Translations under genes and position numbers: made by a program
Shown: positions 1 to 64,000 of the stretch, piece by piece
Layout of the letters: every line of letters starts with the position of its first letter
Numbering within the stretch: the stretch's first letter is position 1
The notes under the pieces: generated by a model
Databases searched by the model: none
What the model was told of the DNA's origin: nothing
Seen by the model: only the letters and a program-made list of their open reading frames with translations
Origin: Gammaproteobacteria bacterium
GTDB lineage: Bacteria; Pseudomonadota; Gammaproteobacteria; S012-40
DNA: 64,000 nt
Reading direction: 5' to 3'
Assembly: GCA_029881255.1 (NCBI GenBank)
Contig: JAOUMY010000009.1
Location: 1-64,000 of the forward strand

Positions 1-3000
1 TACATGCTGCCAACGACTTACACTTCGCTGGCCCAAATGCCGTTGACAACCAGTGGCAAACTCAATCGCAAGGCCTTGCCTGTTCCTGGCGTTATCACTT
101 CCGCTCATGAGTATGTCGCGCCACGCACGCCAACAGAGGAAGTGCTTGCCGCCATTTGGCAAGATGTGTTGAAACGCGAAACGATTGGTGTTTACGACAA
201 TTTCTTTGAATTGGGTGGACACTCATTATTGGCAACTCAACTGGTGTCCCGGATTCGTAAGCATTTCGAAGTTGAGTTGCAAGTCCGATTGTTGTTTACC
301 GACCCAACATTACAGGCCTTGGCTAAACAGATAGACCGTGCGCTTCAAGTCGCAAACGGTGTTATCGCACCGCCGATTACCTCGACTTCGCGATATACTG
401 ACTTACCACTATCGTTTGCGCAACAACGCTTGTGGTTTCTCGATCAGATTAACCCAAAAAGTTCGTTATTTAACGTCCCGATGTTTATGCGTCTAAACGG
501 TCCTCTGAATATTGCAAAGCTATTTGACACGTTTAACGAGGTAGTACAGCGCCATGAAGTACTGCGCACCGTGTTTACCAGTATAGCCGGACAGCCACTC
601 CAGATCATCAAACCTCAATTTTTCATTCCGCTACCAGTTATTGACTTAAGTGGACTAAGCAATGATGTCGTTGAAACCAATATATCCAAACTCGCTGACA
701 CTGAAGCGAAGCGGCCATTCGTACTCTATGAAGGTCCTCTTTTGCGTACCACGCTTCTTAAACTTGGATCAGACGAACATATCATTTTGATGACAATGCA
801 CCACATTGTTTCAGACGGTTGGTCCATGGGAGTATTGATCCAGGAACTGTCGATTCTATATAACGCGCTATCGCGTGGACAACAAAACCCATTGCCGCCC
901 TTAACTATTCAATACGCGGATTTCGCTCAATGGCAACGAAACTGGCTACAGGGTCAGGCACTCGAACAGCAACTTGGATTCTGGCGAGAACAACTAGAGG
1001 GTGCGCCCGGACTTTTAGAGCTACCAACTGACCGTCAGCGACCACCGGTGCAAAGTCATCGCGGTAGTTCAGTGTATTTCACAATAGAGAAATCGCTGGC
1101 CAAACAAATTAAGACACTCTGTAGCGAACAAGGCGCATCAGCCTTTATGACAATAATGACTGCCCTGCACATATTGCTGTCAAAACTTAGCGGCCAACAA
1201 GATATATGCGTCGGCACACCCATCGCCAACAGAAATTACCAGGAACTAGAGCCACTGATCGGCTTTTTTATAAACACGCTGGTTATACGCAGCCATCAGG
1301 ATGATCGACACAGTTTTAGACAATTGCTTTCCGATGTCCGTGAAAGAACATTATCCGCATACTCGCACCAGGACTTTCCATTTGAACAACTCGTAGATGA
1401 GCTCAATATACCGCGTGATATGAGTTACCCCCCCCTCTACCAGGTGTCTTTCTCTTTTCATAACATGCCGCAACCTGGTTTACAGGCGTCGGAGATTCGC
1501 CTCTGCCCCTTGGCAACTCCAATGTCTATGGTCAAATCAGAAATCGAATTGCACATCACTGAGTCATCAAACGGTTTTAGCGGACACTGGAGTTATGCCG
1601 TAGACCTATTTGATGAATCTACGATAGATCGTTGGTCTAACAGCTTCCTCTATCTGCTAAAACAAATCGTCGCAAATCCCGACGCTTCTCTCCGAGAACT
1701 GTCACTGCTAACACACGACCAACAGCAAAAGATCGTCGCGCAATGGAATAACACCTCAAAGGCTCACTCTTCGCCATTCTGCATTCATCAATTGTTTGAA
1801 GCCCGGGTAGCCCTAAACCCTCATGCGGATGCATTGTTAATCGGTGACCAATCGATGAGTTATGGCGAATTGAACAGGCGCTCAAATCAACTCGCACACT
1901 ACATACGTAGCCAAGGCGCAAGTCCCGACAAGTTAATAGGCGTATACACCGATCGCAGTTTTGACGCGATCATCGCGATATTGGGAATATTGAAGTCAGG
2001 TTGTGCCTATGTGCCACTTGATCCGGATTCCCCCCAGGAACGCCTTGTCTCCACGCTGAAGGACGCACATGCGCGTATGCTTATAACCGACAGCAATATG
2101 GTGCAAAACCTCCCCGACTTGCCTGCAAGGGTACTTAATCAACTGAGTTATCGTGAACTTGTACTGGATACCGAATGGAGCAAAATTGAATCTTGTTCTG
2201 AGGAAGACCCGACAAATATCAATGTGCCGGGGAATTTAGCGTATGTTATCTACACCTCAGGTTCTACGGGACAACCAAAAGGTGTGCAGATTCAGCATGG
2301 CAGCTTATGTAACTTAGTCCACGCACAAAGCGCAAGTTTCAATCACAAGCAGAACACGCGATACTTGCAGTTTTCGTCACTATCGTTTGACGCCTCTGTA
2401 TCGGATATTTTTTGCACACTTATATCCGGGGGTATGCTTTGTATCGCCAGTCAAACGCAGCGTCATTCTATAGACGAAATGAAACAGTGGATGACATCTC
2501 AAAACATCAACGCAGCAACTTTTCCACCATCTGTGCTCACGGCAATGGGTTCCCATCTATCACTCCCGCAGCTGAAGACGTTGATCGTAGCCGGTGAAGC
2601 ATGCCCGGCATCTCTTGTGAATCAATGGGCTCCGCATTGTGATTTTTTTAACGCCTATGGACCAACTGAGACAACAGTCTGCGCTTCCCTAACATTATGC
2701 GACGAATCAGAACAGGCACCCTCAATCGGGTATCCAATCAACAATGTCAACATCTATATATTAGATCGTCATTTAAACCCGGTTCCAATTGGCGTAGTCG
2801 GCGAACTCTACATAGCAGGTGCAGGACTGGCACGGGGATATTTAAACAAATTTCAGTTGACTGCTGAATATTTTATCCCCGATCCATTCAACACCGTTGT
2901 CGGCGCACGCATGTATAGAACCGGCGACTTAGCTCGTTATTTGGATGATGGTCAAATTGAATATAAGGGTCGTGTTGATCATCAAGTAAAACTGCGAGGT

Positions 3001-3606
3001 TTCCGAATTGAACTAGGCGAGATCGAAGCAACACTACGTTCTCATCCCGCCATAGCCGAAGCTGTCGTCTTAGCAACAGAAGGCGAACTCGCAGACAAAC
3101 GTTTGTCTGCCTATCTTATTGCTCAAGCTGGCACCGAGATTCCCGACGCAACGGATCTCAGAGCCTTTGTTCAAAAATATCTGCCAGGCCACATGGTGCC
3201 AAATACTTTCACTAACATTGATCAGGTTCCTGTGACGATAAGTGGAAAGCTGGATCGCAAACGGCTATTGGAAACCGTAACAGCTGAGAAAAAAACAACG
3301 TTTGTATCACCAAGAAACGCAATCGAAAAAACGATAGCAGATGTCGCCATGGAGATATTAAAAGTAGAAAACGTTGGCATACATGACAACTTTTTCGAAC
3401 TAGGCGGACACTCACTATTGGCAACGCAATTCATTTCAAAAATACAAGATCAGCTGCAGGTGAGATTAAACGTAAGTGTTCTGTTTGAAAATCCCACCGT
3501 CGAAAAGGTGGCAGCGTATATAGAAACTATCGAACAAATAAAACTGGATTCTTCGATTTTCGATGAACCGGCCGAAGATAACGCCTATCAGGAAGTGGAG
3601 CTGTAG
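1..3606 (+). CDS. Nonribosomal peptide synthetase, 5' end outside window: A(end)-PCP-C-A-PCP
   Basis: The reading frame is open at base 1 and begins inside an adenylation domain tail (A10 motif SGKLNRKALP), so the gene starts upstream of the window. Numbering from the Met at base 4, the order is: A tail; PCP with FFELGGHSLLATQ near 66-78 (Ser carries phosphopantetheine); condensation domain about 132-560 with MHHIVSDGW near 265; adenylation domain about 590-1085 with YTSGSTGQPKG near 748, NAYGPTETT and TGDLARY; PCP with GGHSLLATQ near 1133. Manual alignment to GrsA gives the specificity residues D-A-S-T-I-A-A-V-C-(K), close to the tyrosine-type code DASTVAAVCK, so an aromatic residue is likely. 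There is no epimerase or thioesterase. The C-terminal tail is short and acidic (PAEDNAYQEVEL), as expected of a linear docking motif for the TubC-type domain that opens the next NRPS, 55 bases downstream. Confidence 0.95.
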   Translation, partial: YMLPTTYTSLAQMPLTTSGKLNRKALPVPGVITSAHEYVAPRTPTEEVLAAIWQDVLKRETIGVYDNFFELGGHSLLATQLVSRIRKHFEVELQVRLLFTDPTLQALAKQIDRALQVANGVIAPPITSTSRYTDLPLSFAQQRLWFLDQINPKSSLFNVPMFMRLNGPLNIAKLFDTFNEVVQRHEVLRTVFTSIAGQPLQIIKPQFFIPLPVIDLSGLSNDVVETNISKLADTEAKRPFVLYEGPLLRTTLLKLGSDEHIILMTMHHIVSDGWSMGVLIQELSILYNALSRGQQNPLPPLTIQYADFAQWQRNWLQGQALEQQLGFWREQLEGAPGLLELPTDRQRPPVQSHRGSSVYFTIEKSLAKQIKTLCSEQGASAFMTIMTALHILLSKLSGQQDICVGTPIANRNYQELEPLIGFFINTLVIRSHQDDRHSFRQLLSDVRERTLSAYSHQDFPFEQLVDELNIPRDMSYPPLYQVSFSFHNMPQPGLQASEIRLCPLATPMSMVKSEIELHITESSNGFSGHWSYAVDLFDESTIDRWSNSFLYLLKQIVANPDASLRELSLLTHDQQQKIVAQWNNTSKAHSSPFCIHQLFEARVALNPHADALLIGDQSMSYGELNRRSNQLAHYIRSQGASPDKLIGVYTDRSFDAIIAILGILKSGCAYVPLDPDSPQERLVSTLKDAHARMLITDSNMVQNLPDLPARVLNQLSYRELVLDTEWSKIESCSEEDPTNINVPGNLAYVIYTSGSTGQPKGVQIQHGSLCNLVHAQSASFNHKQNTRYLQFSSLSFDASVSDIFCTLISGGMLCIASQTQRHSIDEMKQWMTSQNINAATFPPSVLTAMGSHLSLPQLKTLIVAGEACPASLVNQWAPHCDFFNAYGPTETTVCASLTLCDESEQAPSIGYPINNVNIYILDRHLNPVPIGVVGELYIAGAGLARGYLNKFQLTAEYFIPDPFNTVVGARMYRTGDLARYLDDGQIEYKGRVDHQVKLRGFRIELGEIEATLRSHPAIAEAVVLATEGELADKRLSAYLIAQAGTEIPDATDLRAFVQKYLPGHMVPNTFTNIDQVPVTISGKLDRKRLLETVTAEKKTTFVSPRNAIEKTIADVAMEILKVENVGIHDNFFELGGHSLLATQFISKIQDQLQVRLNVSVLFENPTVEKVAAYIETIEQIKLDSSIFDEPAEDNAYQEVEL

Positions 3607-3661
3607 TGTGAAAGCCCTCAGTCATTCCCGATTTCTTTACATTTGCTAACTGGAACAATCC

Positions 3662-6600
3662 ATGAGTATTGTCGAATTAATAAAGAGCATTCAGAACGAA
3701 GGTATAAAACTATACGTTTCCGATGGCAAACTTCGGTGCATGGCGCCGGATGGCGTTATTCCACCAGCGCTTCTCAATGAAATTAAGATTCATAAAAGCG
3801 AAATTACGCGGCTTTTGACAAGTGTTACGTTCAACAAACAAAGCGTATCAAAAAGGCCAGACTCGTGCGGCGAGAGGCTTCCACTTTCTTTTGCTCAACA
3901 ACGTCTGTGGTTTCTCGATCAGCTTAATCCCGGTAGTCCATCGTATAACATACCGACGACGATGCGCCTTTCGGGGCCATTGGATGTAACAGCACTGCGT
4001 AACGCATTCAACGCGGTTGTTGCACGCCATGAGTCGCTACGTACTGTATTTGTCAGTCATGAAGGGCATGCGCTGCAACACATTTTTCCATATAGCCGTT
4101 TGGAACTACCTCTGCTAGACCTATCTTCCCTGCCCTCCACAAGCAGAGAGCAACGGATGCAGGCGATAACCACAGCCGAAGCAGGAACACCCTTCGACTT
4201 GAAAAAAGGACCGTTGTTACGATTCGGTCTAATTCGCATGGATGCTCAAGAGCATGTCGCGTTTGTGACTATGCATCATATTGTTTCCGATGGCTGGTCG
4301 ATGGGAGTTTTGACACAGGAACTCGCCACGCTCTACAGCGCTTTTTCTCGAGACCTTCCGAACCCGCTGCCACCCCTGTCGATACAATATCCCGATTTCG
4401 CGCATTGGCAACGCACCTGGCTGCAAGACAATGTGCTGCGGCAACAACTCGACTACTGGCGCCAGCAACTAAGCGATGCCCCACCATTCTTGGAATTACC
4501 GACTGACGAACCCCGCCCAAAAGAGCAACGTTTTCGGGGAGCCAGCTTTGATGCTCATATATCAAAAACGCTAACGGAAAAAATCCATTTCTTTAGTCGT
4601 CACCATGGCGCTACGCTCTTCATGACATTGATGGCGGTGTTTCAACTATTGTTAGCAAAGCTCAGCTCTCAAAAAGACATTTGCGTCGGCACCCCGGTTG
4701 CGAACCGACACTATGTCGAATTGGAACCTCTCATTGGCTTTTTTGTAAACACATTAGTGATTCGAACTCATCTGGAAAACGACGCCACCGTGAGCGAGCT
4801 GGTTTCACAGGTTCGACAGACCACATTAGCGGCATATGCTAATCAAGATTTGCCCTTTGAAAGATTAGTAGACGAACTCAATGTGCCTCGCGACATGAGT
4901 TATAGCCCGTTGTTTCAGGTCATGTTTTCTCTGCAAAACATGCCAACGCCGGCACTTCAGGTTTCTCAGTTACAGCTACAACCTGTTGCAACGGTTGATT
5001 CAACAGCCAAGTTTGATATCGAAGTTCAATTTATGGAAACAGCTAATGGAATAACCGGTGGCTGGAAATTCGACGTTGACCTCTTTCACTCCTCGACCAT
5101 TGAGCGTTGGTCGCGCGCGTTTATATTTCTACTTGAACAGGTCGTGAGTAATCCTGAAGCTCGACTCAGTGAATTAACTATTCTGGACTCTCAACAACGA
5201 CACCAGCTCCTGGTCGAGTGGAACGAGACCTCGGTAGATTACCCAGACAATCAATGCCTGCACACAATATTCGAAGAACAGGTCAAACAAACTCCAACTG
5301 CCATTGCGCTGGTTTGTGAAGATCAGTCTCTCACCTACGCACAACTCAACCAACGCGCCAATCGCCTGGCCCATTATCTACGTGACCAGGGTGTTGGACC
5401 GGACACCTGTGTGGGTCTGTGCATGCAACGTTCTTTGGAGTTAGTGGTTAGCATCTATGCAATTCTCAAAGCAGGTGGCGCATATGTGCCTATAGACCCG
5501 GAATACCCGGTTGAGCGTATCGCCTTCATTTTATCTGATACCGGAGCAAAATTAGTCCTTTGCCAACACATTTCAGAAAATCACGTCGGTGAGTTTTCAG
5601 CCAAGACATTCTATTTTGATCGCGACTGGCAGGCTGTCGAAGACTATCCCGATACGAATCCCCGTACTATCGCTACAAGCGCAAATCTCGCCTACGTTAT
5701 TTATACCTCCGGCTCAACAGGCCAACCCAAGGGTGTCGCTGTCGCTCACGGAGGTGTTTGCGACCGCATGCGCTGGACGCAAGAACGTTATCCCCTGTGT
5801 TCTCAAGACAGTGTGTTATTAAAAACACCTTTTACTTTCGACGTTTCAGTATGTGAATTTTTCTGGCCGCTATTCGCCGGCTCTCGGTTGGTTGTTGCCC
5901 AACCGGAGGGGCACAAAGATCCGGTTTATCTTAGCCACATTATCGATCAGCATCAGATTACCACTGCGCACTTCGTGCCCTCCATGCTTCAGGTGTTTCT
6001 CGAACAACTTCCCACAGATAGCGGTACCTCACTAACACGGCTCATCTGTAGTGGCGAAGCATTACCACTAGATCTACAACAACGCTGTTCAGAACAACTC
6101 AACGCTGAGTTGCATAATTTGTACGGACCGACGGAAGCCTCCATTCACGTAACTGCATGGGCTTGCGACCCGAGAGCAACTTATACAAGCGTCCCCATGG
6201 GACGCCCTTTGGCCAATACCGATGTTTACGTACTTGATCAGGCACTCAACCCGGTAGCACTCGGTACGCCAGGCGAACTCTACATTGGCGGTACAGGAGT
6301 CGCGAGGGGCTATCTCAACCGTGCAGCTTTAACAGCACAGTCATTTATCCCCCATCCTTTCAGCGAGCACCCCGGCCTACGTTTATACAAAACAGGCGAC
6401 CTTGTACGCTATTTGGCAGATGGTAACCTGGCGTATTTGGGCCGATTGGACCATCAAGTAAAGCTCAGAGGTTTACGTATTGAACTGGGTGAGATTGAAG
6501 CCGCTTTACGGCAGCACACCGCAATAAGTGAAACCGCTGTATTGTTAAGAGAAGATAAACCGGGCCAAAAACGTCTTGCTGCATACGTTGTGTGGCAAAG

Positions 6601-9600
6601 TCCTGACACTATTGTAGATTGGCGCGATCTAACAGCGGCTTTGCAACTCCAATTGCCCGACTATATGATTCCATCGACATATACCTCACTGACGGAAATG
6701 CCACTGACGTCAAGCGGCAAACTTGACCGCAAAGCACTGCCCGCGCCGGAGATGTTCAGCACTCAACGTGAATTTATTGCGCCACGCACCTCTACCGAAG
6801 AAGTACTCGCGAAAATCTGGGAAGATGTTCTCAAGCTCGAAAAAATAGGTATTTACGATAATTTCTTCGAACTCGGCGGTCATTCTCTATTAGCAACACA
6901 GGTGATTTCACGTATTCGGAAAAGTTTCAGCATCGAACTACCGCTAAAAACGATCTTTACGTCTCCCACGCTGGAGAACCTCGCCGTCGCAATCAGTCTT
7001 GTGAAAGAAAATGGGGACAATAATTTTTCCATGCCGATCAGGCCGGCCGCAAGAACATCAAACCTTCCACTCTCCTTTTCGCAGCAGCGTTTCTGGTTCC
7101 TAAATCAAATAATTCCAGACAATCCGTTTTTCAATATTCCAGTCGCATTGCACTTGGACGGAACTCTCAACTCTCAGGCCTTACACAAGTCATTCAATAT
7201 ACTTGTAGCTCGCCATGAAGGGTTGCGCACGTGCTTTCCTACGGGGGACAATGGCCAGGCACGACAAATTATTCACCCCAGGCTGGAAATTGATGTTCCA
7301 ATTATAGACCTGGAAACGCTGGCGGATAACGTTAAAGCCGCTACAATCAAAACTTACTTGTCTGAAGAAACCAAGACTCCTTTCAATCTCAATGATGGGC
7401 CTCTCATTCGAGTCCGCCTGCTGAAACTATCAACTACAAAACATATTTTACAGTTTACCCTGCATCACATAATATGCGATGGCTGGTCTCTAAATATTTT
7501 GCGCCGCGAGTTCGAACACATTTACAATGCAGTGGTCGAAAATAATCCCGTTAAATTGCCACCTCTGCCTCTGCAGTACGCCGATTTTGCCTCCTGGCAA
7601 CATGCCCGTTTGCAGGGTGAAACACTGGAAAAACAACTCTCATATTGGCGCAATAACCTAAACAATATGCCGCCGTTGCTACAATTGGCAACAGACTATC
7701 CGCGCCCTAAAATTCAAACTTATAACGGCGCCGTTGAAGTGGTTGCCATCGATAAGGAGTTAACGGGAAAACTAAAAGAAGTTGCTCAAGCCAACGACTG
7801 TACGCTATTCATGGTGCTAATGACTGCCTTCAACATTCTTCTTCATCGTTACAGTGGTCAAACCGATTTTGCCGTGGGCACTATATTGGCAAACAGACAC
7901 TACTCTGAATTAGAATCTATCGTGGGTGTATTTATCAATACGATGCCTTTGCGTGCAAACTTATCCGGAAACCCAAGCTTTAGAGAACTATTGCAACAAA
8001 CGAAAACAAACTCACTTGGCGCCCATGCCCACCAGGACATCCCCTTTGAACTACTGGTTGAAAAATTACAGCCTGAAAGAACTACAGCGTACACGCCACT
8101 TTATCAAGTTCTTTTTGTACTACAGAACACGCCTTTGGAAAGCGGAAAAAGTAACAAAGATTTGAAAATTCATGCTGGCGAATCTCCGCGCACGGTTGCG
8201 GAACACGACTTGACACTCAACCTGAGTGAATCTGCCAACGCTGTTAGCGGTATTCTCGAATACAACACCGATTTGTTTAGCGCACAAACAGCGAAAAACA
8301 TGGTAAACCACCTTCATCGCATTATAAATCAAGTCGCTGATAACCCGGAAATTTTGCTAAGTCGTGTGGATATTCTTAATCATGCCGATAAACGCATAAT
8401 CGAGACATGGAATGCGACAGAAACTCCCGTACCCGACGATGACGCTTTACATCGTTTATTTGAGAGTCAGGCGCTTAAAACACCTGATGCGGTAGCAGTT
8501 GTGTTTAACGGAGAAACGATTACCTATTCGGATCTAAATAGTAAAGCGAATCAGCTTGCACATTACATTATGGAACAAGGCGCGGGACAGGGTCGACTGA
8601 TATGCGTGTGTTTTGAGCGTTCTATTGACCTGGTAATCGCCATGATCGGCATTCTTAAATCGGGGAACGCCTATGTCCCACTAGATCCAGACTATCCACA
8701 AGAGCGTCTACGCTTTATGCTCTCGGATATCGAAACCCCACTTGTCATAACACAGCAGGACTGTCTGGAGAAAATACCAGTAACAAACACCCATGTTCTT
8801 TGCCTTGACGAGAATTGGGATATGGTTGGTCGATATCCGAAAATCAATCCGCTCACGCGCGTGTCAACCTTGTCCCTGGCCTATACAATTTATACCTCTG
8901 GCTCAACAGGGCAACCAAAAGGCGTGGGCATTACCCATCAGGGCATATGTAATCGTTTGCGATGGATGCAAAACCGCTATCAACTTGTTTCAAGTGATCG
9001 TGTGTTACAGAAAACGCCATATAGTTTCGACGTGTCGGTGTGGGAATTTTTCTGGCCTCTAATAACGGGGGCTCGCATGGTGCTGGCAAAACCCGAAGGA
9101 CACAAGGACGCAAGATACATACAACAAATCATAGATGACCATAATATTACTACCATACATTTCGTACCATCAATGCTGCAGGTATTTCTTGAACAATTGT
9201 CTCAAAACTGCTGTCAATCACTTCAACGGGTAATTTGTAGTGGCGAGGCTTTGTCGAACCAATTGGCTCAATACTTTTTCGCACGAATTAATGCCCAATT
9301 ACACAACCTATACGGTCCAACCGAAGCATCCATCGACGTTACTGCCTGGGCGTGTCGAGCAGAAGAGAAGTCATATAGCGTCCCCATAGGCAAACCAATA
9401 GCCAATACCGAAACCTATATACTGGATCAACATCTAAACCCGACCCCGATTGGAGTTCCAGGTGAACTATACCTCAGTGGTGTCGGCCTGGCCCAGGGCT
9501 ACGTCAACCGCCCCGCTCTTACTGCGCAAGCGTTTATCCCACATCCATTTGGAAAACTGCCGGGCGCACGCCTGTACAAAACGGGAGACCTGGCAAGATT

Positions 9601-12304
9601 TTTATCTGACGGAGCTATTGAATTTCTCGGGCGCATCGATCACCAAGTCAAACTAAGGGGACATCGTATAGAACTCGGGGAAATCGAATCCGCCTTATGT
9701 CGACACCCAGCTGTTTTAGAGGCTGTTGTTCTAGCACGCGAAGACAACTCTGGCGATCAACGTCTTGTCGCTTACGTGGTCCCGGACCTTGACTATATAC
9801 CTGTGAACGAGGCCAAATCTGAACTAAACCAAAAGGCGATTGATCAATGGAAGAACGTCTACGACGAAACCTATCAGTTGCCAGTCTTCACTACAGAACC
9901 TTTCGTAAATTTTTCGGGCTGGAACAGCAGCTATACCAATCAGCCAATTGCTACGGAGGAAATGCTGGAATGGACTGAGGATACAGTTGCGCGCATCAAA
10001 GAGCTTGAGCCGAAGAAAGTTCTTGAAATTGGATGCGGCACGGGCCTTCTTCTCGGTCGCCTACTCGCCGATTGTGACGAATATGTTGGAATCGACCTAT
10101 CTGAGCAAGCGCTAAACCAGATAGCAACAGATTTGGCCGCAAGCAACTTACCGTCGGAACGGCTGACACTTTTTCAAGGACGCGCCGATGATTTGGGATG
10201 TGTCGACGGAAAAGCGTTCGACACGATCATACTCAATTCGGTAGTTATCTGTTTTCCCTCTGTAGAATATCTAATAAATGTCGTGCGGGAAGCACAAAAC
10301 GTGCTAAGTCCGAATGGAAAAATTTTCATTGGCGACGTGCGCCATCTGGGACTACTCGAGGCTTTTCATGCATCCGTACAATTTCACAAAAGCGCTAACA
10401 CTACGCAGAAAACGGAACTGACGAAGCTAATTCGATCTGGTATCGCAACCGATAAAGACCTGGTGATAGACCCCTCGCTGTTTATTGCTCTTCAACAAAA
10501 TAGTTCAATGCTAGGCCATGTAACCATCTCACCCAAATTAAGTAAGTTCCATAATGAGATGTCGATGTTTCGGTACGATGTTGTTCTTTATGCTGGTAAC
10601 TCTCTACCCATCAACGACGACATTTCCTGGGAATCGTGGGAAGAAAGACGCTATTCCAGCGAACAAATTCGTGACTATTTGATCAATCGACAACCAGAGC
10701 AACTGGCCTTGCTCGCTATTTCAAACTCGCGACTCACCTATGCAATAAACGGACTATCGTACCTGGAGGAGCCAGGTAACACGTCAACAACACTCGCCGA
10801 CGTGAAGCGAAGAATAGCTCAGAAACAGGAAATTGGAATCGACCCTTATGAGCTACGCGATATCGCAATGTCACTTGGTTTTGAGACAGAGTTTAGCTGG
10901 GCATCATCGAACGGTTCCGGACGATATGACGTCATCATTCAGCGCAAGGAATCATATAACGCCGCATTTTCCTTGACCCGCTTTCCGGTTCTGAAGCAGG
11001 AAACTCCGCCTACTTGGAAAAAGTATGCAAACAATCCACAATTGCTCACCTTACAAACTGATGTGCTACCAGACATACGAAAACATCTAAAATTAACTCT
11101 GCCAGATTATATGACGCCATCTGCGATTATGTTTCTAGATGCGTTCCCCTTAACGGCGAACGGAAAGCTGGATCGTAATTCACTTCCCAATCTCGGTGCC
11201 CCCCAAAAAGAGGTCGATCGCGTGTATATACCGCCTAACACTGAAATGGAACGAACGATCGCCGATGTGTGGAGTAATTTACTGGGAATTTCTACGATTG
11301 GGCGAAATGACAATTTTTTTGAAATCGGCGGCCACTCCCTTTTAGCGACGAGATTTGTGTCGCGTATGCGTGAAAGCTTTGGAATAGAATTTCCTCTGCT
11401 CGCCATGTTTGAAACTCCCGTATTAAAGACGGTTTCAGCACGAATAGAAGATCTAATGCCGTCCATCGCCAGTAAATTAGAATCGCCGACTTGTGGAAAC
11501 CAAAAGCAATGGACCTGTCTGGTGCCACTACAATCACGCGGTACAAAGCCGCCAATCTTTTGTGTACATCCTGCCGACGGAGGTGTCTCGGTTTACATGA
11601 CACTGGCCTCGATGCTAGGCACCGATCATCCCTTTTACGGCCTACAGGCCTGCGGTCTGGAGCCGGGGCAAAAACCTATCAACTCTCTAGATGCCATGGC
11701 TTCTCACTATTTTAAAGAGATCAAATCTATGCAAGCTACCGGCCCTTATTGTCTTGCCGGATGGTCAGGTGGAGGTCATATTGCTCTGGAATTAGCTCAA
11801 AGACTAACCGCGAATGGCGACGAGGTCCGCTCATTGTTCATCATAGATACGCCTGCGATAATGAGAATTTCTCTGACAGACGACGTTAGCTACATTACCA
11901 GTATTTTTAAAACTGGAATTGAAATGTCTGACAAAGAGCTACGCTCTTTAAGTTCGGATGAATTAATTCGAAAATTTGCTGAAAGGGCGAAAACCGGACT
12001 GTTACTTTCTAGCGAATACTCACTGGAAGACGCAAAACGACTTTTTTCAGTGTTCAAAGCGAATTTGGATATCTCAAACAGCTATACACCGTCTGCCTAC
12101 AAAGGTGACACTACCTTCTTTGCTGCAACACTTGAGAGAGGGAGCAACACACCAATAGATCTATCGACTTATTGGAAAAATTTCGTTAATCCCGATACCC
12201 GGGTCATTTATGTTCCGGGGGATCACTCTTCTATCATTAAACAAGCTAACAACGTTCAGATAATAGCTGATCAAATTCGAAAACGTCTAAAAGATCGATT
12301 TTGA
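3662..12304 (+). CDS. Nonribosomal peptide synthetase, TubC-docking-C-A-PCP-C-A(MT)-PCP-TE, terminal
   Basis: This 2880-residue two-module termination NRPS opens with a TubC-like docking domain (about 1-55; GIKLYVSDGKLRCMAPDG). Module 1: C domain from about 73 (HHIVSDGW near 204), A domain (YTSGSTGQPKG near 680), PCP (GGHSLLATQ near 1070). Module 2: C domain from about 1135 (HHIICDGW near 1268), A domain (YTSGSTGQPKG near 1743) interrupted after A8 by a SAM methyltransferase (VLEIGCGTG near 2121; FDTIILNSVV), then A10 (NGKLDRNSL near 2500), PCP (GGHSLLATR near 2554) and thioesterase (Ser in GWSGGGH near 2702; GDHSSI near 2854). Manual code for A1 is D-V-C-H-I-S-L-I-H-K, serine-like with two changes. 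A2 is D-V-W-H-I-S-L-I-D-K, a classical serine code. The inserted MT sits where N-methyltransferases sit, so the last residue is predicted to be N-methyl-serine. The TE releases the chain by hydrolysis or cyclisation. Confidence 0.96.
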   Translation: MSIVELIKSIQNEGIKLYVSDGKLRCMAPDGVIPPALLNEIKIHKSEITRLLTSVTFNKQSVSKRPDSCGERLPLSFAQQRLWFLDQLNPGSPSYNIPTTMRLSGPLDVTALRNAFNAVVARHESLRTVFVSHEGHALQHIFPYSRLELPLLDLSSLPSTSREQRMQAITTAEAGTPFDLKKGPLLRFGLIRMDAQEHVAFVTMHHIVSDGWSMGVLTQELATLYSAFSRDLPNPLPPLSIQYPDFAHWQRTWLQDNVLRQQLDYWRQQLSDAPPFLELPTDEPRPKEQRFRGASFDAHISKTLTEKIHFFSRHHGATLFMTLMAVFQLLLAKLSSQKDICVGTPVANRHYVELEPLIGFFVNTLVIRTHLENDATVSELVSQVRQTTLAAYANQDLPFERLVDELNVPRDMSYSPLFQVMFSLQNMPTPALQVSQLQLQPVATVDSTAKFDIEVQFMETANGITGGWKFDVDLFHSSTIERWSRAFIFLLEQVVSNPEARLSELTILDSQQRHQLLVEWNETSVDYPDNQCLHTIFEEQVKQTPTAIALVCEDQSLTYAQLNQRANRLAHYLRDQGVGPDTCVGLCMQRSLELVVSIYAILKAGGAYVPIDPEYPVERIAFILSDTGAKLVLCQHISENHVGEFSAKTFYFDRDWQAVEDYPDTNPRTIATSANLAYVIYTSGSTGQPKGVAVAHGGVCDRMRWTQERYPLCSQDSVLLKTPFTFDVSVCEFFWPLFAGSRLVVAQPEGHKDPVYLSHIIDQHQITTAHFVPSMLQVFLEQLPTDSGTSLTRLICSGEALPLDLQQRCSEQLNAELHNLYGPTEASIHVTAWACDPRATYTSVPMGRPLANTDVYVLDQALNPVALGTPGELYIGGTGVARGYLNRAALTAQSFIPHPFSEHPGLRLYKTGDLVRYLADGNLAYLGRLDHQVKLRGLRIELGEIEAALRQHTAISETAVLLREDKPGQKRLAAYVVWQSPDTIVDWRDLTAALQLQLPDYMIPSTYTSLTEMPLTSSGKLDRKALPAPEMFSTQREFIAPRTSTEEVLAKIWEDVLKLEKIGIYDNFFELGGHSLLATQVISRIRKSFSIELPLKTIFTSPTLENLAVAISLVKENGDNNFSMPIRPAARTSNLPLSFSQQRFWFLNQIIPDNPFFNIPVALHLDGTLNSQALHKSFNILVARHEGLRTCFPTGDNGQARQIIHPRLEIDVPIIDLETLADNVKAATIKTYLSEETKTPFNLNDGPLIRVRLLKLSTTKHILQFTLHHIICDGWSLNILRREFEHIYNAVVENNPVKLPPLPLQYADFASWQHARLQGETLEKQLSYWRNNLNNMPPLLQLATDYPRPKIQTYNGAVEVVAIDKELTGKLKEVAQANDCTLFMVLMTAFNILLHRYSGQTDFAVGTILANRHYSELESIVGVFINTMPLRANLSGNPSFRELLQQTKTNSLGAHAHQDIPFELLVEKLQPERTTAYTPLYQVLFVLQNTPLESGKSNKDLKIHAGESPRTVAEHDLTLNLSESANAVSGILEYNTDLFSAQTAKNMVNHLHRIINQVADNPEILLSRVDILNHADKRIIETWNATETPVPDDDALHRLFESQALKTPDAVAVVFNGETITYSDLNSKANQLAHYIMEQGAGQGRLICVCFERSIDLVIAMIGILKSGNAYVPLDPDYPQERLRFMLSDIETPLVITQQDCLEKIPVTNTHVLCLDENWDMVGRYPKINPLTRVSTLSLAYTIYTSGSTGQPKGVGITHQGICNRLRWMQNRYQLVSSDRVLQKTPYSFDVSVWEFFWPLITGARMVLAKPEGHKDARYIQQIIDDHNITTIHFVPSMLQVFLEQLSQNCCQSLQRVICSGEALSNQLAQYFFARINAQLHNLYGPTEASIDVTAWACRAEEKSYSVPIGKPIANTETYILDQHLNPTPIGVPGELYLSGVGLAQGYVNRPALTAQAFIPHPFGKLPGARLYKTGDLARFLSDGAIEFLGRIDHQVKLRGHRIELGEIESALCRHPAVLEAVVLAREDNSGDQRLVAYVVPDLDYIPVNEAKSELNQKAIDQWKNVYDETYQLPVFTTEPFVNFSGWNSSYTNQPIATEEMLEWTEDTVARIKELEPKKVLEIGCGTGLLLGRLLADCDEYVGIDLSEQALNQIATDLAASNLPSERLTLFQGRADDLGCVDGKAFDTIILNSVVICFPSVEYLINVVREAQNVLSPNGKIFIGDVRHLGLLEAFHASVQFHKSANTTQKTELTKLIRSGIATDKDLVIDPSLFIALQQNSSMLGHVTISPKLSKFHNEMSMFRYDVVLYAGNSLPINDDISWESWEERRYSSEQIRDYLINRQPEQLALLAISNSRLTYAINGLSYLEEPGNTSTTLADVKRRIAQKQEIGIDPYELRDIAMSLGFETEFSWASSNGSGRYDVIIQRKESYNAAFSLTRFPVLKQETPPTWKKYANNPQLLTLQTDVLPDIRKHLKLTLPDYMTPSAIMFLDAFPLTANGKLDRNSLPNLGAPQKEVDRVYIPPNTEMERTIADVWSNLLGISTIGRNDNFFEIGGHSLLATRFVSRMRESFGIEFPLLAMFETPVLKTVSARIEDLMPSIASKLESPTCGNQKQWTCLVPLQSRGTKPPIFCVHPADGGVSVYMTLASMLGTDHPFYGLQACGLEPGQKPINSLDAMASHYFKEIKSMQATGPYCLAGWSGGGHIALELAQRLTANGDEVRSLFIIDTPAIMRISLTDDVSYITSIFKTGIEMSDKELRSLSSDELIRKFAERAKTGLLLSSEYSLEDAKRLFSVFKANLDISNSYTPSAYKGDTTFFAATLERGSNTPIDLSTYWKNFVNPDTRVIYVPGDHSSIIKQANNVQIIADQIRKRLKDRF

Positions 12305-12445
12305 TGTCAGATATAATATTGGAACAACAACTTCACGGAGAGATTATTTGTTTCGAATACGTATTATATTTTATAATTTTCAATACTTAATTGTAAGACA
12401 CAACTAGTCAAAACTAAACTTGAATGAATTAGCAAGGACTGAACC

Positions 12446-14035
12446 ATGAACTACGATGAATGTTATCTAAAACAAAATATACAGGTTGAAGCTCTCTATA
12501 ATAACTGGTATGCATGGCCACACCTGATTTCGCCAGCCACTTCTGCCATGATAACTGCCAATTTGCATCTCAATATATTAAAGTCGTATGTCGACAATCC
12601 TGAATTACACGCAATGGCGGTTAAGAGTCCTGAAATGCTTGGCGGCCCATTCGTCGATTATGAAGGTAAGCGAGCCGACGAAATAAGCAGTCTTATCGAC
12701 AGCACAGAAACTAAATTAGGTCATTTGCTGAAATTCGCGGAAGCAGTCAAAACGTTTGATAACGAACTGCAAGCCACTGCTAAGGGATTTTCGCTCGAGC
12801 CAATGTATGAAAAGATTCCCGCCCCACTGAAAGGCTACGTCGAACTCGTCTATGATTTAAACCACAATCCATCCCTGCGTTTTATCGAAGGTCTGTTATA
12901 CAGAAGCCCTTATTATGTAGAATCCGCCCAGAGTATGTCGTTGTCAGTGATTAACCAGGACTATCGCCCCTTTGTTTTGAGTACGCCACGCCTGGAGGAC
13001 AAAAGCCACTTACATCTTCCTATTCGCTTTAACAATCCGAGAATCGATCAACTTTTCAAAATGAAAGACTCACCGAATTCTTATGCATATATAAAAGATA
13101 TCTTGCAGGTAGCCGACGACAAGGATGAGCTGTTTAAAACCTTCTTCACCGATGAACCTAATCGGAAAGATAATTCTAAGCCTGATTCCGGTGTTAGATT
13201 TCGTTATTACGGACACGCGTGTATTCTTATAGAAACTCAAGACGTAAGCATTTTGACCGATCCAGTCATTAGTTACGACTATGATAACGGTATAGATAGA
13301 TATACTTATGCCAATCTGCCAGATTCAATTGACTACTTGATAATCACGCACAATCATCAAGATCACGTTATGCTCGAAACCCTGTTACAGATACGTCACA
13401 AAGTCAAAACTGTGGTTGTACCGAGAAGCAACGGGGGATCACTCGAAGATCCGTCAGTAAAGCTTATGATGGAGGCAATAGGTTTTCAAAACGTCGTGGA
13501 ACTCGATGAGATGGAGACTATGCAAATTCCCGGAGGTTCAATAACCGGATTACCCTTTTTTGGTGAACACTCCGACCTTAATATACGAACCAAGCTCGCA
13601 CATCTCGTCAAGTTAGGTAACACCTCTCTTATGTGCGCAGCTGACTCTAACAATATTGAGCCGGCACTTTATGATCACTTGCACAAAATTTACGGAGATA
13701 TTGACGTATTGTTTCTGGGCATGGAATGTGATGGTGCGCCACTGTCCTGGCTCTACGGACCACTAGTAACTGCGCCTTTGGATCGCGCAGTTGATCAGTC
13801 TAGACGGCTTGATGGTTCTAATTATGAACGTGGTGCAAAAATCGTAGATTCATTGAAATGTAAACACGTCTATATATATGCCATGGGCCAGGAGCCATGG
13901 CTGAATTACGTCATGAGTAAAAAATATACAGAGGATTCTAATCCAATCGTGCATTCAAACAGGCTTATCACATATTGTGAAAACAGGGGAATTGTCGCGG
14001 AAAGATTGTATGGTACTAAAGAATTATATATTTAG
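12446..14035 (+). CDS. Metallo-beta-lactamase-fold hydrolase with unrecognised N-terminal domain
   Basis: The protein has 529 residues. From about residue 245 it is a metallo-beta-lactamase-fold domain: GHACILIE, the start of the fold (TDPVI), the metal-binding motif THNHQDH near 300-306, a later Asp ligand candidate in CAADSNN, and MECDG. The pattern is like the UlaG/NAPE-PLD branch (HxHxDH). The first ~240 residues match no family I recognise; they are helical-looking and contain the conserved-looking LYNNWYAWPHLISPATSAM stretch. No signal peptide is seen, so it should act in the cytoplasm. AAGGA lies 11 bases before the start codon. It is the third gene of the NRPS operon, 141 bases after the NRPS, so a tailoring, hydrolytic or oxygenase-type role on the peptide is likely. 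The reaction is unknown. Confidence 0.85.
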   Translation: MNYDECYLKQNIQVEALYNNWYAWPHLISPATSAMITANLHLNILKSYVDNPELHAMAVKSPEMLGGPFVDYEGKRADEISSLIDSTETKLGHLLKFAEAVKTFDNELQATAKGFSLEPMYEKIPAPLKGYVELVYDLNHNPSLRFIEGLLYRSPYYVESAQSMSLSVINQDYRPFVLSTPRLEDKSHLHLPIRFNNPRIDQLFKMKDSPNSYAYIKDILQVADDKDELFKTFFTDEPNRKDNSKPDSGVRFRYYGHACILIETQDVSILTDPVISYDYDNGIDRYTYANLPDSIDYLIITHNHQDHVMLETLLQIRHKVKTVVVPRSNGGSLEDPSVKLMMEAIGFQNVVELDEMETMQIPGGSITGLPFFGEHSDLNIRTKLAHLVKLGNTSLMCAADSNNIEPALYDHLHKIYGDIDVLFLGMECDGAPLSWLYGPLVTAPLDRAVDQSRRLDGSNYERGAKIVDSLKCKHVYIYAMGQEPWLNYVMSKKYTEDSNPIVHSNRLITYCENRGIVAERLYGTKELYI

Positions 14036-14175
14036 CAGTCTGACATATTTTTGATTTTTACTAATTTCGTGGGGACTCAACGGAGCAATATCGTAGCAAT
14101 CTGGACGCATAAGCGCATCTGGAATAGGTATTGTTTCTGACTGAGTCTCCCGAATGAGGATTTGAGTGATATAAC

Positions 14176-15168
14176 ATGGGCAACTTTACAATTAACATTA
14201 ATAACGCGAAGACCCGGGAAAAGGCCTTTAATCGAATGAATCGCTCATTCGATATCATTATGAAGAGACGAGAACTAAAGCATGATCCACCGTCTCTAAA
14301 AAGATGGTTTAAACGGCAAAGTTTAAATATCGAGTATCAGTTTTTAGATTACTACTTTGGCGGCCCGCCAAAGTGGAGGATTTCGCTGCGATCTCTCAAC
14401 AAGTCCAAGCGTATTTTGCCTGATTTCGCCGTCGTGTCGCCAATGAAAAGCGGATCATCCGATCTTTCCACCTACCTTTTGCAACACCCAGCGATACTCA
14501 AACAACTTTGCAAAGAAATTCCTGTCTTCCACGACTCGGATATTTGGCGCATATTCTACCCAACCGTCGATGAAAAAATTGAGATTGAAAAACGCTTTGG
14601 AACAAGTCGATGTGGCTTCTTTGCACCTTTTATAGCGCAGTCTGCAGCTCTGTCGGAGACACTGTCTAATATTCACAATAATTTTAAGATCGTATTGTTA
14701 TTAAGAGACCCAGTAAAGCGCGCGTATTCACAATGGAAGTGGGACATACTGGGTGGAGGCGTTAGAGCAAAAAATATGAAAATTTATCAGCGCTTTTCTA
14801 ATTACGCAGAACAGGCTGTTGACAGCTTTCCCGACTCCATTATGTCTAGCATATGCGGTGCCTCGATGTTGCACGAAGGCATTTACTATAAATACGTCAA
14901 TCTCTGGATTGAAAAGTTTGGTGTTGACAACGTTCTCGTCATAAATGCCTGTGATTTTTTCAAAGAAACTGAACGTACTTTAATGGAAATCTATGGCTTT
15001 TTAGGACTACCCGAATACCGGCCTCTAATTACAGACAAGATATACAATAGAAACAGAATTGAAACCGCCCCACTCGACGAGGATGCAAAATATATTTTGT
15101 CCGAATTTTACAAACCATACAACCAAAAACTATACAATCTAATTGGCAAGACATATAATTGGATTTGA
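14176..15168 (+). CDS. Sulfotransferase-fold protein; candidate phosphoramidate transferase or sulfotransferase
   Basis: This 330-residue soluble protein shows the two hallmarks of PAPS-dependent sulfotransferases: a 5'-phosphosulfate-binding loop (SPMKSGSSDLSTYLLQHP, about residues 93-110) and a 3'-phosphate-binding strand-helix (LLLRDPVKRAYSQWKW, about 174-189). The family moves a sulfuryl group from PAPS to a hydroxyl or amine. Here the convergent operon encodes a pathway to 3'-phospho-CDP-amidate, a PAPS-like donor, so I infer that the group transferred to the peptide (Ser or Tyr hydroxyl) may be phosphoramidate rather than sulfate. True sulfation stays possible. It follows the MBL-fold gene by 140 bases and precedes the radical SAM gene by 67 bases, in the same direction. 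Confidence 0.88.
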   Translation: MGNFTININNAKTREKAFNRMNRSFDIIMKRRELKHDPPSLKRWFKRQSLNIEYQFLDYYFGGPPKWRISLRSLNKSKRILPDFAVVSPMKSGSSDLSTYLLQHPAILKQLCKEIPVFHDSDIWRIFYPTVDEKIEIEKRFGTSRCGFFAPFIAQSAALSETLSNIHNNFKIVLLLRDPVKRAYSQWKWDILGGGVRAKNMKIYQRFSNYAEQAVDSFPDSIMSSICGASMLHEGIYYKYVNLWIEKFGVDNVLVINACDFFKETERTLMEIYGFLGLPEYRPLITDKIYNRNRIETAPLDEDAKYILSEFYKPYNQKLYNLIGKTYNWI

Positions 15169-15235
15169 TAAACAATTTCGGTTTTTATAATAAGCTCAAC
15201 CTAACAGACAAAAGATAAAAACGGAGAGAACGAAA

Positions 15236-16525
15236 ATGGAAATTTTTTCCGATAGAGTGCTTGAAGAAGTAAATACGTTTTTTGACAAAGCAACTCCTAT
15301 CAATCCTCAGCAAATTGATTTTAAAAACCCCTATTTCACTCAACCCAAACACGCCGTTAAGGAACAACTTTCTGACCCAAAGAGTTTGTTAGCCGGATTG
15401 TCTGCAGATCATTTATATGTGCACGTGCCATTTTGTGCAACACATTGCCTGTATTGTCACTATCCTACGTTGACAAATGCGCATTCGCCTGAAAATCAAC
15501 TCACTTTCTTAGAAAATATCGAGAAAGAATGGAACGAATATCAAGAAATAGGCGTCGATTTTTCGAAAGTCAAAACCGTACACATTGGTGGTGGCACACC
15601 AAACTGTTTAGACCCTGATAACCTGGAAAGATTAACTAAAAATTTGTCGGAGATATTTAAGCCTTCCATTGAATATGCTGCTGAATTATATCCTTCACCT
15701 TATGACTTAACTGAGGAAAAATTTCAAATTCTTGCAAACAACGGAGTGGATCGAGTAAGCATTGGCATTCAGACGTTTAATTATGCTATCAACGAAAGGA
15801 ATCGTCGGATAAATCAAAAGCCCGAAGATTTATTTCGTATTTTGAAGCTTGCCAAGCAATATTTCAATAACGTTTCTATTGATCTTCTTTACGGACAAAA
15901 GGAACAAACTCTGGACGATTTGTCGAAGGATTTTGAAATCACTCGAGAGCTCGAAATAAATTCCGTGTATTTATACCAAACACGTGAATTGATTGGAAAG
16001 AGGCTAATAGAGCTACAAAAGGCTCTCAATATGTTCTTAAAATATTTTTCAAGCCACGGTTATGAAATCGTTTCATTCGACCAGGTTATCAAAAAGCGAA
16101 ACAACGACGGCTTTTGCGCGCATCGTAGTGGACGTAGCCTATCGGAGAATTTGTTAGGTATTGGACCCGGATCTGTGTCGGAGATGGGGGAATATATCTT
16201 TAAGACAGTTTCACCCGAAGTTTACGCGAACCAGCCTGGAATTGATCTTGACAGCGTAGTAAAGCGTAGCGAACGAACGCAAAAACTTGAGTATTTAAAC
16301 AGAGCCTTTCGCCACTTTAATACGCCAGGAATAAATGGAATGTTGTTCGAAGACTATAGAAAACGCTTTGGCATTGACTCACCTGTTGATGACTTTCCCG
16401 AGGAAATCGAGTTTCTCAAGAACAACAAACTTATTGCGATAGATAATAGCCAAATAGAAATCACCAATCTAGGAATGCTCTTTACTCAACCAATTAATAA
16501 CTACTTGCTAGGTCATTACAAGTAG
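15236..16525 (+). CDS. Radical SAM enzyme, HemN/HemW-like
   Basis: The protein has 429 residues. A CxxxCxxC cluster motif (CATHCLYC, Cys67, Cys71, Cys74) follows LYVHVPF, the usual HemN/HemW-type entry. Next come VHIGGGTPN (SAM-binding GGE-like region), SIGIQTFN and DLLYGQ, all typical of coproporphyrinogen-dehydrogenase-like proteins. The C-terminal part has LGIGPGSVSEM and a winged-helix-like end (ITNLGMLFTQPI). Family members include HemN, the heme chaperone HemW and class C radical SAM methyltransferases, which use two SAM molecules. Inside an NRPS operon a class C methylase or another carbon-modifying role fits better than heme synthesis. GGAGAG lies 12 bases before the start codon. A housekeeping HemW copy cannot be excluded but would be out of place here. 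Confidence 0.9.
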   Translation: MEIFSDRVLEEVNTFFDKATPINPQQIDFKNPYFTQPKHAVKEQLSDPKSLLAGLSADHLYVHVPFCATHCLYCHYPTLTNAHSPENQLTFLENIEKEWNEYQEIGVDFSKVKTVHIGGGTPNCLDPDNLERLTKNLSEIFKPSIEYAAELYPSPYDLTEEKFQILANNGVDRVSIGIQTFNYAINERNRRINQKPEDLFRILKLAKQYFNNVSIDLLYGQKEQTLDDLSKDFEITRELEINSVYLYQTRELIGKRLIELQKALNMFLKYFSSHGYEIVSFDQVIKKRNNDGFCAHRSGRSLSENLLGIGPGSVSEMGEYIFKTVSPEVYANQPGIDLDSVVKRSERTQKLEYLNRAFRHFNTPGINGMLFEDYRKRFGIDSPVDDFPEEIEFLKNNKLIAIDNSQIEITNLGMLFTQPINNYLLGHYK

Positions 16526-16530
16526 GATAA

Positions 16531-16567
16531 CCATTGCGCTAAAACCATAGCAGACAATGGCTATTTT
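16531..16567 (+). terminator. Weak hairpin with T-run between radical SAM and barrel genes
   Basis: CCATTG (16531-16536) pairs with CAATGG (16555-16560). An alternative ATAGC/GCTAT stem is followed directly by TTTTTT. It could attenuate transcription into the next gene, whose only plausible start (TTG at 16568) lies at the edge of the structure. Evidence is weak. Confidence 0.3.
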
Positions 16568-17605
16568 TTGCAGCCAACGACTACGGCGTTTTGCCGGGGA
16601 GCAGATTTGGATTATTCTTTCGTAAAGAAAATTGTTTCGTCTAGCCTAACGGATATCGATCTGATCGAGGCCCGGCGCCAAGCGGTTCCCGGTAGCCATA
16701 CTGACGTAATACTAAAAGAATCTTTGCTCGACCGAATGTATGACAAGCAAGGACTACGTAAGCGCATCAGCGAAATTACTGCCAGCGGGGAGTTTATTCT
16801 TAATTCGTTTCCGTGCGAAAATTTCAGAGGCGCAAATCTTTTGCTTCGGAGTGAATTTCTAATATTGCAATATGTAGGCAACGGATGTTTAACCACTGAT
16901 CTTCTGGATGATTATATTCGACATACTATCGAGCGTATAAGAGGATTTTCCGCCTCTCGTATAATGTATCGTTGTTGCGACTATCATCGTCACGACTTCT
17001 CCTTTTTTACAAGCGATTTTTTTGCGAATCAACATTCTGCGCTTGCTAGAGGAGCCCAGCTTCTTGTTGACGAAGAAGAGCTATTTCTTTTGGATATGAA
17101 AATAGTTCAAGGTTTACTCGATTGGGGAATTCCAGTCGATATTCTAATACCTTTTGTACAGTTTCCCGATCAATTAACAGCACTACGCGATCGAGCAGAA
17201 TCATTCATTTCTTATAATGGAATTAACTCTAAGTTCGGAATGATGCTGGAGGTGCCCGCCAACCTATTTCAAATTTCTGATTATTCGGTATCAGATTTTT
17301 TTGTTTTTGGTCCGTCAGATCTTACGAAGTATTTGTATGGTGGTATAGATAGAAATGATTGGAACTACGGCAGCATTTCGGATGATGTTATTCTCGCGCC
17401 TATTGTCCACGCGATTGAGGAAATCAACTGCTTGCAAAATAGGCAGGTACTTCTTGCAAAGCAATTGCTCAACCTAGAAGAGAGGTTAGACTATCAACAG
17501 AGAGAGAGCCTGAAATTCAGGAAGCTCTTTATGCCCAATCAAATCGCAAGACCTATTACTCAATCTTCCACGAGTTCGCAGGGTGCGTATGAAGTTCATA
17601 CTTAA
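16568..17605 (+). CDS. Solitary PEP-utilising-enzyme-type barrel protein
   Basis: This 345-residue protein resembles only the C-terminal PEP/pyruvate-binding barrel of PEP synthase, PPDK and PTS enzyme I. It has an Arg-containing LLLRSEF (about 91-97, like the LLRTEF motif), GMMLEVPAN (about 224-232) and FGPSDLTKYLYGGIDRND (about 246-263, where the family has GTNDL...D-R). The usual Asn is Ser, and the C-terminal catalytic CGE motif is absent: residues after 285 look like a coiled helix (LLNLEERLDYQQRE). There is no ATP-grasp or phosphohistidine domain. The start codon is uncertain: TTG at 16568 is the first in-frame candidate with few alternatives. It sits in the NRPS operon opposite a PEP-synthase-like protein that lacks exactly this domain. 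It may be a lyase or aldolase-like enzyme, or a substrate-binding partner. Confidence 0.7.
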   Translation: MQPTTTAFCRGADLDYSFVKKIVSSSLTDIDLIEARRQAVPGSHTDVILKESLLDRMYDKQGLRKRISEITASGEFILNSFPCENFRGANLLLRSEFLILQYVGNGCLTTDLLDDYIRHTIERIRGFSASRIMYRCCDYHRHDFSFFTSDFFANQHSALARGAQLLVDEEELFLLDMKIVQGLLDWGIPVDILIPFVQFPDQLTALRDRAESFISYNGINSKFGMMLEVPANLFQISDYSVSDFFVFGPSDLTKYLYGGIDRNDWNYGSISDDVILAPIVHAIEEINCLQNRQVLLAKQLLNLEERLDYQQRESLKFRKLFMPNQIARPITQSSTSSQGAYEVHT

Positions 17606-17713
17606 GCCTGCTGATCAATCTAAGTTGTAGTGTAGTCTTTGATGTGTTCACCGATGTCACTCAGGATAATTAGAAGTTATTAGCTCAATCTACAATCAAC
17701 ATGGAGAGTTAAA

Positions 17714-18547
17714 ATGGCAATATTAAATATTTGGAAGAAACCAAGACCCCGTAGCCTGAGAAAATGGCATCAACCGCCTTGCATGAAACGAACCGAGTAT
17801 TTCGCCTATAGAGGATCTGAGTTAATCGATACCAATCTCGCCTATTTGCGTCGAACAGCGCGCAAATTTTTAGGTCCGAAATCGATTCATAAAACGCGTT
17901 TCGTTCCAGTTGAAAGTAGGTCATGGATGACAGAACTTTCAATAGCGGATCAATTCATTAACGACGTACAATTGGCCAAGTGGGGCGATCAAAACAGAGG
18001 AATACCACCGTTTAACTGGAAAGATGTACCTATATTGAAGGACCCCTTTTCCCTAGCAGTCTACCCACTACTTCTTTGGGAACTAAAACCAGCAACGGTT
18101 ATAGAACTGGGTGCGTATCTAGGCGGAAGCGCTCTATGGATGGCAGACATGATGGACACAATGAACATCAAAAGTCATGTTTACTCCTACGAGATAAAGC
18201 GTGATCTAATTAAAGTAGAACACCCGAACATAACATTCATACAGATGGATTTGAGTAAACCAGAAAATTTCGATCATGAAATGTTGAAAAGTCTGCCACA
18301 TCCATGGCTAGTGATTGAAGATGCACACGTGAATATTTATAACACGCTTAGTGTATTCGATAAGTATGTGAACGCCGGTGATTATGTCATAGTCGAAGAC
18401 ACGCTGTTTCCCGACACATCAAAAGTTGAACAATTTTATGCATTTCTATCGGAATTTGGAAGCGGTTACGAAGTTGACTCACACTATACGGATATGTATG
18501 GATATAATGCCACGTGGAATTTGAATGGGTATCTCCGAAAAAAATAG
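17714..18547 (+). CDS. CmcI-like SAM-dependent methyltransferase
   Basis: The protein has 277 residues. The core has a Rossmann motif I (VIELGAYLGGSALWMADMM, about 130-148), acidic residues at the end of strand 2 (YSYEIK) and VIVEDT near 225. The C-terminal sequence YMTD-like DMYGYNATWN plus the PFNWKDVPILKDPF segment are like the CmcI/cephalosporin-hydroxylase family of O-methyltransferases. A good ribosome site (GGAG, 7 bases before ATG 17714) fixes the start. It is the last gene of the NRPS operon, 108 bases after the barrel gene. In this setting it may methylate the peptide or the phosphoramidate oxygen. The acceptor is unknown. Confidence 0.82.
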   Translation: MAILNIWKKPRPRSLRKWHQPPCMKRTEYFAYRGSELIDTNLAYLRRTARKFLGPKSIHKTRFVPVESRSWMTELSIADQFINDVQLAKWGDQNRGIPPFNWKDVPILKDPFSLAVYPLLLWELKPATVIELGAYLGGSALWMADMMDTMNIKSHVYSYEIKRDLIKVEHPNITFIQMDLSKPENFDHEMLKSLPHPWLVIEDAHVNIYNTLSVFDKYVNAGDYVIVEDTLFPDTSKVEQFYAFLSEFGSGYEVDSHYTDMYGYNATWNLNGYLRKK

Positions 18548-18669
18548 AAACCTTCAATTAAAATTGATTTCGCAAATCAGCGCATTGATATATCTGTCAG
18601 ATTTATCGTGAACAGGCGATCATTTTAAATCGTAATTTTCGCAATTATACTACTTTATTAAAATTCGAT

Positions 18670-19686
18670 TTAGCTCATGTTTACTAAAGCTTGTTCAACC
18701 GTAATAATATCTTCGTCTGTCAGCCCGAGGTGAGTAACGAGACGCACACGCTGATGACCGAAGTCGACTGTATTCACATTTGCGTCTTTCAATTTCGAGA
18801 TAAAGACAGAGTTAGCAATAGTTTCTTTAAGTACTAACACAACTATATTGGTCTCCACCGGAAGAACTTCTTTAACGTATTTGTTTTTTTTAGCCGCTAG
18901 CCCAATACGTTCGGCATTCTTATGGTCTCTCTCCAGCTTTACGATGTGATGGTCAAGTGCATAACTTGCTGCTGCAGCGAGAAACCCGGCTTGTCTCATA
19001 CCACCGCCTAATACTTTCCGTATACGTTTGGCCCTGAGAATATCTTCCCTGGTACCCATTAGAACAGAACCGACGGGTGCCCCTAAGCCTTTTGAAAAAC
19101 ACAGCGAGACACTATCAAATAATTTTCCGTATTGCCTGGGGTTCTCCTTGTTGGCTATGATCGCGTTGAATAGTCGTGCGCCATCCAAGTGAAGTTTTAA
19201 TTTCCTGCTTTTACATACTTCATGAATTGCCTCTATTTCCCGTATATCATAACAGCAACCCCCACCCCGGTTGGAGGTATTCTCCAGGCTCACCAATCTA
19301 GTAACCGGAAAATGAATATTATTCTGATTTATTTCACGAATAACTTGTTCTGCGGTAATCAAGCCAGTCCATCCACTAATTAATCGAACCGATGCGCTAG
19401 AATTAAAAGCTATTCCCCCACCTTCATATCGATATATATGCGACTCAGAACTACAGATTACCTCGTCACCAGGAGAAACGTGAAGTTTGATCGCTATTTG
19501 ATTTGTCATTGTACCGGATGGACAAAATATTGCTTTTTCCATTCCGAAACAATCGGCAGCCTTCTTCTCCAGCTCGATAACAGTTGGGTCTTCATCGAAC
19601 ACATCATCGCCAACCTTCGCCGAAAACATCGCTTCCAGCATACCTTGCGTTGGTTTCGTGACGGTATCACTTCTTAGGTCAATCAT
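18670..19686 (-). CDS. ltaE: Low-specificity L-threonine aldolase family, PLP enzyme
   Basis: The N-terminus MIDLRSDTVTKPTQGM is the classic start of threonine aldolases, so ATG 19686 is chosen over an in-frame TTG at 19701. CPSGTMTNQ, HLDGARLFNA and the PLP lysine in CFSKGLGAPVGS are all present. Length (338 residues) is normal. The family cleaves threonine and other beta-hydroxy amino acids to glycine and an aldehyde, or runs in reverse to make them. It is the last gene of the minus-strand phosphoramidate operon, about 40 bases after the nucleotidyltransferase. It could therefore supply a beta-hydroxy amino acid for the NRPS or trim one from an intermediate. A housekeeping role cannot be excluded. 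Confidence 0.9.
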   Translation of the reverse strand: MIDLRSDTVTKPTQGMLEAMFSAKVGDDVFDEDPTVIELEKKAADCFGMEKAIFCPSGTMTNQIAIKLHVSPGDEVICSSESHIYRYEGGGIAFNSSASVRLISGWTGLITAEQVIREINQNNIHFPVTRLVSLENTSNRGGGCCYDIREIEAIHEVCKSRKLKLHLDGARLFNAIIANKENPRQYGKLFDSVSLCFSKGLGAPVGSVLMGTREDILRAKRIRKVLGGGMRQAGFLAAAASYALDHHIVKLERDHKNAERIGLAAKKNKYVKEVLPVETNIVVLVLKETIANSVFISKLKDANVNTVDFGHQRVRLVTHLGLTDEDIITVEQALVNMS

Positions 19687-19727
19687 AGGTTCAATAGTCA
19701 ACTAATCATTGCCAAATGTCGATTAAA

Positions 19728-20450
19728 CTAAAACAATTTTTCTAAAGCAGAATACATCCTTAAATCCGATTCGCTATCCACCTCATACCAAGGCTGGGAA
19801 ATCGGAACACCAACTATTTCATGCCTATCGATGATTAACCTTTGCAACAAAGATGTAACATCCATTTTATCTACCTCTGGTTGCGAATAACGACTAAGGT
19901 ATGACCGTATTTTTCGCCATCCTTCTTTGGTGAATTTCATTAAACCTATGTATTGACCCTCTATCTCTTCAATCGACGAAGAACGATTTCCAATTTCTAC
20001 AATTTTGTAGTCTGACAGACGAAAGGTTTCTGCATCATCTAGTGGATTCTTGAAACGCATCTCCCACAATTTACGCCAATTCGGATCGTACGCTACAGCG
20101 ATATCTCCATTTGAATGCGCTAATTTCTCAACGGTATCTTTAGAATAAACGATATCCGAATAACTAACTAAACACGTATCAGAATCCAGCCAATCATCTG
20201 CCGCTAACAACGACACTACCATATTAGTTTCTTGCCAACGGTCATTTCGAAAATAGCGCAAATCTAAATCAAAATTCTCTGCTCGATACCCAACTACGAT
20301 GGATATTTGTTTGATATTTTCGCCTTCTAAAGCCGAGAGTTGCCAATCAATAAGTCGCTTGCCATGCAATTCCGTGAAACATTTAGGTTGCCGCTCAGTC
20401 AAATTCCCCATGCGACTGCCTCTACCCGCCGCTAATATTATTGCTTTCAT
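19728..20450 (-). CDS. Nucleotidyltransferase; likely CTP:phosphoglutamine cytidylyltransferase (Cj1416-like)
   Basis: The protein has 240 residues. The N-terminal nucleotide-binding signature LAAGRGSRMG followed by PKCFTELHGK is typical of sugar-phosphate and phosphocholine NTP transferases. The metal-binding acidic pair lies in SYSDIVYS (about 97-104). The family joins a nucleotide monophosphate to a phosphorylated acceptor. Its place between an amidotransferase and a threonine aldolase, in an operon with a glutamine-kinase-like protein and a small kinase, matches Cj1416 of Campylobacter jejuni, which turns N-phospho-glutamine plus CTP into CDP-glutamine and pyrophosphate. The gap to the upstream gene is 24 bases. 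Specificity for CTP is inferred from context only. Confidence 0.85.
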   Translation of the reverse strand: MKAIILAAGRGSRMGNLTERQPKCFTELHGKRLIDWQLSALEGENIKQISIVVGYRAENFDLDLRYFRNDRWQETNMVVSLLAADDWLDSDTCLVSYSDIVYSKDTVEKLAHSNGDIAVAYDPNWRKLWEMRFKNPLDDAETFRLSDYKIVEIGNRSSSIEEIEGQYIGLMKFTKEGWRKIRSYLSRYSQPEVDKMDVTSLLQRLIIDRHEIVGVPISQPWYEVDSESDLRMYSALEKLF

Positions 20451-20474
20451 TGATTAATACCTTGATACCGATTT

Positions 20475-21098
20475 CTATAGTCCATAATATTTCGAAATTA
20501 TTCTTTGATCAATTGGGTTAAATGGCTGGTTTCTTTCACCATGCCACATGTGACCGTATACCGGATATTTCTCATGTTCAATAGCCATCACGATTCCGTC
20601 CTCAGATTTCGCAACAATATTCAAATCAGGAACAGAATTTCTCGCTCCGTATTCGTGATAAACCGTCACAGAATCGAGTTGAAGAAGCTCTTCTGAAACA
20701 AGCCCCTGATAGACTTGCAATCGGTGGCAAGTACCAATGTGATTCTCAATTTTACCTAAGCTAACACCAAAATAATCTTGGATTATTTGCATACCGCGAC
20801 AAATACCCACAATCGGCTTCTCGTGTTGCAAAGCCCATCCGAGCAATGTTTCCTCAACAGCATCCCTTTCTTGGGCATTCCCCCCGTATTTCTGCAGCGT
20901 ATTACCGCCGGTAAATAGAACTCCAGAAAATTCTTCATAATCAAGTAGACATTTAACAAAACGAATATTATTGCTGACGAAAACCGGAAACAGATCAATT
21001 TGAAGCAGGTAGTCAGTCCACCGCTGGTCAATAGCATCCCTTCGCTCACCATAATCAACTACGTCATCGATTCTTTGTGTTACCAGGATTCTTCTCAT
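20475..21098 (-). CDS. Class I glutamine amidotransferase-like hydrolase; likely gamma-glutamyl-CDP-amidate hydrolase (Cj1417-like)
   Basis: The fold is PuuD/peptidase C26-like. The nucleophile elbow is GICRGMQIIQ (Cys) and the His/Glu part of the triad is in GHMWHGER near the C-terminus. The start is placed at ATG 21098 (MRRILVTQR), because it overlaps the stop codon of the upstream glutamine-kinase-like gene in an ATGA arrangement, implying translational coupling. Related enzymes hydrolyse gamma-glutamyl bonds. In the Campylobacter capsule pathway the equivalent, Cj1417, splits CDP-glutamine into glutamate and cytidine diphosphoramidate, so that reaction is proposed. No synthetase partner that would use released ammonia is fused or adjacent. 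Confidence 0.87.
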   Translation of the reverse strand: MRRILVTQRIDDVVDYGERRDAIDQRWTDYLLQIDLFPVFVSNNIRFVKCLLDYEEFSGVLFTGGNTLQKYGGNAQERDAVEETLLGWALQHEKPIVGICRGMQIIQDYFGVSLGKIENHIGTCHRLQVYQGLVSEELLQLDSVTVYHEYGARNSVPDLNIVAKSEDGIVMAIEHEKYPVYGHMWHGERNQPFNPIDQRIISKYYGL

Positions 21099-23419
21099 TG
21101 CAAAATATGTACTTGACGCTGAGAACAATTAATTTCTAGTACTTTTGCCTTTTCCCAGTGCCGATACAACACCTCTCCAGCTCCAATAACTGCGGGAATT
21201 CCGAGTTCACAAGCACGAATAGCCATGTGTGAATTTGCACCCCCGTATTTGGTTATAAAGCCATTTATGCTATGTGAAAAAATCCAGTCAAAACCTGGGT
21301 CTGCATTTGGCAATAGCAAAATACTACCGTTCAAAAGACTGCCGTCAGCAGCTGAGTCGACAACTCTTCCCGAATTAGATTTCAAGGTGACGAAATTTGG
21401 CTCATCTTTTGGCAGTTCAAATCTCGTAACATCCTGATCTGTACATATCAAAGGCGGCAGGCTTAAATATTTCGTAAAACGATAGTCATTCTTACCCTCT
21501 AGGATGGCACGCAGAATCGAGTCCTTTTCATTCTTAGTCGATGAATACAACCGCTTTATGACATCAATCTCTAGATAGGATAGATCGTCGGCGGTAATTC
21601 CGTAATCACATCCAACTTCTTTCACTAGACGAATGACCTCGCTGAGGCTTTTAGTAAAAACGAATTTTGCGTATTCCCTCGCCTCAATGGCGGCCTTGAT
21701 AAAGGCAAGAAAACTAACAACGTCACGTTCCAGCCCATGTTCTGTGAGCAAACGCTCCAGTTTTATTAACGCTTCCAAACTAAGAGAAAAGGTTTCTCTC
21801 TTTTCTGTAGTTAAAGTGCTGTCTTTTTCAGACCAATCAAAATAACGCTCCGGCTCTTCATCATATCGAGGTGAAAGAATATCGTATGTTCCCGGTCTAA
21901 GGTGTCCATATTTCTCAAGAAATTCTTCTTTTTCCAGCGCCATAAAGTCTTTCGTAAGCGAAGAGCTAATGCTATCCAAAGAATTCATAAAGCATTGATA
22001 ATCTGACTCACTTAAGACATTGGCTGTGACCAGAGATCTTAACATTTGAACAGCGATGAATGCAGCTCTTGCCAACCCTGCAAACGGCAATGTACCGTAA
22101 CGTTTACAATCTTCAATAAGCCAATATATTTTGTCTAGTTTGCTTATGTTACTCGAGCATATTTTATCTATTTTGTCTTGTAAGACAGACAATTTCTCAC
22201 GATCTTTTTCCCAAAGACCATTCTGGCCCCGAATGATGTTATTGGTTAACGACCTAAGGCTATTATTGATCGTTTCAATATCAGTCTCAGTAAAACCGGA
22301 GCCAAGTAAAAAATTCAGCTTCTCGGGTAAGTCGAGTGTATAGCACGAATATATAATCTCAAACTCAACTTTGTCATGGTAGCTGGGATTGCTTTCGAGT
22401 TGGTATATATAGTGGTTAACCAGCTTTGTTGCAAGTTCATCAGGAATATCCCCAGGTATAAAGGAGTTGAAGCTCACGCGCACATCAATATATGGAATAC
22501 CTGCAAAGCACACCAAAAGAGGAAAGCTTCTTAGGTTTCTGTATCCGTAATTATCTCTTTGATAGGCCCAAATACTATCTGTGATGAGTTCCTTATACAA
22601 ACTCACGGCTAAAGGACGTGGTCTACTTCCTAGTATCTCTGCAGGATTCCAGTCCGGCATAACGCCAAACACCGTTTTTTCTCCTAGTAAATACGGATGA
22701 GATCCACTAAGCTCGACTATTCTTTGTTGAATACCTAGTATTTCTTGCGACTGTGAATTTATGCTTAGCGGGTCTTCTTCAGGCAGAACAAGTGGCCTAA
22801 CTTGTAGTAAGACAAGCTGCCCCTCCTTATCAATCGCAAACTCGACATCAATTGAATCATGACTAAGCAGCGCTTCCAGTTCTTTTACAAGCACTATCAC
22901 ATTCTCTAGCTTGTCATTGTAGTCACCAACATTATTTAATTTCGCCAAATAAAACGTCCGTAAATTATTTGTTGAACCACTAGTGACTGTATCGGTTTGA
23001 CCTGAACAATCATCGTAGTTGACAACATAATAATGAGCCCCACTATTAGGGTCTCTTGAAAATGCAACCCCACTCAGATAGACGTTTTTTAGCATCGGTT
23101 GGATAAATATTTCGTCTTCCGAACTCGATAGCCGATTACAGACCAAGTCTATTGAACGATTTATTTCAGTCAATCCGCTTACGTCAGCAATCGTAAGATA
23201 ATGTCCCGCGAGGGATACATTTGCTGTATCCTCACTTGTGGCACTACTCCGGACGATGACTTCGCCGCTGATCCAGTCGGGCAACTCGCCAATATTGGAA
23301 ATGTCGTTCTTAGACGAAAACCATTGTGCGCGTGTAAAACAAAACTGCGGTAGTACAATAGCACTTTGTATGTTGTGCTCAAGTTGGCCTAGTGTTCGTG
23401 CTTTTGTCAGAAAGTGCAT
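21095..23419 (-). CDS. PEP-synthase-like kinase without PEP barrel; likely L-glutamine kinase (Cj1418-like)
   Basis: The protein has 774 residues. The N-terminal ATP-grasp half of PEP synthase/PPDK is visible: VRSSATSEDTANVSLAGHY (about 56-74), GVAFSRDP and LLQVRPLV (about 210), which closes the domain. The C-terminus is the swivelling phosphohistidine domain, YGGANSHMAIRACELGIPAV, with the catalytic His near 731. The PEP/pyruvate barrel that PEP synthase carries after this domain is absent, and the middle ~450 residues are unlike it. This architecture and length are those of Cj1418 of Campylobacter jejuni, which uses ATP and water to phosphorylate the amide nitrogen of L-glutamine, giving AMP and phosphate. 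With the other Cj1415-1417-like genes around it, glutamine kinase is the best reading. It is coupled by ATGA to the amidotransferase gene downstream. Confidence 0.88.
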   Translation of the reverse strand: MHFLTKARTLGQLEHNIQSAIVLPQFCFTRAQWFSSKNDISNIGELPDWISGEVIVRSSATSEDTANVSLAGHYLTIADVSGLTEINRSIDLVCNRLSSSEDEIFIQPMLKNVYLSGVAFSRDPNSGAHYYVVNYDDCSGQTDTVTSGSTNNLRTFYLAKLNNVGDYNDKLENVIVLVKELEALLSHDSIDVEFAIDKEGQLVLLQVRPLVLPEEDPLSINSQSQEILGIQQRIVELSGSHPYLLGEKTVFGVMPDWNPAEILGSRPRPLAVSLYKELITDSIWAYQRDNYGYRNLRSFPLLVCFAGIPYIDVRVSFNSFIPGDIPDELATKLVNHYIYQLESNPSYHDKVEFEIIYSCYTLDLPEKLNFLLGSGFTETDIETINNSLRSLTNNIIRGQNGLWEKDREKLSVLQDKIDKICSSNISKLDKIYWLIEDCKRYGTLPFAGLARAAFIAVQMLRSLVTANVLSESDYQCFMNSLDSISSSLTKDFMALEKEEFLEKYGHLRPGTYDILSPRYDEEPERYFDWSEKDSTLTTEKRETFSLSLEALIKLERLLTEHGLERDVVSFLAFIKAAIEAREYAKFVFTKSLSEVIRLVKEVGCDYGITADDLSYLEIDVIKRLYSSTKNEKDSILRAILEGKNDYRFTKYLSLPPLICTDQDVTRFELPKDEPNFVTLKSNSGRVVDSAADGSLLNGSILLLPNADPGFDWIFSHSINGFITKYGGANSHMAIRACELGIPAVIGAGEVLYRHWEKAKVLEINCSQRQVHILQ

Positions 23420-23431
23420 TCTGGGACCTGG

Positions 23432-24208
23432 CTAAACAGTTCTGGCGGACCATGCTCTTGTAAGATAGGTGGTTTCGATCCCATCCATATGGCCGACAAA
23501 TTTTTCGACATACGCCATAAATGCGTTAAATCTATCCTCCCCAGCTTGTACTCGAATATCATTAACTGACCACCACGCACCGAGATATTGCTCTGGTGTT
23601 TGTGTGACAGTGTGACGACCTTCTATGTATACCACATCATCGAAAAATGGTGATTCATTCAGTTTTTGAGTCAAGGTAGTCGTTAACCCAGAACGTCCGG
23701 AAGATACTCGTTTGAGCTCAGGCACCATTTCGTGTAGCGTATTTTCAATTTCGACCAGAACCGGATTTTCCTCAATTAGTCTTGGATTCCAAAGAGCGGC
23801 AAACCGCCCTCCCTTCCTTAGTACTCTGGAGAATTCCTTAACTCCCGCATCAAAATCCACCCAGTGAAATGACGATGCCATCGTTAAGAAATCAACAGAA
23901 TCAGATTCAAGACCAGTATCTTCGCCTTTGCCTTTATACCAACGAACGGGTAGGCCGGCGCAGTCTGCGATCCCTTTCGATCTCATTTCCTCGTTAGGTT
24001 CTACAGCAATTGCTGATTTCACCGATCTACTGCAAACCATCCTTGTCCATATCCCGGTTCCCGCACCCACGTCTGCAAAGTCTACTCCCGGTGCAGGCTT
24101 TTCTAGCAGACTAAATAGAGCAGCTAAAACACTTTCCGAGTATCCGGGCCGATATGCCGAATAGTTATCAGCTAGATTTGTATAATCTCCAAGTTTTTCA
24201 ATATTCAT
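23432..24208 (-). CDS. Class I SAM-dependent methyltransferase
   Basis: The protein has 258 residues. Motif I is VDFADVGAGTGIWTRMV (about 40-56), and FLTMASSFHWVDFDAGVKEFSRVLRKGGRFAALWNPR is split across the usual post-motif II/III region of ubiquinone/menaquinone-type methyltransferases. The start overlaps the end of the small kinase gene by 11 bases and the stop is 12 bases before the glutamine-kinase gene, so it belongs to the phosphoramidate operon. C. jejuni has two methyltransferases (Cj1419, Cj1420) at the equivalent place that are thought to make the O-methyl group of its phosphoramidate. The same job is inferred here. Confidence 0.85.
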   Translation of the reverse strand: MNIEKLGDYTNLADNYSAYRPGYSESVLAALFSLLEKPAPGVDFADVGAGTGIWTRMVCSRSVKSAIAVEPNEEMRSKGIADCAGLPVRWYKGKGEDTGLESDSVDFLTMASSFHWVDFDAGVKEFSRVLRKGGRFAALWNPRLIEENPVLVEIENTLHEMVPELKRVSSGRSGLTTTLTQKLNESPFFDDVVYIEGRHTVTQTPEQYLGAWWSVNDIRVQAGEDRFNAFMAYVEKFVGHMDGIETTYLTRAWSARTV

Positions 24209-24737
24209 CCTGGCTTTCCAATCCTGTAATTAACGTTAAAAATATTTCATCTATTCCTTGTGCCCCATCATTTACGATTGTTAAGTCAGGCCTTACCGGA
24301 AACTCTGCAACAACATCAACTCCCATAACATTCTCGATTTTCCCAGCTAGTGCATGGCTATACAGCCGTTTCTGGTCTCTTTTAACCAAAATTTCTATAG
24401 GCACATCTATAAATATCTCGATATAATTTTCTATGTTCGCACGATTCCAATCCTGAACTTCATGGAACATAGAAATAGTAGCGCACACAACATCCTTATT
24501 TTGGTCAGACAGCATCTTACACAATCTGGAATATCGTTTGGCCAAAGCTAGTCTTTCGCTCCGTGTATGTGCGTGAATATCACCAAACACTTCGCGCAGC
24601 TCATCTCCATCTAAAAAGACAACACTTTTTCCATTTTCTTTCAGGTATTGAGCCAGCTTGCTCGCAAGCGTTGTTTTGCCAGCGCCTGACAAACCGGTAA
24701 CCCAAAATACCGTTCCAGAATCGTTTACTTTAATCAT
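24198..24737 (-). CDS. CysC-like P-loop kinase; likely cytidine diphosphoramidate kinase (Cj1415-like)
   Basis: The protein has 179 residues. A P-loop GLSGAGKTTLASKL (about 15-28) and DGDELREVFGD give it an adenylylsulfate-kinase look, and automated annotation would call it CysC. It lacks the APS-kinase segment that normally follows (N-x-D-L-G-F-S-x-x-D-R-x-E-N); instead it has HTRSERLALAKRYSRLCK and VVCATISMF. No ATP sulfurylase (CysD/CysN or Sat) gene lies nearby. In the capsule phosphoramidate pathway Cj1415 has the same misleading annotation and puts a 3'-phosphate on CDP-amidate, giving a PAPS-like donor. The operon context supports that reading. A real APS kinase feeding the sulfotransferase-fold proteins is the alternative. 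Confidence 0.84.
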   Translation of the reverse strand: MIKVNDSGTVFWVTGLSGAGKTTLASKLAQYLKENGKSVVFLDGDELREVFGDIHAHTRSERLALAKRYSRLCKMLSDQNKDVVCATISMFHEVQDWNRANIENYIEIFIDVPIEILVKRDQKRLYSHALAGKIENVMGVDVVAEFPVRPDLTIVNDGAQGIDEIFLTLITGLESQDEY

Positions 24738-24917
24738 TTGCTTGGAGCTTATAAACAGATTAGGCGATACTTACTTTTTTCTCTAAGTATATTTTTTAAC
24801 ATAATAATCCTTGTCATTTATATTGTATCGAGCAGACGAATGGTGTTTGTGCTTCCATTTTCAAGCTAATGCTAATTCGAAATACAGCACTCAAAACCTG
24901 GTTCTCGCAACGAAGTT

Positions 24918-26105
24918 TTAAGCAACGTTTGGCATCTTCTGTCCATGATTAAAGTTCTGTGAGGACTTGGGCTGTAACACATTTATATAAAAATAATTTG
25001 TATTGATCAGTTTATCTTGTTTAAACAGCATTTTTCTAAACTTAAAGCCCAAGTAAATAACTCTCCACAACCTTACGAAGAATACCCCGCCTCGAATGCC
25101 CGCTAAAGATCCGTTGACAAGGTACTCACGCTCAGCTTTCATCGGCAACAACAGTAACATAAAGGCCATATATTTTCCTACAGCTTTTACTTTTGGATCA
25201 TATCCGAAGTTAGCAAACCTATTACGGAAAAAGTACGCCATAACCTTCATATCCATATTGGAATAAAAGCTTAACCAAGAGTTATCTTCAAAGTTCTCAA
25301 TAAAGCCATTTACTTTCCTCTCAGTCGCGCTGTCACCCCACCATTTATACCCATAGATAGTGCTTTCAAGCAGTACAGGGTCAAAGTCAATCGTTATGTA
25401 TTCGCAGATTCGTTCCAGGATCAATTTCTGAAAATTATGGATATCCTCGAGTCTCAGCGCGGCGCAATCCAGATTCTTTCTATTTCTTGTGAGTTCAGAT
25501 ATATCCATCAAAGACGTGATAACCTGCCTGTAAAAATAAGCTATATTGCAATGTTCCGTGATTTTAGTCTTGCTGACAAAAGTCGATTTGATGGCGGCCC
25601 GAGGATCTCTACTTAACGCTATCGCTCTGGCATCACTATGGAGGGGCTTGACCGTCAACAACTCGTATACATCATGAATGTGATGAACAATAATCTTTTT
25701 ATCTGTTGCATCCTTTCCAGTTCGCGCAAAGTCATACGCGTAATGCACAGCATAAAAAAAGTCTTCTTCGCAGACTTCATCAGCATATGATAGCAGGTCC
25801 AGAAGCTTTGTTCTAAAACGCTGTTCTGAAACAGCAACGATTTCATTTTGATTTTCACCCAACTCGTCGAACTTTAGGAAAGAGACATTGTTAATACTAA
25901 ACAGATTGGGAAAGAATTCGACAAATTTATCTACTAATTGCTCCTTATTGAATTCACCATTTTTTCGCCAAAACATTGGGTACTGGAAAATTTGAGAAAT
26001 CATGAGAATTTGAGGATGACTATCCAGAAGACTTTGAAAAAAAATACTTCCATTTCGCCCCGTGGTTACAATGTATACAACAGGCAATCTAGTTATTCTT
26101 GACAT
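24918..26105 (-). CDS. Sulfotransferase-fold protein; candidate phosphoramidate transferase
   Basis: The protein has 395 residues. The donor-binding loop VYIVTTGRNGSIFFQSLLDS is at about 10-29 and the 3'-phosphate motif AIALSRDPRAAIKSTF at about 163-178. These are the two PAPS-type binding elements. It lies on the phosphoramidate operon, 180 bases upstream of the small kinase that would make the 3'-phosphorylated donor. I infer it is the transferase that moves phosphoramidate (or sulfate) to the peptide hydroxyl. The C-terminus is long and basic, with a possible amphipathic or membrane-associated stretch (AFMLLLLPMKAEREYL). It differs clearly in sequence from the sulfotransferase-fold protein of the NRPS operon, so the two may act on different groups or acceptors. 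Confidence 0.85.
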   Translation of the reverse strand: MSRITRLPVVYIVTTGRNGSIFFQSLLDSHPQILMISQIFQYPMFWRKNGEFNKEQLVDKFVEFFPNLFSINNVSFLKFDELGENQNEIVAVSEQRFRTKLLDLLSYADEVCEEDFFYAVHYAYDFARTGKDATDKKIIVHHIHDVYELLTVKPLHSDARAIALSRDPRAAIKSTFVSKTKITEHCNIAYFYRQVITSLMDISELTRNRKNLDCAALRLEDIHNFQKLILERICEYITIDFDPVLLESTIYGYKWWGDSATERKVNGFIENFEDNSWLSFYSNMDMKVMAYFFRNRFANFGYDPKVKAVGKYMAFMLLLLPMKAEREYLVNGSLAGIRGGVFFVRLWRVIYLGFKFRKMLFKQDKLINTNYFYINVLQPKSSQNFNHGQKMPNVA

Positions 26106-26384
26106 CTATAAAATACCCACAATTGCAATTTCCTATCACATACCGAGTGGAGCCGATAAATGCGAATTTTCTAAGAAGTTTACCCCGCCCTATAACGCAT
26201 TACACATGTCTACGACGACAAAGTAAGTATTACGTTAGGTACGCCTCAATCGCTACGGAAACAGTTCAGGTCCATTTATCTTCTATACAATATCCGTTGA
26301 CTCAAGTCACCCAGGGTATCCTGCTCGAGATATTCTTAGATCCAGGATGAAATCTACTTCCCCATATTCCAAACGGACAAACTA
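26106..26384. other. Non-coding gap within the minus-strand operon
   Basis: These 279 bases between the methyltransferase and the sulfotransferase-fold gene hold no convincing gene. They are long for an operon spacer and may carry an internal promoter for the phosphoramidate genes or decayed sequence. Confidence 0.4.
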
Positions 26385-27209
26385 CTATTTAACACCGTAA
26401 ACGTAATACGTCGTAATATCATTCCAAACGCCCTCTTCTACCGCAAGCTTGTCCATTTCTGCAAAATACTCCAGCTTTGCCTTTTCTAGTATTTCCTGTG
26501 GAACTGCTGTGATTGGGTGTGGATACTGCCCGATTGGATAGTCCTCCTCTGAAATCCATCCGTCTTTGGCCTCTTCTAGAGACATGAAGTGACCATCTTT
26601 GACTTCCTTGATTTCGACCTCCGAATAACCCGAGTCTCTCAATAATGCTTCGCATATTGCCATTGACCCGGTAGGAGAATTCGCCAGATACTCAATCCCG
26701 TGGTTCTTCAGTACCCTTCTCGCAATGCAACCACAAACGAATGAAGTTTCAGGCCAGGCATGAAACCCAAGCAACCCACCCGGCTTTAGCATACGGCGCC
26801 AATTCGCTAATGCTCTGGGCTTGTCAGCAATCCAAAAGAAGGCTGAAGCACAATAAATTCGATCAAAGCTATTCTCAGGAAAGTCTAGCGCCTCGGAATC
26901 CATAACCTTAAAAGTCAAATTGTCATGCAATGAAACTTCTTTTAGTTTTTCTGCTTCTGATATCATTCCCTGCGACAAATCTATCCCGAACACTCGACCG
27001 GACCGACCAACCAAACCGGAACAATGGTAAGCTGCAGACCCAGTACCTGTAGCTATATCTAATACCGAGTCACCCTCTTGTGGAGGATGATAATCTACCA
27101 ATTGCACTGCTAACGACCTATGCCAATTACTTTGCCCATATGACTTGCTTCGCTCATCATATGAGGAAGTAATTATCTTGTGATACGCTTGGTAATCCGA
27201 AACATTCAT
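26385..27209 (-). CDS. Class I SAM-dependent methyltransferase (UbiE-like)
   Basis: ATG 27209 is chosen because GGGGAGG lies 5 bases before it; an upstream in-frame ATG at 27224 would place this ribosome site inside the gene. The motif I region VLDIATGTGSAAYHCSGLVG (about 36-55), GIDLSQGM and LKPGGLLGFHAWPE are typical. Length about 274 residues. It is the first gene of the minus-strand operon, with 280 bases before the next gene. It is a third methyltransferase for the cluster, beside the CmcI-like one and 23432-24208. Possible acceptors are the phosphoramidate oxygen, the peptide carboxyl group or a side chain. The sequence does not decide. Confidence 0.84.
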   Translation of the reverse strand: MNVSDYQAYHKIITSSYDERSKSYGQSNWHRSLAVQLVDYHPPQEGDSVLDIATGTGSAAYHCSGLVGRSGRVFGIDLSQGMISEAEKLKEVSLHDNLTFKVMDSEALDFPENSFDRIYCASAFFWIADKPRALANWRRMLKPGGLLGFHAWPETSFVCGCIARRVLKNHGIEYLANSPTGSMAICEALLRDSGYSEVEIKEVKDGHFMSLEEAKDGWISEEDYPIGQYPHPITAVPQEILEKAKLEYFAEMDKLAVEEGVWNDITTYYVYGVK

Positions 27210-27484
27210 CAAATACCTCCCCATAGAATTGTCAGCAAAAAAGCATGAATAGCCAGACTCTTGTTACTTAGCTGTTCTTCAACTTGAATGGCACAATTAT
27301 AAACAATTTTTTCTTCCGATTAATGGTTTTTATATAAATCAATCAACATCACAACAAACTTAACGGCGCCCAGTATAGCGTTATCTTCTGTGGTATTCAC
27401 CCTTTGAGACTGAATGCGCTCAAGACACCCAAAGTAGGATCCACTTCAAGTTGTTGACAAAAAAGTAAGTGGAGCAGCAACTCC
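27210..27484. promoter_or_regulatory. Probable promoter region of the minus-strand operon
   Basis: The AT-rich spacer upstream of the first gene of the phosphoramidate operon contains long A/T runs (about 27290-27350). It separates the biosynthetic cluster from the pirin/membrane-protein pair. No operator is recognisable. Confidence 0.35.
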
Positions 27485-27871
27485 CTATGTCCGCAAACGC
27501 CATAAGTATAGAACCCAAAGACCCAGTAAAACATCGACAGTTGCGCAGTAGGCAGGCCACCACAAAGGCACCGTGCTGATTTCAATAAACTGATTGTGCA
27601 TCAGATCAAACAAGCCGTGCGCAATCAGGCCAAGTCCTACGGCGAGAAATGGAAATTTTTTTGAAAACGCTGCTGTTCCGATAAATAGCAGCGCTATCAT
27701 AGACTCTGCAACTATTGACGCTGCTATTCCGCTCATTGCCGCAAACAGAACATAGTAAAGCGCAATAACGATTAGAATCGTCGGATAAAAACTCGTGTCT
27801 TTATCAAATCTGAGAGCATGCGCAGGCAAGGCTACGCATAGGGCAGTGATAATACCGGCTATGTATTCCAT
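27485..27871 (-). CDS. Small integral membrane protein, four predicted helices
   Basis: The protein has 128 residues, nearly all hydrophobic. Helices are at about 2-20, 28-60, 65-90 and 100-124, with the conserved-looking HGLFDLMH and VPLWWPAYC motifs that I associate with small DUF6010-type membrane proteins. It starts 6 bases after the stop codon of the pirin gene and is co-transcribed with it. Function unknown. Confidence 0.8.
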   Translation of the reverse strand: MEYIAGIITALCVALPAHALRFDKDTSFYPTILIVIALYYVLFAAMSGIAASIVAESMIALLFIGTAAFSKKFPFLAVGLGLIAHGLFDLMHNQFIEISTVPLWWPAYCATVDVLLGLWVLYLWRLRT

Positions 27872-27877
27872 TACAGC

Positions 27878-28897
27878 CTACGGCAACTCCTCTCGCCCAT
27901 TTACAAACCTGGCAAAGCGAGGCTTTTCTCGCGGATGCACCGGGTCTCTTTTTTTCCACACCCAGCCGCCAAAGCGAGTGGCTTGAAAATCATTGTAGGC
28001 CTGCTGAATTTCTTCGCGCGTGTTCATCACGAAGGGACCGTATTGTACTACCGGTTCGTCGATTGGTTTACCTTGTAGCATGAGGATACGCACAGGCTGA
28101 TTACCCGCCTGGAGTATGACTGAGGTCTCGGCTTGCATAACGGCAGCGGTCTTTACTTCGAGCCTGGTGTCACCGATACCGAGTGATTCACCGTCATAGA
28201 AATAAAGCATACGATTCACACCGGCGCTTGCAGCGGGAAGCGTCCAACTGGCATTGGCTTGCATGTCGATAATCCAGATGGCCACTTCATTTGTATTGTC
28301 GGCGGCCCATGATTCCGGCGGCGGTGCGAGGGGCGTTATATCTTCTAGCTTACCCGCCACAACTTCGACCTGTGTTTTCGCGCCTTTGTCGTCTTCAAAA
28401 ACCTTGCGCGGCGTTTTCTCCTGCCAGAACATCGTGAAATGCGGTTCCGCGAATTTGCTCTTCCGTGGAAGATTGATCCAAATCTGGAATAGTTGCATGA
28501 GATTGGGCTTGTCGCGATGAATGAGCGGAAACATCTCGCTGTGTTGCACACCCTTGCCGGCAGTCATCCACTGGGTATCACCCGCACCATATCGGCCTGC
28601 GGCCCCCATGGAATCGGCATGATCCACTATGCCATCTCGCACAATAGTAACAGTCTCGAACCCGCGGTGAGGATGCACGGGAAAGCCGGGTACCGTATCG
28701 CCATGATACATGCGCCAACCGTTCCGAGGTTCAAAGTCGCTGCCAATATTGCGACCTGATAGTAAATTTGGCGCAGGGCCCATCTTGTCATTCCCTTCTG
28801 GATAGGCATCGTAGTGATGTACACAAAACAAAAAAGGATCGGGCGTCGGCCACTGAAAATCGAGTGGGATAGTTTTTAAAACCGGGCCTTGATTCAT
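27878..28897 (-). CDS. Pirin family protein
   Basis: This 339-residue bicupin has the pirin signature HPHRGFETVTIVRDG, with metal-ligand histidines, and a further ligand set in GKGVQHSEMF. The C-terminal cupin ends in NTREEIQQAYNDFQATRFGGW. Pirins are iron-binding cupins; some have quercetinase activity and some modulate transcription or redox enzymes, so the substrate is not predictable. It is the first gene of a two-gene unit with the small membrane protein downstream. Confidence 0.93.
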   Translation of the reverse strand: MNQGPVLKTIPLDFQWPTPDPFLFCVHHYDAYPEGNDKMGPAPNLLSGRNIGSDFEPRNGWRMYHGDTVPGFPVHPHRGFETVTIVRDGIVDHADSMGAAGRYGAGDTQWMTAGKGVQHSEMFPLIHRDKPNLMQLFQIWINLPRKSKFAEPHFTMFWQEKTPRKVFEDDKGAKTQVEVVAGKLEDITPLAPPPESWAADNTNEVAIWIIDMQANASWTLPAASAGVNRMLYFYDGESLGIGDTRLEVKTAAVMQAETSVILQAGNQPVRILMLQGKPIDEPVVQYGPFVMNTREEIQQAYNDFQATRFGGWVWKKRDPVHPREKPRFARFVNGREELP

Positions 28898-29003
28898 GGC
28901 TACACCTCTTTACGTATCAAGCGGGGTAAGATCCCCCTGTTTTCTAATACTAGCAATAATAGTGGCCACAATAAGTACCCCACCCTTTACAATCGGCAAC
29001 ATA

Positions 29004-30089
29004 TTAATCTCCGCTATCCGTAAATATCATAGGACGAGTTTCGCCGATCTTCATTATCCAAAGCGTATCTTCCCCATAACCAAGTGAAAGCCCCTCGTTA
29101 AAAAAACGTTTCGGCGGTTCCCACATAAGCTCATCCGATAAGCTGCTGACAGTTCCCCAATGGGATGCTATCAGGTTTTTTGCACGCAACTCTTTTCCGA
29201 CCTTGACCGCTTCTTCCGGCGTAAAATGTGACATCCACATTAGTTTTCTTGGCTCATAGGCACCGATGGGTAAGACCGCGTAATCGAATGAACCATACTG
29301 TTCTCCGACTTCTTTATAGATGGAATTTGAATAGCCGGAGTCACCAATAAAGAAAACACGCTTTTCATCGCTAACGATGGACCACGATGACCATAGCGTC
29401 TTATTATGGTCATCCGTGGCGCGTGCAGAGTCGTGAACTGCTGAATGAGAGGTGAAGACTGTATTTCGTACCTCCACGGATTCTCCCCAGTCAAGCTCAG
29501 TAACATTTGTATAGCCGTTTTCACGAAAAAGTAACCCCACCCCTAGCGGCACTACAACATGAATCCGCTCTTTATTTGCAATTCGTCGAATGGTTCTTTC
29601 ATCCAAGTGATCGTAGTGATTATGAGAAAGCAATATAACGTCTATTGGCGGAAGCTTTTCTATGGGTATACTTGATTCTACAAAGCGCCGAGGTCCCGCC
29701 CACGATATAGGGCTCGCGAATTCCGTCAAAAAAGGATCAGTTAAAATAGTTACCTTGGAGACCGTAATCAGAAAAGATGCGTGACCTAACCAGGTTATGC
29801 GCGAATCTTCGTAGCTTTCAAGCAAACGTAGCGACATTTCCTCAGATATAACATGCCCGTCAGGAATGTCCGGAAGGACAACAGAACCCCAAAACCGTCG
29901 AAGATAGAAAAAAAGACCTTTAGGCGCGGCCGTCTCTACATATGGATAATTCTGAAAACCGTTAGCGATATGATGTTTAGGCATGTTGTCTGTTACGCCG
30001 GAATTCTGTCCACCAAAAGCGAAACCACCGTTGAAAACAAAAGCAAGACATAAAAGTAGTCGTTTGAAAGGCGCATTCACGATTATCAT
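29004..30089 (-). CDS. UlaG/NAPE-PLD-like metallo-beta-lactamase-fold hydrolase, exported
   Basis: The domain is clear: ITWLGHASFLIT, TDPFL, LLSHNHYDHLDE (HxHxDH), FIGDSGYS (Asp ligand) and SHWGT. The start is taken at ATG 30089, because the longer frame begins with TTG; the product then opens with a hydrophobic signal (FKRLLLCLAFVFNGGFAFGG), suggesting export. About 361 residues. The family hydrolyses phosphodiester or lactone bonds, for example N-acyl-phosphatidylethanolamine. It lies outside the biosynthetic cluster and is not closely similar to the MBL-fold protein at 12446. Confidence 0.86.
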   Translation of the reverse strand: MIIVNAPFKRLLLCLAFVFNGGFAFGGQNSGVTDNMPKHHIANGFQNYPYVETAAPKGLFFYLRRFWGSVVLPDIPDGHVISEEMSLRLLESYEDSRITWLGHASFLITVSKVTILTDPFLTEFASPISWAGPRRFVESSIPIEKLPPIDVILLSHNHYDHLDERTIRRIANKERIHVVVPLGVGLLFRENGYTNVTELDWGESVEVRNTVFTSHSAVHDSARATDDHNKTLWSSWSIVSDEKRVFFIGDSGYSNSIYKEVGEQYGSFDYAVLPIGAYEPRKLMWMSHFTPEEAVKVGKELRAKNLIASHWGTVSSLSDELMWEPPKRFFNEGLSLGYGEDTLWIMKIGETRPMIFTDSGD

Positions 30090-30134
30090 TCTAGTTAGGT
30101 AGTAAATTAATCCGAAAAGCCTATTTAACAGCAA

Positions 30135-30510
30135 TGTTATAACGTTTTTAGTGGAGAATACATAGTTTCAGCTATTGCCATAGGCGGACACTGATAAAGC
30201 TATACTTGCATCAATAATGTTTCAGTTTGACCTGACATTGCCCATTCTTGGTACAGATCAGAGTTATTTGCCAGACAAACTTCCTTTTCAAGACCGAAAG
30301 AGATGATGATGTCCCATATGGGATGCCTTCTTCCTGATAGCAGACTTGTCACTGGTGTTCGCTCCGAATCATCCTAATGTGCGTTCAAATAGATTAAACT
30401 TCATCATCGTATTCGACCTACTGTGTCGTGTTTTCTTTGACACCGAGCTTGCTTTAAGTCAAGTGACCAATCCTTTATAATCAAACCCCATAAATTTATT
30501 CGCTATTGCC
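30135..30510. other. Intergenic, no gene; one GCGGACA repeat
   Basis: This 376-base divergent spacer has no coding frame of note. It contains GGCGGACACTGA at about 30183, a member of the dispersed motif described in the findings. Promoters for the flanking divergent genes must lie here. Confidence 0.5.
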
Positions 30511-31020
30511 ATGAAATTTTACCACTCACTCATTTTGCTGCTATCCCTGATTTTTCCCAGCGCCTATGCCCTTACACCTGGCGAGGTTCCGGTTGGCGGT
30601 GTTTTGCGCGACGCAACATTGCAAGGCTTCGGTGGTGATGTTCTACGTTTGTCCTCACTGCGCGGAAAGCCGCTAATCATAAACGTCTGGGCAAGTTGGT
30701 GCGGTCCGTGTAAAGCAGAGATGGGATCATTGGAGAACCTGCACAAACGCTATGGTGGCAAACAATTTAACCTTATCGGTATCTCCACCGATGATGACAC
30801 TAATGCGGCTTTCTATTTTCTCATGCGTGAGGGAATAACTTTCGATAACTACGCCGACAAGAATCTCATGATGGAAAACATGCTAGGCGCTAATACCATA
30901 CCCGTTACCCTGCTTATTGATGCCAATGGCAAAGTACTCAAGAAAGTGAGGGGATTTAAGGAATGGGATAGCCCGGAAACGATTAAAATGATTGCATCGG
31001 TATTGGGCGTGAAGTTATAA
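30511..31020 (+). CDS. TlpA-like thioredoxin-fold protein, periplasmic
   Basis: The protein has 169 residues. An N-terminal signal peptide (MKFYHSLILLLSLIFPSAYA) precedes a thioredoxin fold with the redox motif WASWCGPCKAEM (about 61-72) and the cis-proline loop TIPVTLLID. The family (TlpA/ResA) reduces disulfides in the periplasm, for example in cytochrome c maturation. It appears to stand alone, followed by a convergent gene 2 bases away. Confidence 0.93.
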   Translation: MKFYHSLILLLSLIFPSAYALTPGEVPVGGVLRDATLQGFGGDVLRLSSLRGKPLIINVWASWCGPCKAEMGSLENLHKRYGGKQFNLIGISTDDDTNAAFYFLMREGITFDNYADKNLMMENMLGANTIPVTLLIDANGKVLKKVRGFKEWDSPETIKMIASVLGVKL

Positions 31021-31022
31021 AA

Positions 31023-31346
31023 TCAGGTGTAATTTTTCCTCTCAGACCGTCTACCACGTGTACCGGATTGTGAAACTATAACACCGCGGATGGCCTCCTT
31101 TTCGATAGGCCGTTTCTCATGTAAATAGTCTTCGTGCAGTGGGGATAAAAACCACTGTCCGTCTTCGATGAGCAACTGACGAAATATATAGCCGTTCTCC
31201 ACTATCGCCAGGACATAAGACTCATGTTTGACTGCGCCATCAGGGGAAATCATTATGATGCAACCCTTTTTAAACTCGGGCTCCATACTGTTATCAACAA
31301 CTTGCAATGCGAATGGCTCGCTTGAACTACAACTGTCTAGATCCAT
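31023..31346 (-). CDS. S24/LexA-like peptidase-domain protein without DNA-binding domain
   Basis: This 107-residue protein matches the C-terminal S24 domain alone. The nucleophile Ser is in VVDNSMEPEFKKG (about 16-28). The second catalytic element, normally V-K-R-L, reads IFRQL, so the general-base Lys appears to be Arg. HEDY aligns with the usual NPDY region. No helix-turn-helix is present. Either the protein is not proteolytic or it serves as a sensor, or it is a remnant of a phage repressor. The stop codon lies 2 bases from the convergent thioredoxin gene. Confidence 0.75.
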   Translation of the reverse strand: MDLDSCSSSEPFALQVVDNSMEPEFKKGCIIMISPDGAVKHESYVLAIVENGYIFRQLLIEDGQWFLSPLHEDYLHEKRPIEKEAIRGVIVSQSGTRGRRSERKNYT

Positions 31347-31571
31347 GCCGGTTTCTTTCTCGTGTCATTTGTGAGCTTGTGGAATCGGGGCATTATCTCA
31401 CAATTTGCGAATATCCGAATACTCACTTCAAGGAAGCAGCCGATTTTAGTAGAAACGCCTGACAACACTCCCCCTTGTAAAGATGAAGTCAGAAATTATT
31501 TATTGCTTTTCAGAAAAGAGATAATGGACGAACCTCTAGCATCCTATTCCCTTCAAATGTAAAATCGACGA

Positions 31572-32441
31572 ATGCGCGCATCTACGATTACACTCACTTT
31601 TTTACTACTCACGACTGGCTGTCAACTCGAGGAACTCCTCGGCCTGTCAAGCAACGATTCAGGAAGCATACCTGGCAATGAGCTTACACAATCTGGGGGC
31701 CTGTCTCCAGAAGATGCCGCAAAACTCTATGACAATAGTGCTCACTCCGATCTTATTACATCCCATGGGTATAACCCATATCACGCTGTTTTTATCGCGC
31801 ACGAGTTTTCGTACTCAATACCGGCAAATCAGGTTGATCAAAGTACAGGAGAGGAAATACGCGCCTGGAACCCGAACGAAGGACGCCGCATCCAGACAAC
31901 CGTCGATGTTATGTGGCAACTGAATTCCACCTACCCACCTACATCATATCGCGAGGGAATAATTGAAACGCAATCAAAGAGAGAGTATCATCTTCTCGAA
32001 GCGACGAGGGCGCAGATCGACTTCAATGCTACAGAGCTAGATTCGGTATACGTGAATGATGAACTCGTTCAAATGTCGAACCATGCTACGACGAATGAAT
32101 TCACTGCCACATTGATTGATTCCGAATTGGGCAAGATCACAATTGAATCCACTACGATCCGTGAACACTGCGACGCGAAGATCATAAGAAATAGTATTTC
32201 ATACCTTGTGGAATGCCCTAGTCCTCACCCCTATTACACAACCCATCAGGCTGAAATCATTGTGACGATGGAGAACGGTGACGCAATAAACGCCTCTGTC
32301 ACCTATTACACCTGCTCACGAGAAGACTGCGAAAGTGAACAACAGTTTATTTCATACGACATCGTAACACCCTTAACAACTCTCTCCTTTGTTGAACACG
32401 AAGAGGTGTCAAAATATATCGTTTGGAGTGATGATAAGTAG
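31572..32441 (+). CDS. Lipoprotein of unknown function
   Basis: The protein has 289 residues, with a lipoprotein signal (TFLLLTTGCQ; Cys at residue 16) that places it in an envelope membrane. The mature part is acidic and Thr/Ser rich, with four Cys residues toward the C-terminus (CDAK, CPSP, CSREDC). It looks like a beta-rich extracytoplasmic domain. No family recognised. Confidence 0.75.
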   Translation: MRASTITLTFLLLTTGCQLEELLGLSSNDSGSIPGNELTQSGGLSPEDAAKLYDNSAHSDLITSHGYNPYHAVFIAHEFSYSIPANQVDQSTGEEIRAWNPNEGRRIQTTVDVMWQLNSTYPPTSYREGIIETQSKREYHLLEATRAQIDFNATELDSVYVNDELVQMSNHATTNEFTATLIDSELGKITIESTTIREHCDAKIIRNSISYLVECPSPHPYYTTHQAEIIVTMENGDAINASVTYYTCSREDCESEQQFISYDIVTPLTTLSFVEHEEVSKYIVWSDDK

Positions 32442-32861
32442 ATTCAAACGTAGGCGTGGTGATTCGAACACCAATCCAATCTATGCTACCGGCTAGCACC
32501 GGACACTCAGGTTTCCCGAAAACTATTTGAATATGGCTAATGACTTCTTTCGTTGTCTGACTTCCGTTTCCGCCGGAACTAATTTCGCTATGCGTTCTAT
32601 TTCATAACAATACAGTCAACAATAACTCCAGCGAGTCCGAGTGTAATGCTTGGTCTTATTCCGTAATTGATACGCACGCCTTTTTATTTTTATTCCCGAC
32701 GCTTATAGACGGAAAAGACTATTTTATAATTCTGAAACTGTGAACGCTTTTGTTCAGAATTCGTTCATGAACGCAAGATTACCATTTGTCCATGTTGTCG
32801 ATGTTTTGAAGTGATGGCTGAATCGAAAATGAGTTTTTTCAACTAGTAAAGGAATAAACAT

Positions 32862-32987
32862 ATGATTAGCTCACTAGACTTGCTTGCACTGTTACTCGTT
32901 GGTGGTAGCCTTTTCGCAATTGTTTTAAATTACGTAATGAGTCGGAAATATGTTGCATATGAAGCCGAGATAAAGTCCAAGCAATAA
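32862..32987 (+). CDS. Small single-pass membrane protein, 41 residues
   Basis: ATG 32862 is preceded by AAAGGA (32848-32853) at 8 bases. The product has a single hydrophobic helix (LLALLLVGGSLFAIVLNYVM) and a short charged tail ending in KSKQ. It is followed by a hairpin. The good ribosome site, membrane-helix composition and placement suggest a real small protein. No family known to me. Confidence 0.55.
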   Translation: MISSLDLLALLLVGGSLFAIVLNYVMSRKYVAYEAEIKSKQ

Positions 32988-33406
32988 GCTCTGTTTTATT
33001 TTGCTACTAATAGTAATTGGCCGTTACTCTCGACAGTTACGGCCTGGGGCGGGCACGGAATACCCCAGTTAGCCACTAAGATTCTTTGCAAAGTATGGCA
33101 AGTGCGGGTGCGTCGTCCTCCCAGTCTATGCCATCAAACTTTCCGATATGTATTTTATAGAGTGGGTGTCAAGAGAGCGAACATTACCATCGCACCCATC
33201 CGGTTCACCTAGCGCCTCTACCTCGAACCGAATAGCCCCGCAATACCCCCCATACATCATTGAATCACTATTCTCTTGCTATGCCTTTTTGCATTCTCGT
33301 GTATTAAACATACTTTTCAAACGATTTCTTTTTTCACGGTGCTAGGCAGGCACCAATGTGGGGTTGCCTCGAGTGCCGCCAGACTGATCGGCAATAGTTA
33401 TTCGAA

Positions 33407-33442
33407 GCATCAGAGGGCATTTATACAAATGCCCTCTGATGC
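33407..33442 (-). terminator. Perfect 16-bp inverted repeat downstream of the amidohydrolase-like gene
   Basis: GCATCAGAGGGCATTT (33407-33422) pairs with its exact complement at 33427-33442 around an ATAC loop. It lies 21 bases past the stop codon of the minus-strand gene. The T-run after it is poor, so it may also stabilise the mRNA end. Confidence 0.65.
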
Positions 33443-33463
33443 AGGTTTGTCACAGTAACTTTA

Positions 33464-34474
33464 TCAATTGCAGCTGTATTCTGAACTGATATTCCATAAA
33501 CGTTCGGCATTGCAATGCGCGATATTATGCGCCGCCTGATATTTCAATTGAGATAACGCAGTTCGCCAATACTTAATTTTTTCGTTATATTGATTTTGCC
33601 AGTGCACAACAAACACATTATCTAGCGCGAAAATAAAGCGATCGCTATGATGGTTAAATGCATTTTGCCACGGTCGTTGTAATCGATAACCACCATTCCC
33701 ATCCGGTTCAAAGAGATTCGTCCAAGGAAATATAGTAGCGGCCGCAAGGGGATCTGCATGTGATGTGAGAAAATAGACGTTGTCATGGCGCATCAGCATA
33801 CGTAGCGTTTGAGCAAGATCAAGCTGCGCCATGTGTATAAGTATGAAATTATGAGTAGGATTGTCGTCCAAAAGTTTTTCAAGTTCGTCTCGATAATGTA
33901 GAAACTCCTCCTTCGTCATCGCGCCAAATTCCAGATGGACTATGAATGGCCAATTTTTATTCTTGGCTATATTCAAGGTTTCCTGTACGTAAGGTGAAAA
34001 TAGGGATTTTATAACCAGCGGAATATCTTCGCTCTTACTTTGGTGGTAGTTCAGCACTTCGCCAGTAGCACGGTAAGGAATAGAATACCCGTTGTTATTT
34101 GGATAAATCAGTTGTTTTTCAAGAAAATCCTTATACGCGAGAACATCGGCTTCACTATCGGTACCATCGAAATATAAACTGCTTTTGCTCCTTAACGCGG
34201 GCAATATTTCTACAGAAGAGCCAGCTGCCAATTGCGTAAAATCAAACAAGGATTTTTGTCGTTCGTTTAGCGCACTTGGGCCACGCGTGGCCAGTATCGT
34301 CGCTTTCACTTGATTGTTCACCATGCGGTCGAGCATTATATCGTGTGTCACGTTCGCATCAAATTGACTGTGCGCGTCGACGAAATAGATATCGTCCCAT
34401 GCAACAACTTGAGATGCATAACCAAGCAAAATAATCTGTAATAGACGAGTCAAAGTTCGAGTACGTAATTCCAT
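33464..34474 (-). CDS. Exported amidohydrolase-like TIM-barrel protein
   Basis: The protein has 336 residues. A signal-like N-terminus (LTRLLQIILLGYASQVVA) is followed by YFVDAHSQFD, where metal-dependent amidohydrolases have D-x-H-x-H; the second His is replaced by a Q/F context. FIVHLEFG, FILIHMAQ and FALDNVFV are spaced like barrel strands 5 to 8, and AHNIAHCNAERLW resembles the family C-terminus. Substrate unknown. The odd first motif leaves metal binding uncertain. Confidence 0.7.
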   Translation of the reverse strand: MELRTRTLTRLLQIILLGYASQVVAWDDIYFVDAHSQFDANVTHDIMLDRMVNNQVKATILATRGPSALNERQKSLFDFTQLAAGSSVEILPALRSKSSLYFDGTDSEADVLAYKDFLEKQLIYPNNNGYSIPYRATGEVLNYHQSKSEDIPLVIKSLFSPYVQETLNIAKNKNWPFIVHLEFGAMTKEEFLHYRDELEKLLDDNPTHNFILIHMAQLDLAQTLRMLMRHDNVYFLTSHADPLAAATIFPWTNLFEPDGNGGYRLQRPWQNAFNHHSDRFIFALDNVFVVHWQNQYNEKIKYWRTALSQLKYQAAHNIAHCNAERLWNISSEYSCN

Positions 34475-34716
34475 GACGCTTTACTCCTTTAGCCATTTGT
34501 ATCATCTCGGATACCCTCACCTATAGTATCGATCAACAAAATAAACATGTCAAAATGATGGGCATTTTGAGTGAGGAGAATTTCTGCAATGCCTAGTAAA
34601 CGATAACTTCAGTATTCCCGAGTATGATGCTAATTTTTTACGTACTCGATGGGCATGAACAAACCGGGTCCGGAGAACAATTATTTCTAATATCCAAGCT
34701 GGCTTACATTTGAAAC

Positions 34717-34737
34717 AATTCTTCTGACCCGATTCTT
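34717..34737 (-). repeat. AATCGGGTCAGA-type motif just after a stop codon
   Basis: On the minus strand this reads AATCGGGTCAGAAGAATT, starting 2-4 bases after the yegD stop codon. A near copy follows the pseudouridine synthase gene at 38537-38556. Confidence 0.6.
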
Positions 34738-34739
34738 AC

Positions 34740-35996
34740 CTATCCGAAACGCCGCATTGCGTCCAGCGTCAATCCTGTACCAACGCTCCCAAATCGATCA
34801 CCCTCCACCACATTCACCTGCGGAAAGACGTTCTTCACTACATGTTGCACAGAAGGTAGGCCGGTAGTACCACCGGTTAAGAAGATGCTATCGATTTGCT
34901 CAGGGGAAATCTGCGCTTGCGATAAAGTGTGCCGAATGGTTTGATCAATGCTCGCCAGCTCTTTCTCTGTGGCTTGATCAAACTCCGCACGCTGACACTG
35001 TGGTCGTAAATTGGGTTTTATAAACGCCAGATCAAGCTCAGCTTCAAGATGTTCAGATAGACTAATTTTGCAGGCCTCTACATGGGTAATCAGGCGATGC
35101 CCTTGCTGATCTTTTAACACCTTGAGTAGACGCTCGATCAAATCGGGTTGTTCGGCACAGAGTTTCAATTGCTCTATATAGTTTATATTCGCCCGATCAT
35201 ATTGTTTATGTATCAAATGCCATGTTGCGAGTTGAAAATAGGGAGCGGTTGGCATCTGTAGTCGCGATGTCTCCTGTACATAGCTCTGCATACCAAGCTC
35301 AGGCATCGCCTTGTATAGATTAAAGCGTCGATCAAAATCGTTACCACCGACATGCACGCCCGTAGTAGCCAGAATGTCAGCATAGCGATCTGTTGCGTGT
35401 ATGCGCTGCGGAGACAAACGGATGATGGAAAAATCCGAGGTACCACCGCCAATATCCACAATCATCGCCAGCTCTTCCTGGTGTAACTGTTGCTCGTAGT
35501 TTAAGGCTGCGGCAATGGGCTCAAATTGAAACTCAACATCCTTGAAACCAACGGCGCGATAGACTTCCGCCAGTGCCTGTTGCGCTGAATCATCGGCCTC
35601 CTTATCACCATCCACAAAATGCACCGGGCGCCCCGCCACCACTTGAGTCAGTGTTTCACCGGTTTGCGTTTCCGCACGTTTCTTTAACTCCGAGATAAAG
35701 TCAGCGATGATCTCAGGATAAGTCACGCGACGCATCCCAACTTGAGTTGTTTGATTCATCAGAGACGTACCAAGAATACTCTTTAAAGAGCGCATCAAAC
35801 GCCCATATTCTCCATCGATATAATCATCAATGGCTTCACTGCCAAAACTGGTGCGGTGGTCTTCAAAATGAAAAAACAGGGCACTGGGCATGTTCGCCCG
35901 ACCCGGCTCAACAGGGAGTAAAATCGGATGCCCCTGCTCCACGACGCCAATCGTGGAATTGGATGTTCCAAAATCAATACCGCAAATTGAGTTCAT
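34740..35996 (-). CDS. yegD: Hsp70-like protein YegD
   Basis: This 418-residue protein has only the Hsp70/actin ATPase domain: CGIDFGTSNSTIGV (phosphate 1, about 4-17), MIVDIGGGTSDFSII (phosphate 2, about 188-202) and FLTGGTTGLP (adenosine site, about 373-382). There is no substrate-binding domain, as in E. coli YegD. It acts in the cytoplasm and is chaperone-related, with an ill-defined role. It stands as a single gene. Confidence 0.92.
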   Translation of the reverse strand: MNSICGIDFGTSNSTIGVVEQGHPILLPVEPGRANMPSALFFHFEDHRTSFGSEAIDDYIDGEYGRLMRSLKSILGTSLMNQTTQVGMRRVTYPEIIADFISELKKRAETQTGETLTQVVAGRPVHFVDGDKEADDSAQQALAEVYRAVGFKDVEFQFEPIAAALNYEQQLHQEELAMIVDIGGGTSDFSIIRLSPQRIHATDRYADILATTGVHVGGNDFDRRFNLYKAMPELGMQSYVQETSRLQMPTAPYFQLATWHLIHKQYDRANINYIEQLKLCAEQPDLIERLLKVLKDQQGHRLITHVEACKISLSEHLEAELDLAFIKPNLRPQCQRAEFDQATEKELASIDQTIRHTLSQAQISPEQIDSIFLTGGTTGLPSVQHVVKNVFPQVNVVEGDRFGSVGTGLTLDAMRRFG

Positions 35997-36454
35997 GAAT
36001 CAGGGGCTCTGGCGTGGTAAAAATAAAAGGGTCGACAATATACGCTACATCTCGGCAAAAAAGAATGGATGTGAATGAGTAGATAAATATAGTAGAAATC
36101 AGGGGACACGGTAGATTCGTTTTTTTTCATTGTATAAGCGACCTGGATAGGACGCCAATTACTCACATAAATGTGGTCTGCTTTGCAGTGTTTGCTGCTG
36201 TTAAGGCGTGAGTATAGTTATGTGAGCTATTTGACTATGTGGCTGGTTTATCTCTCATCGCAGAAGCATGACGTTCTAAATTGACTCGTATATATGTGAA
36301 GAGATAATTGTCGATACTTTTTACAATCCTTAATCATAAGGATTTTCCTAGGAAATACAGATCATTGTAAAGTATACAATTCTACTTTTTGGTACAGCAG
36401 TTGCCTTAATTTTTATACGTAATATTGAAGTCTTTATATCGAGGGGGCCTAGTT
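35997..36454. other. Intergenic, no gene
   Basis: About 460 bases between divergent genes, AT-rich with T-runs near 36120. It contains GGGGACACGG near 36104, reminiscent of sequence left around small transposons, but no open frame supports an element. Promoters of yegD and the PEP-CTERM gene must lie here. Confidence 0.45.
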
Positions 36455-37120
36455 ATGTTTATCAATTCCTTCAAATCAAACTTCTTCTCTACTTGCTTAT
36501 TGTGTTTTTCGCTCATAACGATATCTCAGGCAAAAGCGACTGTCATCTACGATAATACGACCAACCCAATCGGTGGAGGAACGGCTCTCAACTATGCACT
36601 GTCGGCAGATGACTTTCAGTTAAGTCAAAATACAACCGTAACCGGAGCGACCATAGGCCTTTACGGTGGAGGTATAAATCTCTGGGATTTGAGCGGTGAA
36701 TGGGCTATTTTCAGTAATGGCCCCAATCAACCCGGCAGCATATTAGCAATTGGTCTTGCTGACAATGCCCAACTGGTAGGAACTGATTATAGTTTTGACT
36801 TTGGCGATAGCGTCATGCTGAACGCAAACACTACCTATTGGTTCGGATTTCATGCACTAAATGGGGGAAACAACGCTGGCTTAGCCTGGCAGAGCCGATC
36901 ATCGCCAATAGGCTCAACCAGTGCGACGATTAGTTTATCAGGTGGCTATACTAATCCTTTAATTGCTAACTACAGCAATTCTTCTGACTGGGTGCTTCAT
37001 TCTTCATTTGACATAGTCTTTCAATTGCACGGATATACAGCTGTTCCAGAACCCTCAGCCATTGCCTTATTCGCCCTCGGCTTGCTGGGGCTAAGCTTTT
37101 CCAGAAAGCACAAGGCATAA
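36455..37120 (+). CDS. PEP-CTERM exported protein
   Basis: ATG 36455 is preferred: GAGGGGG lies 7 bases before it, while the longer frame starts at a TTG. The product (221 residues) has a signal peptide (FFSTCLLCFSLITISQAKA), a Gly/Asn-rich beta domain and the sorting tail VPEPSAIALFALGLLGLSFS followed by RKHKA. PEP-CTERM proteins are processed by an exosortase (EpsH/XrtA type) and often go to the surface or exopolysaccharide matrix. No exosortase gene is in the window. A strong terminator follows. Confidence 0.9.
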   Translation: MFINSFKSNFFSTCLLCFSLITISQAKATVIYDNTTNPIGGGTALNYALSADDFQLSQNTTVTGATIGLYGGGINLWDLSGEWAIFSNGPNQPGSILAIGLADNAQLVGTDYSFDFGDSVMLNANTTYWFGFHALNGGNNAGLAWQSRSSPIGSTSATISLSGGYTNPLIANYSNSSDWVLHSSFDIVFQLHGYTAVPEPSAIALFALGLLGLSFSRKHKA

Positions 37121-37143
37121 AATCTATTCTATACGGCACACAG

Positions 37144-37167
37144 ACCCGCTCTTGTAGCGGGTTTTTT
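37144..37167 (+). terminator. Rho-independent terminator of the PEP-CTERM gene
   Basis: ACCCGCT (37144-37150) and AGCGGGT (37156-37162) form a 7-bp stem with a CTTGT loop, followed by TTTTT. It lies 24 bases after the stop codon. Confidence 0.9.
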
Positions 37168-37179
37168 AGTTTATGAACG

Positions 37180-37230
37180 TCGGTTTCGCCCAGAAGCGGA
37201 CGTAGAGATTTGCCGAAAGCGGACAATCAA
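37180..37230 (+). repeat. GCGGACA-type dispersed motif, two copies
   Basis: GTTTCGCCCAGAAGCGGACG and, 20 bases on, CCGAAAGCGGACAATCA. They resemble the minus-strand copy near 43757-43781 (GTTTCGACCCGAAGCGGACA). Confidence 0.6.
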
Positions 37231-37359
37231 TGCCCAAGTAGATTCTGACTGCATTGCAGCGGAAGCAGCCATTTGAGCAACAACTACTAAACCAAGTCTC
37301 TCTACTAGACGCGGGAATTCAATGGCAAAACTCGTTGGCGAAAACGGAGCATTGCGAAA

Positions 37360-38196
37360 TTATCGTTCGTACCTTGCAGATTCCCACGCGTGTATTGCAT
37401 GCATTCTGGTCTCGCCCCAATGATACCCGCCAAGCTTACCACTTTGTTGTATGACACGATGACAAGGAATTAGAAAAGCGACTGGATTTGCGCCTATCGC
37501 TGTGCCGACGGCGCGAGCAGCACGCGGCCTTCCTACTTTAGACGCAACCTGAGTGTAGCTTGTCACCGTTCCAGGCGGTATTTCCAACAATGCCTTCCAT
37601 ACACTAATTTGAAAATTTGTTCCGGTAACATGCATAGAAAGTGGCCGATCTAATTTCATATCCCTGGCAAACATTGACTCAATAACTTCAGACGTGCCTT
37701 CATAATTTTCACGCAGAACAGCATGAGGCCACTTTCTAATTAATTCGTCCAAGTGGGTATCTGTATCATTTCCACTTAAAAACGCCAGTTTGCAGATTCC
37801 CTTTGGAGTTATGGCAATAAATATGTTTCCAAAAGGAGTGGCATGTATAGCATGCTCTATAGCAATACCGGCACCGCCCTTTTTGTATTCGCCTGGTGTG
37901 ACGGCTTCTAAATGTACAAAATGATCATACAACCGCGAACCGCTACTTAATCCTACTGCGTCTGAAACCTCCAATAGGGATTTAGATTCAGATTCAGATA
38001 GTAATTGTTTTGCGCGTTCTACGGTAAGTATCTGCAAGAATTTTTTTGGCGTCACACCGGCCCACCTAGAAAAAAGGCGTTGAAAATGGAACGGACTCAT
38101 ATGCAAATGCGCAGAGATTTCCTCAAGAGAAGGTTGCTGAGTTATACGTTCACTTATAAATGAGATAGCCTTAGCTATCCGTTCATAGTCAGACAT
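37360..38196 (-). CDS. Ada-like AraC regulator fused to O6-methylguanine-DNA methyltransferase
   Basis: The protein has 278 residues. An AraC-type helix-turn-helix pair occupies about 1-105 (SLEEISAHLHMSPFHFQRLF and SLLEVSDAVGLSSGSRLYDH). The methyltransferase follows, with the suicide cysteine in IPCHRV (Cys245). The N-terminal Cys-rich phosphotriester-sensing domain of E. coli Ada is absent, so this is the shorter form. It repairs O6-alkylguanine by moving the alkyl group to Cys245 and may activate its own gene. Its start codon overlaps the end of a short-chain dehydrogenase remnant. Confidence 0.93.
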   Translation of the reverse strand: MSDYERIAKAISFISERITQQPSLEEISAHLHMSPFHFQRLFSRWAGVTPKKFLQILTVERAKQLLSESESKSLLEVSDAVGLSSGSRLYDHFVHLEAVTPGEYKKGGAGIAIEHAIHATPFGNIFIAITPKGICKLAFLSGNDTDTHLDELIRKWPHAVLRENYEGTSEVIESMFARDMKLDRPLSMHVTGTNFQISVWKALLEIPPGTVTSYTQVASKVGRPRAARAVGTAIGANPVAFLIPCHRVIQQSGKLGGYHWGETRMHAIHAWESARYER

Positions 38197-38323
38197 GGTT
38201 GTTTATCCAGCTATCGAAAGCCACGCTAGCAAATAGTTTTGAAGTGGCATACCCAATTCCCGAACTAGCCCCGGTGACAATGGCAATTTTTTCAGATAAT
38301 AATTCATGATTCTGGCCGTCCAC
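38189..38323 (-). pseudogene. Short-chain dehydrogenase N-terminal remnant
   Basis: A 44-codon minus-strand frame (GTG 38323 to TGA 38189) reads LLSEKIAIVTGASSGIGYAT, the nucleotide-binding start (TGxxxGIG) of a short-chain dehydrogenase, then loses similarity and stops at the Ada-like gene start. The rest of the domain, including YxxxK, is missing. It looks like a decayed gene truncated by a deletion that brought the Ada-like gene next to it. Confidence 0.75.
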
Positions 38324-38483
38324 AATATCTTCTAGTAGAAACACATTATGGAAGGTCAGCCCAGTTTACTCGACCCGAATCTTGCTACATTGTCTACTTA
38401 AGACATAACAGCTGCTATACGGACACCGGTAGACCCGTGGATAAGTTGCAAAGAGTCGAGTGAGTCCTATTTGTCAATAGCCT

Positions 38484-38528
38484 AAATGTCCGCAAACAAT
38501 ATTAAAACGGCCAATACCGGACACTGAA
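38484..38528. repeat. GCGGACA-type dispersed motif pair
   Basis: ATGTCCGCAAAC (minus orientation, about 38486) and GGCCAATACCGGACACTGA (about 38509-38527). This arrangement recurs at 39340-39360 and 40045-40063. Confidence 0.55.
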
Positions 38529-38536
38529 AGAAATGC

Positions 38537-38556
38537 TATTACTCTGACCCGATTTT
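38537..38556 (-). repeat. AATCGGGTCAGA-type motif after a stop codon
   Basis: On the minus strand this reads AAAATCGGGTCAGAGTAATA, a few bases past the stop codon of the pseudouridine synthase gene. It matches the copy after yegD. Confidence 0.6.
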
Positions 38557-38561
38557 GATGA

Positions 38562-39233
38562 CTAAAACGGGCAGGTACTCTCCCCTTCTATCCGCTCACC
38601 CGTGACAGGATGATCAAACGTTACACTCGTCGCGTGTAACATCAAACGACTGGCCATAGAAAACGCCTCATCTGTCCCATATAGATCGCAGCCCAAAATG
38701 GGATGCCCTAATTCTCGGCTGTGGATACGCAGTTGATGCGTACGACCCGAAACCGGTTTAAACAGCACTCTTGTTGCAAAAGGTTCCTCCATGCGTTCTA
38801 TTACCTGATAATGTGTCAATGCCCATTTACCGGTTTCATAACATATCTTTTGTAGCGGAAAATTTGGCCTATCTTTTGCGACGGGCAGATTGATACAACC
38901 CTCATCCTCGATAAGATGTCCATGCAATAGAGCCGTGTAGGTCTTGGTCACAGTGCGACGCTTGAATTGTTCACAGAGGTGCGCATTTACTACTTTATTC
39001 AAAGCCACGACCAAAACACCCGAGGTACCGAAATCGAGACGATGAATCATCGTCGCGTCGGGGAATAGCTTGACCAAACGGAAATGAACCGAGTCTTTGT
39101 TTAATGGATGCTTTCCCGACAAGGTCAACAAGCCCGTTGGCTTGTTGATTAATAGGAGATGTTGATCTTTATAAAGAACCTCTAATTCTTCGTCGCAGAA
39201 GGGAACGATAAAGGGATCGGCTTGTGGCTGCAT
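38562..39233 (-). CDS. RluA-family RNA pseudouridine synthase
   Basis: The protein has 223 residues. The catalytic motif is HRLDFGTSGVLV, with Asp67, preceded by LLINKPTGLLT and followed by PVSGRTHQLRIH and HPILGCDLYG. There is no S4 RNA-binding domain, so it is closest in size to the short RluA/TruC-like enzymes that modify 23S rRNA or tRNA uridines. The exact target site is not decidable from sequence. Confidence 0.93.
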   Translation of the reverse strand: MQPQADPFIVPFCDEELEVLYKDQHLLLINKPTGLLTLSGKHPLNKDSVHFRLVKLFPDATMIHRLDFGTSGVLVVALNKVVNAHLCEQFKRRTVTKTYTALLHGHLIEDEGCINLPVAKDRPNFPLQKICYETGKWALTHYQVIERMEEPFATRVLFKPVSGRTHQLRIHSRELGHPILGCDLYGTDEAFSMASRLMLHATSVTFDHPVTGERIEGESTCPF

Positions 39234-39339
39234 AGTGGTTTTTTGTTAAAAAGGTATAAAATCATCACACTGAGACGGCGTATATTAAAACAAGCCGAGC
39301 ACCGTGCCCACTTATTTTGCCCGATAGTCTTTCATACGT

Positions 39340-39445
39340 AATCGGCCACACGCGGACACTCAAAGAACGATAACGGACATTAGTATTCTAGAAGAGTCTG
39401 TGCTCCACACCCAATTCTCACATAATTCTATAGCGGACTTAAATG
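39340..39445 (+). repeat. GCGGACA-type dispersed motif, three copies
   Basis: CGGCCACACGCGGACACTCA (about 39342), AACGGACATTAG (about 39381) and TAGCGGACTTAAATGG (about 39430), within 105 bases upstream of the VF530-type gene. Confidence 0.55.
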
Positions 39446-39514
39446 GGCTATAATGCGTCTTTGAACACTTTCCACCTTATTTGATCCGTCATTCACCCCG
39501 GGAATCCAGTTAGA

Positions 39515-39955
39515 ATGAGTAATGAGTCAAACTATCTAAACCATCCACTGCGCGGACTTGGCTTGAAAAGCTTATTGACAGAAATAATAGATCACTACGG
39601 TTTTGAAATCCTCGATGCTTATTTAAATCTCAACTGTTTTAAAACCAAACCGAGCCTCGATTCCAGTATAAATTTTTTAAAAAAGACTGACTGGGCTAGA
39701 GAAAAAGTTGAGAATTTCTATTTGTATGAGTTTAAAAACTTACCCAGACCATCATCCGAACAGCTATTGATACCTCCGAGAGAGCGAATTATCCCAGAAG
39801 GCCAGGAACCCAGCGAACCCAAAATACTGACACTCAAAGATGCTGAACTTTTATATGAAAAGCGCCCAAGAAAATCAACGGAGCGGAACACGAAAAAGCG
39901 CTCTCCTTCAGATAAAAAAGCCGACCCCTGGGCCAAAGCCCGACAGAAAAAGTAA
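39515..39955 (+). CDS. VF530 (DUF2132) family protein with basic tail
   Basis: The protein has 146 residues. The first ~70 match the VF530 fold: HPLRGLGLKSLLTEIIDHYG, then NCFKTKPSLDSSINFLKKT and WAREKVENFYLYEF. Family members are small helical proteins that bind DNA. The extension after residue 75 is Pro-, Lys- and Arg-rich (KRPRKSTERNTKKRSPSDKK), consistent with nucleic-acid binding and longer than the usual ~75-residue family member. Function unknown. Confidence 0.85.
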   Translation: MSNESNYLNHPLRGLGLKSLLTEIIDHYGFEILDAYLNLNCFKTKPSLDSSINFLKKTDWAREKVENFYLYEFKNLPRPSSEQLLIPPRERIIPEGQEPSEPKILTLKDAELLYEKRPRKSTERNTKKRSPSDKKADPWAKARQKK

Positions 39956-40044
39956 AAGGGCTCCCACATATTTATCTAAAATCGTCGACGGTTTTTGTTT
40001 AATGAGACCGGCTTTCAAACAACTAGAGTTACGAACGGTATTGT

Positions 40045-40063
40045 CGGCCAATAGCGGACATAC
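40045..40063 (+). repeat. GCGGACA-type dispersed motif at edge of the integrase island
   Basis: GGCCAATAGCGGACATACA lies about 90 bases upstream of the recombinase gene. The nearest copy on the other side of the island is inverted (43757-43781). Confidence 0.5.
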
Positions 40064-40154
40064 AGATTGAATTGTTGACCCTTTTACTTCGTGTAATTCC
40101 TCATAAACGCTTTCTATACTTTAAGACTCCTCCAGTTCTCAGAGGAGTACAGAA

Positions 40155-40790
40155 ATGCCTAATACATCAGTAAATAACTCAGCTATAAAACAGCCTGAGC
40201 CATGGAATAAACACAAGCTCATTGGTCAGAAGCCACCGCTCAAACTCAAGGAAATCTGGGCAATCCGCATACGACTACAGCTTGCCAATGCCACCAAGGA
40301 ACTCGCTTTATTTAACCTGGCAATAGACAGCAAACTCCGTGGTTGTGACCTTGTAAAACTCAAGGTTCGAGATGTCGCACACGGCACCAAGGTAATGTCT
40401 CGTACCATGATCTTGCAGCAAAAAACCAAACGTCCGGTTCAGTTTGAGATTACGCAACAAACGAGGGAGTCTTTGGGTGCATGGATCGCTGAAGCAAAAT
40501 TCCGATCCGATGATTACCTCTTTCCAAGCCGCATACACGAAACTCCCCATCTCTCAACCCGCCACTATTCGAGGATTGTGAAATCATGGGTTTCTTTAAT
40601 TGGTCTTGATCCTAGCGACTATGGAACGCATTCGCTCCGGAGAACCAAGGCTACATTGATCTATAGGCGTACGAAGAATATAAGGGCTGTTCAGTTGCTG
40701 CTTGGGCATACCAAGCTTGAAAGCACTATTCGATATCTTGGGATTGAGGTTGACGATGCGCTAGAAATAGCCGAACAGACGGAAATTTAA
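40155..40790 (+). CDS. Tyrosine recombinase/integrase, short form
   Basis: The 211-residue catalytic domain has a full set of active-site residues: Arg in SKLRGCDL, Lys in the QQKTKRP hairpin, HSLRRTKA (HxxR), LGHTK (His) and Tyr in STIRYLGIE. It lacks the long N-terminal arm-binding domain, like the FimB/FimE-size recombinases. GAGGAG precedes the start by about 9 bases. It faces four minus-strand accessory genes, so it may mobilise them. No tRNA gene or clear attachment site is seen beside it. Confidence 0.9.
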   Translation: MPNTSVNNSAIKQPEPWNKHKLIGQKPPLKLKEIWAIRIRLQLANATKELALFNLAIDSKLRGCDLVKLKVRDVAHGTKVMSRTMILQQKTKRPVQFEITQQTRESLGAWIAEAKFRSDDYLFPSRIHETPHLSTRHYSRIVKSWVSLIGLDPSDYGTHSLRRTKATLIYRRTKNIRAVQLLLGHTKLESTIRYLGIEVDDALEIAEQTEI

Positions 40791-40825
40791 ATACTTTTCT
40801 CACAAGTAAGCATTCGTTTAAGCAA

Positions 40826-41173
40826 TCATTTAATCGTCCAAGCATTACCATGACCAGATTTGTATCCGTAATATTTTTGTTTGAATCCAGTCATCGCGGC
40901 CACATATTGAGAGAGTATTAGAGTTACGTCGCTAGCTTGTGGAACTTCATCTTCATCCAACATATCCAAGAACTCGATAGAATCTTCATTTTCAAGAATA
41001 ATCCTGATTTTACCGAGAAGCCTATTAACGATTTTTATTTTACTTTTACTAACAGCAGAATCAGGTTTCTTTTTAGATAGCTCCTTAAATTCTTCATACA
41101 TAGACTTTAACAATGGCATCGTCGTATCGTGTGCATTAGCTAGTTCTAACGTTGTTTCTGACTTTTCTTTCAT
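40826..41173 (-). CDS. Small helical protein, paralogue of 41179-41598
   Basis: The protein has 115 residues, acidic and helical, with no known family. It shares with its upstream neighbour a core reading KKPDSAVSKSKIKIVNRLL, LDEDEVPQASDV and LILSQYVA. The two genes are 5 bases apart and clearly arose by duplication. It is the last gene of the four-gene minus-strand operon with the nuclease, and may be an accessory or immunity-like subunit. Confidence 0.72.
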   Translation of the reverse strand: MKEKSETTLELANAHDTTMPLLKSMYEEFKELSKKKPDSAVSKSKIKIVNRLLGKIRIILENEDSIEFLDMLDEDEVPQASDVTLILSQYVAAMTGFKQKYYGYKSGHGNAWTIK

Positions 41174-41178
41174 TCCAG

Positions 41179-41583
41179 CTAGTCCTTCAATTTCTTAGGT
41201 TTTACTGTCCTTATTTCAATCATGCCGTCTTCATCTACGTCATCGTCCGATTCTCCTTTTACACGCCAGTACCAGGTGCCGTATGAGTTAACCACGTTAT
41301 CTGACCGTAATTTTTCAAAACATTGAAGATACTGAGATAAGATAAAAACCACATCACTAGTTTGAGGTACATCATCTTCATCAAACAAATCAAAGTCATC
41401 AAATGGCCTATACTTATTTGTTAAAAAGTTGTTGCTATCCTGCACAAGCTTATTGATAAACTTAAGTTTGAATTTATTAACCGCGTCGTTCGGATTCTTC
41501 TTGGACAACAATGCTATCTCATCATACACGCTTATAAGTTGACCAGAGAGCTTTTCGAACTTATCTACATCTTTCTTATCCAT
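41179..41583 (-). CDS. Small helical protein, paralogue of 40826-41173
   Basis: ATG 41583 is favoured because AAGGGA lies 6 bases before it; an upstream ATG at 41598 would overlap the nuclease stop in an ATGA. About 134 residues. It shares KKNPNDAVNKFKLKFINKL, FDEDDVPQTSDV and FILSQYLQ with the downstream gene and ends in a charged tail (ESDDDVDEDGMIE...KPKKLKD). Function unknown. Confidence 0.73.
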   Translation of the reverse strand: MDKKDVDKFEKLSGQLISVYDEIALLSKKNPNDAVNKFKLKFINKLVQDSNNFLTNKYRPFDDFDLFDEDDVPQTSDVVFILSQYLQCFEKLRSDNVVNSYGTWYWRVKGESDDDVDEDGMIEIRTVKPKKLKD

Positions 41584-41594
41584 TTTAATTCCCT

Positions 41595-42971
41595 TCATGA
41601 TGGACAGCTTCTTCTGAACTCCACATACTTTTTCTTTAGTACTTCAATAGGAGCTCTTTGCTTACTCTCGTATACATCAACCATGAGCTTTAGATCCTCA
41701 TCAGTAACTGCAATAATACACTTTCTCTGAGAAGACCAGAGGTCAATTGTATTCTGGAACATAGCTTTAGGTAAGTCATTTCGTGTAAGAAAAACCCCAA
41801 AATTACCTAAACCTGTCTGCAAATATCGATTTAGCTGATTTATATGATCACGCTCTATTTTTTTAACATTTTTCATTTCAAAAACAAGCTGCCTATTTCC
41901 GTAGTCGGCAAATATTTCGTCCAAAAAATCCACATCTCTATTGTTGTAAAATATTAGATCTCTAATGTGTCGGCCAGACTCTGTTCTACTTTGCGTTTGA
42001 GCAAAATCTAGATGAGGATAAAATAGTGAAGCGAGAAGGTCTGCAGACAAATCTTCATATTTAGTATCTGCTCCACCTTCTTTTCCAGAGTTTAGTTTTA
42101 ATATTTCTTTTAGTTTTCTCTTTGCCGAAACCACTGGGATTTGGCTAAACAAGGGATCATTTTTACAGTCCGCAGACGTTTTATCTTTGTTCTTTATATA
42201 TTCTTCAACGACCCCGTAATTTTCTCTATTAAAATTCAGAACTTTAACTCGTTCTTGTGGTTCATCAGGGTGAAAAATATCATCTCTAGGACAATAAGAA
42301 CGAAAGTAGTCTTCGTAATTTATCCAAGGATTAAACCTCAACCATCTTTTAGGCGTGAAAATTAGCGGTTCTTTAGTTTGGGGATTTACAGGTAAATACG
42401 CCTTTTCGTTAGTGTCAAAGTCATGTTTCTTGTAATTATAAACTGAATCTAGAATAACCCCTTCTGTTGGTATTTCATGTAATTCGCATTGTTCGATGGT
42501 GTAGTCGATAAGAAATGACTTTATATAGTTACACGCGATATCACTCACACGGTCTTTTGAAACACCATTAACATATAACTGAATAGCTTCAAAGTGTGTA
42601 AACCCAAACTGGCTGTATTCAGGAATATCGCGAAAAAGTGACAGTATATCCACAGCCTGGTCTTTACTGATCTTGTGGCCTTTACGGGTCTTAGAAACAC
42701 CGAGCCCTACTTCTCCGCACTCTGATAGAATTACAAGGACCGATACAGCTTCCTCTTCCCGCCCTTTCTTCAGAAGATAGTTAAGATGATTAAACGAGTT
42801 TGCAATCGCTGTATGGAGTGCCTGATCCTGTTGAGATGGAGATTTCCACAGGAGAAAGGGATCAACATATAGCGGAATATCCTCGTTAAAAAACTGAATG
42901 GCAAAATCAAGCTCTGCCTGGCTTTTATGTATTCCGTGATAGTCGGTAAGTCTTGGTCTTATCAGGTCCAT
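41595..42971 (-). CDS. Putative PD-(D/E)XK-type nuclease
   Basis: The protein has 458 residues. The last ~140 look like a restriction-endonuclease fold: SGRHIRDLIFYNN (acidic residue), DYGNRQLVFEMKNVKKI (E-x-K), then NQLNRYLQTGLGNFGVFLTR, a typical layout of Mrr-like and related nucleases. The first ~300 residues match nothing I recognise and could sense a trigger or bind a target. It is in an operon with the membrane protein upstream (12-base gap) and the two small paralogues downstream. With the convergent recombinase, a defence role is inferred. Confidence 0.72.
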   Translation of the reverse strand: MDLIRPRLTDYHGIHKSQAELDFAIQFFNEDIPLYVDPFLLWKSPSQQDQALHTAIANSFNHLNYLLKKGREEEAVSVLVILSECGEVGLGVSKTRKGHKISKDQAVDILSLFRDIPEYSQFGFTHFEAIQLYVNGVSKDRVSDIACNYIKSFLIDYTIEQCELHEIPTEGVILDSVYNYKKHDFDTNEKAYLPVNPQTKEPLIFTPKRWLRFNPWINYEDYFRSYCPRDDIFHPDEPQERVKVLNFNRENYGVVEEYIKNKDKTSADCKNDPLFSQIPVVSAKRKLKEILKLNSGKEGGADTKYEDLSADLLASLFYPHLDFAQTQSRTESGRHIRDLIFYNNRDVDFLDEIFADYGNRQLVFEMKNVKKIERDHINQLNRYLQTGLGNFGVFLTRNDLPKAMFQNTIDLWSSQRKCIIAVTDEDLKLMVDVYESKQRAPIEVLKKKYVEFRRSCPS

Positions 42972-42983
42972 ACTATCTTCTTT

Positions 42984-43727
42984 TTATGTATTAACTTTCA
43001 TAAATTCGTAGAAAACTGTCCCAATATATGAACCTATTGCTCCAAGAATAATAGCGGAAAGCGCTGAAATAATCAGAGACCAAATGGGGTGTTTTTTGAT
43101 AAAGTCGATAAAACGATAGTACAGAGGTTTTCTTATCTTTTTTATTTCTTTTTGAATAATCTCAATGGCGTCATTTGATACTTTCTCTTTCCTCAATCTT
43201 TCAACACAGTCCGCACAGATGATAGGTTCGTGACAGGAATATACAACATCACTTTTTATGCCATTCATATCAAACAAACAGCCACGTGTTTCGTCATGGG
43301 TGAAATTTGTTTGTTCCTGATTAAGTGGAATTCGTGCCCCATTTCTTTTGAAGACGAGAGTATAGGCATAAAGTAGTCTATAAATAACGTTTTCTAGGGG
43401 GATATTTGACCAATTCAAAATTTCCTTGATCTCATGAAATGTAAAAACAACTCGATTATTAGTAAGCCTTCTTGAGTACCAATTTAGTTCGATGGGAACG
43501 TTTACTATTGCTATCAGAAAGTCACCAGCAAATTTTTCTGGCAAGACGTCTTCCAAGCCCTCATCTTTAAACTCCCAATCATACCCATCAGAATCTTTCG
43601 TCAATGAATAGCTTTCAATTTCACCAACAATTGAAAATACCTTCGATTTCCAATCCTTAAGCTTCTTCCTGTCAAACTCCGCTGGCATATAGCCAATCGT
43701 CGCCACGGTTATTTTTACTTTATCCAT
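42984..43727 (-). CDS. Membrane-anchored protein with Cys/His motif
   Basis: The protein has 247 residues. A C-terminal helix (IWSLIISALSAIILGAIGSYIGTVF, split about 215-240) anchors it, with the bulk in the cytoplasm. A conserved-looking segment, HDETRGCLFDMNG then VVYSCHEPIICADCVERL (about 143-180), has Cys and His residues spaced like a metal site. It is the first gene of the four-gene operon with the nuclease. No family identified. A membrane effector or sensor of a defence module is one possibility. Confidence 0.68.
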   Translation of the reverse strand: MDKVKITVATIGYMPAEFDRKKLKDWKSKVFSIVGEIESYSLTKDSDGYDWEFKDEGLEDVLPEKFAGDFLIAIVNVPIELNWYSRRLTNNRVVFTFHEIKEILNWSNIPLENVIYRLLYAYTLVFKRNGARIPLNQEQTNFTHDETRGCLFDMNGIKSDVVYSCHEPIICADCVERLRKEKVSNDAIEIIQKEIKKIRKPLYYRFIDFIKKHPIWSLIISALSAIILGAIGSYIGTVFYEFMKVNT

Positions 43728-43756
43728 TAATCTACTTTATGAACCTGTTAAGAGTT

Positions 43757-43781
43757 CTGAGTGTCCGCTTCGGGTCGAAAC
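43757..43781 (-). repeat. GCGGACA-type dispersed motif at edge of the nuclease island
   Basis: On the minus strand this reads GTTTCGACCCGAAGCGGACA. It is the inverted partner of the copy at 40045-40063 with respect to the island, and resembles the copy at 37180. Confidence 0.55.
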
Positions 43782-43784
43782 CAG

Positions 43785-45446
43785 TCACTCAACCCTACTA
43801 ATTCTCGATGTAAACACCGCCCTACGCATCTCAACCACAGCAGCCAGTTTCTCATTGATCGCTTGTACATCAATTGCGTCGCCCTCCACCACGATGTGTG
43901 TTTCCTGTGTTACGTTTTTCTTTAGATTCTCAACATTTTCTTGATTAGTCACATTTACGTACATATTGACGACAAAAAGTTGTTCTTCGGTGGCGTCGTT
44001 AAATTTTATCTTGTAGTCCTTGTCGTCGACGATGTTGATTGAGTCTTTGGGCTGTAGGAACCTCGCCGTCCATCTGACGTGTAGTTTACCGCCGTTTAGT
44101 GTGAATTTGGTATCTATGATTTCGCCTAGCCAGGAAACTGCCTGGCTGGCAGTAATGCCTTGCATATAGGCATTGGGTTGTATTCCTGTTGATTGGATTT
44201 CGATCTCAGTATTTTTCTTTTCTTCAAGCTGTCGTCCAGTATCGTCTTGTTTGGATGACATAGCCTTCGCCCTGGCAGTGACGTTGCCTAGCTGTGCCTT
44301 GCAGAATTCTTCCAGATTGTCGGCGAGCTTTTGTGTTGCGCATTTCTGAAAATACGGCATCGCCTTGTCAAATTGATTCGATTCTTTGTAGCTGACCGCA
44401 TACATGTAATCAAGATTGGGATGGGTGTAGCCTTTATTGGCGTATTCATCTAATAGCGCGAGGCTCTCGTTATAGTGTTTGATCGCATAGGCCAAACGGC
44501 CCGATTCAAACAAGGCATGCTTGTAATATTTGTCTTTGAACTCGCTTGAACTTAGCGCTAATTCCTTGGCTTTCTTCACAGACTGATACGCCAGTTTGTA
44601 GTGTTTCTTGAATTCGTACGCCTTGGCTTTTATATAGTGTCCGAGCGGATTGGTAGTTTGCGAGATGACATAATCGAGCAGGATTAGCGCCTCATAGCTC
44701 ATTCTGATATCCACCCACTGATTGGCGGCCTGCATCAAGTCCTCGTATTTCCTGTCTTCAAGCAGCTTGGTAAATTCAAGCCAATAGGCGCGATTGTTTT
44801 CGTTTGTTTGTGTACTGAGTAATAAGTCCCAGCTGTCGGCCGCTGGATTTTTATGATGGAGCCGATCAAGCAGGGCCGCACGAAGGATGTGCTCCTCTCG
44901 TGTGGGTTCCAGCTTTCTTAACGCAGTGTTGAATCGACTGGCATCCTCATAGTTACCGAACATCACCGCAACCAGAAACCGATTGTGGACGATCATGGGG
45001 TCATTCTTTTCGTATAACAGTGCCTGATCCAGTAACTCTAGCCCTTTTTCATAATTCTCCAGGTTGAGCATGAGGGCAGCATAGCTCGATAATACGCGTG
45101 GCTCTTTCGGTGAGTGATTAAGCGTGATTTGATAAATCTTTTCTGCGGTATCGGATTCTCTGGCGACGATGGACTGCTTCGCCCAGGTGAGGCTGTTGTC
45201 GACTAAATCAAGTTGAGTGGACGGCTGTTGATAAGCCTTGTTCAGTTTCCAATAAAAGGCCGGAAAATGCTTATCGGAATAGTCCTCTTGTAATTCACAC
45301 AGGCTGACTTCGATAGTTACCGTAGATTGCGCCGTGTCGAGTTTTTTCGAGGCCCAATCTTCGGTTTCCTTGCAGACGGATGAATAGGCGACGTCAACAC
45401 TGCCAAGGCTGAACATCAGCATCCATACAAGCCAATGGCGTGTCAT
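43785..45446 (-). CDS. Exported TPR-repeat protein
   Basis: ATG 45446 is favoured over a TTG at 45491. The product (553 residues) begins with a signal peptide (HWLVWMLMFSLGSVDVAYS). Several TPR-like helix pairs follow (for example AEKIYQITLNHSPKEPRVLSS, ALLYEKNDPMIVHNR, YKESNQFDKAMPYFQ). The C-terminal ~130 residues (after QLEEKKNTEI) form a separate beta-type domain, KDSINIVDDKDYKIKFND. It is probably a periplasmic scaffold. Partner unknown. Confidence 0.8.
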   Translation of the reverse strand: MTRHWLVWMLMFSLGSVDVAYSSVCKETEDWASKKLDTAQSTVTIEVSLCELQEDYSDKHFPAFYWKLNKAYQQPSTQLDLVDNSLTWAKQSIVARESDTAEKIYQITLNHSPKEPRVLSSYAALMLNLENYEKGLELLDQALLYEKNDPMIVHNRFLVAVMFGNYEDASRFNTALRKLEPTREEHILRAALLDRLHHKNPAADSWDLLLSTQTNENNRAYWLEFTKLLEDRKYEDLMQAANQWVDIRMSYEALILLDYVISQTTNPLGHYIKAKAYEFKKHYKLAYQSVKKAKELALSSSEFKDKYYKHALFESGRLAYAIKHYNESLALLDEYANKGYTHPNLDYMYAVSYKESNQFDKAMPYFQKCATQKLADNLEEFCKAQLGNVTARAKAMSSKQDDTGRQLEEKKNTEIEIQSTGIQPNAYMQGITASQAVSWLGEIIDTKFTLNGGKLHVRWTARFLQPKDSINIVDDKDYKIKFNDATEEQLFVVNMYVNVTNQENVENLKKNVTQETHIVVEGDAIDVQAINEKLAAVVEMRRAVFTSRISRVE

Positions 45447-45606
45447 ATATTGTCTTATTCTCCTGGGGTACAAATATTCTGCTCTTTTCAATTACTTGCC
45501 CGAGCATACCCCTACCGTGTGGTCATGTAAAGCGCGCGTGAGGTTGGCAGTCGCTTACATGTAGCGTAAAATCCGGCGCACAAAGAACTCGAATAAAGGA
45601 TTCCTC

Positions 45607-46617
45607 ATGCGTCTATCACTGCTGATCGTGGCTGTGTTCTCGTTTACAGCGTGCACACAAGCACCATTGAAGTTGAGTAAGACGCCGACTCAGGCGGAGG
45701 ACTTCAAACTGCCGCCTGCTGAATTACAAAGCAAATTTCCCGATGTGGATGGGCTGCATCCATACAAGATTCGAGACTATCTGATCTCTCGTAATGCCGA
45801 TGTGGGCTTTAGTCGTGTTTATATCTCGCCTTTGCGCGAGGATGCCTATGCGATTCTCGGTGAACCTGAATCTACACATGCAGGTGGCTATGATTTGCAC
45901 ATGACCCACTCTCCCACTGTACTTTTGGGGGGCTATGCGATGATTAGTTGGGAATTGCCCTTAATGCGCTATATCGCGTTTGGCGTTATGGGGCTGCATG
46001 CACTCATGAGTAAACGGGATGAGCAACTGGAATGGCACAAGGGTGACTATCGCATTACAGCGCAATCGCAAGTCGGAAGTCCTTACCTCAACTACTGGGA
46101 GTGGCAGCATCTGCCACAAGGTAAGGATGGTCCGGCGGTAACGTTGTCGAGCAACGAGGCGTCACTGAACTATATGCTCATGAATACCAGTCGTCCATTA
46201 TTCAATATGATGCGCTTCGAGCCGAATGAACATGGCTATATGTCTATTGGCCTGGGTAGGCGCTTAGGTGGGGATACGAATGGGCTGAGTTATTATCTTG
46301 AGGCCAGTTCCAGTTTTGTCGGCACATTGAATACGCCAATCGATTTCTCAAACCAAGGTATTGCGTTACTCTCACGTTGGAGTACCTCGACGAAATATGA
46401 TGTTGGTATTGGTGCGTGGTATGACTTTTCTATCTTTAAACTCACCGATTACGGTATCCCAGGCAAGGCCGGTATCTTTGTCGAGAAGAGTTTTTTCAAA
46501 ACCAAACAGGTCGAGCATTTCATCCGTGTTGGATATGCAATGCACCTGGATAGAAACTTAGACACTCGCTATCCGCAGTTTGCCCGTGTACAGGTGGTGT
46601 CGCGTTTATTGAAATAA
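45607..46617 (+). CDS. Lipoprotein of unknown function, barrel-like C-terminal half
   Basis: The protein has 336 residues, with a lipobox in VFSFTACT (Cys16). The C-terminal two thirds are rich in alternating aromatic strands (YLEASSSFVGTLNTPI, YDVGIGAWYDFSIFKL) and end in RVQVVSRLLK, like an outer-membrane beta structure. It is divergent from the TPR gene, with about 160 bases of shared promoter region. No family recognised. Confidence 0.75.
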   Translation: MRLSLLIVAVFSFTACTQAPLKLSKTPTQAEDFKLPPAELQSKFPDVDGLHPYKIRDYLISRNADVGFSRVYISPLREDAYAILGEPESTHAGGYDLHMTHSPTVLLGGYAMISWELPLMRYIAFGVMGLHALMSKRDEQLEWHKGDYRITAQSQVGSPYLNYWEWQHLPQGKDGPAVTLSSNEASLNYMLMNTSRPLFNMMRFEPNEHGYMSIGLGRRLGGDTNGLSYYLEASSSFVGTLNTPIDFSNQGIALLSRWSTSTKYDVGIGAWYDFSIFKLTDYGIPGKAGIFVEKSFFKTKQVEHFIRVGYAMHLDRNLDTRYPQFARVQVVSRLLK

Positions 46618-46626
46618 GTGGTGCTG

Positions 46627-46646
46627 GAGCCGACGTAATTCGGCTC
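46627..46646 (+). terminator. Hairpin after lipoprotein gene
   Basis: GAGCCGA and TCGGCTC form a perfect 7-bp stem around CGTAAT, 10 bases past the stop codon. The T-run is weak. Confidence 0.6.
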
Positions 46647-46857
46647 ATCAATCACTTTTCGATGTCGTATCAAGAAAGTATATTTGTCCAAAATATATGC
46701 ATATACGTTATCATTAATACATGCCTATCAATAGGACAAAAACTAGAACGTAAATACCTGGTAATCGTTAATTACCTAGCCAAATTATCGAGAATATTTT
46801 CTGCAAGGAAGCAGCGGCATTCTGACAAAGGTCAGCAATATTTTCGGAGGAAATCGT

Positions 46858-48453
46858 ATGATCAAGATGGGAAATTATTTGTTCTGCCTGCTGCTTTTCA
46901 TGACGGTGGCGGCTTGTTTCCACGATGAGAAAGTAACACCCATCGTAGGCTCCGATGCGAACAGCGGCGATACAACACAGACCGATGTTACGACGCAATC
47001 CGACGATATGACGCCGGATGAAGTAGAGGATGCTCTACTCAAAGATGCCACGATTGTATTGGTCGACGAGCAGAACAAGGATTTTTCACTTGATGAATCC
47101 TTCTGGTTTGGAACGACGGCGAGCATTGAGTATAGCATTCAACTCGATCCGGACTATGAGAGTGATCTGACTGGGCTTGGCGCAGTTTCCGGTGGTTCCG
47201 GAATGGCAAGTAATACACAGATGGTGTCTTCCAATGTTTCCAAAGATTCGGAAGAGACCATCGATTCATACGATTTCGAATTGAGTTACAACCTACCCAC
47301 GTTTGTTCTTCCGGCCGAGGCAATCGCCCAATTAAAACCCGGTGTTCCCAGACTTAAGGCTTTCGCCCGTGCAGGCGAAGGTGGCGGTCAGAGTACGGTT
47401 AAGGTTGTGGTAAAGGGTACTGTTAAAAAGGCCGGCAAGGAAGCAGCGGGAGAGTATTTAAAGAAACGTTTTGGTGATAAGGGCAAGAATGTCGGCTCTG
47501 GTGCAAAAGCCGTTCTGGATGTGATTAGCGCATTAGAAGCGGCAAAAGAACACTCAGATTTAATGGATCGCTTAGATGAAATGGAAGACTGTGTAAAAAA
47601 CCCACTACATCCGCTCGACCAGAAGACGTATCAAGACAATCCGTCAAAACAGCAGGACGATCTGGACAAGATAGAAGGTGTGCGCAACGAAGTGAAGCAG
47701 AACACCGGCGTGCGCTTCTTTAATAAGTGGGTTAACAAGGCGGCGGGTTATATTAAGGCCACTAAACCACTTTGGCCGATTATCTCCGGACCTTCATCAT
47801 ACACAGACAGTACGCTAAAAGACGTGAATAAGGACTTGGTCGACACTATCGAAAGAGAGATGCCATCGTGCAAGAACTATTACGAGGGCCGGATGAATTT
47901 GAGAAGTTCTATTGATAGCGAAGACAATGACGATGAAACAAAGAATATCGTGGACTTAAAAGATATGCGTTGGAAGCTGAGCCGATACGCGACAGGTGAT
48001 GTTGCGGTGTACCAAATGAGTCGTGCAGGAGATTTGCAAATTGTGCGTCAGGGAGCTGCCTGGGAAGAAGAGTGCGATCGGTTTGATCAGGTGTTTCATG
48101 GTGTCGAGTATTCAGGCACATTGCTAGTGTATGTTGCAGACCGTAGTGACGCCTACGCCAGGAAGTATGCTTGGGGAATCCGTCCGAAGACCGTGATCAA
48201 GACGATATCCGCCATATGCGACGATGACGGAGTTCCGGACACCCCGCGTGTGCCAACGCCAAAAGTCGTGGCGCTGCATTCACACCTATCAAGCTGTGGA
48301 TATGCAACTCCACCCTATGAGCCCTTTGGTATGCCGAGCGATATGCCATCCTATAGTACTTCAGCGATATTAGAGGGAAGTGGCAGCTGGACGTGCGAGT
48401 ACCTGGATCATAATGCTGATTGGTTACTCACAGAAGTCATCTTGAGCAACTAA
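46858..48453 (+). CDS. Large lipoprotein of unknown function
   Basis: The protein has 531 residues. The signal MGNYLFCLLLFMTVAACF has a lipobox (TVAAC). An acidic Thr/Asp-rich linker (30-70) follows, then a stretch with a short Gly/Ala-rich helical segment (VKVVVKGTVKKAGKEAAGEY; about 180-200) reminiscent of toxin-type amphipathic helices, then a Cys-containing C-terminus (SSCGYATPPYE). A consensus-like GGAGG site precedes the start codon. No family recognised. Confidence 0.75.
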   Translation: MIKMGNYLFCLLLFMTVAACFHDEKVTPIVGSDANSGDTTQTDVTTQSDDMTPDEVEDALLKDATIVLVDEQNKDFSLDESFWFGTTASIEYSIQLDPDYESDLTGLGAVSGGSGMASNTQMVSSNVSKDSEETIDSYDFELSYNLPTFVLPAEAIAQLKPGVPRLKAFARAGEGGGQSTVKVVVKGTVKKAGKEAAGEYLKKRFGDKGKNVGSGAKAVLDVISALEAAKEHSDLMDRLDEMEDCVKNPLHPLDQKTYQDNPSKQQDDLDKIEGVRNEVKQNTGVRFFNKWVNKAAGYIKATKPLWPIISGPSSYTDSTLKDVNKDLVDTIEREMPSCKNYYEGRMNLRSSIDSEDNDDETKNIVDLKDMRWKLSRYATGDVAVYQMSRAGDLQIVRQGAAWEEECDRFDQVFHGVEYSGTLLVYVADRSDAYARKYAWGIRPKTVIKTISAICDDDGVPDTPRVPTPKVVALHSHLSSCGYATPPYEPFGMPSDMPSYSTSAILEGSGSWTCEYLDHNADWLLTEVILSN

Positions 48454-48472
48454 CGCAAATACGTTGGTGGAA

Positions 48473-48518
48473 GTCAGGTGCAACTTTTCTTTAATTTCAA
48501 AGTAAAGTTGTATCTGAC
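48473..48518 (+). terminator. Imperfect hairpin after the large lipoprotein gene
   Basis: GTCAG..CAACTTT (from 48473) pairs with AAAGTTG..CTGAC (to 48518) with two mismatched positions, 20 bases past the stop codon. Confidence 0.5.
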
Positions 48519-48670
48519 TATTGTTCAGTGTGCGTTTTGATACATCTTTCCCCCCCTGGCTATTCGATACTTGTCTTTGAAATAGAGACCTTCGAATTCG
48601 ATAAGGCAAAAAACAACACTAGCCTAAGTGAATTCAGATTGGATAAATATCTAACAGCAGAGGAAACGGT

Positions 48671-49351
48671 ATGGGCAGAGTCAAAGCGAAACCACACTTG
48701 ACGTTTAATGCGGCTGGTCACGGCAACGCGCCGGTCAGACGATTGACCTCCTACTATGTGATCGGTGATACCTCTAACGCGACATCCTGTTATATCTTTT
48801 CACATGGCGGCTTGTATCAGAAAAACGTTCAGAATGTACTCGGCTTCAACGTTCCAGAATTTTGCAAGATAAAATTCTACGTACCGCACGGATATTCTAT
48901 TTGGTCGCCCTCCACTTCCTACCGAAACGGTGAACCGGCGCAGGAAAACCAGACTGGCTTCAAGATGAATTATGTCAATGGTGACAGTTGCCCAAACTAT
49001 TCCTTAACTAAGTTTGCGGGCCGTCACTCCGGCGCAGAAACTCGACAGGGCTGGGAAGACAATGAAGATGACTATAAAGGCTGGCAAAAAATTGCACATG
49101 ATGCCGGCATTGTGATTGTTACGCCACGTAATCGTTGGTTCCACTCAGGTGTTTCTCTGGAGAATGCGATCAAAACTATTCAAAGGGAATATCCAAACAT
49201 CAAAGAGTTTCGCTGTCCCCATTGTCGCGTCAGCAATGTCGATATCAACGGAGATCCACACATGGGTGATCGATATGCCTGGGACGCGGGCAGTGCTGCT
49301 TGGTTTGAAAACAAGGGAGACGATGAGAACCCTAACTGGCAACCATGGTAG
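48671..49351 (+). CDS. Unknown protein with HGG motif, possible Stv-type adhesin domain
   Basis: The protein has 226 residues and no signal peptide. CYIFSHGGLYQ (about 40-50) and IKFYVPHGYSIW (about 67-78) resemble the start of the putative adhesin/toxin-like Stv domain, a tentative assignment. Later NRWFHSGVSLENAIKTIQ and RCPHCRVSNVD (a Cys-x-x-Cys pair) are seen. A polymorphic-toxin-like or secreted effector role is possible but not shown. It stands alone, with a strong hairpin after it. Confidence 0.7.
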   Translation: MGRVKAKPHLTFNAAGHGNAPVRRLTSYYVIGDTSNATSCYIFSHGGLYQKNVQNVLGFNVPEFCKIKFYVPHGYSIWSPSTSYRNGEPAQENQTGFKMNYVNGDSCPNYSLTKFAGRHSGAETRQGWEDNEDDYKGWQKIAHDAGIVIVTPRNRWFHSGVSLENAIKTIQREYPNIKEFRCPHCRVSNVDINGDPHMGDRYAWDAGSAAWFENKGDDENPNWQPW

Positions 49352-49428
49352 TCAATTAAGAAGTGTCTAATCCTACTTAACTTTACCCAACACTAACGCA
49401 CTAAATTGAATAGAAAAAGTATTGAAAA

Positions 49429-49459
49429 GAGACGACAGGAATCACAATCCTGTCGTCTC
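49429..49459. terminator. Bidirectional terminator, perfect 12-bp stem
   Basis: GAGACGACAGGA (49429-49440) and TCCTGTCGTCTC (49448-49459) pair exactly between two convergent genes. An A-run on the left supplies a T-run for the minus strand. Confidence 0.85.
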
Positions 49460-49486
49460 CATAACGATGTGACTACTAGCTGAACG

Positions 49487-50008
49487 TTAACGACGTAGCG
49501 TTCTTCTATCACCCCGCCTATCGCCCCGAGCTAGCAGCAACAGCAGTAGCAATCCGAGGATTTCGAATACGCCGATCGCACCACCACCGCGTATGCGCAT
49601 GCTCACCTGGAACTCGCCAAGCACGTCGAGAACTAGCGATTCGTTGTATCGCGATGGGATATCGTCGGGTTTTAAATCGGGTGCGGTGTTAAACACCTGG
49701 CTGATTGCCTCACCGAGTGAAAAGAGTCTTACTTCTTTTTCAATAGTGACGGCCTTGGATTTAATGACTTTCTTACCAGCAACGACATTATTGGCATCGC
49801 CTTGTTCTGGTTTTTGTTCGGGTTGCACGCCAGGCATTTTCCGCGTCTGATCGATAATGCTGGCTTCTTCTTGCGCCAGCACGGGGAAACTCATAGCGAG
49901 TATACAAACAAAAGATAGGATAATGATTCTTCCAACCCAAACGAATCGACAGGTATCGCCATCGCTTGCTAGAGAATGATTAGTCATTTTTTCCAAGGGT
50001 ATTTGCAT
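49487..50008 (-). CDS. Exported protein with GlyGly-CTERM-like tail
   Basis: The protein has 173 residues. The N-terminal hydrophobic signal is IIILSFVCILAMSFPVLAQ, followed by a Gln/Lys-rich linker and a small domain (SLGEAISQVFNTAPDLKPDD). The C-terminus GGGAIGVFEILGLLLLLLLA plus RGDRRGDRR has the layout of GlyGly-CTERM: glycines, a hydrophobic helix and a basic end, processed by rhombosortase. The function of the small domain is unknown. Confidence 0.75.
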   Translation of the reverse strand: MQIPLEKMTNHSLASDGDTCRFVWVGRIIILSFVCILAMSFPVLAQEEASIIDQTRKMPGVQPEQKPEQGDANNVVAGKKVIKSKAVTIEKEVRLFSLGEAISQVFNTAPDLKPDDIPSRYNESLVLDVLGEFQVSMRIRGGGAIGVFEILGLLLLLLLARGDRRGDRRTLRR

Positions 50009-50220
50009 GATTGTTCGTATTCACCGTTGAAACGACCTATTCGTTCATTCCATATTAACGGCGCATAGAAACAGAGGCTGGACGCACTAGGCGTAACAAA
50101 TTGTTTCAAACGACATATACCCAGTTGTTACTGCTTATTTAATACCTCATTTTTTTGGTCTTGATACACATAGATTCACATGTTGTATTGATAATTCGTC
50201 ATCTGAATGGGAAGTTAGCT

Positions 50221-50958
50221 ATGCGCTTTATGTTGATCACTGCAGGACTTTTAGGAATCTCGAATATATCGCTGGCAGACGACAAATGGTCGTTCACCTT
50301 AGAAGGAGGAGTGATTTATCAAACCGTTAACGTAGTCGAGATTCCGCCCGGTACTGGTACTAGATTTTCGTTAGTCGATTCGCTGGGAAGTGGACCTATT
50401 CCCTATTTTAGAGCGGAAATGAATTACGCAATTAATGAACGTCACCGCATACGTCTACTTGCAGCACCGCTCTCGGTAGAAGCCACAGCACAAACCAATC
50501 AGTCGATAAACTACAATAATGTTACGTTTTCTTCCAATACGGACACCACTTTTCTGTATCAATTTAACTCATATCGTTTAACCTATGCTTGGCGATTTCT
50601 TTCAAATCCCCGTTGGAATGGGGATTTTGGAATCACATTTAAGATTCGTCAGGCAGACATTGCGCTAAAACAGGGAAGCTTAGAAAGCAATTTTCCTGAT
50701 CTCGGCTTCGTCCCTCTACTTCATTTTGCCGCGCAGTGGAAATTTGATAACAAATGGAATATACAAAGTGACTTGGATGCTATCGCTTCACAATACGGAA
50801 GAGCATTTGATTTTGGTCTATTCGTACACTATCGAATCAATCCGAACTGGTCTGTCGGTGCCGGCTATCGCACAGTAGAGGGAGGTGCCGACGTAGACAT
50901 TGTCTACAATTTTGCATGGTTACATTATGCTGGCCTGCGTGTAAAAGCATACTATTAG
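50221..50958 (+). CDS. Outer-membrane beta-barrel-like protein
   Basis: ATG 50221 has GGAAG 7 bases before it, and its product starts with a signal peptide (FMLITAGLLGISNISLA). The mature ~225 residues alternate polar and aromatic residues in about eight strands (WSFTLEGGVIYQTV, YRLTYAWRFLSN, GDFGITFKIRQ) and end in the aromatic LRVKAYY, as outer-membrane barrels do. No specific family. Confidence 0.8.
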   Translation: MRFMLITAGLLGISNISLADDKWSFTLEGGVIYQTVNVVEIPPGTGTRFSLVDSLGSGPIPYFRAEMNYAINERHRIRLLAAPLSVEATAQTNQSINYNNVTFSSNTDTTFLYQFNSYRLTYAWRFLSNPRWNGDFGITFKIRQADIALKQGSLESNFPDLGFVPLLHFAAQWKFDNKWNIQSDLDAIASQYGRAFDFGLFVHYRINPNWSVGAGYRTVEGGADVDIVYNFAWLHYAGLRVKAYY

Positions 50959-51034
50959 AATTTGAAATTGGAGGGTTCGAATACAGGATTTCGCCAGCTA
51001 TGTCTATTACCTGTATTCGACCCACCGATTCTTT

Positions 51035-53419
51035 TTACGGCGTAACCGTAATTGTGATTTGATCGCTGTCCTGGCTGCCTTTGTCATCGGTGACTGTCAG
51101 TTCAAAGATCAAGGTCATGCTGCGCCCTTTGCGGGTTCTCGGTGCGGTAAAAGTCGCAACCGCGCTATTGGCGTTGTTTATCGATACACTCTTGCCATTC
51201 AGTTGCGTCCATTGATACTTGACGATGCTGCCGTCAGAGTCATGCGAAGCACTTCCATTCAGCGTCACGTTCGATTTTTGTGGCACTGTTTGATCGGCTC
51301 CCGCATCGGCAACTGGCGGGTTGTTATCACCGGGAGTGGTACCGCCACCGCTGCCCGTACTATCCGCCATTTGGTACAACAGAATATAACCGTCAGATGC
51401 GCCACCATTGTAAGTTGTATCAAAGGCGTCACTACTTACAGGCAATACGTCACCGCTCGATACCGAACCACCGAAGTAGATGTTGTTACCACCTGCAGAG
51501 GTCATATCGCCACTCACACTCGCTAGCGTCGAATATGCCAAGCTAGTGAGGTCGCTGGACATGCGCGCGAAAAAGTAACCACCTGTCTTTTGCTCTGCGT
51601 CAGAGCTAAGAGGAAATTTCGCATCTCCTGCAATACCATTCAGCACGATGTTACCTGCGTCATCTAGTAACAAATCTCTAACCGAGTCGTGGCCGCTACC
51701 ACCGATGTAGGTCAAGGCCTGTATTGTTTGCAGATCGCGTGAATAGCGCACAAGAAAGCCGTCAGCTTTGGCGATGTAATACGTGGTGTCTGTATTGTCG
51801 CAGTCGCCATTGATTCCGCAACTGCTATCGTAAGCACCCGGTGTTGTTGGCAGATTGTTCTTTTTGGTACTACCGCCTACCAACACAAATCCGTCACCAA
51901 GCGCAAGCGTATTGAACGCTGTACTGTCATTGCCTAGATAACGGAAACTGTGGCTGGCAAGTAAGGTGGTAATATCTGCGTCAAACTGACGCACCGCGCC
52001 ATCGGCGCCACCTAAAACTGTATTGGTGATATAGATACTGCTGTCTTCGGCAATTGCAAAACCTGACGGTGTTGATCCGCCTATCCAACTCAAGGCATGC
52101 AATGCCGAAAGGTCTGCGGCAACACGCCCCATATAACCGGTAAAGGTGTTGGCCCCAAAACTACCTTGCTTAATACAGTTACACGAGGTGCCATAGGCAT
52201 TCGGCGTTAATGCAAGATTCTCTTGATTGTGTGTACCGGTAAAATACAGACCACCATTACCCATCGCGAGTTTCTGTATTGTAGCTGGCACAATCATTCC
52301 AGCGGCATTCAGCTGCGTTAAATCCGGACTAAAACGCGTAATGAAACCACCAATCTGTTGATAGTCGGACGGATAGCTGTATGCACCTGCTGTTTGCGGA
52401 ATTCCGTTGTTCGCCTGTCCGGCAACAATCACTTCGCCGTTAGAATCAAGTAACACATCATACGCTGCGCTACCAATAAAAGTCGCATTGACTAGCGTAG
52501 TCAGATCCGCACTCATGCGAACTACAAAACCTTCACTAATATTGTCAAAGGTGGAATCGTAACCCAATGCTGTTGGAAAATCTGGTGCCTGGGTACTTCC
52601 CACCGCGTAAATATAGTCACCTGCCACGGCGAGCGCATGGACATTGTCGTAGGTGTAAGTTGGATAACCATCGCTACCACCGAGATAGGTTGCGGCTAAT
52701 ACTGGATCGATAACCAACTCACGTGACTTATCATACTCACCGACACGAAAACCGTATTGATTGTCTTTAAGTACATAAGCAACTTCGACAAATTGTGTTT
52801 CATTTCCACGTTTCTGAAATGCCACTGGTTGGGTAAATGCGACAGGACCTATGCCAGTATCCATCACCAGTTTGCCATCAACGCCGATATGCGACTTTTC
52901 TATCCCTTCTAACTTGACTTTGATCTGATCGGGATTCGCTCCAGGCGCAATATAGAAACGCTTTTCTACATTATTGGCCTTCGCATGTAACTCTAAACGT
53001 ATGCCGTCGCTCATCTCGCCAAGACTCAAACGGTTCACCGTAGTGACACGCTGTAAACCGTTTTCGTGACGTATGTTGAGATTTACAAGGCCAGTTTCCA
53101 GTGACTGCGCCCGCAGTGTTTTGTCTGTTGAAAAACTCTCGCGAAACGCCCATCTGGCCTTTCCATTTTGCATGGAATACACCAAGCCACCCTTGCGATC
53201 GACAAAGAGATTTCCGCCAGGAACTGTCGTATAAAAAGCGACATCCGGGTGTTGCTGCCCCTGGTTTTTTACAAATGGAATACTGTTTAGTTGTAAAGAC
53301 TGTTGAATAGCATTGTTGGATGGCGACTGTTGTATAGTTGCGTGTACATTAGAAACCGCACTAACACCGACGAATAATGCTCCGATAAACAAACGTGTGT
53401 GACGTGATAGAACCGACAT
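51035..53419 (-). CDS. SBBP-repeat beta-propeller protein with C-terminal PKD domain, exported
   Basis: The protein has 794 residues. The signal peptide (RLFIGALFVGVSAVSNVHA) is followed by a DUF7948-like N-terminal region (FVKNQGQQHPDVAFYTT). Repeats of the YLGGS-GxD-x-x-x-x-L/A...GSTQAPDFPT type (SBBP) come next, between about 240 and 690. A GSGGGTTPGDNN linker precedes a PKD-like domain (PPVADAGADQTVPQKSNVTL, about 705-794). It is probably a surface adhesion protein. Nothing shows cell-wall or outer-membrane anchoring. Confidence 0.9.
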   Translation of the reverse strand: MSVLSRHTRLFIGALFVGVSAVSNVHATIQQSPSNNAIQQSLQLNSIPFVKNQGQQHPDVAFYTTVPGGNLFVDRKGGLVYSMQNGKARWAFRESFSTDKTLRAQSLETGLVNLNIRHENGLQRVTTVNRLSLGEMSDGIRLELHAKANNVEKRFYIAPGANPDQIKVKLEGIEKSHIGVDGKLVMDTGIGPVAFTQPVAFQKRGNETQFVEVAYVLKDNQYGFRVGEYDKSRELVIDPVLAATYLGGSDGYPTYTYDNVHALAVAGDYIYAVGSTQAPDFPTALGYDSTFDNISEGFVVRMSADLTTLVNATFIGSAAYDVLLDSNGEVIVAGQANNGIPQTAGAYSYPSDYQQIGGFITRFSPDLTQLNAAGMIVPATIQKLAMGNGGLYFTGTHNQENLALTPNAYGTSCNCIKQGSFGANTFTGYMGRVAADLSALHALSWIGGSTPSGFAIAEDSSIYITNTVLGGADGAVRQFDADITTLLASHSFRYLGNDSTAFNTLALGDGFVLVGGSTKKNNLPTTPGAYDSSCGINGDCDNTDTTYYIAKADGFLVRYSRDLQTIQALTYIGGSGHDSVRDLLLDDAGNIVLNGIAGDAKFPLSSDAEQKTGGYFFARMSSDLTSLAYSTLASVSGDMTSAGGNNIYFGGSVSSGDVLPVSSDAFDTTYNGGASDGYILLYQMADSTGSGGGTTPGDNNPPVADAGADQTVPQKSNVTLNGSASHDSDGSIVKYQWTQLNGKSVSINNANSAVATFTAPRTRKGRSMTLIFELTVTDDKGSQDSDQITITVTP

Positions 53420-53519
53420 GATATCCCTCCTGAGGTTTTCTTCCCAGGCTTTACCATGTCAAGCTTTGTTCACAGTATCATCCCGTAAAAATCACAAAAC
53501 TATCACACGTGAAAAACAC

Positions 53520-53780
53520 TTATTCGAGCAGGTATACTTCAGACTGTTTGGGTGTCGCACATTCGTGACACAAATCGGCGATATATTCGACCAGATCTTC
53601 TTCCTGGATAGTAGAAGGAATAATATCCAATGCCGCACGTTTTTTGCCTTCGTTTCCTACGTAACAGGCATTACAGCAATCCTTGCCTCTAACGACTTCC
53701 ACGTTTCTATCAAAACCAATGCGCTTCACTAATGTCTGCCTTCCGCATAAGTGGGGCGAATAAGTTGTATCTAGTCCCAC
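53520..53780 (-). CDS. Small Cys-rich conserved protein
   Basis: The protein has 86 residues (GTG start). VVRGKDCCNACYVGNEGKKRAAL (split, about 28-50) and ADLCHECATP (about 68-77) carry five Cys in a metal- or redox-like arrangement. The following EEDLVEYIADL is helical. The pattern looks conserved rather than random, but no family name is known to me. The start is uncertain because only GTG fits. Confidence 0.5.
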   Translation of the reverse strand: MGLDTTYSPHLCGRQTLVKRIGFDRNVEVVRGKDCCNACYVGNEGKKRAALDIIPSTIQEEDLVEYIADLCHECATPKQSEVYLLE

Positions 53781-53861
53781 TTATTCTATAATACGGCCTC
53801 TGCGTAGCAAATCATGCTTATTATGTGAGTAAACTGCGTCCCATTTACTCAGGAGAACAGC

Positions 53862-54521
53862 ATGTCCAACGTGCGTCACCGCTATCAAACCATCGAGTTT
53901 GGCGATTCCGATATTCACTTGCGCACATTGCGAGACCGCCAGCAGTATGACGATCCGGAAGGCATTGCCGATAAACTTGGAATTTCATCCGCAACATGGC
54001 CGCTATTTGGCATAGTCTGGGATTCCAGCAAGGTGCTCGCACACCTGATGTACGAATTCGAGATTCAGGGAAAACGTATTCTTGAGGTTGGCTGCGGCAT
54101 GGCCTTATCCAGTCATGTGTTGAATAGCCGCCTGGCCGACATCACTGCCACCGATTATCACCCGGAAGTCGAAAACTATCTCGAGATCAATGTGGTATTA
54201 AACAAAGGCAAGCCTATTTCATTCCTGCGCTGTGACTGGGCGGACGAAAATGACGAACTTGGGGTGTTTGATCTGATAATCGGCAGCGATCTGCTCTATG
54301 AGCTAGACCACCCGGCATTATTGTCTACTTTCATTGATGAGCATGCGAAACGTCAGTGTGAGGTCATCATCGTCGATCCAGATCGCGCGCAACAAAATGC
54401 GTTTTGTAAAAAAATGGCGGCGATGGACTTTTCATTTACGAAGAGCAAACCTGTTAACACAGACTATCTCGCAAACCCATACAAGGGGAAGATACTTCGT
54501 TTCAATCGGGGACAAAACTAA
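53862..54521 (+). CDS. Seven-beta-strand methyltransferase, METTL23/lysine-methyltransferase-like
   Basis: The protein has 219 residues. Motif I is ILEVGCGMALSSHVLN (about 73-88), followed by ITATDYHPEVENYLEINVVL, CDWAD (about 128) and FDLIIGSDLLYELDH (about 138-152). This is the order of the small protein methyltransferase group (METTL21/METTL23/Nnt1). The N-terminal YQTIEFGDSDIHLRTL also fits. GGAGAACAGC leads into the start codon. The target protein is unknown. Confidence 0.85.
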   Translation: MSNVRHRYQTIEFGDSDIHLRTLRDRQQYDDPEGIADKLGISSATWPLFGIVWDSSKVLAHLMYEFEIQGKRILEVGCGMALSSHVLNSRLADITATDYHPEVENYLEINVVLNKGKPISFLRCDWADENDELGVFDLIIGSDLLYELDHPALLSTFIDEHAKRQCEVIIVDPDRAQQNAFCKKMAAMDFSFTKSKPVNTDYLANPYKGKILRFNRGQN

Positions 54522-54528
54522 GGTGTAG

Positions 54529-54559
54529 AGCCTGCCAATTATCAAATCAGGTGCAGGCT
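54529..54559. terminator. Hairpin between convergent genes
   Basis: AGCCTGC (54529-54535) and GCAGGCT (54553-54559) pair across a 17-base loop, between the methyltransferase and the RRM gene. Confidence 0.45.
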
Positions 54560-54824
54560 ATCGACGCCCGCCCCAACCTCTTTTTTGCTTTTCTTCGAAC
54601 TTGACCTTGATCTGGTTGCCGCCTACGCTTTTTAGATTAAGCCCGGCAATTGCTGCACGCGCTTCATGACCTTCCATTTCTACAAATGCGAATCCTTTGC
54701 ATTTGCCTGTAAATATGTCGCGTACGAGCTCAACTGAACGAACAGTGCCAAACTCCGAAAACATATCTTTAACACTATCCTGAGTAGATTCGGGTGGTAA
54801 ACTGCCGACGAATATTTTTTTCAT
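54558..54824 (-). CDS. RNA-binding protein, RRM domain
   Basis: This 88-residue single RRM has RNP2 (KIFVGSLP, about 3-10) and RNP1 (KGFAFVEM, about 43-50), with a Gly/Arg-rich tail (KRGWGGRR). Small RRM proteins of this type bind RNA and are often cold-induced. It lies beside a CspA-like gene on the same strand, 100 bases away and separated by that gene's terminator. Confidence 0.93.
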   Translation of the reverse strand: MKKIFVGSLPPESTQDSVKDMFSEFGTVRSVELVRDIFTGKCKGFAFVEMEGHEARAAIAGLNLKSVGGNQIKVKFEEKQKRGWGGRR

Positions 54825-54864
54825 ATCACTCTCTTGTTGATCAAAATAGTAAACATTGAAAAGT

Positions 54865-54897
54865 GAAAAAAAACAAACCCCGCGTAAGCGGGGTTTG
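54865..54897 (-). terminator. Strong rho-independent terminator of the CspA-like gene
   Basis: CAAACCCCGC (54874-54883) and GCGGGGTTTG (54888-54897) form a perfect 10-bp stem, followed on the minus strand by a run of eight or nine T. Confidence 0.95.
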
Positions 54898-54924
54898 TCA
54901 TATAGCGTTATTCAAACACTACAT

Positions 54925-55131
54925 TTATGCCGGTACAACATTCTTAGCAGAAGGGCCTTTTGGGCCTTGCTCAACGTCATAACTAACGCGTTGGCCTTCT
55001 TCTAAAGAGGCATAACCACCGCCGCTATTGATTCCGGAGTGATGTACGAATACATCTTTACTACCGTTTTCCGGGGAGATAAAACCAAAACCTTTTGTGG
55101 CGTCAAACCACTTAACAGTACCAATATTCAC
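54925..55131 (-). CDS. CspA-family cold-shock protein
   Basis: This 68-residue cold-shock domain has [17 protein letters not shown] (RNP1-type) and DVFVHHSGI (RNP2-type). It binds single-stranded RNA and DNA and melts mRNA structure. It is about 80% identical by eye to the second copy at 57899 and ends in the same GPSAKNV/GPSATNV motif. Confidence 0.97.
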
Positions 55132-55621
55132 TAAAAATTTACCTTAAATATTTAAAAAAAAAAATATACGATCAAGGTCAGTCAGAAAGGTTGAATCGGA
55201 GGATTCCAAACTACGGGTCCAGGCATTCCGCCTATTGATAACGATAATTGTATGTGTGTGTTCAAATCCTGCCGCTTATGAGCTAGAAAGCATCTAAACG
55301 TAGGATAAGACGTTGGATTATACACAAAGTTCCCTTGACTCACAATTTAGCTTGAAAATCTATTTCAAAATGCATTTCGGTTGATTTACACCAACGCCAG
55401 TCGACTACAGAAAATAGAAGGGGTAATCGGGGGTAGAATCAGGTATACTCGCCCCCGCTACAATAATTTGTAAGACGCACATCAGTCTGCGTCACTTTTC
55501 TCGGTATCTTCCTTAATCACAGTAAGCCGCCCCGAAAACAATTGAACCGTTCCCTCCTGGACTGTCTCAGGCAAAACGCCTGGGAAGGCGGCAACCAAAA
55601 CCTCATAAGGCCATACTTTAT
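55132..55621 (+). promoter_or_regulatory. Divergent regulatory region and structured leader of the DEAD-box helicase gene
   Basis: The region is 490 bases without a gene. The left part is AT-rich and serves the minus-strand cold-shock gene. The right part has a nested structure: GCCGCC (55526-55531) pairs with GGCGGC (55587-55592), enclosing CAGGC/GCCTG (55568-55582). It ends 30 bases before the helicase start codon. A temperature-responsive leader is plausible for a cold-shock gene. Confidence 0.45.
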
Positions 55622-56932
55622 ATGTCATTTCTCTCACTCGGACTAATGCCCGAACTGTTACGTGCTATTCAAGAACAAGGCTATGACCAGCCTACTCCCA
55701 TACAATCCCAGGCAATTCCAGCCATATTAAAAGGCAACGATATACTCGCTGGCGCTCAGACCGGCACAGGCAAAACCGCAGGTTTTACCCTACCCTTGCT
55801 GCATCGTTTGAGTGCTGGCAAGGAAAATACTCAGCATCGCCGCATCCGCGCACTGGTGCTAACACCTACGCGTGAACTGGCTGCACAAGTCGGCGAAAGC
55901 GTAAAAACCTACGCGAAATACCTGCCGATTAAATCTCAGGTCATCTTCGGTGGAGTCGGTATACGCCCCCAGATCAACGCATTACGTCGCGGTGTTGACG
56001 TACTTGTAGCGACGCCCGGACGTTTATTGGATCATGTTCAGCAACAAACCATCGATCTGTCTGGCGTTGAAATACTCGTTTTAGACGAAGCCGATCGCAT
56101 GCTGGATATGGGTTTTATTCATGCCATCCAGAAAGTCATGCAACTACTTCCAGCCAAGCGACAAACATTGCTATTTTCAGCAACTTTCTCCGATGGCATC
56201 AAAAAACTCGCCACATCGCTGTTGACTGCACCCGTGTTGATAGAAGTGGCCAGTCAAAATACAGCAAATGAGTCTGTTAGCCAGGTGGCTCACCCGGTTG
56301 ATCGCCAACGTAAACGTGAATTGCTCTCCTATATGATAGGTTCACGCAATCTGCGTCAGGTACTCGTTTTTGCCCGCACCAAGCGTGGCGCTGATCGACT
56401 ATCAAAACAATTGATACAGGACGGCATCAAAACTGCCGCTATACACGGTGACAAAAGCCAAAATGCTCGCAGTAAGGCGCTAGCCGACTTCAAAGGCGGC
56501 ACGATACGCGTGTTAGTTGCGACCGATATTGCAGCGCGTGGCATTGATATCGATCAACTGCCTCATGTCATCAATTACGACCTACCTGAAGTGGCAGAAG
56601 ACTATGTTCATCGTATTGGGCGAACAGGTCGCGCCGGAAACAATGGCGCCGCCCATTCTCTGGTAAGCATTGATGAACACAAACAATTACGAGATATTGA
56701 ACGTCTGATTAAGCGCAATATCCCGCAACAGTTAATTCCTGGCTTTGAGCCTGACAAAAGCATAAAAGCAGAGCCTTCATCTACTCGGCCACGCAGACCG
56801 GCTGCCGCTTCAAAACGAAACACCAGTAGCGCGCCTGCGGCTCATCGCGGCAAGCGACCTCCATTACATGCCGGCAAAGGACAAAGCGGCCGCGGACGTC
56901 GTGTAAACAAACAATCCAGTTTAGGGAGCTAA
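55622..56932 (+). CDS. rhlE: DEAD-box RNA helicase, RhlE-like
   Basis: The protein has 436 residues. Order of motifs: Q motif ([10 protein letters not shown]), AQTGTGKT (Walker A, about 44-51), PTRELA, TPGR, DEAD (about 155-158), SAT, then the second domain with [11 protein letters not shown] and [10 protein letters not shown]. The C-terminal extension (about 370-436) is Lys/Arg/Ser-rich, as in RhlE, and may bind RNA. It unwinds RNA in ribosome assembly or cold adaptation. The neighbouring RRM, cold-shock and IF-1 genes support a cold-shock role. Confidence 0.93.
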
Positions 56933-56938
56933 ATTACC

Positions 56939-57190
56939 GTGAACGAAACTGAAAATCCGCCACGTAAGGCAAATGAGTATTACGTCGCGACTGTGGAAAA
57001 AGTGGCGGCGCCTGAAGGCATGCCAGGCAGTCTTTGGCATCGTTATGTGATACAGCGCGGTAAACAAATTATCGAGGGCATGCAGCCTGGAGACATGAAT
57101 GACGTTACCAGCCATGCACAAGCCTTTGCCGAGAGCCTGAACGAACGATTTTCCAGAACAGGTTATGCCTACGGCAAAGCCAAGAAGTAG
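56939..57190 (+). CDS. Small conserved protein, paralogue of 61110-61367
   Basis: The protein has 83 residues (GTG start, 6 bases after the helicase stop codon). The core APEGMPGSLWHRYVIQRGKQ is shared with the minus-strand protein at 61110. It then has HAQAFAESLNERFS, again shared. It forms a translational unit with rhlE. No domain family recognised. The pattern suggests a small, soluble, possibly RNA- or protein-binding factor. Confidence 0.8.
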   Translation: MNETENPPRKANEYYVATVEKVAAPEGMPGSLWHRYVIQRGKQIIEGMQPGDMNDVTSHAQAFAESLNERFSRTGYAYGKAKK

Positions 57191-57278
57191 TCATATAAAA
57201 GGGGAAAACGTCCCCGATCGCAGTTGACGTGAACGTTGCGTCGCCTGGTTGTACACCGTTTACGACATAGGAGCATAA

Positions 57279-57500
57279 ATGTCTAAAGAAGATATATTAG
57301 AACTCAAAGGTACCGTAATAGAAACCCTGCGCAACGAGCAATACCATATAAAACTCGAAAACGGCCACAAAGTTTTGGCCTATGTTGCCGGTAAAATGCG
57401 TCGTTTTCGCATAAGAATTGTCGCCGGTGACACCGTTACCCTGGAAATGTCTCCTTACGATCTCACCAAGGGTCGCATCATTTTCCGCGATAAAACCTGA
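57279..57500 (+). CDS. infA: Translation initiation factor IF-1
   Basis: This 73-residue OB-fold protein has the sequence pattern of IF-1: [35 protein letters not shown] and [23 protein letters not shown] is 6 bases before the start. It occupies the ribosomal A site during initiation. Lying in the cold-shock cluster rather than with ribosomal-protein genes, it may be a second copy or one of the copies induced in cold. Confidence 0.95.
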
Positions 57501-57898
57501 GCATCGTCTGAATAATTTAGCTGGCAAGCGATAGCACGCTTACTAGCTAACTTACTCAGAAGATATTCAAAGTACCATTCAGCTATTCTCAGCCACTCAA
57601 ACTATGTACACATTTTCATTCCCACAATGTGTATTTTTACTATCATGTTGTCACATTACGTGTTACTGTGGCTTCACACAGAGATTGGAATTATACGCAA
57701 AGCGTCATGTCCAGTTCTGCACTTACATCGCTATCAGTCCGACATTATCGGCCAGATGTAATAAAACCGAGTATTTTTATTGTTATCGACTGGCGCCATG
57801 CCTGGACAAACCCTTCTTTTAGGTCACCTCCAATACATAGTTCCCGCCTAACTCTGAATATATTTCGTCTATTTAAATTGTAAAAAGGTAAATTATTA
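57501..57898 (+). promoter_or_regulatory. Probable promoter and long leader of the second CspA-like gene
   Basis: About 400 bases without a gene precede the second cold-shock gene. csp genes commonly have long structured leaders that act as RNA thermosensors. Short frames here lack ribosome sites and resemblance to known proteins. Confidence 0.4.
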
Positions 57899-58105
57899 GT
57901 GATTAACGGTACTGTAAAGTGGTTCGACGCCGCAAAAGGTTTTGGGTTTATTTCTCCTGAAGATGGTAGCAAAGATGTATTTGTACATCATTCTGCAATC
58001 AACAGCGGCGGCGGTTATGCCAGTCTGACCGAGGGACAACGCGTTAGCTTTCGCGTAGAGCAAGGCCCGAAAGGTCCATCCGCAACGAATGTGGAATCTG
58101 AGTAA
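57899..58105 (+). CDS. CspA-family cold-shock protein, second copy
   Basis: This 68-residue product starts at GTG 57899 (AAAAGG about 12 bases before). [17 protein letters not shown] and DVFVHHSAI are the RNA-binding motifs. It is closely similar to the copy at 54925-55131 and ends in [10 protein letters not shown]. Confidence 0.95.
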
Positions 58106-58132
58106 GTAAAACATTCTTATTATCAAGTTACG

Positions 58133-58155
58133 AACCCCACTGATGTGGGGTTTTA
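58133..58155 (+). terminator. Terminator of the second CspA-like gene
   Basis: AACCCCAC (58133-58140) and GTGGGGTT (58145-58152) form an 8-bp stem with a TGAT loop, followed by a T-rich run. Confidence 0.9.
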
Positions 58156-58440
58156 ACTTTTAGTGCTATTACAAGCATGCGCACCTTACTCTATTGCTGT
58201 GAAGATATAGAGACGGAATTGAGCAATTCTGATTGAGTTTTCCGGTTTTCTTTTAGAATACGTATTCAGTATCAGGCGATCAGGCCGATATCCTCAGCGT
58301 ACAACGGCGTTAATCTCTTAGTAGACTGCGTCTTCTCAAATGCCACATCCATTACTCAGTAGAGACATCTTGTTGACATGCGGCTAAAAAAGGCTGGCAC
58401 GATCTCGCTGCCTACTCAAAGCCCTAACCCAGGAGTCAAC

Positions 58441-59724
58441 ATGTCCAGAATACCACCCCCTCTACCACCATCTGGCCCATATTCCCAACAAGCGCCTCCA
58501 GTCGTTATTTCAAGTTTACTCTCTCCACCCTACAACTCCGAAGCCACACGTCCAACACCAAAAAACATCGATATCTCTTTAAGTAAAACAACATTTGCAG
58601 CATATAGTCGCACCGCCATATACGAAATTCAGGAAAACCCGATCGCGACGGCTATCGTCTATTGCGAAGGAAATTTTGGCGATCTCGACGGAAAAACAGC
58701 AAATGGACTTGTTCGTCACTCCGAAAAATATAAGATTTTGTCCGTCATCGATAGTGACAAGGCAGGGTTAGATACCGGCATGGTTCTCGATGGAAAACCA
58801 AATGCTATTCCAATTTTTGGTAACCTTAAAGACTCTTTGGCACATACCGAGCAAACGCCAGACTATTTTATTTTCGGCATGGCACCCTCAAGCGGCATGT
58901 TGTCTCCTAGCGAACGCACACTCGTACTTGAAGCGATGGCACTCGGTATGAACATCGTCAATGGCCTGCACGAGTTCTTGAACGACGATGCCGAATTCGC
59001 TGCGGCATGCGCCTCTGGCAATGTACATATACTCGATATTCGAAGACCAAGAGCAAAGAAAGATCTGCGTATGTTTAGCGGACGCATTGCCGAAGTGACC
59101 TGTCCTCGTATTGCCGTACTTGGAACCGATGGCGCTATTGGCAAGCGCACTACTGCCACCATTCTTACGCGTGCTCTGAATGACATTGGAATTAAAGCCG
59201 TAATGGTGGGGACTGGACAAACAGGATTAATACAGGGATCACGCTACGGTATCGCATTGGACGCTATTCCTTCCCAGTTCTGCTCCGGTGAAATAGAGGC
59301 CACTGTGGTTGAGGCTTTCCACGGTGAAAATCCCGATGTCATTATTATAGAGGGACAAGGCGCACTGAGCCATCCTGCCTATCTGAGCTCAAGCTTCATC
59401 TTACGAGGCAGCCAGGCAAATGGTGTTGTACTGCAACACGCCCCCGGTAGAACACATCGTTGTGACTTTGAGAACGAGGCCATGCCGACGCCGGCGTCAG
59501 AGATTCATCTCATTCAAACTTTCGTCAATACAAAAGTCATAGGGCTCACGATTAATCACGAGTTTATGAGCGAATCAGCGGTCAGTGAAGCCATCACGCG
59601 CTTTGAAGATGAGCTCGATATTCCAGCCACTGATGCACTAACACGCTCACCGGATCGCCTGGTCGAGATGGTATGTTCTGCTTTTCCTGAGCTTGAGAAA
59701 ATACGGGTCGCAAACGCACAGTGA
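58441..59724 (+). CDS. DUF1611 family protein (DgcN-like)
   Basis: ATG 58441 is chosen over a longer ATG at 58378 because CAGGAG lies 6 bases before it. The product (427 residues) opens with a Pro/Ser-rich stretch, then the DUF1611 fold. A P-loop, GTDGAIGKRTTA (about 228-239), and VMVGTGQTGLIQG follow, with IIIEGQGALSHPAY. Related DgcN proteins are reported to take part in D-glutamate metabolism. It overlaps the following racemase-like gene by 4 bases (GTGA), so the two are coupled. Confidence 0.85.
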   Translation: MSRIPPPLPPSGPYSQQAPPVVISSLLSPPYNSEATRPTPKNIDISLSKTTFAAYSRTAIYEIQENPIATAIVYCEGNFGDLDGKTANGLVRHSEKYKILSVIDSDKAGLDTGMVLDGKPNAIPIFGNLKDSLAHTEQTPDYFIFGMAPSSGMLSPSERTLVLEAMALGMNIVNGLHEFLNDDAEFAAACASGNVHILDIRRPRAKKDLRMFSGRIAEVTCPRIAVLGTDGAIGKRTTATILTRALNDIGIKAVMVGTGQTGLIQGSRYGIALDAIPSQFCSGEIEATVVEAFHGENPDVIIIEGQGALSHPAYLSSSFILRGSQANGVVLQHAPGRTHRCDFENEAMPTPASEIHLIQTFVNTKVIGLTINHEFMSESAVSEAITRFEDELDIPATDALTRSPDRLVEMVCSAFPELEKIRVANAQ

Positions 59725-60821
59725 GCGCGCCGAGGCTAGAAATCGATCTCACAAAACTCCAACACAATACCGGTTACCTCGTTGAAAAACTTTCAACCAG
59801 TGGAATCTCTGTCACCGGTGTCACCAAAGCCTTTCTTGCTTCGCCTGAAATTGCCAAAACTCTCATTGAGTCTGGCGTTAGCGCCCTGGGAGACTCACGC
59901 ATCGAGAACATCGAAAAGATGCGACACGCGGGTATTGTCGCTAGCATGACATTGATACGCTCACCCATGATGAGCCAGGTGGCCAGAGTGGTGCGATACG
60001 CCGACATTAGCTTTAACACTGAGATCGACATCATCAGAAATCTCTCTAACTGTGCCAGCAAAGCGGGAGTAACACACGGAATCGTACTCATGGTAGAGAT
60101 GGGAGATTTGCGCGAAGGCATAATGCTGGGCGATATAATTGAAACTGTTTACGATGTCCTCAGTCTACCTAATATCAAACTCTGTGGAATTGGAACGAAC
60201 CTCGCGTGTCGCAGTGGCGTGTCTCCCGATGAGCGCAATATGGCAGAACTATCAGATTTGGCTGACGCTATAGATGCCAGGTTTGGCATAACACTGGATA
60301 CCGTGTCGGGTGGCAACTCGGGAAACATCGAATGGGCATTAAGTGGCGTGAATACTGGCAGAATCAATGAACTACGCTTGGGCGAGGCATTGCTACTTGG
60401 GCGTGAACCGCTACAACGCCAGGCTATCGATGACTTGCACACCGATGCCTTTACACTGGTAGCAGAAGTGATTGAGTCTAAAATAAAACCGTCACGACCT
60501 TGGGGAAAACTGGAGCAAAATGCTTTTGGTGAGCAATCATCTCTCAGTGAAGACGACTTTGATATCGCGCAAACCATCCTCGCCATTGGACTTCAGGATA
60601 CGGATTTGACTGGACTGCGGGCACCGACAGGAATCGAGATTATCGGTGGCAGCAGCGACCACCTTATTGTTAACTCAGGTAGTCGTTTACCTATTGGTTG
60701 TGAAATTCGATTTCAACCCAACTACAGCGCATTGGTACGTGCGATGACCTCTCCATTTGTAGAAAAAGTGGTATACAGTCACGACCTCAATGTCGAACAC
60801 GGGAAACCGTCGGATTCATGA
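59721..60821 (+). CDS. PLP-dependent amino-acid racemase-like (alanine/ornithine racemase type)
   Basis: The protein has 366 residues. The N-terminal barrel resembles alanine racemase: LEIDLTKLQHNTGYLVEKL, then the PLP Lys in VTGVTKAFL (about 32-40), GDSRIENI, and SGGNSGN (phosphate-binding loop, about 196-202). Length and the lone racemase architecture fit the ornithine/YhfX branch. The GTG start overlaps the DUF1611 stop codon. With the DUF1611 partner it may act in D-amino-acid conversion. The substrate is not decidable. Confidence 0.86.
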   Translation: MSAPRLEIDLTKLQHNTGYLVEKLSTSGISVTGVTKAFLASPEIAKTLIESGVSALGDSRIENIEKMRHAGIVASMTLIRSPMMSQVARVVRYADISFNTEIDIIRNLSNCASKAGVTHGIVLMVEMGDLREGIMLGDIIETVYDVLSLPNIKLCGIGTNLACRSGVSPDERNMAELSDLADAIDARFGITLDTVSGGNSGNIEWALSGVNTGRINELRLGEALLLGREPLQRQAIDDLHTDAFTLVAEVIESKIKPSRPWGKLEQNAFGEQSSLSEDDFDIAQTILAIGLQDTDLTGLRAPTGIEIIGGSSDHLIVNSGSRLPIGCEIRFQPNYSALVRAMTSPFVEKVVYSHDLNVEHGKPSDS

Positions 60822-60843
60822 AAATCACAATTTTAAAACATCA

Positions 60844-61035
60844 ATGAAACTAAAAATGGGGACTCAAAAATTGATTTGTAGGCAATGCGGATTCGAATCC
60901 TTTAGCCGGATTGAGCGTCGTTGGTGGATGCGAGTATCACCCTATAGCCGCTTGTATTCTTGCGATACATGTTCAAAACAAGTATTCATAGTATTCACGC
61001 CTATAAAGGACGATAGCGTAAAAACTCTCGTCTAG
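60844..61035 (+). CDS. Small zinc-ribbon-like protein
   Basis: ATG 60844 gives 63 residues; an ATG further left (60790) would overlap the racemase gene. Two Cys pairs (CRQCG and CDTC) surround a basic, aromatic segment (RRWWMRVSPYSRLYS), typical of small zinc-ribbon proteins in gammaproteobacteria. Function unknown. Confidence 0.65.
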   Translation: MKLKMGTQKLICRQCGFESFSRIERRWWMRVSPYSRLYSCDTCSKQVFIVFTPIKDDSVKTLV

Positions 61036-61109
61036 TGACAATAGACTTTTCGCTCATCTGTATAGATAGTTAACGTTCTGTTTAGAGTAAAAATAGCTAA
61101 ACCGGTTCT

Positions 61110-61367
61110 CTATTTCTTCTTTCTTCTTGAAACATATGAAACACTGTGTCTACTCATACGTTCGTTGAACGCTTCCGTCATAGACTCAGCATGTTGCATA
61201 ACATCAAAGCGTGAGCCCTTCTTCAAACCTGTTATTTTCGACTTACCGCGCCTGATAACATAGCTATGCCACACACCACCAGGCATTCCTTCCGGCGCTT
61301 CTGCATGCTCTACCGCATCAACGCGATACAATAAGTCATCTGAATAGTCATCTACTTCCGGTATCAT
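61110..61367 (-). CDS. Small conserved protein, paralogue of 56939-57190
   Basis: The protein has 85 residues. It shares the core EAPEGMPGGVWHSYVIRRGK and HAESMTEAFNERMS with the protein encoded after rhlE, and has a basic tail (SRRKKK). It is a stand-alone minus-strand gene. No family recognised; the conserved EGMPG-W-H-YVI-RGK core is the diagnostic feature. Confidence 0.78.
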   Translation of the reverse strand: MIPEVDDYSDDLLYRVDAVEHAEAPEGMPGGVWHSYVIRRGKSKITGLKKGSRFDVMQHAESMTEAFNERMSRHSVSYVSRRKKK

Positions 61368-61796
61368 AATTAAGTATTTCCTTTATCGTAAATGCCCGCT
61401 CTTAAGCGGGACCAACTGCTACTATTGACAGTGTAAACTACAAGCCGCGCGAACCTCGGTTTATGACAGTTCTGGAAAAGTTGATTTCTATTGGTCCGAG
61501 ATAGGTGCTTCATGGAGAGTCCGTGAAAGGCGACACACGAAAGAAGGGTGTCTAATAGTTGATGAGTGTCCATAATAGTAACAGAATTTATCTCCAGTGA
61601 GTGATTTATTTCACCACGCAGTCGCATTCCCGATCTTATGCCATTTTCGGTACAAAATAGATCCTTTCTCTACTGCATAAACAAGCCGTATTAGTATATC
61701 GGCAAAACCGTATATTTTCTTTGACAAAAAAAAACCGGCATTGCTGCCGGTCCTGAGAAGTACCTAGTTTACTGTTTATAAAACCTGACGTCCTTT
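61368..61796. other. Intergenic region with a terminator, no gene
   Basis: About 430 bases. A frame at 61370-61627 lacks a ribosome site, resemblance to any protein or a hydrophobic pattern, so I do not call it. The clear feature is the terminator at 61724-61751. Confidence 0.5.
61724..61751 (-). terminator. Rho-independent terminator of the membrane protein gene
   Basis: ACCGGCA (61734-61740) and TGCCGGT (61745-61751) form a 7-bp stem with a TTGC loop, followed on the minus strand by nine T. Confidence 0.92.
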
Positions 61797-62294
61797 CTAT
61801 GCTGCCGTTCTTAAAGGCGGAATAAACATGGTGTTGCCCTTCGTCGTAGGTTCCAGCGTGTACACTTGATTTCCTATAATAGTCCGTGTTCTCAAAAACG
61901 AACCTGCATCAAGAATGGAATGGATCACGAGAAAAATACCGAGAATGTGAACGAAAGCGGCAATTGAGGTTGACACTGGTGGACTTGCAATTGCCAGGAC
62001 TGAAAGAGCAATACCGATGCTTGCGGTAGCTATGCTGGTAAACTGTTTTGGCTCCAACCAGGTACCGTTTTCCTTGCGCGTTGCAAGCATACGTTTTCCG
62101 ACTATGGATAGCATGACAAGAACTATTCCTGTGATATTAATCGTTGCCATCCACAATTTGGATACTGGAGGGAATGCCATCGCCATAACTACAATGCCGA
62201 GCCCAAGGACAAGATAAAACCCTCTTTGTTCCATATTCATCATCGAGTTTTTTGGTGACATGAATTTTGAGGCGTTTTGAGTGAGAGTGTTCAT
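61797..62294 (-). CDS. Integral membrane protein, four predicted helices
   Basis: The protein has 165 residues. Helices are at about 27-45, 50-66, 86-104 and 110-127; the first two and last two pairs look alike (MAFPPVSKLWMATINITGIV and LAIASPPVSTSIAAFVHILG), suggesting an internal duplication. The tail is polar. Function unknown. A strong terminator follows. Confidence 0.78.
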   Translation of the reverse strand: MNTLTQNASKFMSPKNSMMNMEQRGFYLVLGLGIVVMAMAFPPVSKLWMATINITGIVLVMLSIVGKRMLATRKENGTWLEPKQFTSIATASIGIALSVLAIASPPVSTSIAAFVHILGIFLVIHSILDAGSFLRTRTIIGNQVYTLEPTTKGNTMFIPPLRTAA

Positions 62295-62479
62295 ATTTTG
62301 AATCCTTTGATAAATGAGTGGTAAACGCTACGAGCAACAATCCTTTTGTCTTCGTAATGTTGATCATTATCCGGGAGTATACGGCATGTGTGAAATTGGA
62401 AGTTTTGTTACCTACTATTGATAAAAGTAAATGCGTTGAAAAACGACACCTTGCAGCCAGGTTTTCAATGTTAGATGCA

Positions 62480-63397
62480 TCATAACTCCAGGCACTTATT
62501 CGCTATTTCCCGCCCTTCTGTTTGAACATAGTCGGTAAACAAATTGACGACACCGGGTAATTTTTTTTCCGCCGGATACGCAAAATACCATTGCCCCTGG
62601 ATCGGGAATCCGGTGACGTTCAGGTTTTTCAATATATTCAGTTTTATTTCCAAAACTGAGGTAAATAGCGAAAGAATTGAGATACCAAGACCACCAATTA
62701 CACCTTGTTTTATCGCCTCATTCCCGCCCAGAATCATATGAGGCCTAAGCTTTATATTATGCGTCTTGTAAAACTTCTCTATCTCTTTTAGAGTTGACGA
62801 CCCAGGTTCCCGAATTAGGAACTTTTCCTCCATCAATCGCTCTAGAGAAATGTTTTTTTCGTTTGCCAGTGGATGATCCATGGACGCAATAACTATCATG
62901 GGATTTTCAACAAAAGGTATTATTTCCACATCCATATGTGTTGGCTTTCGTGAAACAATATAAAGGTCGTCTTTATTATGCGACATACGTTCGTCTATTT
63001 CCGGACGAGTGACAACCTTCATTTCAAGCTCGATTTCCGGATACTTTTTATTAAACCCACCAAACACCCTAGGCAAGAAAAATTGACTGGTAATAGTCCC
63101 GGAAATACTGATTTTTCCCTGTGGCTTATCTACAAACGACGCCATATCATTTTCGACATCTTTCAATTCTCTCAGAATATGTTGACAATGTTGCAGCATC
63201 TTCTTTCCAGACTGCGTTAGGTACAGCTTATTACTGACCGACTCGATCAGTACGGTATCAAGAGACGTAGACAGTTGTTTCACCTGAAGTGAGACAGAAG
63301 ACTGCGTGATAAACAGCTCCTCAGCTGCGCGAGTAAAGCTCAGATGCCTGGCAACAGATTCGAAAATCTGCATTTGCCTTATGGTGGCGCGTAACAC
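62480..63397 (-). CDS. LysR-family transcriptional regulator, CbbR-like
   Basis: GTG 63397 is chosen: AAAGGA lies 7 bases before it, and the resulting start MLRATIRQMQIFESVARHLSF is the usual CbbR-type opening. The winged helix-turn-helix (FTRAAEELFITQSSVSLQVKQL) is followed by the effector-binding domain (ISISGTITSQFFLPRVFG and so on). Length 305 residues. It is divergent from the transporter gene that starts at 63805, with 400 bases between, so it may control that gene. Confidence 0.93.
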   Translation of the reverse strand: MLRATIRQMQIFESVARHLSFTRAAEELFITQSSVSLQVKQLSTSLDTVLIESVSNKLYLTQSGKKMLQHCQHILRELKDVENDMASFVDKPQGKISISGTITSQFFLPRVFGGFNKKYPEIELEMKVVTRPEIDERMSHNKDDLYIVSRKPTHMDVEIIPFVENPMIVIASMDHPLANEKNISLERLMEEKFLIREPGSSTLKEIEKFYKTHNIKLRPHMILGGNEAIKQGVIGGLGISILSLFTSVLEIKLNILKNLNVTGFPIQGQWYFAYPAEKKLPGVVNLFTDYVQTEGREIANKCLEL

Positions 63398-63804
63398 AAT
63401 ATTTTCCTTTATATTGAAACTAATGAGCCTATTGTCTTTCAACAGAAATGCTCATAGCTGGTTGATAGAGAGATTATTCCTGGTAGCGTCGTGTGACATA
63501 TTGATCAAGTATTGAGAAAGCCCTGCTGCACACAGGAAACATAGAAATGAAAGCTATGGAATATAAGGTGATAGACCCTAAAAAGACCTATAAAAACGCG
63601 ACTCAGTACCGATGGAGTATATACCTGAAACGCCGAAATAGCCATCACTAACAGGCAATCCCCTATATAGTCACGCAACTCAAGTGTTGTACATCTTAAA
63701 GTAGTGACACTCCAGGTTTCATGTTCGGAATTGTATAACTAACAAAATTCAATGTTACAATTTCAGTCGATGCCATTTAACCGGACATATCCGTTTTTGC
63801 GACT
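63398..63804. promoter_or_regulatory. Divergent regulatory region between LysR gene and transporter gene
   Basis: Promoters and LysR-type operators (T-N11-A) for both divergent genes are expected here. A CGGACATATCCG palindrome at 63782-63793 lies 12 bases before the transporter start and also carries the dispersed CGGACA core. No specific operator is certain. Confidence 0.45.
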
Positions 63805-64000
63805 ATGTTGAGCAAACAGAAAATCACCGGGCTGATCTCCGGACCTGGACTGTTTTTTCTATTTTTGTTACTCCCTGTACCCGACGGTTTGTCCCAGCAG
63901 GGAATGTTGGTCGCGGCCACTGCTATGCTAATGGCAGCATTGTGGATTACCGAGGCTATACCTATTCCCCTCACCGCGCTCATCCCCGTAGCGCTATTTC
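63805..64000 (+). CDS. DASS-family (SLC13/CitT-type) anion transporter, 3' end outside window
   Basis: ATG 63805 opens a frame that runs to the window edge (65 codons visible). The first helix (LISGPGLFFLFLLLPVPDGL) is followed by GMLVAATAMLMAALWITEAI and PIPLTALIPVALF, the N-terminal signature of divalent-anion:sodium symporters (dicarboxylates, sulfate). The frame is distinct from a reverse-strand frame in the same place. It is probably regulated by the divergent LysR protein. Confidence 0.85.
   Translation, partial: MLSKQKITGLISGPGLFFLFLLLPVPDGLSQQGMLVAATAMLMAALWITEAIPIPLTALIPVALF

Follow-up and report, generated by a model that had tools for sequence, protein, structure and literature searches.

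The 64,000-nucleotide stretch of DNA analyzed in this study (hereafter, the window) encodes, at positions 19728–24737 on the minus strand, homologues of all enzymes of the MeOPN donor pathway of Campylobacter, namely a glutamine kinase, a gamma-glutamyl-CDP-amidate hydrolase, a cytidylyltransferase, and a CDP-amidate kinase. We propose that the operon makes and uses an activated phosphoramidate, most likely on the product of the neighboring NRPS operon, and we assign this whole explanation a probability of about 0.42. The genes are transcribed in the order ST2-CDAK-MT-GlnK-GATase-NT, with a threonine-aldolase-like gene at the end, and are as follows.

24918–26105, minus strand: ST2, sulfotransferase-fold protein of 395 aa, proposed phosphoramidate transferase (Sulfotransfer_3, fold, and adjacency)
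24198–24737, minus strand: CDAK, CysC-like kinase, predicted CDP-amidate 3'-kinase, Cj1415-like (NF004041/PRK05541)
23432–24208, minus strand: MT, SAM methyltransferase, fifth gene regularly present in the cassette (Methyltransf_11, 4.6e-14)
21095–23419, minus strand: GlnK, PEP-synthase-like protein without the barrel, predicted L-glutamine kinase, Cj1418-like (NF004508, tree, and H731)
20475–21098, minus strand: GATase, predicted gamma-glutamyl-CDP-amidate hydrolase, Cj1417-like (NF045546 and catalytic triad)
19728–20450, minus strand: NT, predicted CTP:phosphoglutamine cytidylyltransferase, Cj1416-like (NTP_transf_3, 7e-19)
18670–19701, minus strand: threonine-aldolase-like PLP enzyme that ends the run (Beta_elim_lyase, 7e-94)

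GlnK (774 aa) matched NF004508/PRK05849 over residues 2–773 with 971 bits (cut-off 501), a model that includes Cj1418 and is itself named "hypothetical protein." The best PEP-synthase model gave only 71 bits, and the PEP synthase TIGR01418 was not reached (50 bits, cut-off 740). The protein harbored PPDK_N (ATP-grasp) and PEP-utilizers (swivelling His) domains, whereas the PEP barrel (PEP-utilizers_C) was absent in the Pfam scan, and His731, located in GGANSHMAIR, was kept in at least 95% of 100 homologues. These results agree with the original prediction of a Cj1418-like protein lacking the PEP barrel, with a His near 731. In the phylogeny, GlnK grouped apart from PpsA, and the genome carries its own PpsA on contig C4 and PPDK on contig C1.

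The best family for GATase was NF045546 (gamma-glutamyl-CDP-amidate hydrolase; 106 bits, E 2.8e-30), 55 bits above any other family but below the curated cut-off of 250, and the GATases of other cassettes that were tested also scored under 250 (103–149 bits). Judged by sequence, GATase is a sister group of NF045546 that would work alike, and no strict member. The class I triad C110/H196/E198 (numbered on the 217-aa ORF) was kept in at least 95% of 98 rows. The suggested ATGA coupling of GlnK and GATase was found as described, with ATG at 21098 and TGA at 21097–21095, so that the likely GATase start is 21098 and not the 21128 of the mechanical ORF. A GlnK-GATase fusion was found in another locus (L148). 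For NT, the nearest PDB relative was CTP:phosphocholine cytidylyltransferase (1jyk, 4e-11), and its position was the same in nearly all cassettes; there is no dedicated family model for cytidylyltransferases of the Cj1416 kind, to which NT is tentatively assigned. CDAK reached NF004041/PRK05541 with 196 bits (cut-off 127) and did not reach the APS-kinase equivalog TIGR00455 (115.8 bits, cut-off 138.7). As predicted for a CysC-like kinase without the APS-kinase motif, the FTGxDSPYE stretch was absent and was replaced by a WNR pattern common to 64 cassette kinases; the true APS kinase of the genome is a separate CysNC.

All four genes of the original prediction were therefore located with the coordinates and order that it gave, and its reading of them as a complete phosphoramidate-donor cassette is well backed by families, motifs, phylogeny, and conserved gene order across phyla. 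Two checks that it proposed were also run: the 774-residue protein did not group with pyruvate PEP synthases, the PpsA and PPDK of the genome being separate, nor did the small kinase group with genuine APS kinases, the CysNC being distinct. Beyond the prediction, we identified MT within the cassette, the Sulfotransfer_3 gene ST2, and a second full cassette in the same genome. MT overlaps CDAK by 11 bp, and in most cassettes, a methyltransferase gene adjoins that of the glutamine kinase.

The reactions of Cj1415–Cj1418 have been established in Campylobacter jejuni (PMC11800397). Given this, together with the family matches, conserved catalytic residues, tree, gene order across many phyla, and the presence of PpsA, PPDK, and CysNC as separate proteins, the four donor reactions are very probably the same by homology. 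GlnK would phosphorylate the amide nitrogen of glutamine with ATP, NT would combine the product with CTP to form gamma-glutamyl-CDP-amidate, GATase would remove glutamate to give CDP-amidate, and CDAK would add a 3'-phosphate, yielding 3'-phospho-CDP-amidate, which closely resembles PAPS. From this compound, ST2 would then transfer PO(NH2) to a hydroxyl. O-methylation of the phosphoramidate would be the probable step for MT, a possible function that we infer. Placement of the four genes in ordinary metabolism, with a PEP synthase-like enzyme and an APS kinase beside enzymes unrelated to them, would be permitted by the broad Pfam names alone (APS_kinase, PPDK_N, and GATase), but is highly improbable in view of the unreached PEP-synthase and APS-kinase equivalogs, the real PpsA and CysNC elsewhere in the genome, and the conservation of the gene set as a unit.

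The ST2 gene lies just upstream of the cassette. ST2 matched Pfam Sulfotransfer_3 with E 8e-6 and a score of 26.6, just below the cut-off of 27. In its AlphaFold model (pTM 0.78), the best structural matches were the curacin and olefin-synthase sulfotransferases (Z 15.4/15.6; 239 residues aligned with an rmsd of 4.3 at Z 15.6), and the conserved motifs included a GRSGS-type loop and R166-D-P...S, of the 5'- and 3'-phosphate-binding types. The fold and the R-D-P...S motif suit a donor with a 3'-phosphate, and the phosphate-binding motifs fit the 3'-phosphate that CDAK would add. In about 20 further loci from diverse phyla, a homologue of ST2 directly adjoins the cassette, usually on the same strand with a gap of 0–290 bp, and in two Paenibacillus cases it is fused to an AMP-binding domain. 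Based on these adjacent homologues, the sulfotransferase fold, and the kept phosphate-binding motifs, ST2 is probably the phosphoramidate transferase. Confinement of ST2 to CDAK-bearing cassettes was not supported, which counts against this role, as its homologues do not track the presence of CDAK (14/61 versus 7/25 full-flank loci); CDAK may also sit far from the cassette, as in Paenibacillus agilis.

An ordinary PAPS-dependent sulfotransferase would have the same fold, and in that case the phosphoramidate transferase would be encoded elsewhere, for example as a Glyphos_transf-type enzyme. PF04464 proteins of this type were seen in other cassettes, in Pseudomonas and Chitinibacteraceae, and many cassettes had no ST2 homologue within reach. 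However, ST2 homologues sit tightly against the cassette in loci from many phyla, and no genes for sulfate activation were noticed next to ST2 in the window, which makes this explanation rather unlikely.

The plus-strand run that faces the cassette consists of the following genes.

4–3606, plus strand: 3' portion of an NRPS gene that is truncated at the contig start (joins contig C33 by a 127-bp exact overlap)
3662–12304, plus strand: NRPS, TubC_N-C-A-T-C-A-MT-T-TE (Pfam)
12446–14035, plus strand: CmlA-type diiron beta-hydroxylase (CmlA_N, 4e-93)
14176–15168, plus strand: ST1, sulfotransferase, nearest to ordinary PAPS-type enzymes (Sulfotransfer_1, 6e-10)
15236–16525, plus strand: HemN-like radical SAM protein (Radical_SAM, 3e-20)
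16568–17605, plus strand: stand-alone PEP-binding TIM-barrel domain protein (PEP-utilizers_C, 5.5e-10)
17714–18547, plus strand: CmcI/rhamnosyl O-methyltransferase-like protein, closing the NRPS run (RMNT_CmcI, 1e-15)

The NRPS core spans 4–12304 in the window, and between it and the cassette lie five tailoring-type genes and the threonine-aldolase-like gene that closes the cassette run. The protein joined from C33 and the window has 2199 aa and the organization C-A(Ser-like)-T-C-A(DASTIAAVCK)-T, and the specificity codes of the second NRPS were DVCHISLIHK for the first A domain and DVWHISLID, Ser-like, for the second. A search of 398 genomes from the phylum (E 1e-12) and of plasmids gave no homologue of the stand-alone PEP-barrel protein. 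ST1 was considered as a second phosphoramidate transferase on account of a homologue inside a Parachlamydiales cassette (L100), but this similarity was non-specific, and the candidate was dropped because ST1 is closer to heparan sulfotransferases (4e-9 to heparan 3-O-sulfotransferases) than to the Parachlamydiales protein. The threonine-aldolase-like gene, 26 bp from NT, was not found in other cassette loci examined, and its membership in the cassette system is uncertain; as the sole copy in the genome, it may be housekeeping and was rejected as a dedicated peptide gene.

Cassettes with the same five genes turned up in many bacterial phyla, so the set is not specific to Campylobacter; it was present in about 4% of the sampled genomes of the phylum of the window (15/398, own genome included). 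No cassette was found in viral contigs, and a record labeled "phage" that contains a GlnK-GATase fusion was discarded because it looks bacterial. In Campylobacter, the pathway decorates sugars, as originally stated (PMC11800397 and PMC3907429). Most of the approximately 110 other loci examined sit among sugar genes, and ST2-bearing cassettes lie mostly near glycosyltransferase and nucleotide-sugar genes. A same-family relative has GlnK-GATase-NT followed, by eye, by sugar-aminotransferase and glycosyltransferase genes. The cassette with ST2 might therefore form an independent operon whose target is a surface glycan or another acceptor made elsewhere in the genome, its position beside the NRPS being accidental, and the convergent rather than co-directional arrangement is in line with this. 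We consider this reading a serious contender, with a chance somewhat below even. Against it, the operon has no nearby glycan genes, whereas the genes of the acceptor are usually near in other loci; the genome has no PF05159 genes; and it already has its second cassette next to a glycosyltransferase. The predicted structure of the transferase-like protein of that second cassette was poor (pTM 0.43).

For the NRPS product as the acceptor, the link to the cassette is one of proximity only. The two runs converge, as predicted, with a gap of 122 bp, an arrangement that implies no transcriptional coupling, and the absence of an NRPS condensation domain beside the cassette in any of the approximately 110 other loci weakens this reading. 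The predicted phosphoramidate-bearing peptide has the immediate convergence of a donor cassette with an NRPS in its favor, an adjacency seen in one genome with no second case among the loci examined. A peptide acceptor stays plausible because no glycan genes were found among the window ORFs scanned and no Capsule_synth PF05159 (KpsC/KpsS-type) match in the whole genome, in agreement with the earlier claim of no capsule genes in view, and because three cassettes of Paenibacillus are surrounded by biosynthetic genes unrelated to sugars, including the AMP-binding-ST2 fusions next to ketosynthase-like genes. Hydroxyl sources, counted in favor, would be the Ser-like A domains and the CmlA-type hydroxylase, a type that acts on carrier-bound amino acids, and a serine or beta-hydroxylated residue could, for instance, receive the group. 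By a rough, post hoc estimate, a cassette and an NRPS cluster would be neighbors by chance with a probability of 0.3–0.8%. Similar GC3 (0.35–0.45) of the two runs was rejected as proof of one island because other window genes are similar too. Taken together, the NRPS product as acceptor is a tentative proposal at somewhat less than even odds. More doubtful is the full chemical picture of a nonribosomal peptide with a (methyl) phosphoramidate on a hydroxyl, formed via the glutamine-kinase/CDP-amidate route and installed by a sulfotransferase-fold enzyme using 3'-phospho-CDP-amidate instead of PAPS.

In contrast to a 2022 review in which the glutamine kinase was still called C. jejuni-specific (PMC9561416), these results indicate that the pathway is a portable cassette in many phyla. 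The recurring ST2 neighbor provides a concrete, testable candidate for the enzyme moving the phosphoramidate, and its role as transferase would explain the 3'-phosphate of the donor. If the NRPS link is true, the cassette would be a genome-mining handle for P-N peptides, and a phosphoramidate peptide made via ST2 would entail an enzyme activity and a peptide tailoring reaction that are both new.

A P-N bond on a peptide-like compound, as proposed for the product of the window, is known from microcin C, another P-N natural product, and from phosphoramidon/talopeptin and phaseolotoxin. The latter compounds are known P-N natural products (PMC6429109), and in the literature searched no paper was found tying any of the three groups to a glutamine-kinase donor route. 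The Paenibacillus loci (the P. agilis N4 cluster, L066 and L167; Paenibacillus sp. 598K; and P. kobensis) resemble the window in having a full cassette and an ST2 homologue in a non-sugar setting, but, in place of NRPS condensation domains, they have AMP-binding enzymes, ketosynthase-like genes, or chorismate-using enzymes. PAPS sulfotransferases (Sulfotransfer_3, the tailoring enzymes StaL/Teg12, and the curacin/olefin-synthase ST domains) share with ST2 the fold and phosphate-binding loops and use a 3'-phosphorylated nucleotide donor from a CysC-type kinase, as proposed for ST2; unlike them, ST2 is linked to the CDP-amidate pathway and not to sulfate activation, and would transfer PO(NH2) and not SO3. 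The C. jejuni MeOPN pathway (Cj1415–Cj1418), which supplies the capsule with a rare phosphorus-nitrogen group, has the same four kinds of donor-forming enzymes as are predicted for the window, and both have methyltransferases near the donor genes, MT in the window and, by annotation, Cj1419/Cj1420 in C. jejuni. The window differs in having no capsule locus, an NRPS neighbor, the gene order CDAK-MT-GlnK-GATase-NT, and a likely transferase of the sulfotransferase fold, the transferases in C. jejuni being Cj1421/Cj1422.

The window covers bases 1-64000 of contig C9 (192 kb, in a 4.97-Mb genome). We assign the genome to a gammaproteobacterium because its class also includes a Pseudomonas genome. 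Its minus strand carries the cassette, for which the intergenic distances from ST2 through the threonine-aldolase-like gene are 180, -11, 12, -4, 24, and 26 bp in transcription order.

Cassette genes in transcription order, followed by the NRPS genes
26105-24918, minus strand: ST2, sulfotransferase-fold protein
24737-24198, minus strand: CDAK, predicted CDP-amidate 3'-kinase
24208-23432, minus strand: MT, methyltransferase
23419-21095, minus strand: GlnK, predicted L-glutamine kinase
21098-20475, minus strand: GATase, predicted gamma-glutamyl-CDP-amidate hydrolase
20450-19728, minus strand: NT, predicted cytidylyltransferase
19701-18670, minus strand: threonine-aldolase-like gene
4-12304, plus strand: NRPS genes

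The four genes and the ATGA overlap of the original prediction were confirmed, and the methyltransferase gene, absent from its gene list, was identified mid-cassette.

The homologues in Campylobacter (Cj1415-Cj1418) have been assigned reactions that convert glutamine, ATP, and CTP to CDP-phosphoramidate 3'-phosphate (PMC11800397), and the donor chemistry is known from that genus. GlnK matched NF004508/PRK05849 over its full length in profile comparison (971 bits, cut-off 501), and every PEP-synthase model scored at most 71 bits against it; no PEP barrel was found by domain comparison. In a tree, from which only this separation was taken because the outgroup branches were long, GlnK and 99 homologues separated from the genome's own PpsA. 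In the family of this 774-residue protein, His731 is conserved, as are Asp/Arg motifs and an MPDWNPAE stretch that is family-specific. CDAK belongs to the PRK05541 subfamily rather than to the genuine APS kinases, and a proper CysNC is encoded elsewhere in the genome. For GATase, gamma-glutamyl-CDP-amidate hydrolase was the best model by far with a score under its strict cut-off, as for the GATases of other cassettes tested, and NT was similar to CTP-using transferases.

Searching one genome per species identified 456 stretches encoding GlnK relatives, the best 80 of which belonged to Pseudomonadota, Acidobacteriota, Planctomycetota, Verrucomicrobiota, Bdellovibrionota, Bacillota, Chlamydiota, and others. 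In even samples that counted the genome itself, GlnK exceeded the cut-off in 15 of the 398 genomes sampled from the phylum and in 10 of the 369 sampled from the class. The five-gene set recurred elsewhere with small rearrangements, and a second complete cassette with unchanged gene order was present on contig C1 of the same genome (G000:C1:77474-82495; L007:15475-19198, L008:174-1495). The two cassettes are 50% identical, with no recent duplication in the tree. Beside the C1 copy are a gene whose product has sulfotransferase-like loops but differs from ST2 (L008:1692-2669; homologues of this product adjoin three other cassettes), a glycosyltransferase gene, and a gene for a 664-aa protein that has no Pfam match.

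In Pseudomonas-type loci (L039, L043, L045, L055, L061, L064, L067, L068, and L088), the cassette adjoins flagellar hook/basal-body genes, the hook genes being recognised by eye, and sugar-aminotransferase genes, which suggests phosphoramidate on flagellar glycans. An Agrobacterium vitis plasmid (L168:7089-16997) and Allorhizobium ampelinum S4 (L123, with the GlnK reading frame broken into two) carry GlnK-GATase-NT with LysE exporters, CDP-alcohol phosphotransferase, a class II tRNA-synthetase-like protein, TauD, and asparaginase; this gene content suggests a P-N compound of a small, amino-acid type as the product. A bacterial-looking record labelled Bacteriophage sp. (MT837632.1, L148) has a GlnK-GATase fusion with no further cassette gene nearby.

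Of the 80 loci with the best GlnK relatives, 15 contained an ST2 homologue, and additional genomes had one too; the homologue was almost always directly next to the cassette. In an alignment of 15 homologues, a GRSGS...DGHP loop and an R-D/E/N-P...S motif were conserved; in sulfotransferases, such motifs bind PAPS at its 5'-phosphosulfate end and its 3'-phosphate. The predicted structure of ST2 (pTM 0.78) matched sulfotransferases, with a best Z of 15.6. Since the cassette donor would be a 3'-phosphorylated nucleotide bearing an activated group, i.e., a PAPS analogue, ST2 is a sensible candidate for the phosphoramidate transferase. Two Paenibacillus loci (L078:4914-16195 and L080:761-11651) encode a fusion of the ST2 domain with an AMP-binding domain immediately upstream of GlnK; there, two ketosynthase-like genes precede the fusion and the cassette follows, suggesting an acyl- or aminoacyl-linked phosphoramidate product. 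Other cassettes include CDP-glycerol glycerophosphotransferase-like (PF04464) or CDP-alcohol phosphotransferase genes, and transferases of more than one type may therefore exist.

The NRPS run, on the plus strand, ends 122 bp from the threonine-aldolase-like gene. Contig C9 begins within an adenylation domain, which contig C33 extends through an exact 127-bp overlap, giving at least five linked modules with a thioesterase at the end. The specificity codes are, in order, DGWTIAAICK, DVWHISLIDK, DASTIAAVCK, DVCHISLIHK, and DVWHISLID, the last module having a methyltransferase; we take DVWHISLIDK and DVWHISLID to be Ser-like. The run also encodes a CmlA-type beta-hydroxylase, the sulfotransferase ST1, a HemN-like radical SAM protein, a CmcI-like methyltransferase, and a stand-alone PEP-binding barrel (16568-17605), which had no homologue among 398 genomes of the phylum. 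Additional NRPS modules are located on contigs C23, C29, C32, and C35, and the C23 run (L122) has asparagine-synthase-like and TauD-like genes between NRPS genes.

We give the NRPS peptide a probability of roughly 0.4-0.45 of being the phosphoramidate acceptor, and an acceptor of another kind is about as likely. The original prediction of a phosphoramidate-bearing peptide is favoured by the cassette/ST2 and NRPS operons being immediate neighbours (by chance <1%, a crude post hoc estimate), and by the tendency of cassettes in other genomes to adjoin genes for the products that they decorate. Glycan genes were absent from the part of the window ORFs scanned, and KpsC/KpsS-type genes from the genome. 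Also, in Paenibacillus agilis N4 (L066 and L167) all cassette genes are spread over an about 28-kb non-sugar biosynthetic run. On the other hand, the other cassette loci examined (about 110) all lacked an NRPS condensation domain, and the neighbourhood of ST2-type cassettes is rich in glycosyltransferases and nucleotide-sugar enzymes, both of which argue against the peptide. The P. agilis run additionally contains an AMP ligase, a chorismate enzyme, ABC transporters, a radical SAM protein, a luciferase-like monooxygenase, and stand-alone pieces of a PEP-synthase-like enzyme.

No description of the wide spread of the cassette, its sulfotransferase-fold partner, or its NRPS neighbourhood turned up in the open-licence literature searched.
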